The notes under the pieces: generated by a model
Seen by the model: only the letters and a program-made list of their open reading frames with translations
Databases searched by the model: none
What the model was told of the DNA's origin: nothing
Shown here: positions 1 through 64,000 of the stretch, piece by piece
How the letters are laid out: the number at the start of each line of letters is the position of its first letter
How positions within the stretch are numbered: position 1 is the stretch's first letter
Origin: Eucommia ulmoides
Lineage: Eukaryota; Streptophyta; Magnoliopsida; Garryales; Eucommiaceae
DNA: 64,000 bases
Reading direction: 5' to 3'
NCBI GenBank assembly: GCA_016647705.1
Contig: CM028338.1
Span: 21,783,577 to 21,847,576, forward strand
Position numbers and translations under genes: made by a program

Positions 1-480
1 TGTCACTGCCTAGAATAGCATAGATTAGTGGAGTTTAATGCTTTCATTATGTCAAAAGAATACAAAAATATTTTCATTCCAATATGCTTTAGGTATAGTT
101 GCATATAGATAGTCAAACCATTTACCAGGTTTAATCATGTATAAAAATACATAAAAAAAAAGAAAGAAAAACTTTAAGAAAGGAAATTATTTTGTTTAAT
201 TAAATCAAAGAAAATTACTTGGGTATTGTTTAACATTGAATATTTATTTAGACTAAGGTACCATTGACAGACGAGTATCTTGGGGGTACGTAAAATCTTC
301 CCCAACCATAACCGACTCTCGAACTTTTTGAATATCTCTGGTACATAGACCTTTACAAGTCAAAACATGGGCCATTCTCAAAATGAACAGATTTGAACGA
401 CTTAGAGAGAGAAGAATCAAACTTGTTTCCTCTTCTTCTTGTGCTCTACTTTTTCCGCTATCAAAATCCGAAGTACGTCA
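1..480 (+). mobile_element. 3' part of a Tat/Ogre-type (tRNA-Arg-primed) LTR
   Basis: The segment ends in CGTCA at 480 and is followed after two bases by a tRNA-Arg-type primer-binding site, which places the LTR end there. The block around 240-370 (TTGGGGGTACGTAAAATCTTCC, then 'gaactttttgaatatctctggta') recurs at 31660-31760, 32390-32470 and, on the minus strand, near 46430-46540, 54350-54430 and 58430-58510. That makes it one LTR family. The start of this LTR lies before the window. Family by established knowledge: Ty3/gypsy, Tat lineage, Ogre-like; an old copy. Confidence 0.7.
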
Positions 481-482
481 GC

Positions 483-502
483 TGGCGACTCCGTTGGGGA
501 CC
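483..502 (+). other. Primer-binding site, tRNA-Arg type
   Basis: TGGCGACTCCGTTGGGGACC is close to the complement of the 3' end of plant tRNA-Arg (…CCCAGCGGAGTCGCCA). It starts two bases after the LTR end, the normal place for minus-strand priming. tRNA-Arg priming is known for Ogre-type elements. The site fixes this element as plus-oriented. Confidence 0.75.
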
Positions 503-2030
503 ATTAGAGTGTCGTCCATAATAATCCACTTAAAAATTACTTTTCAAAAAATCAAATTTCCTTCGCCTTTAAACAAACAAAAAATCCACCTCAGACAAAC
601 ATCTAAAAATAGCCTTTGCCGAACAATTATCCTAAAGCTCATATGCTAGAGATATTAAGATGGGATTGACATCACGTTACCATGCCAGGATGCAATAGAC
701 AATAACCGCTTTGAAGAAATCCACAGACGAAAAGAACCCGTGACCTTTTCTCAGGAAAATTAAGCAAGAACCCGTATCTCCACCAAGGAACTAAGAAGAC
801 AAATCCTTTGACTTTATAACAGAAATGACGCCTTGGAATAACTTTGGTAACCTAGGAGTTTGGAGAAATGACCCTAAACCCCCACACAAAGAATGGATCA
901 CCTCGAAAAACTGTGAGAAAGCCTATTGGTTAACTTACTCGGAGATAATGAAGTAAGTCAAGAAATTTGCTGTCAAATAGGAAGAGAAGTATAAATATAA
1001 AGCCAACGTTGGAAAAGACTTAGGAAATGAGTGGACCTTTAACATGGAACCGATGACTAAAACACTGCCTTATCAACTGTCCGAAGAAGAGTTCCCTAAG
1101 CAAGACATAGTCCTAGGAGAACTATCCAAAATGTTAGATCAAATCGACAGCTTGGATTAATCCATTAATGAAATAGGACAGTCTATAACTAGGATCCAGT
1201 CAAGGAATGAAAATCTGTACCCAACCCCTGCTGAAAATGTATATACCCCAAGCGTTGAACTTTTACCCCTGTACATCACTATGCTAATACTTACACTTCT
1301 TCCTCCACCTGTATTCTCCACAATTCAACACGAATGCCTTCTGCGAGTATAACTCTTGGGTAATAGGCCATCATACCGATCAGTGCTACTCTATTTAGGA
1401 CCATATCAAAGACCTCATTCAGAATGAGGTGATCAACTTCAAATGGATCTTGATCTAAGCCCTGATAATAGGAGTAGTAAGCTAAAAATGTATTTTTGTA
1501 CCCTTAATCGTTTTGATTTTCTTAACTTTCCTTAAGTAGGGAATTTTGGCATTTATATGATGTCCATAAGTAACTAAGGTATAACCCTACTATTATAAAT
1601 TACATTATTATCTACCTAAAGTTTGTCTCAAATTTCCATTTCCTGCCTTCAACAGTTGACGTGTCTATCATAGTTTTATACACTATAGAAAAACTAAGGT
1701 TTCGATAAATATGGTTTTAATATTTAGGTAGAACATAATCCAAAGTAGAGTTAAAAGGAGAATTCTTGCCTTAACCAAACGATGGTGAGATATTGACAAT
1801 AAAATCTGAGAAAGTTAGGAGAAAAACTTAGGAGCCCTGATTGTGGAATCATTACATATGTTCTAACCCGGGAGTGTCCGAGTAACCCTGAAGGAGTATA
1901 GAAGACCTCCTCAACTGGAATGAATGAAGAAATATTAGGATGATTAGTGATGTGAAGAATTATAGATAAAGTCTTAGAACTCACCCCTATCATAGAAAAA
2001 TTCTTGAAATATCAGGAAGTTGAACAAAAA
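503..2030 (+). pseudogene. Tat/Ogre leader and gag fossil, copy 1
   Basis: After the primer site comes a leader, then broken gag-like coding sequence on the plus strand. Around 830-1160 the reading resembles a Tat-type gag with words such as PWNNFGNLGVW and EFPKQDIVLGELSKML. At 1350-1440 a piece resembles the gag zinc-knuckle tail (HHTDQCYS, then a DLI-x-NEVI-like stretch), typical of Tat gag proteins (CxxH...GHxTxxC...DLIxxGxI). The same order of sequence recurs at 41691-46130, where it is opened by two solo LTRs. No protease or reverse transcriptase follows on this strand. It is broken in many places and looks old. Confidence 0.6.
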
Positions 2031-3489
2031 ATGATCGAATAATGTAAGCTAAGATTTTATCTGGGCATAACCAACTCAGAAGCATGTGGAAACCTACCTA
2101 AAATAAAAGTAGGAGGAACCTTGTAGAATTGAATACAAACAAGACTGGAAGAAGACAACGAGCCTTCATCAAGATAATACCTAATAATGGGAAAGTAGTC
2201 AGAATATAGGCAAAATCAACGAAGACCTTGAGACTGACTCAAATTACTCATAATTCTCTAAAAATGTGAAGTCCTGAAAGTAAGTGTTAAGAGAAAGAAA
2301 ATAATAACTAAAGACTTGTCTGATAAAGTTTCTAAACACTGAGAGGCCACACAAAAGAGGTCAGGTGAATTACGCTCTCTATACAATCCGAGTATTAAGT
2401 CATAGGGGTGTTTCAACACCTAGTGACTCGGGCCAACTGGATCGGGATCACTACCCAAAGCTCACTACATAAATTATATAGAAAGTATGACTCCCCACTT
2501 GCTGGAGGTTAAAAAAAAAAGAAAACAAATCCTCTCAACACTACCAAGACATAATAACATTTGTTAGTCTTCACTGACTAACACTTTTTTCTCCATTACT
2601 TCTATTCTCCCTCCTTTGAGTTATCTCGAGAAGGCCCATTCAGATTGCTCTCAATCCAAGACAGAAGAAGTGAAGCAGAGCAGTCAAAGAAACCTTGGGT
2701 AGCATATAGGGCCTAGGTAATCCAAATAAAAATCTTAGAAAATTTAAATATTGAAACTTGATGGAATTGGATTAGGTGACTTTGGATAACAAACTACTAA
2801 GTTGACTATTCCATATTCTTGTTAAAACTATACTTACCATATTCCAAAAAAATATTGGGGTCAATGATTATGATAGTAGACCCAATTTTGAATACCAGAA
2901 TATGAAAATTAGAAATATACTGTAGTTAAATAATCCTATAAGAGATAAAGAAGGATATATACAAAGGTATGATAAGGACAAGTAATTCAAGACACTAAAA
3001 TCTAAACTAAAGGAAAGCTAGGAAAGCGAAAAGGATAGAAATCAACTTAAGATAATTTATCACCCTTAAGATCGGAGAACTAGATAAAAGGACAAAAGTA
3101 CTGGAAGGAGGAAAAGTGCAATAGGGAAGAAGAATTTACGTTATCCAATAAAAGATAGGCATTCCCATTATCAAGATTTTCAAACCCAGAAGAAAGCCCA
3201 AGCAAGCGCGAATAGGTATTTTTCCATTTTCTCGATGTAGTAGAAGTTACTTTAGGATGGCTAATGGCAAAGGTTATCTAACCTAACTTTGAAAAATTGG
3301 AATCATGAAAGACATAATAAACATTAACTACCAATCTAAATATATAACATAAAATACATCAGACAGATTTAAGATAACTAACTGGGGCTTAAAAAAGGTA
3401 ACACACATTAAGTACTAGGTAGAACTGCTAATGTTTTAAGTACAAAATAAAATAAAATAAATACAATTAGGTCAATGCAAAAACATCCA
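2031..3489. other. Unresolved degenerate, probably retroelement-derived sequence
   Basis: AT-rich, no open reading frame above background on either strand, and no terminal repeat seen. It lies between a plus-strand gag fossil and a minus-strand PMD fossil, where the remainder of the same Tat/Ogre element would be expected. I recognise nothing in it with confidence. Confidence 0.4.
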
Positions 3490-4680
3490 ATGTTAGACAA
3501 TTAGAGAGTAAGGGACGAACACAGATATCGAATGTGATATGGAGCCTCTAGGCAGGAATAGATCCAAGTGAACTCCTCCTCCATGAAAGTGGAAGGATAG
3601 TCTGAGGTAGATGGACCATCTTCCACTGATGAAGAGGGAGCCTTGGCCATAGATATCTCAACAGATTGTAAGACTACGGGACGATAATGAGGGTTCATCC
3701 AAATCATATACTCTGTGGCTGTAGATAGATGTGCTGAAATTGTAATGTCATCAGATGTTAAGCAACGACACTCCTATTTAGCATAGGCCACGGTATCTTA
3801 AGCCCCGTCTCCAAACTTGAAAGTATAATGAGTTACAATCGTTCCATCAACTGACGGAATATGCTAAGTCCTATTGAATTGACGAAGCACTCGACTAGAA
3901 ATGTATGGAACGGAAACTCGAAATCCCAGAAGAGGAATGATAGTCAAGTCCACACAATCCGATAAAATATCGTCCGACATCTTGCATCTCATAGTCCATA
4001 CTATACCTTAGCTAACCATCTCTACTAAAAGTGACTCCCAGTTTGGTATATAGTTAAGACTCCGCATAATTAGAGGGAATAAAGAAAATAGCCGACCAAC
4101 GATCGGATCCTCTGAGCACCAAGCTACCAGGGGTAATCTAAGCAGGTGGGAAGTCGGCCATATCTGCGGTAATGAGTAACTTTTGAAGAAATAGTGGACA
4201 CCATCTTAACAAGCAGTCAACAACCAGTATGACTCCACTAGTATGAGGGACTATCATACAAGATGAATCAGAGAGCATTCTCTTAGCTAGGAGGATCGTC
4301 CGACTCTAGAGATCACTTTTATTCCAAGGGAACAATGTCTCTTGCAGTAATAGAGTGACCAATACCGCCATTCCGCATCCACGTCAGTCCTCGTAACTAC
4401 TCCACATGTCCCCAAAGCCCTAAAATCTTTGAACGTCTGATAACTACCTCTAGAGCTTGTGAAACTCCAAGAAATCCTCACCGACATTCTGGAGAAGCGA
4501 TAGGTGTTTTCACTTCATGCGAAGAACCTGTGACAACTAAGTCTTCGACGATGGCAGACGGAGATGAGGAATCTCTTTTAACAGAGGAAGTCCAAGCAAA
4601 AAAAGACACCTCCTTGAGACACGGAGTTAGCTCAGTCACCCCATAACGAAAGCATGAAGAAGTCAATCAAAGGCACACTA
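3490..4680 (-). pseudogene. Plant mobile domain (PMD)-like fossil, copy 2 (C-terminal part)
   Basis: Read on the minus strand, the stretch near 3858-3900 gives SSRVLRQFNRTQHIP, close to the conserved DRVxRQFGxQQxIP motif at the C-terminal end of plant mobile domain ('aminotransferase-like') proteins. It is followed by a YMIWM-type tail near 3700 that matches the usual Y-x-x-W end. Further upstream pieces (3950-4660) are weakly similar. PMD proteins occur as host factors (MAIN/MAIL family) and as passengers of plant transposons, including gypsy elements. Here the gene is clearly broken and lies in retroelement DNA, so I read it as an element-borne antisense ORF rather than a host gene. The assignment rests on remembered family motifs. 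Confidence 0.5.
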
Positions 4681-5560
4681 AACTCTGGATGAATGGACCA
4701 TCTACAATCACTTATTGAATCTTCATGATATAACCAAGTATGGACCATAGAAGTGCCAACTATTCTACCTAATCGGACAGAGAAAAGTGGCTCAGCTGAT
4801 GAAAGGAGAACTAGCTATGAATAGCTCTCGAGAAATCGCCTTTGAAAAATTCACTCAAAGAAAATATCATCCACACATATGCCAAACAAGTGAAGTATGT
4901 CAAGTATATTTTAAATTCCCTTTAAAAATTGCATAACTATTTCAAAATAGTCCTACCTGTCTAGACTGAGTTGTAATATAGCTAGGTTTCCCCAACTCTA
5001 GGGAAGATACAGTATTATCGGACGAGCTACCTTTATTATAAAGGTAAGCCAATACCTTCCTGTTCTCCCGAGAAGAAAGGCGTTACCCAAAATAACCTGA
5101 CATAATATCCTGATATGATAGAGAAAATTCATAAAATATTTTTATCATAATTAGGTTTATTTATGTTTCTAAAAGATGTTAGCATAAGATGTTTGAATAA
5201 TTGCATGCTAATAAATCTAAAAAGTAGATATAAGTCTTTTAGCAAGCTAAGTATCTACACAACTAATATTCTACCACGGAAAATGAATATAAAATAACTA
5301 AAATAGTACATATACATCCCATACATAAGTACAATAATAAAGAGGATAAGTATACATCAAGAAAGGAAAATACATATACATCCATCCTGATACATATACA
5401 ACAATATCCACCACAATACATTTTCCAAAAAAATGATACATCCACTTTAATACATATCCAAAAAATGTAAATATACAATCAAATAAAAATAAAATGTTTG
5501 CGCCTATCAAAGGTCTGACATGGGTCAGTCTATACTCCCTCTTGAACCCCCAGTCAGTGG
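4681..5560. other. AT-rich sequence left of the copia insertion
   Basis: No supported gene. 5100-5560 is low complexity. The last bases before the copia LTR (AGTGG, 5556-5560) resemble the five bases after it (GGTGG, 18454-18458), so the copia element probably inserted into this DNA. Confidence 0.4.
5298..5480. repeat. Degenerate short tandem repeat, ACATATACATCC-like
   Basis: Variants of 'acatatacatcc', 'atacatatacaac' and 'gatacatccac' recur irregularly across about 180 bp. Apparent ORFs on the minus strand here are by-products of the biased composition and are not genes. Confidence 0.45.
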
Positions 5561-7690
5561 TGTTCAATCTAAGGTTTTAATGAACAATTAAGTATTGATA
5601 TTTTTTATGGAACTAATGGTTTTATCGAGTGTTTTAGATTTATAGTTTCATGTTTATGATTAATAAGAAGACTTTAAGAAGAAAACATAAATGGTGCAAG
5701 ATGGACGTGATGAAAAAATGAAGAGTTTTGAAGACCTTAAAGAAAAATAGGTGAAAACAACTCTTTAACTATATATTATTAATGCAACCCGAATTAGAAT
5801 CACACACAACACTTAAAATAAGTTAATTATATGTGTGTCATGATAAAAAGTAATAATTTTAAGATCCTAAAATGAGAAATTGTATGTGTTCCTTATGTGA
5901 AATGAATTTGATAATTGACCTAATTAGAAGTATGTTTTAAAGTATAAAAAGTTGAGTTTTCGGGGCAATTCGGTCAAGCAAGAAAAGCAATCGATCAACT
6001 GAATTAAATAATGAGTTTTGGAGTTAAAACGAGGTGCTACTAATCCATTCGATCAACCGTTTGATACAATAGCTGAATTGGAAAATAAGTGAGCACACTA
6101 GTCCAACTGTTTGATTCAATAAATGAATTGGTGAAAATGTGGATCACACTAATCTAATTAGTGAACTGATTGGGTGTGGTCGGTCAATCGAATGCCTTTG
6201 TGACAAAGGTTATATTGGGAAAAGGACATGTCGGTCAACCTACCCATAGGAATCAGTCAACCGACTGATTCAATTAGGTATTTGAGTGATTTGGTCTCTC
6301 GGTAAATAACTATCCATTTCTTATGATTCCAAGAGATTGATTTGTGGGATTTGAATTTAATTGAAATATTAACAACCTATTATGTTATCCCTATTGATAT
6401 GGTACATATATTTTGAGATTCTCCCAATTTAAATGGTTTAATACTTCCTATTTCTATGATTTTAAATTTACAATAGTTTTATGGAATTAAATGGGAGAAT
6501 TAAAAGTTATTTTTAAGTGAAATACACCTAAAATGAAAGGTAATGATATATGGGGTCTTATAGTGTCATTTTATGGCATATCTCTGAAAAACTAGTTGTT
6601 GGAGGGCTAGTTATTGGTTTATTAATATAGACTTGTGGGAATTCAATTGAGAACTTCAAGAACAATCAGTTTGAGCTCTTCTAAGAGTGAGATTTATGTT
6701 GAGATATTTTTTCGAGAGATTCTATTCAAGTTCTTGATCTAAAGCACTAGCTATTTGGCGTCACCGATTTGGGTTCTAATTGTTATTCAATCATTGTCTT
6801 CGTTGTTTTCCCAATGAGATTCTTCCATGTGATATTATTTGCTTGAAAGTTATATTTATCTTGATTACTTGGTTTATCAAAGTCTGAAAATGTTTCTAAG
6901 CGATTTTTGCCTGTTTATCTGATTTTGTGCTAAATTTGTGTTACCCACATTATTTATTAATCAATTCAAATTGCCTCACCTTGTATCTATCACATAGTAA
7001 TTATTTGAGACATCAATTAAGTATAACCATATTGAGGTGGTAGAAGCTCCTTGTGAGAAAAAACTTACATTTTTTGTATTTGTGGGTTTTGAGTGGATTA
7101 GACACGTTTGGGACGGTGTCTAGTTAGGGTTACCAGGTATGGATCTTTTTCCTGTGAAAAAAAATTAGGGTTTGATCTTTGTCCTAGTAAAAAAGTTAGG
7201 TTATTCTTTTTCCTTGAAAAGAATTACGTTTTGATTCATCCTGCAATTGAATTATTTTTGAGTCATTTGTTAAGGTTCATCCTTTCATGTGAAAATGATA
7301 AGTGATATAGAGTTAGGTTTTTTTAGCCTGGTAAAAAAATAGGGTTCATCCTTGATCCGTGAAAAGAGTAAATTGTAATGGTTGATTATGTGCCTGTAAA
7401 AGAATCGTGAGTTGTAAGAGTTTGGTTCCTACCTGGTAAAGGAATCAAGGGGTTTAGTGGATTGTGAATCTCTATGGAGCTTGAGGGACTAGACGTAGGC
7501 AAGACTAGCTTGACGAACCCGAATAAATTCTTATGTGCTACATGGATTTATTTTCTATCTTGTGTTTAGGTGTGTACTTAGTATTAAATACATATATGCT
7601 GCATATAAAGATAATAATCTATTTAGAAAAATTGATTATTTTTATTTAAAGAAATTAATTGCTTAAATTTGGTTACTATGCCTTTATAGG
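5561..7690 (+). repeat. 5' LTR of the copia element
   Basis: Begins TGTTCAATCTAAGG, matching the start of the other copia LTRs in the window (TGTTGAACCCTAGG on the minus strand at 52755; TGTTGATCCTAAG at 63490). It aligns along its length with 16332-18453, for example 'gtttggttcctac' and 'gtgtgctgcat'-like stretches near the 3' end. It contains a cluster of GGTCAACC/TTGACC motifs at about 5970-6270. Confidence 0.75.
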
Positions 7691-7691
7691 T

Positions 7692-7968
7692 GATGGGCAA
7701 TCTATGCACCGTCTACCTCTGTTTACAGGTAATAACTATGCTTTTTGGAAGAAGAGGATGATTGTATTTATTCAAGCCACTAATTATGAGGCATGGTTGG
7801 TTATTTAAGATGGTACATACATTTCTAAAGATAATAGAGTAATTAAGAAGAAGGAACAACCGAGTTCCTGTGATAAATGAAAACTGTCTATTAACTCTCA
7901 AGCAATTAATCTTTTGCTTTGTTCCTTAGATGGCAATGAGTACAGTAGAGTTTCAGATTGTGGATTTG
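7692..7968 (+). pseudogene. copia gag fossil, first part
   Basis: Plus-strand reading gives LFTGNNYAFWKKRM, the usual beginning of plant copia gag (F-x-G-x-N-Y-x-x-W), followed by a stretch ending near 'LLCSLDGNEYSRVS', typical of the UBN2/gag domain. The gag domain resumes at 13679, right after the nested element. It is broken. Gag would form the cytoplasmic virus-like particle in an active relative. Confidence 0.75.
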
Positions 7969-9851
7969 TGGTAGGGCGTAAAATACTCCGCTACTTACAC
8001 CCTCAAGTATACGAGGTCTAAGTGTTAGTATAGTGTGATCGTTAAGATCGGGTTATCGTATCCACAGGAATTGGTGTCGTTATTATCGAATACCGCGTTT
8101 GTCGTGACCTAACTTTATCTAGGCGAAAACAAATGTATTTAATTAATTAAACTAATACTAATATAACATAAATTAACTACACTAATATGCTAATATGTTT
8201 TAGGGTCAAGAATTTCCTAGGGATTAATGTGTTTACAAATACGTGTTCGATATCGATTTACTCACGTTTACGGCGTTCGACCTATTTGACAATCTCGGTA
8301 CGTAAACTCCACCGCCACCTCTCCCGAGTGTAAGACGGGAGAATACATGACTTCGAGTTAAAGGAGAAGTCTCCCTCAATGTCTTAATGACCCTAGGTCA
8401 CGTGAGTCTCGCCTAGCATCATTGATTGCACACAGTCCAACTCCCTTTCGGGTTATTGGATCGTCGCGTTGTATTTACCCTATCGACAATCTCTGTTCGT
8501 AAACTCCCTTGCCACCTTTCCCAAGTGTAAGAAGGGGGATATAATGTGACTTCTTATCAATGAAGAAGTCCCTCTCAATGTCTTAATGACCCTAGGTCAC
8601 GTGAGTCTTGCCCCAACGTCACCGATTGTCCACGATTCAAACCCCGACCGGGTTATAGAATCGTGGTGTTTGTTTACCTTAATCTGAATCTGGGGTTTTT
8701 CAAAACCTCATATTCTCCATTTATCTAACTAATCATGATAAACAAACAATATGATAAATACAATCAAACTACGAAGAACAATCACAAACGAAACACCGAA
8801 ATCATCCAAACAAACATATTTATAAATATGCCGTTAATCCCAACTACAATCCATATTTAACACATGGTCATAACCAAATAAACCTATAAATCGAGCTAAA
8901 AATGCTCACATGATCCTATGATAAAGAAATAAGGAAAACTAATCGAAGAACTTAGCCTCGTCCGAAGATAAACTGCTAAAAACGCTCAATGATCGATTCG
9001 CCATCTTCTCCACTTCGGGATGTGATCTCCACCTCTAAAACTCATAAATATACCCTTAGATATAGGCTAAGGGGCTCAAAAATGCTAGAGAGGCTGGAGA
9101 AGGGGGAGGAGGGGGTTATTTATAGGCAAAAGATCTCAAAATATCTAATAAATATCAAGGTTGTGCTGCTGTATTTTCGCCTAGGAGAAGAAAACTTCAC
9201 CTAGGAGAAGTTAGGTCGGTTAACTTTCTGTCGGAACTTCGCCTCGATGAAGGAAACTTCGCCTAGGCAAAGTTACAACAAGTTTGCAATTTTGTTTTGA
9301 CTGTAACTTCTTCATCCGAACTTCGATTGAGGTGATTTAAAGACCTATGGAAATATAAGAAAAATATATACAACTTCCATGTTTTGAGTGTTTCCAAAAT
9401 AATATTGAATCATAGTCCAAAATAGCCTTGAAGTTACAACACCTTTAGCAGCTTTGCAGGTTTGGTGATTGTCTAGGCGAAGAAGTAGGCAGTGGACTTG
9501 GAAATGTTTCTACTGGGGTTTCCACCTAGGCGGAGGAATTTACTGCCTAGGCAGTGGGCTACCAGTAGCCTTTTGTCATTCTCAGCATCTTCACTGCCTA
9601 GGTGGAGGTCTGTACGCCTAGGTGGTGGGCTTCCTTCATATTTTTGCCTCCTTACTTGTTTATCCACCGTAATTTCGACTCGCCTTCGGTTCGATCTCAT
9701 CGTTTTCGCTCCAGTTTCCTATCTTTTTGCTCCATACACCTAATTTATACAAAAAGTATGAAAACTAATTAAAACATAATAAAATACTATATAAACGCTT
9801 GAAAACCAACTTAATTCGGTTTGGAAATACGTAGGTAGATCACACCTATCA
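7969..9851 (-). repeat. 3' LTR of the non-autonomous Asp-LTR element
   Basis: On the minus strand it begins TGATAGGTGTGATCTACC and ends CGCCCTACCA. It carries several near-palindromes with CCTAGG cores, including a perfect ACTGCCTAGGCAGT at 9542-9555, and two copies of the ACACTCGGGAGAGG-type motif near 8325-8345 and 8512-8530. Confidence 0.88.
9116..9126 (-). promoter_or_regulatory. TATA-like box in the 3' LTR
   Basis: CCTATAAATAA on the minus strand, about 730 bp into the LTR and downstream (in LTR sense) of the palindrome array. The equivalent position in the other LTR (12945-12954, CCTATAAATA) and in the solo LTR at 42788-42797 is conserved, which supports it as the LTR core promoter. 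Confidence 0.55.
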
Positions 9852-9864
9852 AATACCCCCAAAC
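9852..9864 (-). other. Polypurine tract
   Basis: GTTTGGGGGTATT on the minus strand sits directly before the 3' LTR start (TGATAGG). This is where plus-strand DNA synthesis is primed in LTR elements. Confidence 0.75.
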
Positions 9865-11768
9865 TTGAAATTTGGTTAGTCCTCGAGCCAAACACACACA
9901 CTAAAAGGAAAAAAAAAAAACCAACAAATTGAATTAAATAACAAACAACCTAAAAACAATCTAAATATAACAACATGCGAGTTTTGACTTCTTCTAAGGG
10001 CCTATTTATTTTTACCTCAACAACCGCCAATTATTTCGAGTTCAGGTAGTAACTCACAGCATGTAATGTTCTAGAATTTTGACATGCAATAATGGTGAAT
10101 ACTATTCTAGATCCTGTAAACGTGTTCGTGTGAGACTCAATAATATGGTTATACAACGATCAGATTGGATTATCCCTCAACGAAATTTATGAGTTAAGGA
10201 TTACCATAAGATGAATTGGGGTCCACTCTCCACTAATGTAGGTTTAGTAGTTCATGAAGATCATTAGGACTTGGTTCGGTTTTGGTATATTTGGCCAAGG
10301 GTAATTTGGAATGGAAAACGGGTTACGTTGTTAACTTAACGTTACCCAAGGCTCAACGCTTGGCACATTCACTCTCGAATCCCCATAGAAAGATTGGAAA
10401 CAATCTTGAACATGCAATTAAAATCGACGTACTCACTTGTCAAAAGAAATGGAAATAAAAACCGTATTTACATTTGACTATTTTTTTTTCCATCCAACGA
10501 ACACACCCCAAACTTATTTGAATGTTACAATTGATGGGGTGTGTGAAATCCAAATGAAAAATGACAAGCGAGTACTCAAATACCGAACCAATTAGAAGTT
10601 CGCCCTAAACCCAACCACTCACATCAAGTAGCATACATGAATGCTAACTTGATTCACTCAAACGTGCCTTTAAATTCAACAATTTAGGTTTGGAAAAAGA
10701 TCCACTGGACATGGTATTAGTTTATGTGTTCAATATTGAAATGGCATTTAGGCTTCGACAGGGTAACGAGGGATAAACATATTACAAGGTAGGCTTAAAA
10801 AGGCTCAAGCGACAAAACGAATGCCTAAATCACGTCTCCTGAACTACCTCGCCTAGGATTTCGCTCCAAGCTTCCCCTTAATCAAGTTCTAGAATCCTTA
10901 AATGTGTCATGAATTTGGCTAATCAATAATCATCCTCAAATCAATTGAATAACTATACATTGAGTCTATGTGCTCGTGCAAATTAGGATCTACAATAATT
11001 TTTAGCCAAAAGCATTGTCAAGCACACTGAATCACACATGCATGGGTATTACCCTTGACCTCGAAAACAACCAGGGGTAATTTTCATCATCGGGTGACGG
11101 CCCAGATGAACACAAAACTCGACATGAAAACAACACAAAAACATAAACACATCCTAACCTAAACACACATGCAATACGAAAAAACAATAACACATAAACT
11201 AACAATACTACATACTACACATCACCGCCAAACTCAAAGTGGACAGTGTCCTCAACGAACCCAGTCATCATTCTTCAACATGTGGAATTAAAGCATACTG
11301 ATGAAAGGTGTTTAGAACCCTTACCTGGGAGGCGAGAGGATCTCGCCTCCGATTTAAGTCAGATGTGACAGATTTAACTTATTTGACCCTGGGTTGCCTC
11401 TCAAGAAGTGCGTGATTTAATGTCCTCGGCCCAATATTTTCAGAACACCCTCAAGATTGGTGAGGTTTTGCTTTGTTCGACTCGATCTCCTCAACCAAAT
11501 GCCTCACCAGCTTATGTGCTTGGCCAAGCAACATAAAACGATTTGGAATCCCGTCGAAAGGGATGCATTAACACCCGACGATCTAACATCGGCAAGTACC
11601 CTACATAAGAAACAAAAACAAAACTACACACAAAAATTATATACAAAAAATTGCCTAAAGTAAAATTAAGTCATTTACACACAATATGGATAATAACAAC
11701 AAATCAATGCCCGACAATCGTTACCAAAAACTTAGTAGCTATCGCCAAGAACTGAATTCACCTAACAA
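9865..11768 (-). other. Non-coding interior of the Asp-LTR element
   Basis: No ORF of note. Two blocks are shared with the half element at 55030-56504. One is the 'accttacctgggaggcgag…ctgggttgcctc' block (11320-11405 versus 55365-55445), a leader-like sequence common in non-autonomous and Athila-type plant elements. The other is the 'ttacccttgacctcgaaaacaa…catcatcgggt' block (11048-11098 versus 55034-55088). Conservation of these non-coding blocks suggests packaging or leader functions (inference). Confidence 0.65.
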
Positions 11769-11770
11769 CC

Positions 11771-11790
11771 AATCCCCGGCAACGGTGCCA
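11771..11790 (-). other. Primer-binding site, tRNA-Asp type
   Basis: The plus strand reads AATCCCCGGCAACGGTGCCA, the 3' end of plant tRNA-Asp (…TCCCCGGCAACGGCGCCA) with one difference. On the minus strand it is the primer site six bases inside the 5' LTR. Athila- and Tat-type elements are known to use this tRNA. Confidence 0.85.
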
Positions 11791-11796
11791 AAAACT

Positions 11797-13673
11797 TGGT
11801 AGGGCGTAAAAAACGCCGCTACTTACACTCGCAAGTATATGAGATCTAAATTTTAGTATAGTGTGATCGTTAAGATCGGGTTATCGTATCCACAGGGATT
11901 GGTGTCGTTACTATCGAATACAGCCTTTGTCGTGACCTAACTTTATCTAGGCGAAAACAAATGTGTTTAATTAATTAAACTAATACTAATATAACCTAAA
12001 TTAACTACACTAATATGCTAATATGTTTTAGGGTAAAAAATTACCTAGGGATTAACGTGTTTACAAATACGTGTTCGATCTCGATTTACTCACGTTTAAG
12101 GTGTTCGACCTATTTGACAATTTCGGTACGTAAACTCCACTACCACCTCTCCCGAGTGTAAGACGGGGGAATACATGACTTCGAGTCAATGGATAAGTCC
12201 CCCTCAATGTCTTAACGACCCTAGATCACGTGAGTCTCGCCCAACGTCATTGATTGCACACAATCCAACTCCCTCTCGGGTTATTGGATCGTCGCGTTGT
12301 ATTTACCCTATCGACAATCTCCGTTCGTACACTCCCTCGCCACCTCTCTCGAGTGTAATATGGGGGATATAATGCGACTTCATGTCAATGAAGAAGTCCC
12401 CCTCAATGTCTTAACGATCCTAGGTCACGTGAGTCTTACCCCAACGTCACCGATTGTCCACGATTCAAACCCCGACCGGGTTATAGAATCGTGGTGTTTG
12501 TTTACCTTAATCCAAATCCGGGGTTTGTCAAAACCCCGTATTCTCCATTTATCTAACTAAGCATGATAAACAAACAATACGATAAATACAATCAAACTAC
12601 GAAGAACAATCACAAACAAAACACCGAAATCATCCAAACAAACATATTTATAAATATACAATTAATCCCTACTACAATCCATATTTAACTCATGGTCATA
12701 ACCATATGAACCTATAAATCGAGCTAAACATGATCACATGATCCTAAGATAAAGAAATAAGGAAAAACAATCTAAGAACTTAGCCTCGTTTGAAGATAAA
12801 CCGCTAAGAACGCTCAACGATCGATTCTCCGTCTTCTCCACTTTGGGATGTGAGATCCACCTCTAAAACTCCTAAATATATCCTTAGATATAGCCTAAGG
12901 GGCTCAAAATTGCAAGAGAGGCTGGAGAAGAGGGAGGAGAGAGGTATTTATAGGTAAAAGATCTCAAAATATCTAATAAATATCAAGGTTGTGCTTCTGG
13001 ATTTTTTCCTAGGTGACTTCGCCTAGGCGAAGTTAGGTCGGTTAACTTTCTGGCGGAACATCACCTCGGTGAAGGAAACTTCGCCTAGGAGAAGTTACTG
13101 TAGGTTTGCAATTTTTCTTTGATTGTAACTTATTCATCTAAACTACGATTGGGGTGATTCAAAAACCTATGGAAATATAAGAAAAATATATACAAATTCT
13201 ATGTTTTGAGTGTTTCCAAAATCGTATTTTATCATAGTCCAAAATAGCTTTCAAGTTACAGCACCTGTACCGGCTTTGCTGGTTTGGTGACCGCCTAGGT
13301 GAAGAAGTAGGCAGTGGACTTGGAAATGTTTCTACTGGGGTTTCCACCTAGGCGGAGGAATTTCCTGCCTAGGCGGTGGGCTATCAGCAGCCTTTTGTTA
13401 TTCTTAGCATCTTCACTGCCTAGGCGGAGGTCTGGACGCCTAGGCGGTGGGCTTCCTTCATATTTTTGTCTCCTTGCTTGTTTATCCATCGTAACTTCGA
13501 CTCGCCTTCGGTTCGATCTTATCGTTTTTGCTCCAGTTTCCTATCTTTTTGCTCCACACACTTGATTTATACAAAAAATATGAAAACTAATTAAAACATA
13601 ATAAAATACTATATAAACGCTCGAAAACCGACTTAATTCGGTTTGGAAATATGTAGGTAGATCACACCTATCA
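11797..13673 (-). repeat. 5' LTR of the non-autonomous Asp-LTR element
   Basis: Same start, end and internal order as 7969-9851. CCTAGG-core palindromes lie at about 13290-13460, a TATA-like CCTATAAATA at 12945-12954, and the paired ACACTCGAGAGAGG/ACACTCGGGAGAGG motifs near 12350 and 12155. This is the LTR that would drive transcription of the element. Confidence 0.88.
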
Positions 13674-13678
13674 ATTTT

Positions 13679-16045
13679 CAAAAGAAATGTAGGATACATT
13701 GAAAACCACATATGAGGGAACTGATCATCTAGCAAAGCTAGTCTTAACTTTCAAAATAATGTCAAGCAAAAGAGATTTCAAAAATTCTTTCCCGAAACTA
13801 AGAAAGTTGTGAAATGTTTTAACTATAACATCGTGGGGTATACCTTTAGCAAATTTTTTTTTAAGAAACCTAAATGTAAGTAGGTATGGGTTCCTAAAGG
13901 AACAAAAGAGGATCCAACTAACAAAATTGGACCCACGTAGAATGGGTACGATCTAGGAATTTGAGGTGCTGCGTAAAAGTTATCATGTAAACATTTGTAA
14001 GCAAGGACGAATTGTTTCTAAGAAAAGGTTGTTCTCAGCACGTGATAGGAGATAAACGTTGAAATTATGTATTTTACACCTAAAGACGAACGTCTTGTGA
14101 GTTATGAAGAATATGCCAAAGAACGTCACAACAAAATGGTATTGTGAAGAAGAAAAATAGAACACTACAAGAAATGGCCAGAACAATTCTGAACGAGAAT
14201 CGTCTTCCTAAATACTTATTGGAAAAAGTCAATAATCAAAACCAAGGAGGTGATACGACAAATGACCCACAGAATGAGGAACCAAAAGGAGAGGAGACTT
14301 ACTTTACCACGTGCTATAAAGACAATACCGGGACATTCGATAAAAGAAATTATTGGTAATTTCAAGAAAGGTGTAAGTACAAGATCCTATCTTAGGGATA
14401 TATTTAATGTTGTTTTTCTATCTCAAATTGATCCTAAAAATGTGAATAAGGCGTCAACTGATAAATCTCCACAATACAAGAAGAATTAGTTCAATTTGAA
14501 CATAATAAGGTATGGTCTCTAGTTTCTAGACCTGACTTTCATCTTGTAATTGGTACTAAATGGGTTTATCGTAATAAAACAGATGAAACAGGTATGGTAA
14601 TTAGAAATAAAAGAAGATTAGTAGCACAGGTCTATAATCAAGAAGAGAGAATTGATTATGATTAGACGTATGCTCTTGTAGCTAGACTAAAAGCTACTAA
14701 AATATTACTAACCTTTGCTTGTTCACATAATTTTAAATTATATTAAATGGATGTCAAGAGTGCATTCTTGAATGACTTTCTATCTGAAAAGTTTATGTTG
14801 AACAACCACGAGGATTTGAGAGTGATAAACTTCCCGATCATGTGTTTAAACTTCAGAAGGCTTTGTATGGACTCAAACAAGCTATGTGAGCTTGGTAAGA
14901 GAGACTTAGCTGATATTTGATTGAAAATAGTTTTAGATGGCATCTTTGTGATATTACTCTATTTAATAAGCAGAATGATTCTAATATCATGTTTGTATAG
15001 ATATATGTTGATGATATTATATTCGGATGATATTACTCTATTTATCGAGCAAAATGATTCTGATATCTTATTAGTACAGATATATGTCAATGATATTGTA
15101 TTCAGATCTACTAATGAGGGTTTTTGTCAAGAGTTTGACAAGATTATGCACGTTGAGTTTGAAATGAGTATGATGGGAGTGTTAATCGTCTTTCTTGGGT
15201 TGCAAATCAAGCAAACCAAAGAATGAATTTTCATTAATAAAGTCAAGTCCAGAAAAGAGTTAGTGAAAAAGTATGGTTTGGATGGCGCTAATGAGTACAA
15301 AACTCCTATGGAAACAACTACGATAGAAAATGATGATACGGGGAAAAACGTAAATGAGAAAATGTATCGAGGTATGATTGGTAGCTTGTTGTATCTTACT
15401 TCTAGTAGACCTGACATAGTATTTAGTGCATGCTTGTGTGTTATATTTCAGTCTTGTCCTAAAGAATCGCATTTAACTATAGTCAAGTGAATCTTTCGAT
15501 ATTTGAAAAGGACAAGTGACCTAGGATTATGGTATCCTAGGGAGAGTGACTTTAAGTTAACTAGTTACTCTGACGTTGATTTTGTCAATTGCAAAGTTGA
15601 GCGTAAAAGCACAAGAGGGTCATGTCACTTTTTATGACTTGCTTTAGTTTTTTTGTCTAGTAAGAAACAAAACTCAATGGCCTTATCTACAACTAAGGCT
15701 GAGTATTTTATAGATGGTAATTGTTGCACTCAAATTCTATATATTAAGGAACAATTATATGATTTTAGACTATGTACAGCAAAAGTCCCTATTTATTTTG
15801 ATAATAAAAGTGCTATATGCTTAAGTAAGAAACCGATATAGCACTCACAAACTAATTACATAAAGATTAGACATTATTTTATTCGTGATCACATTCAGAA
15901 AAAGGATGTAACTATTAAATATGTATATACCTCCGATCAGCTTGCCGATATTTTAACCAAACCTCTAGCAGAAGATCAATTCATGAAAATTATTCGAGGT
16001 TTAGGTATGGTTAGGTATAATGATGTATGCCTAGAGTGATATTTT
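13679..16045 (+). pseudogene. copia gag-pol fossil, continuation
   Basis: The plus strand gives, in order: the rest of gag and its basic linker (13690-13960); a protease scrap near 14010-14050; the end of the integrase core (KNRTLQEMARTI at 14150-14190); RT from about 14400 (SQIDPKN, LVIGTKWVYRNK, then QIYVNDIVF, the position of the catalytic YVDD box, near 15080); the RT tail (YRGMIGSLLYLTSSRPDI near 15365-15420); and RNase H (SSKKQNSMALSTTKAEY near 15655-15705, ending in DQLADILTKPLAEDQF near 15935-15980). Domain order and words fit a plant Ty1/copia polyprotein of the Tork/SIRE kind; I do not resolve which. It is broken in many places. Confidence 0.8.
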
Positions 16046-16331
16046 TTGGCCTCCGCCTCCACTTTTTTAGATGACAAAGGGGGAGAAGTTGATGTTTATT
16101 GAGTTAGTTGATGTTTTTGGATTTGTTCGCCAATGCATTACATTGATTAGAGGGAAAAGTTAGTATGGGGGCTTATATTGAATATCATTATTGTTTGAAT
16201 ATCTTCATCATTGTTTACTTTTGTTTTCGCTTTAATGAGTTTAAATACCTATCGTCGGATTTAAGGGGAGCGTGGTTACATTTTTTATTGAAAACAAATT
16301 AAAGTTAATTATCATCATAAAAAAAGTGGAG
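16046..16331 (+). other. copia pol-to-LTR spacer with polypurine tract
   Basis: Contains 'gatgacaaagggggagaag' near 16070 and ends in AAAAAAAGTGGAGAT at about 16318-16332, a purine run directly before the LTR start. This is the expected polypurine tract position. Confidence 0.55.
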
Positions 16332-18453
16332 ATTATTGTATCCAATGTTTTGATGAAGAAAACATAAGGGGTGCAAGATGGACGGAATAAAGATGTGAAT
16401 CGTTTTGAAGACCTTAAAGAAAAATAGGTATAACAACTATTTACTTATATACTCTCAATGCAACCCAAATTAAGATAACGCACGACACTTAAAATGAGTT
16501 AATTAAATATGTCGTGATAATAAGTGATCATTTTAAGATCCTTAAATGAGATATTGTGTGCGCTCCTTATGTAAAATGAATTCGATAATTGACTTAATTG
16601 GAAAGTATGTTTTAAAGTATAAAACTTTGAGTTTTTAGGTTAATTCAGTTAACCAAGAAAAGAAATCGGTCAACTCAATCAAATAATTAGTTTTAGAGTA
16701 AAACAAGGTGCTATTGATCCAGCCGGTCAACTGAATGAAATCGGTTGGTCAACTGTTTGAAACAGTAGCTAAATTGGTAAAGGAAGTGAGCATACTGAAA
16801 CAATCAGTCAACCGAATGAAGAGGGTCGGTAAACCATTTGAGTTAATAGATTAATTGGTGGAAAGGTGGATCACACTAATCCAATTGGTCAACTAATTAG
16901 GTGCAGTCGGTCAACCGACTGACTTTGCGCCAAAGGTTATACTGGGAGCAGGACAGGTCGGTTAACCAACTGATTCGGTTAGGATTTTGGGTGATTTGGT
17001 CTCTTGGTAAAAAACTATCTGTTTTTTATGATTTCAAGAGAGGGATTTGGGGGATTTGAATTTAATTGAAGTATTAACAACCTATTATGTTATCCCTATT
17101 AATTTGATCCATATATTTTGAGATTCTCCTAATTTAAATGGTTTAATACTTTCAGTTTCTATTGTTTTTAAATTGAGAATAGTTTTATGGACTTAAATGA
17201 GATAATTGAAAGTTATTTTTAAGTGAAATACACCTGAAATGAAAGGAAATCATATATGGGGTCTTAGAGTGTCATTTTGTGGCATATATTTGAAAAACTA
17301 GCTGTTGGAGGGATAATTATTTCTTTATTAATATGGACCTGCGGAATTAAATTGAGTACATCAATAACAATCAGTTTGAGCTTTTCTAAGAGTGAGATTT
17401 ATGTTGAGATTTATTTTTGGGGAGATTCTATTCAAGTTCTTGATCCGAAGCACTAGTTGTTTGGCATCACCGATTTGGGTTCTAATCTCTATTCAATCAT
17501 TGTCTTCGGTGTTTTCTCAGTGAGATCCTTCCAAGTTATATTATTTTCTTTAAATTTATATTTATCTTGACTACTTGGTTTAGGGTTATTAGAAAAATCG
17601 TTTTTGAACTTAAAAGCCCGAAAATCTTTTTAAGAGACTTTTGCTTGTTTATCTGATTTCGTGCTAAATTTGTGCTACCCATATTATTTATTAATCGGAT
17701 TTGAATTGCCTCACATTTATCTATCAATTAGTAATTATTCGGGACATTAATTGAGAATATTCGTATTGAGGCGGTAGAAACTCCTTGTGGAAAGAAACTT
17801 ATATTTTTTGTATTTTTGAGTTTGAGTGGATTAGACAAGTTTGTGACGGTGTCTAGTTAGGGTAGCTAGGTTTTGATCTTTTTTCTATGAAAACAATTAG
17901 AGTTTGATCTTTATCTTAGTAAAAAGGTTATTTTATTATTTCCCTTGAAAAGAATTAGGTTTTTGATTCATCTTGCAATTGAATTATTTTTGAGTGATTT
18001 GTAAAGGTTCATCATTCCATATGAAAAGCCTAAGTGAGAGAGAGTTAGGTTTTTCTTTAATTTGGTAAAAAGATAGGGTTCATCATTGACCCGTGAAAAG
18101 GGTAAATTATAAAGGTTGATTCAGTTCATGTAAAAGAATCGTGAGTTGTAATGGTTTGGTTCCTACTTAGTAAAGTAATCGAGAGGTTTAGTGGATTGAG
18201 AATCTCCGTGGAGCTCGGGGGACTGGACATAGGCAAGACTAGATTTACCGAACTAGGACAAATTCTTGTGTGATGCATTGATTTATTTTCTATCTTGTGT
18301 TTGAGTGTGCACTTAGTATTATACACAAATCCGTTGTGTATAAAGATAGTAATCTATTTAAGGAAAATGATTATTTATGTTTAAAGAAATTAATTGTTTA
18401 AATTTGATAACTACCCAATTCCCCACCTTCTTGGAAAACTCTTTCGACTAACA
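16332..18453 (+). repeat. 3' LTR of the copia element
   Basis: Starts near TTGTATCCAATGTTTTGATG and ends CTTTCGACTAACA, matching the CAACA ends of the other copies (34152, 35497, and 50753 on the minus strand). About eight to ten GGTCAACC-like motifs lie at 16660-16980. Confidence 0.75.
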
Positions 18454-21400
18454 GGTGGGGTCGGTGTAGCAAGAGGAATAGAAGCCTCTAGGTCAGCCAT
18501 GAATTCTATTATACCAAGAGTATCCGTACGAGTTTGAGTTGGGGAAATCGCAGTTAGGTGATCTAATAATAAGGTGCAATGTCTAATGATCTCCCAAAAC
18601 AAATCCTCACCGTTCCGGCGATACGGGTCGCACTTCTGTCTGAGACCACTCTTTTAATTGTAATAGCAGTAAGCTCAGAGGCTAGAACCACCTTCTTATC
18701 ACTGTGACTCGCCCAGAAGGTCAGCACCCTGTGGCCTAGTAATGTACCACCTACCAGGTGTGCTATGTCCATCTAAGGGCTAATTGATAGACTTAAAAAC
18801 CACTGAAGGTACTCATCTTCATAAATCAGGAGAGTAACTAGTACATCAGAGGGAATCGCTTGACCAAGTATGTCAAGATCTGTAATATCCGTATGATGTC
18901 CAAGCTGCACCTCCAAAGTATTAAGAGGTTGGAATAACCTACCAGAGATTTGAGTTGTAGCTCTCTCGCCCATGAACAACTCCCAAGAAGATAGACCTCT
19001 GACGATACGATGTTGAGTTGATAGTGTCCTCTTAGGAAGCATCTCCGCCTAATGAGTGTCGCGGCGATATGGTTGCAAGATAATATCTCTAAGCACCGAG
19101 CACTCTAGCTAATTGCGAGCCACCATGTGATCAAGGGAAGAAGAACCTTCCTCTAGGACGGAGCAATGCCACTTCGCCCTGTGGGGGAAGTAGTAATCTA
19201 CAGTAGAATAGGGGTAATGATGAGTGTTTTATTTACTAACAAATAAAGTATTTTTAGATTCAAATATTTGTAAGTTTTCAAGTATTTTGTTAGTTTAATA
19301 TATTTTTGTGTTGTTTTATAGGAATCATAAATAAATGAGAGAAAATATGGAAATTTAACCGGAAAGTCCAGGATTTGGTCAGAACATTGGGGCTACAGCG
19401 GGAATTCAGGGGCTACAATGTGAAAAAAATGGAGAAATTAAGACGTCCTAGTAGGAAGTTGGTGCTGCAGTGCCATTTATTCAGATAGAAAAAAAGGCAG
19501 CGCATTTTGGCGTTGCAGCGTAAAACCCTCCTTTTGGTGCTACAGTGCGAGATCAATTTATGTTGTAACGTCGCTCGATGAACTTCAAGCCCATTTTTAA
19601 CTACGATTCAATCTGATTTTGGAAAAACTTAAAACATGAACATTGTATATTTTTTCTTATCTTCCAAATAATTTGGAATCACCTCAATCAAAGTTCGAAA
19701 GAGAAAGTTATGGCCAAATTTCAAAAAGGTGCATACTACAGTGGGAAAGACTTATACTGTAGAGCTAATTCATAGACCTAAACTCATTTTGGAGCCTATA
19801 TGTACCACATTAGGCCTCAAATCCTGGGGGTGGCAATTTTTGGAGAGAAAACACCCCATGGTGTGACAATTTGAGACTGAATTGGAGAGAAAAACATCGT
19901 TGGAGACATAAAACCACAAGAAAGGGAGATTGGAGTTGAAGTTTATTGAAGATTTGAAGCTCATCTCCACAAAAATAGTTTTCTCTTCTTTTCTCTCACT
20001 CCAATCTTTATTGAATTTTGTATTTGTGATATTGTTTTGAACATATTTGTATTTATGAATTTCTTGAAAAGATTAGTTATGGATTTCACTATGTTGAGTT
20101 AAAATTCATATCTAGGGCGTGATGTAGTCTCGTTGAACCATGTTTTGAATATTTGGTTAATTGTTAGTTTTAATTCCATTCTATGCCTCTCTATGTTTAA
20201 TGCATTTGATTTATGTGGCCAATGAGTTAGATGATTTTAGGTTGTGAATTTTATGCTCGAGAGAGATTGAGTTCGTGTCTAGAATTGAGAGTGCATAATT
20301 TAGGTTGTTGTGAGTCCGAGAGGAGATCAATACCTAGGTAATCGAGTTGAAAATTTAGGATCTTGTGAGACCGGGAGGTGATCAAGTGCTAGATTTATCA
20401 ACTAGGATTTCTATTCAATTGTGTTTGTCTTTTAATGTTTCCAAGTTATGCTTCCATATGATATCTTGGTTTATTTGAGAACTTGGAATTTGACACTCAG
20501 GAGAGGTAATTTCGGGTTCGGACTTAGGTTAAGCACAACGTAAGTTTTAATCGATCAAGGGATATTTAAAGCTTGGGTAATCTATAAGGTCGGGGTGTAA
20601 CAAATGCTCTCCCCTAAATACGAGATATGGATATCAGTATTAAACTGTTTGCATATTCTCTCACTTGACACTCGGTATAGGTAGTGAGGCAGCATGAGTA
20701 ACTTTGATTATTGAATGAATGAAATTGGCTAATAATTACTTAATAGGATGACATAGGAATAACGAGATGAAATCAAGTCCCTAGAACATTTGTGTATAGA
20801 AAGTCCATATTTTATTTTACTTTTGATTTTATATTTGTTTTAATTTTATTTTATTTTTATAAACCTAAAAATTGGTTGCCTAAATAAAGTTGGGTTACGA
20901 TAATCGCAGTACTTAGTAACGATTTAAACCAATCCCTATGGATATGACACTCTACTCAACCTATAGTATTAAAACTTGACCCATATACTTGCGGTGTAGC
21001 AAAATCAATCGCTATCAGGCGACATGAGAAAATTTACTTATATGTCCAATACTGTAAGAGAAACAAAAGACAACTAAGAAATATAATATAAGAATATAAA
21101 GAAGAAATAAAAAAAAAATTAAATGAACTCACGAGTAGAAATTGCCAGAAACCTATGACGCCACCAACACGAGTAGATACGTAGAGAACATCCCTGCTAA
21201 GAAGGTTGTGAATGTGAAGCTCCCCTAGTCGAGCTTTACCAAGCCATCCAGCTCGCTCAGAGTCCCCATGAACTGGAGAGGTATGGTGGAACACGAAGAA
21301 TCCATGAAAGTCCCATCGAAGAATATGAGCAGTAGAATACAAGAGCGTTGGCCCCTCAACTCTGGGTCCTCAGAAGCTGGAAGTGTGAAGATCGACTTAG

Positions 21401-22380
21401 ACACTAAGAGACTCTATTGAATACTCTCTCTGCTCCTCTCCTCTGATAGTATAGCACCCGAGAGCACCTCTACCTCTTCCTATGATTTCTTCCTTAAGGG
21501 AACTGTTGGCCCTAGGAACCTAACTCCGGTGATCATCACCTAGTTGAGGGGCGTCGGCATCAAATCTCTACAGACTAGGTGAAGGGGTTTCATTGTCGAG
21601 AACCAACGCTTGATCAAGGCATTAAGATACCCATGATCCATATAAGAGGCCTAAATAGTGAGAAAATCCATGAAGCCACATCCCTAGAGGAATAAACGAT
21701 AGTCGGGATGCATCCTCCTCTAGTAAAGGGTGTTAAAAGTCAACCATAACCCCCTGAAATTCCCATTACAGTGGGGGTCGACCTATACAAAATCAACCCG
21801 TAAAGTAATAAAACATTTGTTATTTTAGAAAGAAAAGTCAAATTAAGAAAGATTTTAGTAGTAAACCTATGCGGAATAAAAGGTAAATAGAAGGATGATC
21901 ATGAAGATCTCCTACCAAGGACTGATCCTTGAGCACTATGGACTGAATCCACTCCGCATCAAAGGCAAAGGCTCTATTACGGAATGGTCTAGGAATAGGA
22001 TCACCAGGATAGAAGTCAAGAAATCGTCAAGAATGACCAGTTGGGCATCTCATCCTCTAGAGGGATGTAGTCTGGATCCGCTGCTATCTCAACTGCATGG
22101 GAAAGTTTAACAGACTCCTTACCCATAGAAGTACTCGATGAACCAACCATTATTGAGTTATCAATTCTAGATTCTCTAAATGTCTCATTAGTAGTAGAAG
22201 TGAAAAAGGTAGGCATATCGTCAAAAATCCTAAGTGCCGATGCCCTTGGCTGACCTTAGGATCGCTTTGAAGCACTCCCTGTCAGCAGGGTCTCGAGGGA
22301 TATGCCCTTTCCATGAGAACGGGAAAGATGACGGCCAGCATCAGTCGAAGAACCAATGGCTAATATAGTGTTGTCTAAAA
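18454..22380 (-). pseudogene. Plant mobile domain (PMD)-like fossil, copy 1, opened by a solo LTR
   Basis: Read on the minus strand from right to left. The start region is at 22020-22380. The core at about 21490-21690 has MDHGYLNALIKRW, PLHLV...MPTPL and MITGVRFLG, which match the PMD order LDHxLITALVERW, TFHLPxGEMTxTL and ITGLxxxG. At 21060-21200 there is a VGGVIGFWQF stretch like the PMD 'GG-FW' block. After the solo LTR (19218-21017) it resumes at 18600-19217 with SSLDHMVARN, DIILQPYRRDT and a YLQWF tail. Unlike most retroelement pieces here, the reading is long and domain-like. It is broken. Function is unknown; host relatives (MAIL1/MAIN) act in the nucleus. An antisense or auxiliary ORF of a Tat/Ogre element is the likeliest source (inference). 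Confidence 0.55.
19218..21017 (+). mobile_element. Solo Asp-LTR (copy A)
   Basis: Starts TGATGAGTGTTTTATTTACT and ends AATCGCTATCA. The 3' part holds the family signature 'aaaacttgacccatatacttgcggtg' (20970-20996). Flanks GGTAA and GGCGA match at 3 of 5. It contains palindromic motifs with CTGCAG/CTACAG cores at 19385-19560 and the paired ACACTC-type motifs near 20492 and 20666. It is inserted within a PMD fossil. Confidence 0.75.
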
Positions 22381-24170
22381 AAGAAAAGTCAAAGTTTTAT
22401 TACTAGGGTTTCAACTTAAGGGTACAAGGTTTGAATTTTTAGGGTTAGTACGGGACTTTTAGAGGATATTTCGGACCTACCACTGCTATTATTCTATAGA
22501 AACAATCGTGAACGACCATGATTAATCTCTAAGGATCTATCACTGGCCGAACACTAGGGGCAAGGGATTGAGTTCATCCCTCTGAGAACAATGGTTGTGA
22601 TTCTACCCACTTTAGTTTAAGTACATGTTATTTATCACTTAAACTAAGGTATAATTGAGAAAACCGAGTTCAAAATGCCTGCCCTTAAAAGTGTGATATA
22701 CCAAATTTACAAACCTATTTCGCTTTGGGGAATCATTAAAATACTAAAACCAGTATACCACTATAAGAACAAATAATGATATTGCGAAAGACAAACTAAT
22801 TAAATTACTCTATCAATCGGGTGTAATGAAAGATGATATCCAGGACTCTCAAAAATAAAAAATTAATATACATAAACAAACATGAAAATGTTCTATAACT
22901 ATAATTTACACGAAATCAAAATCCTTCCCTAAACAATGAAAATATCATACCCTAGATATTTTTTCCACATGATATAGTGATCAAAACAATCCATGACAAA
23001 CTAATTCCTAAGAGCATTCACCAAAAATACAAGTTTTAAAACAAATTTGAGCAAAAATACACGAGAATATTAGTCTATATACATGAGTACATTACAAACA
23101 AAATTAATCCCTAATTTACCTTCTAAACATGATCAAACACAATATTTATGCATGGGAACAAAGAAAAACAGTATTGCACCACCCTCAAAAAATCGAAAAA
23201 CGCCACTTCACTTGAGATAGGGAAGAACACCACCCATTTCTAGTCAAAATCATGTATTTTATGTGATATACAAACTCAAAATGCAAAATCATTGCATGAG
23301 TTTCTCAAAGAAATAAGGTTTTTAAAAAACGGTAAAAACCCTAACTATAGGGTTTAGAAATCATCCATTTTTTAAAGAAAAGAAAAATAGGTGGGCAATG
23401 ATCTACATAACATGAATTCACCTTCTAACGGATGAAAAATTGGAAGGAAATCAAGAAGGAAGTGAGAAATTCAAGGACTTTTGCTACCGAAACTGTTCCT
23501 GTTTTTATTTCCATCTCTATTTTTCGATAGCCAGACAGGCCACTGGGCTGTTTGTCTATATATAGACATCTCTGCGCATGGGCCAACATGCAGGGATACA
23601 AAAATGGTATTTTTCCCTTTCTGTTAAAATAATTTTTTTTTTAAATTTTATTTCTTAGCCTATTTTATGCGAAAAATAAGCGTTGTTACCTTGAGACACA
23701 TGAAGTATCGGAAGGCGTGCAGGAATTGACGTCCTAGACATAAAAAATAGGGTTTAAGTTGCGTTGTCATAAATTTTGAAAAAAATAGACGTCAAATCGT
23801 AACTAACCTCAAATCGGAAGAGTATCAAATCAACAAGGGTCAAATCAAAATCAAATCAAATTGTTTTACGATAAAGTGACTTTGACAGTTAAATTTGACC
23901 TGTAAAATACCTATAAATATCATAAACAACCCAGGTGTTACTCCAACGGGAAAAATCCTAAAAATGATTAACTTCACATTTAAAAAAGAAAATAAGAATA
24001 AATAATATAATAATAAACATATCGGCAGAAGTATTTATGGATTTAAAAAAGTAAAATCCCGAATTCATTTTTTAGTACCTCCGACAAATATCGAAACAAA
24101 TCGATTTAGCTTCTGAATCTAGTAGCTAATTAGTCTCCTCCCTAGCTGGCAAGTTGGGGAATATTTTATA
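22381..24170 (-). other. AT-rich, probably LTR-derived region of uncertain family
   Basis: No ORF. Around 23540-23600 the plus strand reads a TATA-like stretch (tctatatataga) followed by 'gcgcatgggccaacatgcaggg'. This resembles the order in the minus-oriented LTR at 47703-47750 (TATA, then gcgcattggccaatgtgcaggg), so this may be the promoter part of a distant Arg-LTR read on the minus strand. I could not place its ends. Confidence 0.35.
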
Positions 24171-24371
24171 CTATTAATAATCACGAATCGCATGATAGGA
24201 AGTGTTGGATTAGATTCCACAACGAAACGTATCCAACCACTGCCTTAGTCTACGGTTGGGGCATATTTCATCATATCCATTTTTCCTAATAGAAACCGCG
24301 TTCATTTCATCTAACGACATAAATTGAAGTCCTCAAATCATAAAGAACTAAATTAAATTCATAATTACCAG

Positions 24372-24790
24372 GAACTGTGTGTCAACTTGATTCTCGGTGA
24401 AGTCCATGATACATAGGAAACCCCTGTGCGTTTGGTCAACAACATGAGGATGAGGAACTACACGTCAACCTGATTCCTAGTAAAGTCCGGGATATATAGG
24501 AAACCCTCATGGCTTTGGTTGACAACTTAAGGATGAGGAACTACAAGTCAACTTGATTCCTAGCAAAGTCCGAGATACATATGAAACCATAGTGGGTTTG
24601 TTTGACAACCTAAAAAAAAGATGAAATACGTTTCAACTTGATTCTCGGCAAGTCCGGGATACGTAGGCACCCTTTCTAAGGTACGATCATCAACATAAAA
24701 ATCCTTTATTCAACCAAGGTTGAACTACGTGCCGACATGATTATCAATTATCTGAGATACGTAGGCAACCCATAATATGGGTTCGGTCGC
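24372..24790 (+). repeat. Tandem LTR module, about five units of 83-100 bp
   Basis: Units begin near 24372, 24455, 24538, 24622 and 24723. Each carries GAACTAC(A/G)xGTCAAC(C/T)TGATTC, then a 'GTCCGGGATAC(A/G)TAGGAAACC' word and 'GGTTTGGTTGACAA'. More diverged units continue to about 25440. The same module lies singly or in pairs in the other Arg-LTRs. Confidence 0.75.
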
Positions 24791-25602
24791 CATTAAATAA
24801 AAATACCCATCAATCGGTATTTAATCATATGAAACTTTAATGTCCTCCATCAATTAGAATTGAAATATATCAACTTTAAAATTCCCTAATTAATCGGGAT
24901 CGAATAATGTTAACTTCAAAACCACCCATCAATTAAGATTTAATCATATCAACTTTCAAATCAGTCAATCAAGAAGGAACTAGGTGTCGACTTAAGTCTT
25001 GGTAAATACCAGGATACATCGAAACCTTTATAGGTTCGGTCATCACCTCAAATAAAATTTATCCATCCTCAATAGACTATGCTTCGACCTATCCTTGGTA
25101 GATCACCAAAGTACACAAGAAACCCAAGTGGGTTCGGTTGAAGTCAGAGAGATGTCAACATTACGATAGTTTCTCAACCCTGTATCAGGGAACATATCCC
25201 GAGAAGTTCCTTGACTTCTTTGAGAAGTCGATTTTCAATCCTTTTGTTAAATAGACAACAAAGGATGCATGTGCATGAACTCCGCATCGACCTAATCCAT
25301 GGTAGATTACCAAGGAATGTAGGAAGCTCTTGTGGGTACGGTTGACAATCTAAAATAGCACAACGAGGGATGAACTACATTTTAACTGGATTCCGAACAT
25401 ACGAAATTAGTGTATGTAGATAACCAAGCTGGGTTTCAGTCATTTGGCGATCATTATCCAAAACAGCTATATCAATATACATAAACAACCCAACAGGGTT
25501 TCTAGACTAAATCAAACATTACAATCACATACTTAGTTCAGGATAAAGGGGTAACCCGTGTAGGCTTTGTCGCATCCTCTAAATTCCCAAGAGATAGTCC
25601 TG

Positions 25603-25905
25603 CGCCTTAGCTAGATTTGGGGGACATTGTATCATGTTTCTCCATTAAGATTCTATGACAAGACTCGCCCCAGCTAGAGATGGGGCACATTATATCTAAT
25701 TTCTTCGTTAAGATTCTGTGATAAGAGTCGCACCAGTTAGAGCTAGGGCACGTTATATCAGATTTCTCTATAGAGTATTTCTTGATATAAGACTCATATT
25801 GATTATAATCATTATTCAAAATCCAAAAACGAAATCTATAATCCCTAAAAATAAGCAAGATTCATCAAGCCCCAATCTACGATAGGGCACATTTTATCTG
25901 AGGTT
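25603..25905 (+). repeat. Tandem repeat with a small stem-loop, unit about 62-70 bp
   Basis: Units contain a (G)CCCCAGCTAGAGATGGGGC-type inverted repeat followed by ACATTATATC and a T-rich tail 'ttaagattctgtgataagactc'. Copies lie near 25610, 25667-25686, 25730-25750 and 25870-25890. The palindromic GCCCCA...TGGGGC stem is clear in the second copy and degraded in the others. Confidence 0.55.
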
Positions 25906-26014
25906 AAATTTTTCCTAGAAGTTTTCTAGTCCTCGTTAGGTAGTCCCAGGTGGGATATGGCCAAAAAACTCCACTAGGTGTTGAGTTTTCCCGAGAATCT
26001 TCGTCCATGTGAAT

Positions 26015-27311
26015 TGATAGGTGAAATTTATCTATCTATTTCCAAACTGACTTTGGTAGTTTTCGAGTATTCTTGTAATATTTTGATTCATTTTTATTTC
26101 TTTTTATTTATTTTTGTTCAAAGCAAGGGTTAAGAGCAAAAATGGTCGAAAACGAGGAAATTGGTGGAAAAACAACAAAATGTTAAAGCAACAATTTCAC
26201 CGCTATAGTGGTCTGCCCAACGCTGCAGCGGTAAAGCAACAGAGAGTTCCCTAAGTTTCTGATCGCTCACCACTGTAGTGGTGAAAGAGAAGAATTCCCA
26301 CTGACATGCTTACCACTGCAGCGGTGAAACCCATCGCTGCAACAATCAATGGCCAGTTGTTTTAGATATTTTTTAGATATTTTATTTTTGTTTCTTTTTG
26401 TTCCTAATCCATTTCCACTTTTGTAAGAACATTTATGGAGTGTTTTTTATTGTTCTAAAAATCCCTCAACCAACCAAAGATGAGGAACACAATTGGAGAA
26501 GAGGAAACAAGATCAGAGCGGTTTTTACGGACGCCACCTTCAGATAACGGCTATTTTCCTTTGTATATATTGTTTATTGTGGAATATATAGTTATGGCCA
26601 AGAGCTAGACACTGATTATCTATGGGATTGATGTCGTTTACTAATATACGTTGTTTGAGTAAATCATGTTTCATTAATGGTTGTTTATCTTTGTTCGATT
26701 GTGTTTACCAATCTTTTACCTCCATAATATGTTAGTTATGATATTCTGGTTGATTTGAGAATATGGCGTTTGACACTCAGGAGAGGTAACCCTGAATTCG
26801 GATTAGGGTTTAAAAATAACGTGACGATCTAATGACCCAGGAGGGTATTAGAAAGTGTGCAATCCATGAGGTTGGGGCAAGACTCATGTGACCAAGTGTC
26901 GTATAAATGCTCGAGGGGGACTTCGGTGTTGACGCAAAATTTCATATTCATTTACTTTACACTCGGGAGAGGTAGTGAGTAAGTTTTCGATACCTAGATT
27001 GTCGATAGATTTGAATACCATTAATGTAAAGTAGATTGGATCAAACATGTATAAGTAAACGAAGTTAATCCTTAGATAATCTATTCCCATATAATATATT
27101 TAGTATTATAGTTTAATTAATTGTTAATTTAGTATATTATTTATAAAAACAAAAAACCCAATTTTTAGTGCCTAAATAAAGTTCGGTTATGATAATCGTG
27201 GTAATTAACGACAATTTAATCCAGGGATACAACAACCCTTCTCATTTACTATTCTATAAAACTTGACCCGTACACTTGCGGTGAAAGTAGCGATGTAATA
27301 TTCCGCTACCA
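26015..27311 (+). mobile_element. Solo Asp-LTR (copy B) with perfect target duplication
   Basis: Starts TGATAGGTGAAATTTATC and ends TATTCCGCTACCA, flanked by TGAAT on both sides (26010-26014 and 27312-27316). It carries near-palindromes such as CACCACTGTAGTGGTG (26268-26283) and paired ACACTC(A/G)GGAGAGGTA motifs at 26773 and 26959. A solo LTR arises by recombination between the two LTRs of an element. The perfect 5 bp flank suggests it is one of the younger copies. Confidence 0.88.
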
Positions 27312-28001
27312 TGAATTCTTTCTGTCATGTTCAATAATGTATTGATATGACAACCCAGTAATTGGTCTCTCTAACCAATAACCTTTTCCACCAAATATTG
27401 ATGTACTTTATGCGTCTGGACTACATTTGACCTGATTCTCAGTTAAGTCTAAGATATGTAGGCGCCCTAATGGGGTTCGGTCAAGCCAGCTCACAAAAAT
27501 TAATATTTAGATATGTCGACCTTAGTTTCAGACTGACTAGACACCCCGGAATTAGTTTATCTAACCCAGAACCATTCCACCCAATATTGATTTAATTACA
27601 TGTTAGAACTACAGGTGACTTGATTCTCATTAATTTGAGATATGTCAGACAACCCTTTGGGTATGGTCACAACTAGGAGTCGATTGATCGAGTGTCATAT
27701 TCTCTACATCCTTTAGGATAGAGTGCGTATCATCCTTTAGGAACAGTATTTTAATAATTTCGGTTAGTGTATTTTAATTTCGTAGTGTAGAGAAAACAGC
27801 CAGCTAGACAGTATTTTAATAATTTCGGACAGTAATATAATGTAGTAGTATAATTTTTTTTACCTTCTAGAACTACATATGACCTTATTGTCATTAATTT
27901 GAGATATGTAGGCGAACCCTTTTGGGTATGGTCATAACCAAGAGTCGATTGACCGAGTATATTATACTTTAGGAATATAGTAGTATAAAAATTGCGCATG
28001 C

Positions 28002-28023
28002 GGGGGGGGGGGGGGGGGGGGGG
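28002..28023. repeat. Homopolymer G22
   Basis: A run of about 22 G follows 'gcgcatgc'. The exact length may be affected by sequencing error. Confidence 0.8.
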
Positions 28024-28030
28024 AGGGTGG

Positions 28031-28326
28031 CTAGTACAGAGTGTGGACCTCACCAAGACCTTAGGACCAGCTAATGTGACACTAAGGTATAGTAGTGTAA
28101 TTCTCAGGCGGGCTAGTAAAGAGTGTCCTCCTCACCAAGACCTTTAAGGCCAGGTAAATGTGACACCGTCCTAAGGTGTAGTTGTATAATTCTCGAGAGG
28201 GATAGTATAGAGTGTCTCCCCTCACCAAGACCTTTAGGTCCAGGTAAATGTGACAACGTCCTAAGGTATAGTAGTATAATGCTTGGAAGGGCTCGTACAG
28301 AGTGTCGTCCTTGACAAGTCCTATAG
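28031..28326 (+). repeat. Tandem repeat, about 3.4 units of 82-90 bp
   Basis: Units begin at about 28031, 28113, 28202 and 28292. Each has 'cAGAGTGT...CTCACCAAGACCTTTAGGxCCAGGTAAATGTGACA...CTAAGGTATAGTAGTATAAT'. A second short word, CATCCTTTAGGA, recurs around it at 27705, 27732, 28339, 28399 and 28476. Opposed ORFs on the two strands here are by-products of the repeat. Confidence 0.8.
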
Positions 28327-30152
28327 GTTTGATCGTTAGTCATCCTTTAGGAGTATAATATGTAGTCATCGGTCGGATTTCCTCTAGGATTAATCGTTGG
28401 TCATCCTTTAGGAATCCAATCCATGGTAGGAATAGTCAATCGTTATCCTAACTGTGTTTCCTCAAGGATTAAGCATGTCGTCGTCCTTTAGAAAACCCTT
28501 TACCACTCTCGTAGGGTAAAGACAGCAGTGTCAAATGATCTTGATATTGCTTAGTTTGTTTAAATATATTTCTTTACATTTTATGTCTACCTAAACAAAA
28601 TGTCAGTGTCTCATTCTTTGTCATTACGAGTAAACTCACATAACAAAGAGGAGCAGTTTAGACACCGTATTTTATCATGTTCAGTTAGTGTCGAATCAAG
28701 TACAAGTTCAGATAAATTTTAAACTTAGGTTCAAAGGGAATGAATTTATACTTGCGATCACACTATATAATATAGAAAAAAAAAACATGAGAAAACACGA
28801 AAACTGCTAAATTGGACAAAATTTAACTAAGTAAAATTTTCTTATCAACCTAAAAAATCCTATAATTTAAGGGTGTCTAAAATGACTTTATTAAAGGTTG
28901 AATTTCATTAAATCATCTTCAGTATAAACAAAAATTATCCACTACCCTTTAATTATAGGATATTTCAACAATTACCTCGGTTACCTACCCTAACCCTGAA
29001 ATATTTACCATCACTAAATTTTATTGGTTTAACACCAAAAAAATTTGTTTCACTTATACATGTTACATAAAATACCATATATAAATAATCCAAGAAACCT
29101 TATCAAGGATTGTAAAGGTCATGACAAGCCCTAAATCACCAAGGTGATTAAGGACTTGGGCACGATTTGGAATTACAATAATCCAAGTTGTCTTGACAAA
29201 CTACCCTAGGCCCAATGAATCAAAGAGCCTACCCATCATTAAAAGGCCCAAAAAGTAGCCTTTAAATAACCAAGAAACCCCTAGATATTCTATACACAAA
29301 TATCTAAGGAAGGAAACCAAGGCACATAAAAGGTAACCAACCGTTATCGAAACTAAACTGATTACATTCACTACCTAGGTTAGGCATTTAATGTGCATTA
29401 AATTCCCATACCATCAAGAATTTAATTCTTCGGATGACATGGATAGGTCACATTCAAGGGATGTAGATATTTTGAGCAAAATATCTTTGGTTTAACCGAA
29501 TCCCTAAAATGTGACTACCAATTATCCAAACCAAATCAAATCGGTTTGCCACCTAGACAGTGAATTAAATGCACATCCCATCACAAATTTATTTGTTGGG
29601 ATAAAATGGAAGGGTTAGGTTCAAGGTGTCAAGATATTGTCACAAAAATATCTTAGGGTTAACTAGAAACCTCGAAATCCAACCATCGATTACAAGGCAA
29701 ACTAACCCGATTCGATCTGAAACCAATTGAATGTGTGCTCACCAAGTAATGACTCATCATAGAGCATTAAATGAAAGAGGACACATTGAGACTACATACA
29801 TTGCACCTTGAAAACATTGATGGAAACTAAACTGAAATAGTAAAACGAACCGGTACTTAGCCCCTAAATCGAACCGAAAGTGTCACATCATGTCATAAAT
29901 GCACCTATGTGCAACCAATAGGATTGAAGGAAGTGTAATGATTGGTAATGATTACCAATCACTACCAATGATAACCAATCATTACTAAATCTAGGAAGGT
30001 AATAATTACCAAATCTTTGAGAATCTTTCCTTGCACCTAAAATTCGTCCAAAGCTAATCAAAATAAATCAAGAGAACAAGCCCCCTACGCCAAATAGATC
30101 CTAAGGAAGGGCCTCACCTGGCCTGCACATTCATCCATGCGCAGGCCCTTGG

Positions 30153-30164
30153 CTTATAAATAAG
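30153..30164 (+). promoter_or_regulatory. TATA-like box of the Arg-LTR
   Basis: CTTATAAATAAG follows 'gcctgcacattcatccatgcgcagg', and CT-rich leader sequence ('cttctctctctaaact') follows it. The order matches the minus-strand copy at 47703-47713 (CCTATAAATAG after a gcgcattggccaatgtgc word), so this is the likely LTR core promoter. Confidence 0.5.
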
Positions 30165-30765
30165 AGGCCCCTGTTTTTATTTTTTATAAGTCTTGAATGC
30201 CTAACTTCTCTCTCTAAACTCGAGCCAAGCTCTCGGGTCCTAGGCCTCTCAAGCAAATCTCTTGAATAATACACCATTATTATACTAAAATATGATCCCA
30301 AAGGGTCTTCTTGAGGTTCTTGGAGAAAGAACTCAAGAAGTTGATGGCAATCAATCGAGTTCCAACCAAGAAAACTAAAAAGGATAAGGTTACTTGTTCA
30401 GGGAAAGATCACTGCCTTAAACTAGGTATGTGTATTAAATATCCTTCAATATTGTCTTAAATTCATATATTTTTCTTGTACATGTCATAATCATGTAGTA
30501 TCTATGCTTTACAAAACTATCTCAAGAATATCCAAGAACATAGTAAGAACATGTAAGGACCCAAATCATCCGAGAACATGTTCAGAACGTGTGAGGATTC
30601 GAACAAAACATCTATCACACCATGAATTGTGCATAGTCTCTACGATTCTCTCAAGAACACTTCGAAATGACTCTTTACTAACTATTAAGCTAACCATATA
30701 AATGTTAATAACTAATTTACTTTCTGTTAAACATCAATATCACAGCCGGGTAGGCTAGTGGATTG

Positions 30766-30766
<1 letters not shown>

Positions 30767-30812
<46 letters not shown>

Positions 30813-30820
30813 CACATACA
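30767..30820. repeat. (CA)19 followed by TA-rich microsatellite inside the LTR
   Basis: CA run 30767-30804, then TATATATA. It is flanked by 'ggctagtggattgg' and 'ctacatcgacaaacccttgtggctaaaaac'. The minus-strand LTR at 46161-49055 has a TA microsatellite at the same relative place (about 47207-47222). Confidence 0.9.
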
Positions 30821-32040
30821 CTACATCGACAAACCCTTGTGGCTAAAAACTCGGGATAAAGGGAGTGCCTCTATTCCTTTGGGGATATATGTGATTCTTT
30901 TTCCGAAACCTTCCCATTTTTCTTAGTTACAAGTAGGTCTAACATAAATATATGGTATTTCATTTCAATTTCAACTAACAACTCATATACTAACACTAAT
31001 TACCAAAAACATAAGAGTTTGTTTAAGTTGTTCTTGACAAAATCAAAGAGGTCATATCCATATCATATTGTGATTCATGTTGTTTAATAACTAAAACCAA
31101 CTAATAATACACTAAAATCAACTAAAACCTACCCAGCTTTCAACTTAACATAAATGAACTACGTCAGACTAGATCTTTGGTTATTCGCCAAAGTACGTAG
31201 GCAATCTCATACGGGTTCAGTCACCTTTAATAAATAAAACAATATTTATTTAATCTTATATAAAAGAACAATGTGAAGACTTGATTCTCATTAATCCAAG
31301 CTACATAGATCCACGTGGGCTTTCGGTCACATATCCAAATAATTTTGTTTAGTTTTGCATGCTGGAACTACATGTTGACCTGATTTCTTGCAAAAAAAAG
31401 GATATGTAGGAAACCTATATAAGGTTCTGTCTCTTAAAAATACAAAAAAAAATCTCATTTAATATAGCTTACATATTTATAATTGTATCTCTTATAAACT
31501 GCTATTGGGTGTCGTTGACTAGTTTAGTTGTAGTATTTACCTGCTTTACCAAACTATCAGGTCACAAATACATAAAAAAGAAAAAAAAAATCGGGAATTG
31601 TTTTGTTTATGTAAATCAACGAAAGTTATTTGGGTTTTGATTAAAAGTGAATATTCATTTAAACTGAGGTACCTTTTATGGACGGGTGTCTTGGGGTGTA
31701 TAAAATCTTCCCCGAGCATCACCGACCCCCGAACTTTAAGATTATTTCTGGTACATAGATTTTATGATGTTAAAACACGAGCCAATTGAAAATAAAGTGA
31801 ATTTCTAAAACTCCCAGTGATCTAGCATACCATTTAACCCCATGCTATGTGGAGACTCCGTTTTCAACATAAAATCTCAGCCCAAGAAGTTTTTTTTTTT
31901 AAAACTTACGCCTAGAAAAGCCCTTGAAAAACCATTGTCAAAATAAACAGATTTGGTCGACTTAGAGAGAAAAAAATGAAACTTGTTTCTTTTTCTTTCC
32001 AATTCTCTACTTCTTCCGCTATCAAAATTCAAGGTGCATC

Positions 32041-32654
32041 ACTTGATTCTCAGCTACCTAAGATATATAGGCAACCCACGTACGTGTTCGGTCACATGTC
32101 TAAATAAAAATTAGTTAATCTTAAACTGATGAACTACATTTCGACCTTATTCCCTATGGAGACTGGGATATGTAGGCAACCTTTACAGGTTTGGTTGACA
32201 TAAAAAATACAAAAATATTTTCATGTTTTATCTGTTGTTGCTGATAGATACTAAATATTTCTTTCTTTCCTTACATAAAAAATGTATAGAAAAGACATAA
32301 ACATTAAAGACGGAATTATTTTGTTAAACAGAACCAAAGGAAATAGCTTGGACTTTGTTTAAACGTGAACATCTATTTAGATAAAGATTTCATCTTCAGA
32401 CGGGTGTCTTGGGGTGCTTAACGTCTTCCCCGAGGATAACTAACCCCCGAACTTAAAGAAATCTCTGGTAAAAAAGCAATTACTTTGAGTCAAAACTTGG
32501 GTCATTTTTAAATAAAAATGAATTTTCTAAAATCCCGATGACCATGCACACATTTAACCCCATGTTAGCTAGTGACTCATTTTTAAACAAAATTTTGACC
32601 CAAAAAATATTTTGAAAATCGGCATCCTGAAAAGCCCCTAAAAACTCATTTTCA
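32041..32654 (+). mobile_element. Second Arg-LTR piece directly after the first
   Basis: Begins in the middle of the LTR sequence (CTTGATTCTCAGCTACC, as at 46860 on the minus strand) and repeats the 3' LTR blocks already present at 31370-31900, including 'gacgggtgtcttggggtg' at 32399. Two LTR 3' parts therefore stand in direct tandem. Confidence 0.7.
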
Positions 32655-32679
32655 AGTGGCGACGTAATATTCCACCACC
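32655..32679 (+). repeat. 25 bp that match only the 3' end of an Asp-LTR
   Basis: TGGCGACGTAATATTCCACCACCA matches the last bases of the solo Asp-LTRs at 26015-27311 and 35614-36971 (GTAGCGACGTAATATTCCGCTACCA). It is wedged between an Arg-LTR piece and a copia LTR piece. Confidence 0.5.
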
Positions 32680-34152
32680 AGTTAGTCAACCGACAACTTG
32701 GTGCTGGTCGACCGACAATTTCAGTCAAAAACTTTGACTGTGGTTGTTTCAGTCAATCCTATTTGCTTTTTATGATTCCAATGGATGTTTTTAAGGTATT
32801 TTGAATTTATTTCATTAATTACTATGGGATATGTTATCCCTAATCATTTGATCCATGTATTTTAATATTCTTCTAATTAAAATGATTTAATTTTTCCTAT
32901 CTCAGTGGATTGTGATTCTAAAATATTTTAAGGACTAAAATGAGATTTCCCAATAATATTTTTTAATGAAACATATCTATTTTGTATATATGGGATATAT
33001 GGGGTCTTGGGATGTCATTTAATGACATATATTTTGAAACCTAGTCGTTGGAGGTCTAGTTCTAGGTCTATTAATAGAGACCTGGGAGATTAGGTTTAGA
33101 TACATCAAAAAATACTAGATTAAGCTTTATAATATTGAGATTATTACTAGTATTTCTATAAGAGATTACTTTCAAGTTATTGATCTAAAGCGCATGTTGT
33201 TTGCGTCACTGGTTTGCGTGTCTTACTATGAAATGATTTTTACTTTCGGTGAATCCCGGTGAGATCATTCCAGGCTCTTTTCATTGCTTTCTAAGATTAT
33301 TTATTATTCATTTCTTGGTTAAGGATTATTAGAAAATTGTTTTTGAACTTAATTTCTGAAAATCGTTTAAACAGTTTTTGATTGATAACTAGATTACATA
33401 CTACTTGTGTGTTACCCACTTATTGTTATAGTCAGATTTATTTTTCCTCACATTGTATCTATCTCGTAGTTATTATTTGGGTCATTAATTGAGTATATCT
33501 GTATTGAGTTGGTAGAAACTCCTTGTGGGAAGAAACTTGCAATTTTTTGTATTTGCAATTTTGAGCAAATTAGACATGTTTTGGTCGGTGTTTAATCAAG
33601 GTAGCTAGGGTTTTAATATTTTTCCTGTGAAAAAAATCGGGTTTGATATTTGTCCTGCAAAAATGTTAGGTCATTCTTTTTCATTTAAAAAAACTAGGTT
33701 TTGATTCTTCTTGTAATTGAATTAAGTGTGATTGTAAATGTTTGTCCTAAACCTGTGAAAATGATATAGTGGTAGGTTGATTCTTAGCTTGTGAAAAAAT
33801 TTAGGGATTGTAAAGTTTGATTCTAAGCCCGTGAAAAGAATCACGATTGTAAGAGTTTGGTTCCTACCTGATAAAGGAATGAGGGGTTTAGTGAATTGCG
33901 AATCTCCGTAGAGCTTGAGGAACTTGACGTAGATAAGAGTAGTTTGCCAAACTAGGAGAAATTCTTGTGTGCTGCATTGACTACTTATTTATATTTTGTT
34001 TGGGTGTGCATTTTGGATTAAACACATTTCCTCAGCTAATAAAGATAATAATCAATTTTGGACAATTGATAATTTGAGTTTAAGTGTCTAAATTTTTTTA
34101 ATTTTTCATCTACCCAATTCACCCTCCTCCTGGTTAGCTCTTTGGACCAACA
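32680..34152 (+). mobile_element. copia LTR piece (3' three quarters)
   Basis: From a GTCAACCGAC / GGTCGACCGAC motif cluster (32680-32755) it runs collinear with 5' LTR positions 6230-7690 and with 16930-18453, ending TCTTTGGACCAACA. It includes the 'gtttggttcctacctgataaaggaat' block (33856-33880). Confidence 0.75.
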
Positions 34153-35230
34153 ATATTACTATGAACAATGATGCTTAAAATGTTAACAAATAATACATTG
34201 AGCACATGCGTTGCTCACTAATAAGCTAATATGAACAATAATGGATATAATTGATGGATCAAGTACATTTAGCAGAATCCAAAATAAATATAACTATGCA
34301 TTGAGCAGTACCGAACTCCCACAAATATCATCAAAATAAAACAACTAAATTTAAGTTAACTGGCCCACTTATTTTTATATAATATAATAAAATACCATAC
34401 ACATACTTTTATACTAACTATAGGATCATTTACCTTACGATCAAGAATTATGATGGTACCGTTACCTGTATATATATGTAATGTAAGGTTGCTAGTGTTA
34501 GGGCCATTCAATATCTCCAATGGTAAGAGCCAACACGTGATAAAAATCACCATATCATATTGATAATTACAACCTATGGTAAAACCATCATATCATACTA
34601 ATAATAAGAACCCATGGTAAAAAATACCATATTATACTAATAATCACAACAACAATATATCAATCACCTGCAGGACATTCCCTCCTGTTAGTTCCAATGA
34701 CATCCCGTAGAAATTCCCTCATGTCGGAACCATACTATGGCATTGTAGGCTAATAAAAATCAATTTCCATATGAAATTTCACTGGATCCATTTAATGTTG
34801 TAGAATTATTCATTTTAATAAATCTTTTCTTTTCACAAATTAGTATGAAAATATAATTGGACAATTTACATAAAAGACAATACATTCATCTTGATAATTG
34901 CACTACTCATACACTAATATTGAAACATTGACATAGACGACGTCATCTGAGAACCTAACACCCGATATAGCCTAAAACTAAGAATTTATCTAAAAAAAAT
35001 TAAATATGAAATGACATGCGTGAAATGCGTGGCAATTAATTAAATGTGTTATTTTCCTATCCCAAAACAAATCCTAATATATTATAAACTTATTGAAATT
35101 ACACACCGTATTTTATTAAATTAGATTAACTATATAAGATATTTTGACTATAATTACAAAATTTATCAATTAATAAGTTAATTTATAGAAAAATATTAAC
35201 TTGAAATTAATCAAATTTGTTAGTCAATGA
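34153..35230. other. AT-rich region with tandem repeat and one arm of an inverted repeat
   Basis: No gene seen. It holds a short tandem repeat (34530-34650) and a stretch (34495-34567) that recurs in inverted orientation at 35502-35576. The rest is unassigned. Confidence 0.45.
34530..34650. repeat. Three tandem units with CCATATCATACTAATAAT
   Basis: Words 'catatcatattgataattacaacc', 'catatcatactaataataagaaccc' and 'catattatactaataatcacaac' recur with '(c)tatggtaaaa' between them; period about 50 bp. Confidence 0.65.
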
Positions 35231-35497
35231 AATGTAAAAATTGCAAATCTTCGTGAAGCTCGGGAGACTGGATGTATGTAAGAGTAACCTACCGAACTAG
35301 GATATATTATTTTGTGCTGTATTGATTACTTCTTTACATTTTGTTTGGGTGTGCATTTAGAATTAAATATATTTCCGCTACGTATCAAGATAATAATTAA
35401 TTTTGAGAAATTGATTATTTGTGTTTAAAGGACTTAATTATTTAAATTTAGTAACTACCTAATTCACCCCTCTTTTATGTAGCTCTCTAGGCTAACA
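35231..35497 (+). mobile_element. copia LTR, 3' end only
   Basis: Collinear with 33890-34152 (GCAAATCTTCGTGAAGCTCGG, 'gtgtgcatttagaattaaata', ending CTCTCTAGGCTAACA). Confidence 0.7.
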
Positions 35498-35613
35498 TTA
35501 TTGATTATCATTATGATATGGTGGTTGATACCATTTCTTGGCTCCTAATATTTGAGATATTGAATGGCCTTGACACTGATGACAACCTTAGATTACAGAG
35601 TTATACAGGTTAC

Positions 35614-36971
35614 TGATGAGTGGTTTATTTACCAACAAATCAAGTACTTTTAGATTCAAATATTTGTGTATTTTCAAGTAATTTTGTTAGTTTAATGTGT
35701 TTTTGTTTTGTTTTATAGGTTTTTGAATAAATGCGTGAAAAGATGCATAGTCAGTACAAGTGTAGTAACTTCAAGGCCATTTTTTACAATAATTCAATTC
35801 GATTTTGAAAAAACGTAAAACATGGAAGTTGTATATATGTGTATCAGATTTCCATATATTTTTGAATCACCTTAATCGGAGTTTGTAAGATAAAGTTACG
35901 ATTAAAAGACTACCGCAGTAGCAGTGGCCTTCACTGCTGCAGCGGTGAAGTGTTAGTGAACCTACTAACTTCCCACCGCTATAACGGTGGGAAGTCAGCT
36001 GGCAAAGATATTTCTTGATATTTTGGACCCCTACTTGATAACCGCTTTTCCCCAACACCTAGGCACGTTTTTGGGGTGTTCTTGAGAGCTCCAAGATTAT
36101 ACCAAGGAGAGAGAACACAATTCCAAGAAGAGGGAAGAAGATCGGAGTGGTTTTAGTGAATACAAGGTTTCTCTCTTTATTTCTTGAACCCTTTTTGGTA
36201 TTTGATCATGTTTAGTTTATTTTTTGTTGTATATTTAGTTATAGCCAGGTATAGATAAACATATATTGTTTAGGGAGCGATTTGTTTATAAAAACGTTAT
36301 TTGTTTGATCTTTGTGTCGTTATCAGTTTTTCATTCATATTCGATTGTGTTTATCGTTTTATTACAATCATTATATGCTTGTTATGGTATTGTGGTTGGT
36401 TTGAGAATACGGGATTTGACACTCGGGAAAGGTAACCCTGAATTCGGACTAGGGTTTAAACACAACGCGACAATCTAATGACCCGGGAGGGTATTAGAAA
36501 GTGTGCAATCCACGAGGTTGGGGCGAGACTCATGTAACCAAGTTTCATATAGACGCTAAAAAGGGACTTTGGCGTTGATACCAAGTCGCATATTCATTTA
36601 GTTTACACTCGGGGAGAGGTAGTGAGTGAGTTTTTGATACCTAGATTGTCGGATAGATGTGAATGTCGTTAATGTAAACTAGATTGAATCGAACATGATT
36701 AAGTGAACAAAGTTAATCCCTAGATAATATTTTCCCATTAACGTCATAGTAATGTTATAGTTTAATTAATTAATTTAATTTAGTTTAGTTTATAATTATT
36801 ATAAAAACCCTAAATTTCCTTCGCCTAGATAAAGTTAGGTTATGACAATCACGGTACTTAGCGACGATGAAATTGAATCCCTGTGGATACGATAACCCTT
36901 ACTCTTCCAACTATACTAAAACTTGACCCGTACACTTGCGGTAAAAGTAGCGACGTAATATTCCGCTACCA
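35614..36971 (+). mobile_element. Solo Asp-LTR (copy C)
   Basis: Starts TGATGAGTGGTTTATTTACC and ends TATTCCGCTACCA. Flanks GTTAC (35609-35613) and GCTAC (36972-36976) match at 4 of 5. It contains CACTGCTGCAGCGGTG at 35932-35947 and CCCACCGCTATAACGGTGGG near 35976-35995, plus ACACTCGGGA(A/G)AGGTA motifs at 36419 and 36605. Confidence 0.85.
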
Positions 36972-37535
36972 GCTACGGTACTGTCATAACTCTCAATCGT
37001 GAGGTAAACGATCCTATGGCTAGTAGGGAAGTATGTTTGTGGTATTTTGTTATCTAAAAACAACTTGATTTGTTGATTTATATTCAATTGCTATATCTTG
37101 ACAATATCTGTGGATTTGATATTGGTAATTGGGTTTAGTTATATTCTATTTTGAAAGGCAGTGTTTGGTAAATATGCTTGATCCATATATTATTTTTATA
37201 TTATGAAGACAGTACGCAGATAAAATATTTTATCTCAGGTACTTTAGCTAGACACGGGTTTACTACTGGCGCCAGGTAAAGTCAGAGGATGTTGTGGTTT
37301 TTTTTATACGCTATCAACAAAGTTATTGGAAGCGAGTAGATTGGACCTTTTTTGTAGTTTTGTTATGGTGTAGTTGGTTGTGTATAACCGCTAAATTTTG
37401 AGTTGGTAAATATTTATAATTTTTTTAAAATCTATGTCAATTGATAGTTAGTTTATATTTGTTGTTGGTTGAGTAACATTAAGTCGAGGTCATGCCTAGC
37501 CTCGGGCGTGGGGCACGAGGTGGGACGTAACACTA
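36972..37535. other. Unassigned sequence right of solo LTR C
   Basis: No ORF and no recognised repeat. It ends in a GC-rich word 'gcctcgggcgtggggcacgaggtgggacgtaaca', unlike its surroundings; such CGTAACA/CGTGACA ends occur in some plant element LTRs. Undecided. Confidence 0.35.
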
Positions 37536-37805
37536 GTAAAGATCAAAATGTTTTCGAGTCAAACCTTAGGCCGCTTAAAAATATAAAAGAAAAATGATTT
37601 TCAAAAATTTCAGTGACCTAACACACCATTTAACTTAATACTAAGTGGAGACTCTATTGTTTCTAACAAAATACTTCCCAAAGAAATGTTTTCAACACTG
37701 GTGCCTAGAAAATCCCCCTTGAATTTGTTTCTTTAAAAAATAAACAAATCAAGTGGAGGAAACCTAATCGCATCTCCATCTTCTCTCTTTCAAATCCGAG
37801 GTACG
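37536..37805 (+). mobile_element. Arg-LTR 3' end piece
   Basis: Matches 360-480 and 31750-32040 (TTTTCGAGTCAAACCTTAGG, 'ccatttaacttaatactaagtggagactct', 'cttctctctttcaaatccgaggtacg'). Plus orientation, ending at the LTR terminus. Confidence 0.65.
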
Positions 37806-38690
37806 TTGGGTATAAAGGTCTATAGAGATAGATATCAAACGATGCTTGGCTTATCCCAATCCAAGTACATAGAAAACATGTTAGAGCAATTCAACATGGA
37901 AAATTCCAATAAGGTCTTTCTACCAACCCAACATGGAATTCATCTCTCTCTCTCTCTCTCAGAAAATGAGTCCACGTTCTTATGAGGAAAGCGATATGAT
38001 GAGTAGGATTCCATATTTTTTGGAAATTGGAAGTCTTATGTATGGAATGGGATGTACCAAACCCATATTAGTTATGTTGTTGAATTGATTAGCACATATT
38101 AGGCAGATCCAAGTTTGGAACACTAAAACACGCAATGAAATATGTCCTCAAGTACTTTGGAAAGACTAAGAAGAAAATTCTAGTATATGTAGAAGTGTAA
38201 CTAAGAGTTTATAGTTATACTAATACAAATTTATTATTTTATGTGGATGACCGGGAGTCCACTTTGGCATATGTATCCTATATGGATATGTCGTTAGTTG
38301 GAGAGGTTGTAAGAAAACTACAACTGCAAATTTGATTACTGAGGCCCAGTATATTGTTGTATCTGATAGAGCTAAGGAAGGAATATGGATTAAAAAAGTT
38401 TGTTACTGAACTTGAAATGGTTCCAACCATTAAGTTATCGATACATTTGTATTGTAATAGCACTAGTTTTATAATCAAGTAAAGGAACTTGGATCTCATA
38501 AGAAATTCAAACACATTGAGTGACTCTTCCATTTGATTCACTAAATCATAGAGAGAAATGATGTTGACATTAAGAGAGTAAATACAATTTAACGTAACAT
38601 ATCCACTAACTAAGGTAATAAATTTACAATAGTTGGATCGTCATCCTAAGAAAATGAGTATTAGATATTGTACTGATTGTCTACAGTGCT
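37806..38690 (+). pseudogene. copia RT/RNase H fossil of a second lineage
   Basis: Plus-strand words in order: GIKVYRDRYQTMLGLSQSKYIENML (37806-37880, the RT region after the YVDD box); 'RIPY...GSLMYGM' (38005-38050); and RNase H ITEAQYIVVSDRAKEGIWIKKFV (38340-38405), then a DVDIKR/NV-x-x-PLTK end (38560-38625). The ITEAEYxAxSxAxKEAxWxxxF form differs from the copia at 15655, so this is a different Ty1/copia lineage. A (TC)9 run lies at 37943-37960. Broken. Confidence 0.7.
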
Positions 38691-39030
38691 AGTGGGAGAC
38701 TATAGGATGTAACCCTATAGTTAATCTCGTATTTATCTATTCTATGGATTTTATCTATAAAATTACAATCTCAAATATTAATAAAATATATTTTTGATAT
38801 TATTCTTAAATTGTATCAATGTCATTGTAGACCATGGATATATATTTCTAGTGTCTTAGCACTTTAATGTGATTAAAAAGTAGAGACCAAAGAAATTTAG
38901 TAACTTGTATCCTAAAATATTCCTAGTTGGTATTGGATTGTTAAAACATATATTTAACAATCTAGGCTAGCTTGTGGGGCCTTTTTTCTTGTGAGAATGT
39001 GGAGTCTCAAACTAAAAATATGAGATATTA
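38691..39030 (+). other. Possible 3' LTR of the second copia lineage
   Basis: The purine-rich 'gtgctagtgggagac' (38690-38703) after RNase H looks like a polypurine tract, and TATAGGATGTAACCCTATAG follows it. No second LTR copy is in the window, so the right end cannot be fixed. Confidence 0.4.
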
Positions 39031-39031
39031 G

Positions 39032-40260
39032 TTAACCACAGGAAGACTTTCTAGTATAGTAAGGGACAATTCTAGGCTTAAATGTCACATAGAACTCTCC
39101 CATTTCTACTGCCCATTTTATAAGACGACTTGAAGCCTCTGGTTTGTGCATCACTACCCTGAGTGGGTATGAAGTTAGCATGTTGATTGTATGCGCTTGG
39201 AAGTAAGGTCTCAACTTCCGAGCTTCCGTTATAAGGGCCAAAGCAAGTTTCTCTAGCTCAGTATAGCGAGTTTCTACTGGGACCAACGATTTTCTTATGT
39301 AAAATACTGGCCTCTGGCCTCCTGTGCATTCCTTCACCAGCGTTGCACTAACTGTAACTGTAGTAAGCGCTAAGTATAGGTACAACTCATCCCCAGGATC
39401 AACCTTGACTAAAATTTCGACAGAGCCCAAGTAATCCTTGATGGAATGCAAAGCGCGTTTATTGCTTTGGTCCCAGTGAAAATTCTTACTTTTTCTCAAA
39501 ATTTTGAAACAAAATGAGCATATCTATCTGTAAAATTGGGGATGAACTTGTTTAGCGTAGTCAATCTTCTAGTTAGCACCTGGACTTTACGTATTTTTAT
39601 GGGGGGGCTTCATATTTCAAAGAACTTCTATTTACCTAGAATCAACCATGATACCTGTCTTGTTCACTACAAACCCTAAAAACTTGCTCAACGTGGCATC
39701 GAACATACACTTCTCAAGATTCAGCTTCATATTGTACTTCCGTAATATTACGAAAGCTTCCTCCAGATACTCCAGATGATCGTTCCTCTTAGAACTCTTG
39801 AATAACATATTATCTATATAAACCTCCATAGTTACTTTTTTTTTTGGAATATGCAATTCACTAGCTGTTGATACGTCACCCCTGTGTTTCTCAAATCGAA
39901 AGGTATTACTCTATAGTAGAATGTACCTCTAGGAGTGATGAAAGTTGTTGCTTTCTCATCCTAGTAATTCATCCAGATCTGATTATACCCAGAGTAAGCA
40001 TCCATCATGGATAATAAATAATGCCCAGCTGTTGCGTCTACCATCTGGTCTATCCTAGGCATTGGATAACAATTCTTGGGGGTATGCTTGGTTAAGGTCA
40101 GTAAAGGTCACATATATTGTCCATTTCCTATTCTTCTTCTTGACCAGCACTAGATTGGCTAGTCATTTTTGATAAATCACCTATCTTATATGCCATATTC
40201 TAAGTAGCCTCTGCAATTCAGATTCTATCACCTATTTCTTCTCTAGGCTGAACATCCTTC
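39032..40260 (-). pseudogene. Tat-type Ty3/gypsy RT and RNase H fossil
   Basis: Minus strand. RNase H at about 39050-39480 has 'LYLYLALTTVTVSATLVKE', RPVFYIRKSL and ETRYTELEKLALAL, then LRPYFQAHTI, as in gypsy RNase H of the Tat lineage. Upstream, 39632-39856 holds the RT catalytic region with VYIDNMLFKS at the YxDD position, then KYNMKLNLEKC and FLGFVV, the standard RT thumb words. Degenerate RT N-terminal sequence continues to about 40260. It would copy the RNA to DNA in an active element. The fossil has many breaks. Confidence 0.8.
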
Positions 40261-41270
40261 TCTTCTGCCTAACTGGAGGATAATATCTCGAGATATCAAG
40301 CCAATGAACCATCACATCAAGGCTAATTCACGTCATGTCTTCTGGTGACCAAGCAACCACGTCCAGATATTTTTTCTAACAACTGTATGAGTTTCTCTTC
40401 CTCAGGTCTGCTGAGTAATATGCCAATCAACAACCTCTTTCTCCCTTGACTGAACGTTATTGCTCGAACCTGGTCAGTTGGTTGACGAATTCTATGATGC
40501 TTTCTAAATCATCAATCTCTTGAGTGAGGTTGCTGACCTGAGCTTTGATAAGCTCCTACTCCTGAGTTGGGTTGTTGATCTAGGCTCTGATGAGCTCTTG
40601 CTCCTGAGTTGGGCTGTTAATTTGAGCTCCTCTGAACTTCGACTTTAATTTCCATTGGGTAGTCATATTTCCCTGCCTAGTTATTGCAAAACATTGTTTA
40701 GACACAACTTGGTCACTTCAGATGACAGCCACCCTGCCATCCTTCACGTACTTAATACATTGATGAAGTGTTAATGCTACTACTCCCATTGCATGGATCC
40801 ATGTTCATCCCAAGATAGAATTGTATGGAGACGTGGAATCTAGTACCGTAAACTCTGTAACCTTAGTCAATCCACCCTCATCTTTGTTTGTTGTGACGAA
40901 TAAGGTGATCTTCCCATTTGGAGAACTTAGGTCTCCATTAAAACCTATCATCACCGTTTGGGTTGATCCAATGTCTAAGTTGGGAACACCCATCTAATTG
41001 AGTATGTTGACGAAAATGATATTGACCGAATTGCCTGTGTGGATCAAAATTTTGTTTACCTCAAAGTTGGAGATCCAGAGTGTTATTACTAAGGTGTCAT
41101 CACGAGGATAAGCTACACCCCTATAGTCCTCATCCTTGAATGTGATTGCCGGTCTAGTACCGATTGTCAAAGCCATTACTTCTCTATTGTATCATTCTTC
41201 CAAAGCCTACTTGCCTCGCTCAGACCACCAACAAATGATGGATGTTCTCCCAGGGAGGACGTCGGAGGCT
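40261..41270 (-). pseudogene. Tat-type gypsy protease and linker fossil
   Basis: Minus strand upstream of RT. 40994-41176 reads PRDDTLVITLWISNFEVNKILIHTGNSVNIIF, where the (D/H)TGNS triad is the retropepsin active-site position. 40805-40993 continues with VMIGFNGDLSSPNGKITL and FTVLDSTSPYNSILG, the stretch that in Tat elements follows the protease (F…V…YNAILGR). The tail at 41190-41270 may be the end of gag. Domain order protease then RT fits gypsy pol. Broken. Confidence 0.75.
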
Positions 41271-41690
41271 TAAAGGTCTGGGAACAAAGATTTATGGGAT
41301 GCATTAGAAGAAAAGTCACGAACCACATATAATGAGCCTAGGATAGAGGATAACCAAAACCCTATCATACTTAGGACACTTGTCTTGAAGAGAGATTTTG
41401 TTTTTATCTTTTGTACAGTTATTTACATAATTGTTATACTAGGTAGACAAAACAAAATTTCTAGGGTAAATAGTGGCATAATAATCGGTATAAAAAATAT
41501 TATTCTATCGCACGTATTTCCATCTTGCTCGATGTCGAAAAAACGTTTTCGAAAATTGGAATACGGAGCAAGCTGCTGGAAAGAACAAAAATCCTTATTT
41601 CACTTAATACAATAAATGATCAAATACAAACATTTAATCATAAATGCCCATTTTCATTTGTGATAATGTACTTAAAATTTATTCTAATAA
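41271..41690. other. Junction region, unresolved
   Basis: No convincing gene. It lies between the minus-strand gypsy protease fossil and the plus-strand Tat/Ogre leader copy. Short ORFs (41385-41740) have no recognisable content. Confidence 0.35.
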
Positions 41691-41784
41691 AATCACAAAA
41701 ACATTTGGCTTTAAATAAACAAAAAGTTCACCTCAGATAAACATAAAAAAAAAGAGCCTTTGTCGAACAGCTATGCTAAAGCTC

Positions 41785-43214
41785 TGGTAGCGAGTAAATT
41801 ATGTAGCTACTTTCACCGTAAGTGTATAGGTCAAGTTTTAGTAGAGTGGGAAGGGTAAGGGTTGTTGTATCCATAGGGATTGGTGTATATTATCGTTGAG
41901 TACCGTAATTGTCATAACCTAACTTTATTTAGGCGATAAAAAATATAGTTTTTGTTAATAAAATAATATACTAAACTAATTAACTAATTAAACTAATTAA
42001 TCTAACATACTAATATTACTAATATTGACGTTAATGGGAGTGAATTGCATAGGGATTAACTTTGTCCACTTAAACATGTTCGTTTCAATTTAGTTTACAT
42101 TAATAACATTCATCATATCCGACAATCTCGATATCGAAATCTCATTCACTACCTCTCCCGAGTGTAAAGTGAATGAATATGTGACTTTGCGTTAATGCTA
42201 AAGTCCCCCTCGAGTGTCTATACAACACTTGGTCACATGAGTCTTGCCCCAATTTCACGAATTGCACACTTTCTAACGCCCTCCTGGGTCATTAGATCGT
42301 TGCGTTGTGTTTAAACCCTAATCTGAATCTGGGGTTACCTCTCCTGAGTGTCAAACCTCGTATTCTCAAAATCAAACCTAATACCATAATGAGCATATTA
42401 AAATTGTAATAAAATGGTAAACACAATCGGATAAACATGAACAACCATTAATGAAACATAGATTTATTCAAACAATTTTTTCATACATGAATCGCTCCCT
42501 AGACAATATATGTTTAGCTATACATGGCCATAACCAAATACACAACAATAAACAAGATAAACATATACAAAACTATCAACCAAACTAAGAATAAAAGAGA
42601 TAAATGAGGAGACTAGCCGTTATCCGAAGAATCTACGCTAAAACCGCTCTGATAACGTTTTCTCTTCTTTGCGTTGTGATCTTCTCTTGGTTGATAGGCC
42701 TTGGATCTCTCAAGACACTCCTGAAAATGTCTACTTTTTTTTTTTTTTTTTTTTTTTGGGGGGGGGGGGGGGGGGGAGAAGAGACAATATTTATAGGATC
42801 CAAAATATCAACAAAATATCCTAAAATATCTAAACTGTCTGGCGCCTGACCGCTGCAGTGGTGGAGAGGTCGGTAGGTTTCTGGCGAGTGACCGCTACAA
42901 CGGTGGAAAGTTCAGCAACTCTCTGCATTTTGATCGTTGCAGTGCTGCTTTCACCAATACAGTGGTAGAGAATTCAGCAACTCTCTGTATTTTCATCGCT
43001 GCAACGGTGGTTGCAGGTTCTGAATATTTGACTTTTTGCTTTTTTTCTCCACTGTTCTTCCACCGACTTGCTCATTTATGGATATTTTTTTGTCCCTTTT
43101 CACCCCAAATACCTTATTTATAACAAAACAAATAAAAACATATTAAAACCCTATAAAAATACTCAAAAACTACCAAAATCGTCTTGGGTTATAGTAGATA
43201 AATAACACCTATCA
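41785..43214 (-). mobile_element. Solo Asp-LTR (copy F)
   Basis: Minus strand: TGATAGGTGTTATTTATC to TACTCGCTACCA. Flanks AGCTC (41780-41784) and AGATT (43215-43219); the paralogous empty site at 645-655 confirms the insertion. A TATA-like CCTATAAATA lies at 42788-42797. The palindromic CTGCAG-core motif ACCGCTGCAGTGGT is at 42849-42862, with further copies to 43020. Paired (C)CTCTCC(C/T)GAGTGT motifs lie at about 42150 and 42340. An unusual T23G19 homopolymer pair sits at 42735-42776. Confidence 0.88.
42735..42776. repeat. T23 followed directly by G19
   Basis: Two adjoining homopolymers inside solo LTR F, just downstream of the LTR TATA-like box in LTR sense. The run lengths may be inexact in the assembly. 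Confidence 0.8.
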
Positions 43215-43730
43215 AGATTGTATGCCACAAATATTAAGATGGGATTGACATCATATTACCATGACAATATGTAAGAGACAATAGTTTCCTTGAAAAAATC
43301 CACAAACAAAACCCGACATCGCTTCTCGAAAAAATTAAGCAATAACCCGTATCTCCACTTAAGACCCACGAAGATGAATCCTTTAGCTTTATAGTAGAAA
43401 TGATGCCTTATAATAACTTTGGTAACCTAGGAGTTTGAAAAAATGACCCTAAACCCCACACGGAGAATGGATCGCCTTGGGAAACTATAAAAAAACCCTA
43501 CTGGGTAACCTATTCGAAACTAATGAAGCAAGTCGATAAATCTGTCGTCAAATAAGAAAAGGAGTATGAAGATAACGCCAACGATAAAAAACACTTATGA
43601 AATGAGTGGACTACTAACATGGAACTGGCGACTGATGCACTAACTTTCCAACAGTCCAAGGAAAAAGTCCCTAAACAAGACATAGTCCAGGGAGAACTAT
43701 CCAAAATGTGGGCTCAAATCGACAGTCTGG

Positions 43731-45154
43731 TGGTAGGTGTAAAATACCTATCTACTTCTAAACCAAATTTGATAGTTTTCGAGTGTATTATTAATATTTA
43801 ATTGCGTTTTAGTTTGTTTTTAGTTAAATCAGGTGTAGGGACGTAAACAAGTGACAAACGAGTGAAATGGTGGGAAAACGATAAAGAAACAATGAAGAAG
43901 CAAGGTTTCAAGAACAACAGACCCACCACCATAGTGGTAAGTCCATCGCCACGGCAGTGAGAATGTTGGGAGTGCTGAAAATAAACAAGTCCCACCGTCT
44001 AGGCAGTGAAAATGCAGAGAGTTTGGAGCCTGTTCCAACGCCTAAGCTGTGATTCCATAGCCTAGGCGATGAAAGATCAAAGAGCAGCCAACATACCCAC
44101 TGCCTAGGTGGTCAACTTTGCACATAATTAATATCTTTTTAGATATTTTCATATATTTTTGGATCCTTATACCTATAAAACTTGTTCTCCCACTTCTAAT
44201 GAAGCTCTCTTGGACGTCTCTAACCCTTAGGACTTGGTCCTTGGCAAATCTTAAAGAGCTCAAAGAGGATATTCATCATCCAGAGAAGAGGAAACACTAG
44301 CGGATCGATCTTTGAGGACATTGGATCACTCCACTTTAAGATTTAATCTTTCTCTCTTTGTTTATCTCTTTGTAATTTAATGTTTTATTGTAAATGATGA
44401 TGAATCCGTCTTGGTTTAATGTTTCAATGGCCAAGATCATGTTAGATTAGATAAATATTAGCTAGGGATCGATATAGTTGTGTAAATACTAGTTTGATTT
44501 AATATATGTTTCTTTAAAGGTTGTTTGTCTAAAATCGATTGTGGTTATCACTCTATTACGATCTTAGTATACTTGTTAAGGTATTAGGGTTGTATTTGAG
44601 AATACGGGGTTTGACACTCGGGAGAGGTAACCCCGGATACGGACTAGGGTAAACACAACGCGACGTTCTAATAACCCGGGAGGGTGTTAGAAGGTGTGTA
44701 ATCCATAAGGTTGGGTCAAGACTTACATGACTATGTGTGCAAAAAGATGTTCGAGGGGGACTTCGGCGTCAACGGGGAGTCATGTATTCATTCACTAAAC
44801 ACTCGGGAGAGAGAGTGAATGAGTTTAAGATACCGAGATTGTTGGATAGGATAAAACACCATTATTGTTAACTAAACGAAATCAAACATGTATTAAGTAA
44901 ATGAAATCAATCCCTAAGTAATCAACTTAGTTAGGATTAACCCACTAATTGTAGTTTAATTTAGTTTTAATTCGTTTAATTTTAAATAATTCTTTAATCG
45001 TCGGGATAATATAAGACTATACAAATTGCGGTATTCAATTATTCACACCGTCCCTGTGAAACGATATCCGATCTTAAAGATCCACTATATTAAAACTTGA
45101 CATCGTATAATTGCGAGTAGTCAATACGCAAGCGTGTAAAAACCATATCATACA
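43731..45154 (+). mobile_element. Solo Asp-LTR (copy D)
   Basis: Starts TGGTAGGTGTAAAATACC and ends AAACCATATCATACA. Flanks TCTGG (43726-43730) and CCTGG (45155-45159) match at 4 of 5, and the paralogue at 1150-1165 is the empty site. Mixed palindrome cores: ACCACCATAGTGGT (43925-43938) and CCTAGGC motifs (43995-44112). A TATA-like CCTATAAAAC lies at 44172-44181. Paired ACACTCGGGAGAG motifs lie at 44614 and 44799. Confidence 0.85.
44172..44181 (+). promoter_or_regulatory. TATA-like box of solo LTR D
   Basis: CCTATAAAAC about 440 bp into the LTR, directly after the palindrome array and before CT-rich leader ('cttgttctcccacttctaatg'). Confidence 0.5.
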
Positions 45155-46140
45155 CCTGGGTCAAACCATTAAGGAAATAAACTAGTCTATGCTCAGGAGC
45201 CAGTCAAGGAATGGAAATCTGTACCCAACCTCTGCCAAAAAAGGGCATACCCCAAGCGTTGAACTTTTACCACAGTACCTCACTTCGTAATACTTGTGCC
45301 TCTCAAGAACGTGGAAACTTTACCACACTTCCCACTCTGCTTTCTTAGATATTACACCAATGCCTCATAGAAACCTACTTACACTTCTTCCTTTCCCCAC
45401 CAACTTAACCCATATTCTCCACAGTTTAACTCAAACGCCTTCTACAAGTATCATTCTAGATAAATAGGTCATCATACCGATTAGTGATACTCTCTTCAGA
45501 ACCATATCGAAGACCTCATTCAGAATAGAGTGATCAACTTCGATGCAATCATGAACTAAGTCAGGATAAGGGGGTAGTAAGCTATAATGTATTTTGGTAT
45601 CTATCTAGCTTTTTGCTTTTTTCAGCTTTCCTTAAGTAGGGAATTTAAGTGTTTAGATGATGTCCATAAGTGACTAAGGTATTATACATTATTATCTACC
45701 TAAAGTTTTCCTCGAATTCCCATTTCTAGCCTTCAACAGTTGACGTGTCTATCGTAGTTTTATACACTATAGAAAAATATATGGTTACAATAAATATTGT
45801 TTTAACATCTAAGTGGAACATAATCCGAAGTAGCATTAAAAGGAAAAGTCTTGTTTCAACCAAACGATAGAGAGATATTGATAATAAAATCTGAGAACGT
45901 TAGGAGGAAAACTTAGTAGCTCTGATTGTGGAATCATTACACATGTTCCAACTCGAGAGTGTCCAAGTAACCATAAATAAGTATAGAAGACCTCCTCAGC
46001 AGAAATGAAAGAAGAAATATCTAGAAGATTTATTATGTGAAGAATGATAAATAAAGTCATAGAGCCTAGCCTCGCTTAAGAAAAGTTCTTGAAAGATCGG
46101 GTAGTTGAACTAGACTTTGACTAGGCTTGACCTTCAAAAG

Positions 46141-46158
46141 TTCCCAGCGGAGTCACCA
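46141..46158 (-). other. Primer-binding site, tRNA-Arg type
   Basis: The plus strand reads TTCCCAGCGGAGTCACCA, the 3' end of plant tRNA-Arg with one difference. It lies two bases from the LTR end at 46161, so the element reads on the minus strand. Confidence 0.8.
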
Positions 46159-46160
46159 GC

Positions 46161-49055
46161 TGCGTACCCCGAATTTTTTGAAAGCGAAACAAGTAAAGAA
46201 TGGGAAAAAAAAAAAAACAAATTTTCATTCATCCTTCTTGAAATCCTCAAAATCTATTTATTTTCGAAAATGAGTTTTCAGGGGCTTTTCTAGTCGCTGG
46301 TTTTGAAAATGTTCTTTGGGCTAGGATTTATGTGAGAAACGGAATCGTCACCTATCATGGGGGTTAAATGGTGTGCTAGGTCACTAGGATTTTAGAAATT
46401 CATTTTTATTTCAAATGGCTTAAGTTTTGACTCAAAAAGTATTGGTCTTTTACCATAGATTTCTTTAATTTTAGTGGTCAATTATTCTCAGGGAAGGTAT
46501 TAAGAACCCCAAGACACACGTCCAAAGATGGTACCTCAGTCTAAATAGATGTTCACGTTTAAACAAAGTCCAAGTAACTTACTTTGGTTTTGTTTAACAA
46601 AATAATTCTCATGTTTATGTTTTTGTCTTTTTTCTGCATTTTTATGTAAGGAAATCAAATAAAAGTTAACCATCTATCAGCAGCAATAGATAAAATATAT
46701 TGAAATAAAAATATTTTTTGTATTTTTTACGATCGAACCTGTAATGGTTGCCTACATATCCTGGTTTTCACAGGAAATTAGATCGAAACGTAGTTCATCA
46801 ATTCAAGATGAACTGATTTTTATTTAGACAAGTAACCAAACTCGTACGTGGGTTGCCTACATATCTCAGGTAGCTGAGAATCAGGTCAGCACGTAGTTCA
46901 TCTAGTGATGACTGTGTTTTGTTTTTTATTTATTTTTATGAAATAAGTACATGAATAGCACCGATGATATGTGGATATTCACTTTTAATTTTGTCCAGAA
47001 TACTCAAACTGAACTCACTTGCGTAGGCAAGTTTAGTGTTTACATTTAGTTCAAAACGAAAAGAAAATACATAGTATATGTATCAGTCCTACTCGTAACT
47101 AAGAAAAGCGAAAACATTTTTGAAAAAGGTGCACACATATCCCCGAAGGAGTAAAGGACCTCCCTTTATTCCAAATTTTTAGCCACAAGGGTGGGTCTCG
47201 ACGAAGTAGTATATATATATGGTGCCAGTCCATGAGCCAGATAACTTAGTGCTAGGCTATGATCTAGACTATTTCAGAAACGTAAAGTCAGTTGTTAGTA
47301 GTTAGTGGTTAGCAGTCAGTTAATTAGAGGTTGGATTTGAGTTTTTCTAATTCGGTTTCATGTGTTTGTGAGAGAATCAAAGATGTTATACACAACTCAT
47401 GATATGATTGATGTTGTTTTTCATGTTCTTCATATGTTCTTCATGTTATTGACATATGTTCCGATATTTTTGACATATTTTGATTTTTTAGATGTTTTCG
47501 ACGTTTTTTGGCTTGATTCTTTGATAACTTTTTGAGAACTTCCACCAAGATCCTCAAGAAATTATTTTGGAAGCTATTTCGACAAAATTTAGAGGTGTTT
47601 TTGGAATAGAAGGTTTGAGAACTCCCTAGATCCGAGAGAGGAATCTGAGACTAGAGAGAGAAAGTCTTGGATAAAGCCCTCCAAATTGTGAAAAAAGACT
47701 GCCTATTTATAGGCTCGGGTGCGCATTGGCCAATGTGCAGGGTATCCCAGCCTGCTCCTTAGGGGTTGTTTGGTTTAGGTGTGACCCCTTGCTCCTTAGG
47801 GGTTGTTTGGTCTAGGGGTGACCCTTTGATGCCTTGTAGTTTGATGGTTTTAGACGAATTTGAAAGATTCACTAAGATTTCCTAAGATTTGGTAATGATT
47901 ACCAAATCTCAAAATATTTCAAGTAATCATTGGCAATCATTACTCATGATTGGTAATGGTTGGATCTCATTACTCATGATTGGTAATGATTGGCTTGCAC
48001 ATGAGGCATTTAATGCATGATATAACACTTTTCAGTTCAGTTTGTTTGCTAAGTACTAGTTACTTAAACTAGTTCAGTTAGCTTTCATTAAATTATTTGG
48101 AGGTGCAATATATTTAGTCTCCATGTGTTATTTGGTATTTAATACTTGATCATGGCACTTGATTTTATGGGCATTGAATGCTCTTTAATGGGATGGAATT
48201 AGTTCGGTTAGTCTTGCAACCGTTTAGTTACATTTCAAGTATCATGGTTCCTTTGAGATATTTTGCTCAAAATATCTAGATACCTTGTATGTAGTCTCCG
48301 AAGGTCATTACAAGCATTAAATTCTTGATGGGAGGTTAATTTTATGGCTTATTAATGGCTTGTCCTGATAGCTACTTTTTAAGTAACTTGGTTTCTTCCT
48401 TAGATATTTTTGTAGGAAATATCTTGGAAATATCTTAGAATTTAATGCTCATTTAATGAGTTATTAAATGCATGATGAGGACCTTGATGTGATAGGCTTT
48501 GAAGGCTAATCATGATGACTTCTGTTTGGTTGGTTTCGAACCGAGTCCTACGCTTTAGTTACTTTGGGTAACTTAGACTTGTCATAGCAATTTATTTGGT
48601 TTGATCAAGGACTTTAGCTTGTTTTATGGAGGAATAATGATTTGAATGAAAAAATAGAAAAGTATTTTTGGTGTCAGGATGACGAAACTGGTGATAGTAA
48701 ATATTTTTGGGGTTAAAACGGGTAACTAAGGTAATTGGTGAAATATCCTTAAATTAAAGGGTGGTAACTAATTTTTATTCATATTAAAGGTGATTTCATG
48801 AAAATCAACCTTTAATAGTGTCATTTTAGTCCCCCTTAACTTTTTGAGATTTCGAGGTTGACTTGAAACTTTTACTTATACCGAATTTAGTCAAATTTGA
48901 CAGTTTTGTGTTTTCTTGTATTGTTTTATTGTTTTTTGTAGTATCCAATGTAATCTAAGGTAGAAATTTTTCCCTTTAAATATCCATTTAAAGTTTATCT
49001 AAATTTGTACTTTCGATCCGATACTAATTGAGCGGGACTAAATGCGGTGTCAACA
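46161..49055 (-). mobile_element. Tat/Ogre-type 5' Arg-LTR, about 2.9 kb
   Basis: Minus strand: starts TGTTGACACCGCATTTAGTC at 49055 and ends GGGGTACGCA at 46161, followed by the primer site. Features in LTR sense: AT-rich U3 with repeated 'ggtaatgattgg'-type words (47890-47990), TATA-like CCTATAAATAG (47703-47713), TA microsatellite (47207-47222), tandem GAACTACG modules (46745-46900) and the conserved 3' block (46270-46560). Little of its interior remains to the left, where plus-oriented gag sequence is found instead. Confidence 0.85.
47703..47713 (-). promoter_or_regulatory. TATA-like box of the Arg-LTR
   Basis: CCTATAAATAG on the minus strand, after 'gcacattggccaatgcgcacccgagc' (which contains a CCAAT-like box), and followed by a leader ending in 'gactttctctctct'. 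A typical plant Pol II core promoter layout. Confidence 0.6.
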
Positions 49056-49627
49056 CTTATGATTCTAAGATACCTTAGATCCACCAAGATATAGGTGTAT
49101 TGTGACTTCACTGCTATGCAATAGTGTAAATAGAGAATGGGCCACCCATGAGATGAATATAATTGGCTACCTAAACAAGGAAAATAAAATGATTAAAAAC
49201 AATTGTTGCAATTAATCACAACATCAAGAAAATACTGACAGAAGAAAACAAGCATACAGACTCACTAGCAAGTTTGGCCTTGGTCATTGGAGCGAAAGGC
49301 TCGAGAACAATCTTAGTCGAATCCGTGCCCCATTCATGCATTGACAAATCCCTGGAAAAATTTAGCCTCACCATCCATCAATTAAGCTGGAGGAACCCCA
49401 TCATGAGCTATTTAGGAGATGACATAATTCCGAACCAAAATAGCGAAGCTCGAAGAATAAGCTACGTAGCTACTCGGTATGTAAATCTAAGGGGTATTGT
49501 ACAAGAACTCATTTTTGCCCCAATAATGCGATGATTACTACCAGACATGGAGGATTTTGTCCTCCATGAAATCTATAAAGGAATTTATGGAAACTATTCA
49601 AAGACGCGATCCCCAAAAAAAAATAAA

Positions 49628-49663
<36 letters not shown>

Positions 49664-50745
49664 AAAAAAAAGGCCCTAAGTAAAAGATATTTCTTGCTAG
49701 TGATGGATGATGATTCAAAAAATTTGGTGAGAAGGTGTGACAAGTTCCAAAGACATTTCCTAGCCATCAATTTTCCTGCAACCAACCTCATGCCTATGGT
49801 CGATCCACAGTTGTTTGCTCAATAGCAAGTCAATATAATTGGACCATTTCCTATGGTTGTTACTTCGAAGAAGTTCCAAGTTGTGGCCATTGACTATATC
49901 ACCAAGTGGGTTGAAGCTAAGTTCGTTACCAGGATTACTAATGTAACAATAAAAGATTTTGCCGGGAGATAAATAATTTGTTGGTTTGGTGTCTCGAATA
50001 CAATATAAGAGATCATAGGACACAGTTTGAGTTTCCCCTAATCAAAAACCTTTGCAAAGACCTCGGGATTCAACATCAAATGTCCACTCCCAACCATTCC
50101 CAAGCTAGCAAGTTGAAGTTACTAATAGAACAATATTGTACATCTTGAAGACCCGATTGTATAAGTCCAACTCCAAATGGGTTGAAAATCTACCATTGGT
50201 CTTCTAGGCTTACTACACCACATATCAGATCTCGAAGGGGAGAAACTCCATCCTCTATGGCATTCGGGACTGAGGTCGTCATTCCCATAGAAATTGGGAT
50301 GCCGATGATAAGGACTACGCTCTACAACCCTAAACAGAACGACATTGAGCTGGCTATCAACTTGAACTTGACAGAAGAAAAAATAGAAAGAGCTTTGATC
50401 TGATAAGAAGCTTAAAAATACCAAATGGCTTAGTACTATAGCAAAAGGTAAGACTCGACCATCTGAGGAATGGTACTTAGTCCTCCGTAAAATTACCATT
50501 GCTACTAAAAATCGAGCAGAAGGTAAGCTTGGGCCCAATTAGGAGGGACCTTACAAGGTCACTTTGGTTGTATAACTAGGGACATACGAGGTAAAAAAAC
50601 ATGGAAGACCAATCTCTACATAATCCTTGGATTATTGAACTTTGAAAAAGTACTACAAGTAGTAAGTGTTGTACTAAATGTCTGTAATGAATAAAACTGT
50701 TGCTTCTAACAAACTCAATTATTTTGTTGTGCGTGAAATCTATGA
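49056..50745 (+). pseudogene. Tat-type Ty3/gypsy RNase H end and integrase fossil
   Basis: Plus strand in order: the end of RNase H (TDSLASLALVIGAKGSRTIL, 49258-49315); the linker ITIHQLSW…PIMSYLGDDIIPNQNSEARRI (49360-49460); the integrase zinc-binding end RRCDKFQRH (49731-49757); the catalytic core with GPFPMVVTSKKFQVVAIDYITKWVEAK (49838-49920) and later STPNHSQA (50081-50105); GETPSSMAFGTEVVIPIE (50238-50290); and the C-terminal RAEGKLGPN-EGPYKV (50515-50560), typical of the Tat lineage. An A/AAT-rich microsatellite (49628-49671) interrupts it. Broken in several places. It is on the strand opposite to the gypsy RT fossil at 39032, so the two are separate copies or an inverted one. Confidence 0.85.
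49628..49671. repeat. (AAT)8 followed by A19
   Basis: A pure AAT run followed by a poly-A run inside the integrase fossil. Translated ORFs with Asn/Lys or Phe/Tyr runs here are artefacts of it. Confidence 0.9.
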
Positions 50746-50752
50746 ACTCTAC

Positions 50753-52755
50753 TGTTGGCCCAAAGAACTACCCAAGAAGGGGGATGAATTGGGTAGTTAT
50801 AAAATTTAATCAATTAATTCTTTAAACACTTAATATTAAATAATTAATTTCCCTAAATTAATTATTATCTTAGTTACATAGCGGATATGTGTTTAATACT
50901 AAGTTCACACCCAAACATAATATAAAGAATAAATCAATGCAACACACAACGATATATCCTGGTTCAGTAAATTACTCTTACCTACTCCAGTCCCCTGAGC
51001 TCCACGAAGATTCACGACCCATTAAACCCCTGATTCTTTTACCATTGAGGAACCAAACCCTTACAATCTCAATTCTTTTCACAGGCTCAAAATCAACCTT
51101 TACAATTGTCCTTTTCTCAAGCTTAGGAAGAATCTTATCTTTTTACCAAGCTCAAGATTAACCTAATTCTTTTACAGGAAGAATAAAAACCTAATCCTTT
51201 TAACAAGCTAAAGATCAAACCTACCACTCCCTCACACGTTTACACTTATCATTTCCTCAGGTTTAGAAAGAACCTTTAGAATTACTCAATTCTATTGTAG
51301 GAAAAATCAAAATCTAATTATTTTCAAGGGAAAAGAATAACCTAAACTTTTTGCTGGATAAAGATCAAACCCTAATCTTTTCACAAGAAAAAGATCGAAA
51401 CCTAGCTACCTTGACTAGACACTGTCTCAACTGTATCTAATCCGCTCAAATTCATAAATATAAAAAATATAAGTTTCTTCATACAAAGAGCTTCTACCAC
51501 CTCAATATAAATATACTCCATTAATGTCCCGAATAATTATTATGTGATAGATACAATGTGAGACAAACAAAATCTTATTAATTAACAAAGTGGATAGCAT
51601 AATTGAAACACGTAATCAGATAATCAAATAAAATCGTTTAAAAATAAATTTGGGCTCTTAATTTTAAAACGATTTTCTAATCAACTCTATACCAAGTAAT
51701 CAATAAAAATATAACTTCAAAGTAAATAATAAAGCTTAGATAGATCTCACCGGGAAAACACCGAAGACAATGATAGTATTAAAATTTAAACTCAAATCAG
51801 TGATGTCAAATAGCAAGCGCTTTAAATCAAGAACTTATATAAAATCTCTCGTAGAAATATTAGCAAAAATATCACTCTTATAATAGCTCAAACTGATGTT
51901 CTTGATTTATTAAACTCAATCCCGCATGTCTCTTTAAACTCAGTATCAATTAATAACACTCTAAAATCCCATATATCATTACTTTTCATTTTAGGTGTAT
52001 TCCACGTTAAAATATTTTTCATATCTTTTATTTAAGTCCATAAAACTATTCACAATTTAAAATCATACAAATAGGAAGTATTAACCCATTTAAATTAAGA
52101 GAATCCATAATTATGTTGACCAAATCAATAGGGATAATAGAATAGGCAAACCATATCTTAATTAAGTTCAAATCCCCCAAATCTCTCCCTTGGAATCATG
52201 AAAAACGGATCTCTTTTAACCAAATCAACAAAATGGTTGTTGATTTCACTGTAGTGGTTGGTTGACTGACTGCACTAGGTGGTTGATCGACCAAACCAAA
52301 CGGTTAGCTGACTGGATCAATGGGTTTTTCTCTTTTGGCCTGCTTAATCCACTGAATCAAATAGTTGACTGACCTAACTCATTCGGTTAACCGATTTGAT
52401 TAGAGTGCTCAATTTTACATCTATTTTAGCCACTGTTCCAAATGGTTGACCGGTTGCTTTTCTTAGTTGACCAATTAGATTAGTTAAACTTCTATGTTTA
52501 CTCTAAAGCCTCATTGTTTCATTAAGTCGACCGACCTCTTTTACCAACTGACCGAATTGACCCAAAAATACAATATTTTATACTTTAAAACATATTTTTC
52601 AATTAGGTCAATTATCAAAATCATTTCACATATAGAGCACGTAATAATTCACATATTAGGATCTTAAATTTTGCTTCTTACTAACACACATAAAATTAAT
52701 TCATTTTAAGTGTCGTGTGTGATCTTAATTGTTCATCAAAACCTAGGGTTCAACA
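50753..52755 (-). mobile_element. Solo copia LTR with perfect target duplication
   Basis: Minus strand: TGTTGAACCCTAGGTTTTGA to CTTTGGGCCAACA. Flanked by TCTAC on both sides (50748-50752 and 52756-52760). Same family as 5561-7690 and 16332-18453. At 2.0 kb with intact ends it defines the full LTR. A cluster of TTGACC/TTGACT motifs lies at 52255-52560. Inserted just after the integrase fossil. Confidence 0.92.
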
Positions 52756-53555
52756 TCTACATATGTGGATTGGTCATTACCCATCCGCACTTGATCGATT
52801 TTAATTGAGAAAAATGGATTGAACAACTAGAACACTAGGACAAACCTCCAAACAATGGGTAGTATGAGGATTTCCTAAAATAATCCTCCTAGAACAATTC
52901 TTGTGCTTGGGAGAGACCCAATAAATGGGACTATTCGGGCAGGGGCCATGGTGAATCGGTCATCTAGCAAACAAGTTATGATTATTTTCTACATATTTAA
53001 AGTTTTCTATACTTTTTCTACATATTCGAATCTTTCTACACCTAGACCTTTGGTTATATACTTGAACTTACCTACTTAGGAAACATTTTTTTTAAACTAC
53101 TAAAAATCATGCATGGTTAAAATCTGAGTTGGATTCTTTTTTAGAATTAAACTCAGAAGTATTGAAAAGCACTTTACTTGAAAATAGAATGCCCAACCAA
53201 ATTATCTGACCAAGAATACCAATATTAAAGCATTGTAAACTAATTTTGAGAGCATTGAAATGAATAGCGATATGCTCGGACTAGAACATCGGTCTACACA
53301 ACTTTTTTAAAGATGGTAAAATTTAAAAGTGTTGGACTTTGGTCAGGTTTTAAATGTTGTAAGTTTTTATAAGTGTTGGATTTCAATCAGGGTTCCATTT
53401 TGAATTTATGATCAATTTGCCACATCACAGTTTGACCATGCATTGCTCCATAATCAGGTTGGTAAGAAGCTAATTAGAATTATAAAAGGTTTTTTACGTG
53501 TTAAATTCTATTTAGGTATCACAACAAACAAAAGTTTAAGAAATAATAAATTTCA
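52756..53555 (+). other. Probable gypsy 3' untranslated region, non-coding
   Basis: AT-rich, no ORF. It follows the integrase fossil on the plus strand once the solo copia LTR is set aside, and precedes an antisense ORF fossil. This layout resembles Tat elements that carry an antisense ORF between pol and the 3' LTR. Confidence 0.4.
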
Positions 53556-54045
53556 TTAAAAGTGTTGAAAGCCCAAAGGCAATACATGGTAGCACCTCAG
53601 GCATTTGCAAAAGAAAGACCAAGAAGGGAAAAAAATACAAAAATGAGATGAAGTATATGCCTCAGTAGCAACAAGGAAAACAAGGGCCACTGGCTCAAAG
53701 ACTTTGAGGGAAGCTAGAGCATTTTGCTCAGCGGGTTCGGCAAGGATAGCTTCGGAGGTGTCCTCGGGCAACTGATTATAGTTGCTAACACTAAGATGCT
53801 TGGTAATTTGTTGAATGATTGTTCTAGTAGGAAGCTCATCCACCTCTTCCTCGCCGATTGCTGGTTCTTTAAAAGCATTGGGGGGAAGGCATCGAATGAT
53901 CAACCCCAAAGCAATAGATGTCTAAGAAGTCCACGTTGGGGTACTCTGCCAAGACCCGTATCTTGGCATCTTGGAATCCAATGATGATGACGAACTCACC
54001 ATGTAAATCCTCCTCAAGATTTTTATGAACTTTGAAAGATTTCCA
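53556..54045 (-). pseudogene. Antisense ORF fossil ('putative gypsy-type transposon' family), C-terminal part
   Basis: Minus strand. From about 54040 down to 53900 it reads FVIIIGFQDAKIRVLAEYPNVDFL. This resembles the C-terminal end of plant proteins of the 'putative gypsy-type transposon' group, where a long coiled coil is followed by a GFxxAxxQxxxxYPxVDLS-like motif. Acidic sequence follows (EEEVDELP; 53800-53860), as in that family. Related pieces on the same strand lie at 60399-61572 and 62947-63489, in N-to-C order from right to left. The function of these proteins is unknown. Broken. Confidence 0.55.
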
Positions 54046-54787
54046 CTCCTTGACGCACCCAGATATGTTTTAAATCAGAGAAAATAGAGCAAGGGTAGAA
54101 GAGAAAAACAAAGTTTCATTCATCTCTCTCGAAATCCTCAGGATATGTTCATTTTCGAAAATGAGTTTTCAGGGGTTTTTCTAGGCTTCGATTTTGAAAA
54201 CGTTCTTTGGGTCAATATTTATGTTAGAAAATGAGTCGTCAACTAGTATGGGGTTAAATAGTGTGCTAGGTCACAAAGATTTAAGAAAAATATTTTTTAT
54301 TTTGAAATATCCCTAGTTTTGATTCGAAAACTGTTGCTCTTTTACCAGAGATTTCTTTAAGTTTGGAGGTTGATTATACTCAGGGAATATGTTAAGCACC
54401 CCAGACACCTGTCTGAAGACAGTACCTCAGTCATGTTTAAACAAAGTCCAAGAAATTTCCTTTGGTTTTGTTTTACAAAATAATTCCCATTTTTATATTT
54501 TTTTTATTTTTATGTATTTTTCTATAAGGAGAGCAAGTAAAAGTTAACTATCTATCAGCAGCAACAGGTAAAGTATATGAAACAAAAATATTTTTCTTGT
54601 ATTTTTTATGACCGAAATTGTAAAGACTGCCTACGTATCTTGGTTTTCACAGGGAATCAGATCGAAACGTAGTTCATCTATTCAGGATGATTTGATTTTT
54701 ATTTAGACAAGTGACAGAACCCTTACGTGTGTTGCCTACGTCTCAAGTAGTTGAAAATTAGGTCAACATGTAGTTAATCCTTTAGAT

Positions 54788-54792
<5 letters not shown>

Positions 54793-54823
<31 letters not shown>
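54793..54823. repeat. (TA)15 microsatellite in the LTR
   Basis: Pure TA run between 'agatgactt' and 'gaaacaaggatatac' of the Arg-LTR; at the same place the copy at 46915 has only a T-rich stretch. Confidence 0.9.
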
Positions 54824-54827
<4 letters not shown>

Positions 54828-56480
54828 CAAGGATATACATTGCACCGATGATAAGTGGATATACACTTTTGATTTTGTCAAGAACACTCTAACCGAAATC
54901 ACTTGCTTAGGCAAGTTTAGTGTTTAGGCTTAGGTTATTAGTTCAAAAAGAAAATAAATATATAGTATATATGTTAGTCTTACTCGTAACTAAGAAAAAC
55001 AGAAATGTTTCTGAAGAAGGAGCACACATGAAAGGGCATTACCCTTTGACCTCGATAAACAATTAGGGGATAATATCATCATCGGGTAATGTTCCAGAAG
55101 AACTACAAAGCTCAACACACAAAAACAACAACTACAAACACATTTTTTACTTAAACTAAACAAACATGCATGAAAACAATTTAACTTAAACTACACAGCA
55201 TTTAACAATTAGTAAACTTAACTACATAACTAACAAAAAGAAATCATACTAGAAAGCAAACAAAACATCCCCCCAAACTCAGAACGGGCAGTGTCCACAG
55301 TGACCCAACATCAATCTCAATAAATAGCATGCATTATAGTGACGAAAGGGGTTTTTGAACATGTACCTGGGAGGTGAGACAACCTCGCCTCCGAGTGTAG
55401 TCGACGGTGATGGATTGATTTATTTGAAAACTTGGGTTGCCTCCAAAGAATTGTTTGGTTTAATGTTCTCAGCTGTGCATGGAGAAAGGCTCATTAAAGA
55501 GCGGCTTCCGCCTATAGTATGTGTCATACAACATAACATACGGGTCTTGGTTCAGAACGCCCCCAAGCTTGGCATAATGTGGCATTGTTCGGCACGTACT
55601 CTCAACGTGACTCGACTTCGTCTCATGTACTTGGTGAGCTTGAATGAACGGTGCTGAAAATATGGGAGGACAGGTGAGCTATATCGGATCATTGTAGATA
55701 TGATCGTCTTGGATCAATGATGGCATCAAGTTTCTCCCGCTCATATCCAGTTCCTCCTGGGGGCTTTCATATATGGATGTGACTTGTGTATCTCTCAATG
55801 CCACTACTTCTGACTCAGCCTCAATAAAGCAAATAAGCTGACTGATTTGAGTCTCAAGAGACTTTACTGTCACATTAATTTCAGCACAGGTCGTCTCAAT
55901 ATTTTCAGGACAATTCTCATGCTAATTGAGACAGTTATTTGTTTCCCTCCAGAAAACCTGAGTCTCCATCATAAATTCAGCGAACATCTCTTCCAGGGTG
56001 AGAGAAGACTCCATATGTTGGTCTGGGGTGTCAATCCATAGCGCTGAAATGGTGGTACTATCCTCTAAGCTTTGGTAGTTTGTTGAATAATTCCAACTCT
56101 GAAATCAAACTCCACCATGTCTTTCAACAACCAATAGGCTTCATCCGCAGAAGTTGGTCGAAAGAAGTGGTACCGTTTCCTCCTTCCACCCAAGTTCTTG
56201 TTGTGGCTAGTAACCCGTCGAGGAAGTTCAGTGGTTGATACTCCCTCGGAAAATGATGATTTGGGAACTGGATAAGCAACTCCTTGTATCTATCCTTAGC
56301 ACAATAAAACAGCTCGGAATCTTGTTGAAAAAAAAAAAAAAGCAATAGCACTTGTTGATGAGAAATCTTCAAGTACCTCACAAGATAAACAAAACTAAAA
56401 ACAAAAATTAAAAATAAAATAAGTGCCTAAATTAAAATCAAGTTACTTTTTCACAATATCAACAACAATCTAAAAGTCAA

Positions 56481-56498
56481 TCCCCGGTAACGGCGCCA
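56481..56498 (-). other. Primer-binding site, tRNA-Asp type
   Basis: The plus strand reads TCCCCGGTAACGGCGCCA, the plant tRNA-Asp 3' end with one difference, six bases from the LTR. Confidence 0.85.
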
Positions 56499-56504
56499 AA
56501 AACT

Positions 56505-57974
56505 TGGTAACAGATATATTCGTCGCTACTTTTACCGCAAGTGTAAGTGTTAAGTTTTAATAGAATAGTGACGAGTAGGGTTATCGTATCCACATGTATT
56601 GGATTAAATTATCGTTAAGTACCGCGATTATCAGAACCGAACTTTATCTATGCGATAGAATTTTTAGGGTTTTTGTTATAAGATAAACTAAACTAAAATT
56701 ATAACTAATTAAACTACAATACTAATAATGACATTTATGAGAATATATTATCTAGGGATTAACTTCGTTCACTTAAATGTGTTTGAATTAGTCTAGTTTA
56801 TATTAACGGTATTTACTATTCGACAATCTAGGTATCGAAAACTCACTCACTACTGCTCCTGAGTGTAAAGTGAATGAATATGCGACTCATATAAACACTG
56901 ATATCCCTATCTAGCGCCTAAATAATCACATGAGTCTCACACCAACCTCACGGATTGCACACTTTCTAATAATCTCCCGATTCATTCGATCGTCGCGTTT
57001 TGTTTAAACCCTAGTCCAAATCCGAGGTTACCTCTCCCGAGTGTCAAACCACGTATTCTCAAACCAACCACAATATCATAACAAGCACATGATAAATGTA
57101 ATAAAATGACAAACACAATCGAATGCAAATGAACAACCGTTAACGAAACAACGATTCAAACAAATATAGTTTTCATGAACTAATTCAATCCCTAAACAAT
57201 ATATACTTAGCTACTCATGATCATAACCACATATTCAACATTACATGAGAATAATATCATCATATAATCTACAAAATTGAAGAATGAAGAGAGAAACAAA
57301 GAATGGAAAGCAAATCTGTGAAGTGAATGGTTCTACTTCTGCGAAATCGGCTTCAATAATGTTTTCTCTTCTCCTCTTGATGATATCTCCTCTTGGTTCT
57401 TGATCTTGAACTCCCAAATATCTCCAAAAATGTTCCCCAAAACGTGCATAAGGTGTTGGGAATGAGGGGATATCAAGACAAATCCAAAATATTTCAAAAA
57501 CATCCCAAAATATCTTTGCCAGGTGGTGTCGGGTTGCTGCAGCAATGGAGGGCATCACTGCAATGATCAAAGGGTAGTAACTTACTACCATATCAAAACT
57601 TCAGAGATGGGAACCATCGCTGCAGTGGTGGAAATGGTCGTTGCAACAATGGTCAAGGCAGTGCCGACATCAGGTTATTCTTTTGGACGTAATTTTCTCC
57701 TCAGATCTTCGATTGCGGTGTTTCAAAAACCTATGGAAATATAAGACAAAGATAGAAAACTTAAGTTTTTTGAGTTTTTCCAAAATCAAATTTCGTAAGA
57801 TTCAAAATTGGCCTTGAAGTTACTATACCTTTACCGAATTTTCAACTTTTCACCCATTTGTTCAAAAACCTATTAAACAATACAAGAACACATTAAACTA
57901 ACAAAAATGCATGAAAACACACAAATATTTGAACCTAAAAATACTTAATTTGTTGGTAAATAAATCACTCATCA
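56505..57974 (-). repeat. 5' LTR of the Asp-LTR half element (copy G)
   Basis: Minus strand: TGATGAGTGATTTATTTACC to TCTGTTACCA. It belongs to the TGATGAG subgroup with solo LTRs A and C. CTGCAG-core palindromes (CCATCGCTGCAGTGGTG, 57614-57630, and others at 57530-57660) and paired CTCCCGAGTGT-type motifs near 56850 and 57035 are present. Confidence 0.85.
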
Positions 57975-58135
57975 GTGACCCTTTGATATCTTATAGTTTG
58001 ATGGTTTTGGACAAATTTGGAAGACTTACTAAGGCTTTCTAGATTTTTTAATATCTTAGGTAATGATTGGAAATCATTACTTATGATTCGTAATGATTGG
58101 TCATAATTAGCAATCAATGGTTATGATTGGCTTGC

Positions 58136-59355
58136 TGATGCACCCTAAATTTTGATAGCGGAAAAAGTAGAAATTAAGAAGATAATGAAAACAAGTTTCT
58201 ATTCTTCCATTTCTAAGTTCTCCAAATCCATTCATTTTGAAATGGTTTTCCAAGGGCTTTCCTAAGCGTCGGTTTTGAAAAAGATTTTGGGTTGAGATTT
58301 TATGTTTAAAATAAGTTGTCACCTAGTATGGGGTTAAATGGTGTGCTAGGTCACCAAAATTTCATAAATTTATTTTTTATTTTAGAAATGGCTCAAGTTT
58401 ACTCATAAAGATCTTTGTACTAGAGATTTCTTTAAATTTGGGGGTCAATTATGCTCAGGGAACGTTTTACGCACCCCAAGACACCCGTCCGTAAATGATA
58501 CCTTGGTCTAAATAAGTATTCACTTTCAAGCAATACCAAAGTAATTTTCTTTTATTTACTTAACAAAAAGAATTCCTTTTTTTAAGTTTTTTTTTTTATT
58601 TTTTTTATTTTTTATTATTTTTTTTTTTTGACATAATGAAAGCAATAAATACTACACTAATCTCATCAGTGACAACCCAATGATAGTTTATAAGCTATAG
58701 AAATATAAACGATTAAACCTTATAAAGGCTTCCCACATATCCCTATTTTCACAACAAATCAAGTCAACATGTAGTTCCAACATGCAAGCTATACGAAATG
58801 AAATATTTTTATATTTTTAACCGATCGAACCTTATAAAGGCTTCCTACATATCCTTATTTTCACAAGGAATCAGGTCGACATGTAGTTCCAACATGAAAA
58901 CTAAGACTAAATTATTATTTAAGGTGGTCGAACCCTTATTAGGTTGCCTACGTACTTTGGTGTCGAATAGACAAAACCAGTGATAGTAAATGTTTTAGGG
59001 GTCAAAGTAGGTAACTAAGGTAATTTGGTGAAATTTCTTATAATTAAAGGGTAGTAACTAATATTTATTCATATTAGAGGAGATATAATGAAAATCAAGA
59101 TTTAATAATGTCATCCTAGTCCCCCTTTAATTTTAAGAATTTCAAGGTTAACCCGAAACTTTTACTTTATCGAATTTAGTCAAATTCAACAGTTTTTTTT
59201 TTTTTTTTTTTTTTTTAATTTTTTTATGGTTTTTCTGTATTATCTAGTGTGATCTAAAGTAGAAATTGATTCCCTTTAAATCTAAGTTTAAATTTTATCT
59301 AAACTTGTACTTTCAATTCAACACAGATTGGGTAAGACAAAATGCGATTTTTACA
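58136..59355 (-). mobile_element. Shorter Arg-LTR relative, solo, nested in the large Arg-LTR
   Basis: Minus strand: TGTAAAAATCGCATTTTGTC at 59355 to GGGTGCATCA at 58136, 1.2 kb. It has the same start, 3' block ('cacctagtatggggttaaatggtgtgctaggtcacc') and modules (58720-58965) as the larger LTRs. Flanks CTTGC and GTTGT match at 3 of 5. It holds T-rich runs at 58583-58629 and 59193-59216. Confidence 0.75.
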
Positions 59356-60398
59356 GTTGTGCATGGGATCTTTATTGCTTGATGTGACACTTTTCGGTTC
59401 GATTTTCTTTCTAAGTACTAGTTACTTAAACTAGTTTGATTAGCTTGCATTTAATGCTTTAGAGGTTCAAAGAATGTAGTCTCCATGTGTCATTTTGCCT
59501 TTATTGCTTGATCATGACACTTGATTTGATGGGCATTAAATTCCCTTTACTGGAATGGAATTGGTTCGGTTAGTCTTATGGTCGTTTAGTTATATTTCAA
59601 TTAACTTGGTTTCCCTAAGATATTTTTATCAAAATATCTAGATTTTTTTTAATGTAGTCTCCCTAAGTTATTCCAAGAATTTAATACTTGATGGGAGGTT
59701 GATTTGATGGCTTATTAAATGCATGACTTGATGGCAAATCGATTTGGTTGGATTTGTAATCGTTAGTTACTTTTTAAGTAACTTGGTTTTTTCCCTAGAT
59801 ATTTTGGTAGGAAATATCTTGGTAATTTAATTCTCATTAATGATTCATTAAATGAATGATAGGCCCTCGATGTGATGGGATTTGAATGCTAGTCATGATG
59901 ACTTTGGTTTGATTGGTTTCGAACTGAGTCCTAAGCCTTAGTTACTTTGGGTAAGTTAAATTTGTCATGGAAATTTATTTGGTTTTATCAAGGAATTTGG
60001 ATTGATTTATGGAGGATTAATGATTTAAATGAAAAATAGAAAAGTATTTTTGGTGTCAAGAAGACAAAACCGGTGGTAGTAAATGTTTCATGGATCAAAA
60101 CGGGAAATAAGAGTAATTGGTGAAATTTCCTTAAATTAAAGGATAGTAATTAATTTTTATTCATATTAAAGGTTATTTCATAAAAATTAACCTTTAATAA
60201 TTTCATTTTAGTCCCCCTTAACTTTAAGAATTTTGAGGTTGACCCAAAACTTTTACTTAACCAAATTCAATCAAATTTGATATTTTGTGATCTAAGGTAT
60301 AAATTCATTCCCTTTAAACCTCAATTTAAACTTTATCTGAACTTGTACTTTCAATTCAATATTAATTGGATAGGACAAAATGTGGTGTCTACACTCCT

Positions 60399-61572
60399 TA
60401 ACACCCTAGGCCTTGATCTCTATGGCCCGAGCTTGTTTAGCCTCGAGATCGTTTAGGGACTTGTCCCTCTAGGATCGAGCTTGGTCAAGACAACGAAGAG
60501 GGTCATCCATTGTCTTTTTATTCTTCTTTCCACTTTTTTCGGACACCACCCTAGATGACTCGGACTCTTTTAAGGCTCTCTTTTGTTTTGCCAAGCTTGA
60601 GTTTAAAAGTCTCTTAATCACACACCAACATCACGATGTCATCACTTTTATGTTCCACCTCATCAACTAATACATAGACTTGTTCCAAATCCTAGAATAG
60701 ATAGAAAAGTATGCAAAAATAAAAAGAAAAATGAAGAATTGGCCATTCAAAAAATAAGGTATAAAAGGGTACTTGACTCGATGTAGGTCCTGAAGAGGCT
60801 TACAATTTTCTTGGGCCTCTACCTGGCCTTGATCAAGTCGTAGTACTAGGGAAGGCTATGGGACTTAATCCAAGTCCTTGCAATCGTATAGGACTATAAA
60901 ACCGAAGCTTTAATGTTAAACCTTGTTCCCATAGGAGCGTATGAGGGCAGATCCTGGCAGCCACCATAGCCTGTCGTCGGGACTATCAAACGACAGGTTC
61001 TACCACCTTAGCATCGTCTTCGATGAAGTCTTAAATGGGGAGTCGAGGATCTTTCTAAACCTTTTCTTTTCCCTTCCCCTTAGCCTTTAGGGTAATCTCT
61101 TTTGCTATTTTTGTAAGGGCTTCATGAATGGAAACCCTAAGTAAGGACTTCTTACTCGAGGTTATGTTTTACCCCCTAGGGCTGCCCTTTAATCGAGAGT
61201 AGGGGTCAGCCTTGATGAGGGGGTAGGAAAGGTCCCTAATCTAATATTTTGGGTTATATTATTCTTCATTGTCGCATCTATAACCTCTCTTCTCCTTATG
61301 TCTTCCATGACCGAATAGCAAAAGTTATATTTACAAAATGAATAAGGTAGAAACTAAAGAAGGAAACTTATTAAAATCCAAGAAAAAAATCGTTCAGTTT
61401 CTTTTTTCTTCGATCCTTCCAAGATTATAGTCTTCCACGCATGTGATTGGGTCAAGAAGCAGGTTGGTTAGGGATTCTTAGTAGAGGTGGAAAAAGAAAG
61501 GAAAGAGAAACGTCAACTTACACTAGTGATAGGGGGGCTCATCAACCCTGCTACTTGTGGGTGGTCAATGTG
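60399..61572 (-). pseudogene. Antisense ORF fossil, middle (coiled-coil) part
   Basis: Minus-strand fragments read as charged, Ala/Lys/Glu-rich sequence (for example DLEAKQARAIEIKA near 60405-60450), as expected for the coiled-coil part of the 'putative gypsy-type transposon' proteins. It is bounded by the Arg solo LTR on the left and the Asp solo LTR on the right. Plus-strand Lys/Pro-rich stretches at 61050-61110 are reverse readings. Degenerate, with many breaks. Confidence 0.4.
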
Positions 61573-62941
61573 TGGTAGCGTGTAAATACGTTGCTACTTT
61601 TACTCACAAGTGTACGAGGTCAAGTTTTTGTATAGATTGGGAGAGTAAGGGTATTGTGTCCACAGGAATTGGTTGTCGTTATTATCGAGTACCGCGATTA
61701 TCATAACCTAATTTTATCTAGGCTAAAAAAAATGTATAAAATTTATATTAACTAAACTAATATAACCTAAATTAATCTATACTAATATGAGATGTTTTAG
61801 GGAAAATAATTGTTTAGGGATTAACTTGGTTTACAAATATGTGTTCGATCGCGTTTGACTTACGTTTATGGTATTCAACCTATTTGACAATCTCGGTTCG
61901 TAAACTCCCCCGCCACCTCTCCCGAGTGTAAGACGAGGGAATATGCGACTTCGTGTCAACGAAGAAGTCCCCCTCAACATCTTAATGACCCTAGGTCACG
62001 TGAGTCTTGCCCCAACCTCATCGATTGCACACTCTCCAATTCTCTCTTGGGTTATTAGATCGTCGTGTTTATTTAACTTAGTCTGAATCCAGGGTTACCT
62101 CTCCCGAGTGTCAAACCCTATATTCTCAATATATCTAAACTAGCATATATGCATAGAAACACGATAAACATAATCAAACTTCGAAGAACAATCATAAACG
62201 AAACACCGAAATCATATAAATCACATATTTATAAATTTATTGTCAATCCCTAAACAAACCACGTTTAACTAATGTCCATAACCGTATTTACAATAAATCA
62301 CAAGCTAAACATTCTCACAAATTCCCAAATTAAATAAATAAAGGAAGAAACCGAAGAACTAAGCCTATATCCGAGGATTTGGCACTTGAACCATTCAACG
62401 ATTGCTTCACCTTCTTCTTCTCCTTCGGGATGTGAGATCTCCCTCTAAAACTCCTCAACCTACCCCTAGATATGTTCTAAGGGTGGTAGCATGCAAGAGA
62501 GGCCCGAAAATGAGCGAGGGGAATAGATTAAATAAGCAAAATATCCTAAATATATATATATAATCTGTGCAGAGGTGATTGTCGTGGTGGTGAGAAGGTC
62601 GATCAAGTGATCGCCTAGGCGGTGAAGACAGCGGTAGATTTAGTGACCATTCTGCAGTTTCACCACAGCGGCGGTGGATGTCCAACAAGATTAAGTCCAC
62701 TCTGCATTTTCAGCGCCGTGGCAGTGGGCTTCTTTTCAGAATATTACCTCCTTGTTTGTTTTTTCACCATTCTTCGACCATTCTTAGTTTGATCTGATCG
62801 TTTATGCTATGTTTTCATACCTTTTCACCCCCCACACACCTGATTTATACAAAAAGAATAAAAACTAATTAAAATGTAATAAAAACTACTCTAAAACTAA
62901 CAAAACCGGTTTGGAAATATATAGGTAGATCACACATATCA
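61573..62941 (-). mobile_element. Solo Asp-LTR (copy H)
   Basis: Minus strand: TGATATGTGTGATCTACC to TTTACACGCTACCA. Flanks ATGTG and ATCTG match at 4 of 5. It has a perfect CGCCTAGGCG at 62612-62621, other palindromic words to 62725, and paired CTCCCGAGTGT motifs at 61923 and 62105. Inserted in the antisense ORF fossil. Confidence 0.88.
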
Positions 62942-62946
62942 ATCTG

Positions 62947-63489
62947 AATCTGTAAAATAGACATATAAAATGTTAAGCATACAAGATATAACACAAGTAG
63001 AAAGAATTTTAACAAAAATAGCAGGGCTCGAAATGTATTGAGAGTTGATTACGGATGTAAAATCGAAAGCTATTTTTGTTCATTGTTTGGGCACCTCTCA
63101 ATCCTCGTTAAGGTGGAACAAAAAGCACTTCGCCTTCTATCCTTTATTGTTCTCAAGATATTTTAAGACTGGTTTGGTTATATAAGCTCGGGTGCAAAAG
63201 TACGACCAGCTCGAATCCAACGTCAAGTTCCTCAAAAGTTGAAAGGATTTGCAGAATAGAGGGTAGGTTGTTGTGATGCCACTGACACGGCATAAAAGGA
63301 ATAATCCAACCATTTTTCTCCAGGCATTAGGAGTTACTTAGGATGGATAAAGGTTGAACTGGTTCATAATTTCCCTTATGCAGATGAGCAGGAGAAAATG
63401 AGCTCCCCCGACCACTGTATCCTCATAAAAGATAATTTTTCCCAAGCATAGGTTGTGGACCCGATGCCACTCCTCCGTCAGAAGCGTTA
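62947..63489 (-). pseudogene. Antisense ORF fossil, N-terminal conserved domain
   Basis: Minus strand. 63338-63480 reads LTEEWHRVHNLCLGKIIFYEDTVVGGAHFLL, then ICIREIMNQFNLYPS. Further words at 63170-63320 resemble N(A/S)W-x-x-x-VGF...CR and a WxYFxxR-like block. This is the order of the plant 'putative gypsy-type transposon' domain (Y...GG-FPL...F...L-x-PNxW...GW...FF). A copia LTR begins at 63490, immediately upstream in ORF sense. Function unknown; broken. Confidence 0.6.
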
Positions 63490-64000
63490 TGTTGATCCTA
63501 AGATTTTGACGAACAATTAAGTATTGATATTTTGGTGGAACTAATGTTTTAATTGAGTATTTCAATGATTTAAAGTTCCAATGATGAAGATGACAAATTA
63601 AATTGATGCTAAATGATGAAGTTGAAGATATTGAAGATTTAAGAGCTTGAAGAAATTAGGGAAAACAACTTAGGTAAATTTCAACTCTTAATATCCCAAT
63701 TAGGAACACACACATTGCACGAAAAGCTTTTTTATTATTTATGTGTGTTTTGATTAAGTGAAATTATTTGCTCCAATATGTGATTTAAAAAGAAATATTT
63801 TTGAATGATTAAAATGGAATATAAGAATATTAGTGAAGCTTATTTAAATATAAAAATGGATAAATGGGCGAAATCATAAAATAAAGTAGGTTAAAAACGA
63901 GATTAGAGAAGTGATTCAGAAGGAGACAGTCGATTGAGGAGTTGACCGAAGAAGGAAGATAAAACATCCTAAATTGAAGAGTCGACCGACCTGTCGACCT
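63490..64000 (+). mobile_element. Start of a copia LTR, running off the window
   Basis: TGTTGATCCTAAGATTTTGACGAACAA matches the start at 5561 (TGTTCAATCTAAGG...AACAATTAAGTATTGATA). The last 100 bases hold several GTCGACC/GACCGAC motifs, as in the U3 of the other copies. Confidence 0.75.

Follow-up and report, generated by a model that had tools for sequence, protein, structure and literature searches.

Several long terminal repeats (LTRs) in this part of the Eucommia ulmoides genome carry arrays of near-palindromes whose centre differs between copies and yet tends to stay self-complementary, which raises the question of what is kept at these sites and for what. The window, that is, the whole stretch of 64,000 nucleotides (nt) that was analysed, holds nine related LTR copies (Table 1), two of which, E5 and E3, belong to a short element at 7969-13673. 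Between these two, 159 of 1877 aligned positions are different and, judged by this divergence, the LTRs are old. A primer-binding site of what we take to be the tRNA-Asp type adjoins two of the nine LTRs, E5 and G. Of nine open reading frames of at least 110 amino acids in the window, four were compared with Pfam and one matched (RNase H); no coding region tied to the nine LTRs was found. A search of positions 7900-13800 against Rfam returned no family, and a conserved LTR pattern had no matches in viral contigs or in prokaryotic genome contigs, the latter being a weak test.

Table 1. LTRs, palindromic arrays and neighbouring features in the window
Feature	Positions	Strand	Remarks
LTR E3, 3′ LTR of element 7969-13673	7969-9851	-	BLAST self-comparison, 91.2% to E5; ends TGATAGG...CTACCA
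LTR E5, 5′ LTR of element 7969-13673	11797-13673	-	BLAST self-comparison; tRNA-Asp-like primer-binding site follows
Primer-binding site adjoining E5	11774-11790	-	One mismatch to tRNA-Asp type pattern
LTR A	19218-20996	+	
LTR B	26015-27311	+	
LTR C	35614-36971	+	
LTR D	41785-43214	-	
LTR F	from 43731	+	3′ end unsure
LTR G	56505-57974	-	
LTR H	61573-62941	-	
Non-palindromic block separating E5 arrays 1 and 2	13094-13265	-	72-79% identity between elements
E5 array 1	13289-13449	-	CTAG-core sites 13434-13449, 13414-13429, 13363-13378, 13342-13357
E5 array 1, fifth site	centre at LTR offset 377	-	CTTCACCTAGGCGGTC
E5 array 2	13017-13094	-	CTTCTCCTAGGCGAAG, CTTCACCGAGGTGATG, CTTCGCCTAGGCGAAG; the last is a perfect palindrome
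E3 array 1	9467-9627	-	Four CTAG sites at 9520-9627; fifth, CTTCGCCTAGACAATC, at LTR offset 377
E3 array 2	9175-9272	-	Four sites with CTTCGC-like arms; cores CTAG (three), CGAG (one)
LTR A series	19393-19762	+	Degenerate, CTRCAG/CTGTAG-like; seven matches, five before block, two at or after its end
LTR B array	26198-26347	+	Cores TATA, TGCA, TGTA, TGCA, TGCA
LTR C array, after block	35911-35989	+	Cores AGTA, TGCA, TATA
LTR D array	42848-43009	-	Cores TGCA, TGTA, TGTA, TGCA
LTR F array	43924-44113	+	Six sites; cores CATA, CACG, CTAG, CTAA, CTAG, CTAG
LTR G array, after block	57532-57651	-	Four sites, each core TGCA
LTR H array	62609-62726	-	Cores CACG, CGCT, CTAG

An earlier note on this DNA had placed such arrays in the U3 of every one of these LTRs and had proposed comparing their density with that of shuffled sequence. 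The motifs were indeed found where it had put them, clustered near the beginning of the LTR, and the excess over shuffles was clear. A blind count of GC-rich near-palindromes at LTR positions 150-480 gave 17 for the eight LTRs other than E3, compared with 3.1 in shuffles, whose maximum was 9 (0 of 1000 reached 17). A search by the arms, blind to the core, gave 25 sites in the same interval of the nine LTRs against 0.68 in shuffled U3s (300 shuffles, maximum 4), and 25 of the 26 arm-selected LTR sites lay within it. By the same rule, non-LTR DNA yielded five sites in 50,113 bases, none of the five with a self-complementary core. The claim held for most LTRs rather than all: in the blind test, A (no site), G (one) and H (one) were not individually above chance and F was borderline (68 of 1000 shuffles reached its count). 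LTRs G and H passed the arm test only, whereas A had no site by the arm rule, its degenerate series not exceeding chance by either test.

Listed sites number three to six in B, C, D, F, G and H and seven, all degenerate, in A; E5 has eight and E3 nine, the site at offset 377 included. Element 7969-13673 proved to hold a second array, overlooked before, with arms like CTTCGC/GCGAAG and mostly a CTAG core. Its two arrays, about 210 bp apart, flank a shared block and have mostly CTAG in both, with unlike arms. Homologues of the block occur at 9272-9443, 19581-19742, 35760-35906 and 57675-57823, and it had no match in B, D, F or H at an E value of 1e-3. A perfect 14-mer reported at 9542 is present; its counterpart in the sister LTR differs (CACTGCCTAGGCAGTA versus CACCGCCTAGGCAGGA), so that one of the two LTRs changed after insertion. 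The earlier note had also described one copy with both kinds of core, and this was not seen: 43920-44112 has CTAG three times, CTAA, CATA and CACG without TGCA, and 42845-43025 has TGCA twice and TGTA twice without CTAG.

We then asked how the two halves of a site vary together, using 22 sites, namely the core-blind set minus E3 and one overlapping match (G355); E3 was omitted from most counts as a near-copy of E5. Core pairs were Watson-Crick in 35 of 44 cases against 18.4 after permutation, a value that none of 5000 permutations reached, and both the CTAG cores (E, F, H) and the TGCA/TATA cores (B, C, D, G) were self-complementary well above permutation. Arm pairs, on the other hand, were Watson-Crick in 58 of 88 cases against 55.6, that is, without covariation, in a test that mainly senses transitions because sites were picked by purine/pyrimidine class; pair 3/14 alone gave a hint (16 against 12.8; 401 of 5000 shuffles). 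Keeping E3 led to the same outcome (core, 39/48 against 19.6; arms, 64/96 against 60.5). Sites within one LTR are not independent of each other; when a single site was drawn at random from each LTR, permutation gave a median p of 0.013 (seven LTRs). Since core pairs covary and arm pairs do not, the core switches as a palindrome, and the arms, common to the sites, change mostly independently. The idea that twofold symmetry is kept through the switch thus stood for the cores and not for the arms, whose mostly independent substitutions are the outcome that the earlier note had named as speaking against it. No site in the window matches all 12 arm positions of the idealised CACCGC-N4-GCGGTG, the best being one transition off.

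Decay of CpG alone was considered as the origin of the cores. TGCA, CACG and TATA are reachable from CGCG by transitions; however, TGTG and CACA, equally likely as TGCA, are absent among 25 cores, and CTAG requires transversions. Helical phasing of the spacings (resultant 0.84 at 10.25-10.5 bp) was set aside because the spacings are inherited and the sites were partly picked by symmetry.

Comparison of whole arrays gave a further view of the switch. LTRs B and F have five sites at nearly equal spacing (20, 50, 43, 21 versus 20, 49, 43, 20), and at these matching positions the cores TATA, TGCA, TGTA, TGCA, TGCA of B face CATA, CACG, CTAG, CTAA, CTAG of F. Identity was 43/60 (72%) in the arms, 31/64 (48%) in the spacers and 5/20 (25%) in the cores, in a pair that is the one stressed here among six cross-element pairs chosen by matching spacing. 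This ordering was not repeated in all other pairs: between E5 and F, spacers (22/27, heavily gapped) exceeded arms (26/36). Between E5 and E3, after insertion, arms (72/84) were no better kept than spacers (285/321). On a tree of the LTR bodies, the CTAG group needs one change (support 68/91), and the core switch may have had a single origin.

Our best reading, to which we would give slightly less than an even chance, is that the arrays serve as operators for a dimeric DNA-binding factor that came to prefer different cores in different subfamilies. They would make up an upstream regulatory stretch of the LTR promoter, with repeated operators of the idealised form given above, each bound by a twofold-symmetric protein encoded by the host or by the element. 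The arms would be the half-site contacts in common, and the four core bases would be read as well, since the cores stay self-complementary. Preference would have changed between TGCA/TATA and CTAG among subfamilies, the sites of an element being converted one at a time. The protein, its binding, an enhancer role, the direction of the change and any co-evolution are what we infer from these patterns. A search of the literature on LOB-domain factors with a CGG palindrome gave nothing on the subject, and we therefore name no factor. The clustering and excess of the sites, the covariation of the cores, the layout common to B and F with differing cores, the predominance of CTAG in both arrays of E and the palindromic repeats in a similar position in Sirevirus LTRs count for the operator reading. 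Counting against it are the lack of covariation in the arms, the non-independence of sites within an LTR, the possible single origin of the switch, the age of the LTRs, the weakness of A, G and H in the blind test, the strong RNA folds of several arrays, and the E5-F and E5-E3 pairs, which do not follow the B-F ordering.

The placement of TATA-type strings counts partly for it and partly against it. The arrays had been described as lying upstream of a TATA-like box, which fits E, D and F only: measured from the centre of the final listed site, a TATA-type string follows at 59-73 bp in E3, E5, D (offset 420, with another at 93) and F (offset 444). There was none close after the array in B, C, G or H, and such strings also precede the array in E, D and H.

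If the operator reading holds, these old copies would be a fossil series of operators in which the centre was replaced at several matching positions and the half-site shoulders were kept. They would permit testing how transposon promoters evolve together with the factors that bind them, and whether a new core aids escape from host silencing; the CTGCAG form contains CHG sites, and the CCTAGG form has none. A more specific version, which we consider rather doubtful, is that the family changed the DNA-binding preference of the dimeric factor responsible for driving or un-silencing it, the palindromic centres in two separate arrays switching in place between TGCA/TATA and CTAG with the shoulders kept. 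If true, a retrotransposon promoter would here preserve a natural record of operators and their factor evolving together, like the VANC targets discussed below but with dyad operators.

The earlier note had left the choice between a dimeric factor and an RNA hairpin. The self-complementary units might instead pair in the transcript, the folded U3 serving the element (stability, dimerisation) or being a host small-RNA substrate. Such a substrate role has been proposed for maize Sireviruses, and the accessible parts of two papers report small RNAs concentrated on Sirevirus palindromes (PMC10760457, PMC5311732). Several array segments fold far better than shuffles (E5, z of -5.7 and -5.1; B, -6.0; C, -7.1; G, -3.9), and if the palindromes within an element pair with one another, this would account for a single core per element, too. 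However, related DNA palindromes are expected to fold well anyway; D folded less strongly (-2.4), and F, H and A folded no better than shuffles (-0.8, -1.2 and 0.1), the F and D segments having omitted outer sites. In every array except A (10 of 11), the sense strand folded less well than the antisense, a comparison that partly reflects base composition and counts E3 and E5 twice. Nor were A.C mismatches rarer than G.T in the sense strand: 22 versus 16 in the core-blind set and 32 versus 21 in a curated set, partly picked by symmetry. Three sites of the curated set are poor (E5 669, D 276, H 357); without them its counts are 25 and 20. Because of the mismatches and the strand comparison, neither of them decisive, a dimeric factor is favoured over a hairpin, which we regard as unlikely.

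We find it quite unlikely that the symmetry arose without function, the arrays having spread by slippage or template switching in reverse transcription and the CTAG form being a variant copied along the array. The same process can turn quasi-palindromes into palindromes. Partly duplicated units contain the sites in D and H, an GAAAATGCAGAG-like flank is common to several sites, and VANC target motifs likewise accumulate by tandem repeat formation, according to the part of the source available (PMC5735166). Yet the one-to-one layout of B and F, with different cores and poorly kept spacers, suggests that the sites changed where they stand. To produce the likeness between the two arrays of E, a local copying process would need to reach across the block, and correction against a template ought to have made the arms pair as well, where no covariation was seen. 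Inherited similarity alone, in which an ancestral array with two founder cores decayed neutrally and the covariation is one old event counted repeatedly, is consistent with the single change on the tree, the independent arms and the E5/E3 comparison, but is very improbable given that B and F are less alike in their cores than in their spacers and more alike in their arms, and that the mixed cores of H and F make replacement look site by site.

The operator reading can be set beside known systems. The repeated motifs of Sirevirus LTRs include palindromic repeats that lie upstream of the TATA box; the part of that account available describes dyad-symmetric arrays in the upper LTR half, starting 200-400 bp in, of family-specific sequence, like the arrays here (Bousios et al. 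2010, PMC2829016). The OPIE-2 and PREM-2 motif CACCGGACTGTCCGGTG has the outer CACCG...CGGTG of the window sites, and the Inga motif AGCGGTASTACCGCT contains the hexamers of the idealised TGCA form in reverse order (PMC2829016, in part). Sireviruses are described there as Ty1/copia elements with at least 8 copies of the motif per element, commonly more than 85% identical and mostly with a CGG-CCG signature (PMC2829016). The order here is CCG-N6-CGG in the idealised form, and the window family differs further in its fewer copies in most LTRs, its degeneracy and its tRNA-Asp-like primer-binding site. Such a primer-binding site would speak against a Ty1/copia Sirevirus. Dyad-symmetric motifs in arrays thus appear to occur in a different-looking LTR family, and a core that differs between corresponding sites of a single LTR family makes them, by this comparison, a new variant of arrays already known. 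Searches of the literature for palindromes with U3, Sirevirus, Athila, Ty3, Ogre or dyad symmetry, judged mostly by title or abstract, gave no description of this array; those for CTAGGCG in LTRs gave nothing relevant by title or abstract, and both core strings combined with related terms had no matches.

The VANC target arrays of VANDAL elements are short motifs accumulated in non-coding tandem repeats, with C-type and T-type variants that differ between subgroups and repeat units that change together, for which co-evolution with the binding protein has been proposed in the part of the source available (Hosaka et al. 2017, PMC5735166). An array in a non-coding part, with a variant that differs by subfamily, was likewise found here. 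VANDALs, however, are not LTR elements, their motif YAGTATTAY is not palindromic, and it is bound by an element-encoded protein (PMC5735166, in part), the protein here being putative; the copies in the window have LTRs, two of nine with an adjacent primer-binding site. A maize palindrome from structured regions of Copia and Helitron elements, CACCGGACNNNGTCCGGTG, has the same outer CACCG/CGGTG arms as the window sites with a different core and length; the accessible part of its source ties it to LTR cis-regions and, with data from maize, to a possible small-RNA source (PMC10760457). The outer arms common to Sireviruses and the window family may indicate that host factors of a similar type are involved.

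A BLAST comparison of the window with itself revealed nine LTR copies of one family, E3 and E5 being the 3′ and 5′ LTRs of the short element E. The window has a GC content of 35.2%, abounds in decayed repeats, and contains nine open frames of at least 110 amino acids, the longest of 163. Two of the nine LTRs (E5 and G) are followed by a primer-binding site with one mismatch to a tRNA-Asp type pattern. One of four open frames tested, at 39032-39520 on the negative strand, matched Pfam RT_RNaseH_2, the reverse-transcriptase RNase H domain (E value of 5.4e-15), and could not be linked to any particular LTR. We infer that the family is of plant origin and belongs to the Ty3/gypsy class. Element E (7969-13673), with LTRs of about 1.88 kb each and an interior of about 1.9 kb, contains no open frame of at least 110 amino acids and is likely non-autonomous.

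LTR copies, located by BLAST self-comparison with ends placed by eye, and the second site row of element E
Feature	Position	Strand	Remark
LTR E3	7969-9851	-	
LTR E5	11797-13673	-	
LTR A	19218-20996	+	
LTR B	26015-27311	+	
LTR C	35614-36971	+	
LTR D	41785-43214	-	
LTR F	43731 to about 45118	+	3′ end unsure
LTR G	56505-57974	-	
LTR H	61573-62941	-	
Array 2 of E	13017-13094 (E5), 9175-9272 (E3)		arms CTTCGC/GCGAAG-like; cores CTAG plus one CGAG per LTR

The U3 palindrome arrays, rows of sites with the idealised form CACCGC-N4-GCGGTG (two arms around a 4-nt core), are largely real, and the best sites are one transition off this form, no site matching both arms in full. We counted 12-bp near-palindromes with at most one mismatched pair and at least six G or C residues. 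With E3 omitted, this blind count gave 17 at positions 150-480 of the eight other LTRs, versus 3.1 in dinucleotide shuffles (maximum 9; 0 of 1,000 reached 17), and outside the LTRs it averaged 0.28 per 330-bp chunk (147 chunks). For single LTRs, the observed count was equaled or exceeded by few of 1,000 shuffles in E3 (11), E5 (3), B (1), and C (4), and by 32 in D, 68 in F, 280 in G, and 384 in H. At positions 480-800, a clear excess was confined to E3 and E5 (5 and 2 of 1,000 shuffles), which is where array 2 lies. A core-blind search, which looked only for the arms (CAYYRY-N4-RYRRTG, one mismatch allowed), returned 26 sites across the nine LTRs; 25 lay at positions 150-480, versus a total of 0.68 in shuffled U3s (300 shuffles, maximum 4); the 50,113 non-LTR bases yielded five sites, none with a self-complementary core. 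The excess over shuffled U3 that the earlier note proposed to test for was seen in both searches, but its claim of arrays in every LTR was not confirmed for LTR A, which has zero core-blind sites and a blind count matched by all 1,000 shuffles.

Self-complementary cores occurred in 16 of the 25 core-blind sites, compared with 5.2 when core halves were permuted (0 of 10,000). Covariation was examined in 22 core-blind sites, with E3 and one overlapping hit removed. Core pairs were Watson-Crick in 35/44 cases versus 18.4 permuted (0 of 5,000), a figure that, like the other permutation results, overstates independence because the sites of one LTR are related to each other, as are the LTRs of the family (nine old LTRs, one window); when a single site was drawn at random from each LTR, the median p was 0.013 (7 LTRs). 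Covariation was absent from arm pairs 3-6 (58/88 versus 55.6; 1,423 of 5,000 shuffles reached 58) and from all six arm pairs together (90/132 versus 89.1 expected) in a test sensitive mainly to transitions because of the site selection rule; pair 3/14 alone gave a weak hint of pairing (16 versus 12.8; 401 of 5,000 shuffles). As core pairs covary and arm pairs do not, the proposal that twofold symmetry is kept stands for the core, whereas the arms do not preserve theirs at the level of single pairs. Across seven sites, E5 and E3 differ at 12/84 arm, 0/28 core, and 36/321 spacer bases, and the 14-mer at 9542 quoted in the earlier note, a perfect palindrome there, is imperfect in the sister LTR.

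By their cores, E, F, and H form a CTAG class and B, C, D, and G a TGCA/TATA class. B and F have five sites each at near-equal spacing (20, 50, 43, 21 versus 20, 49, 43, 20), with cores TATA, TGCA, TGTA, TGCA, and TGCA in B and CATA, CACG, CTAG, CTAA, and CTAG at the matching sites of F. In cross-class pairs, core identity was low (7/40 pooled) and arms exceeded spacers: arms, spacers, and cores agreed at 43/60, 31/64, and 5/20 positions for B-F (upstream stretch, 69/100), 24/36, 22/38, and 0/12 for E5-B, and 19/24, 15/34, and 2/8 for H-B. Pairs within the CTAG class had higher core identity (15/28 pooled), with 26/36, 22/27, and 7/12 for E5-F, where spacers exceeded arms, 17/24, 18/28, and 5/8 for H-F, and 16/24, 19/33, and 3/8 for E5-H. 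In the alignment, the core of a site with a GAAAATGCAGAGAG-like flank reads CTAG in E, whereas H and F have CACG there and D and B have TGCA. Several matching sites changed core, whether by one change, as on the LTR-body tree grouping E, F, and H (weak support, 68/91), or by two, as needed on the LTR-head tree, whose forks are open; a single origin of the switch is possible.

E, A, C, and G have in common a block spanning some 130-170 bp that is 72-79% identical between elements. No match to it at an E value of 1e-3 was seen in B, D, F, and H, each of which carries a single array. Motifs lie on both sides of the block in E, after it in C and G, and as a degenerate series on both sides in A. 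Directly past the array of D, the sense strand has a C run and then an A run (23 T at 42735-42757). In E, about 210 bp separate array 1 from array 2 (last site at offset 377, first at 587); array 2 is missing from the earlier note. If homologous to CACCGC/GCGGTG, the array 2 arms would have changed two arm pairs on both sides. Cores at the array 2 location are AGTA, TGCA, and TATA in C and four times TGCA in G. Judging by E, the one element behind this comparison, the core seems to depend on the element more than on the array.

A TATA-type string follows the last listed site by 59-73 bp in E3, E5, D, and F, and none lies close after the array in the remaining LTRs. In E, D, and H, such strings also precede the array. 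Promoter placement is therefore likely rather than established. A hypothetical dimeric DNA-binding factor that binds the sites would account for the common half-sites, the self-complementary core, and its element-typical form. Action of the arrays as RNA is less likely. RNA segments of E5, B, C, and G do fold far more strongly than shuffles (z of -3.9 to -7.1), and that of D is intermediate (-2.4), but H (-1.2), F (-0.8), and A (0.1) are no different from shuffles; since related palindromes are expected to fold well anyway, fold strength does not decide. Speaking against an RNA role, A·C mismatches were not rarer than G·T in the sense strand (22 versus 16 in the core-blind set, 32 versus 21 in the curated set), and antisense RNA gave the better fold in 10 of 11 arrays (mean 6.0 kcal/mol), although in most arrays A and C are more frequent in the sense strand, a composition that itself favors antisense.

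Searches of open-licence papers returned none whose title or abstract reports this array or its core switch. In Sirevirus LTRs, repeated palindromes precede the TATA box, and a cis-regulatory role was suggested for them (PMC2829016), maize Copia and Helitron regions have CACCGGACNNNGTCCGGTG in common (PMC10760457), and VANC targets comprise motif arrays that differ between subgroups, with a binding protein (PMC5735166). The OPIE-2/PREM-2 motif has the same outer arms, CACCG...CGGTG, as the arrays here, and the Inga motif has the hexamers of our idealised TGCA form in opposite order (PMC2829016). Within the window, another repeat (46163-47138 and 54054-55029) holds near-palindromes around TTGCGTAGGCAA and TTGCTTAGGCAA (47017-47032 and 54901-54916), whose likeness to the CCTAGG-core form could be due to chance.
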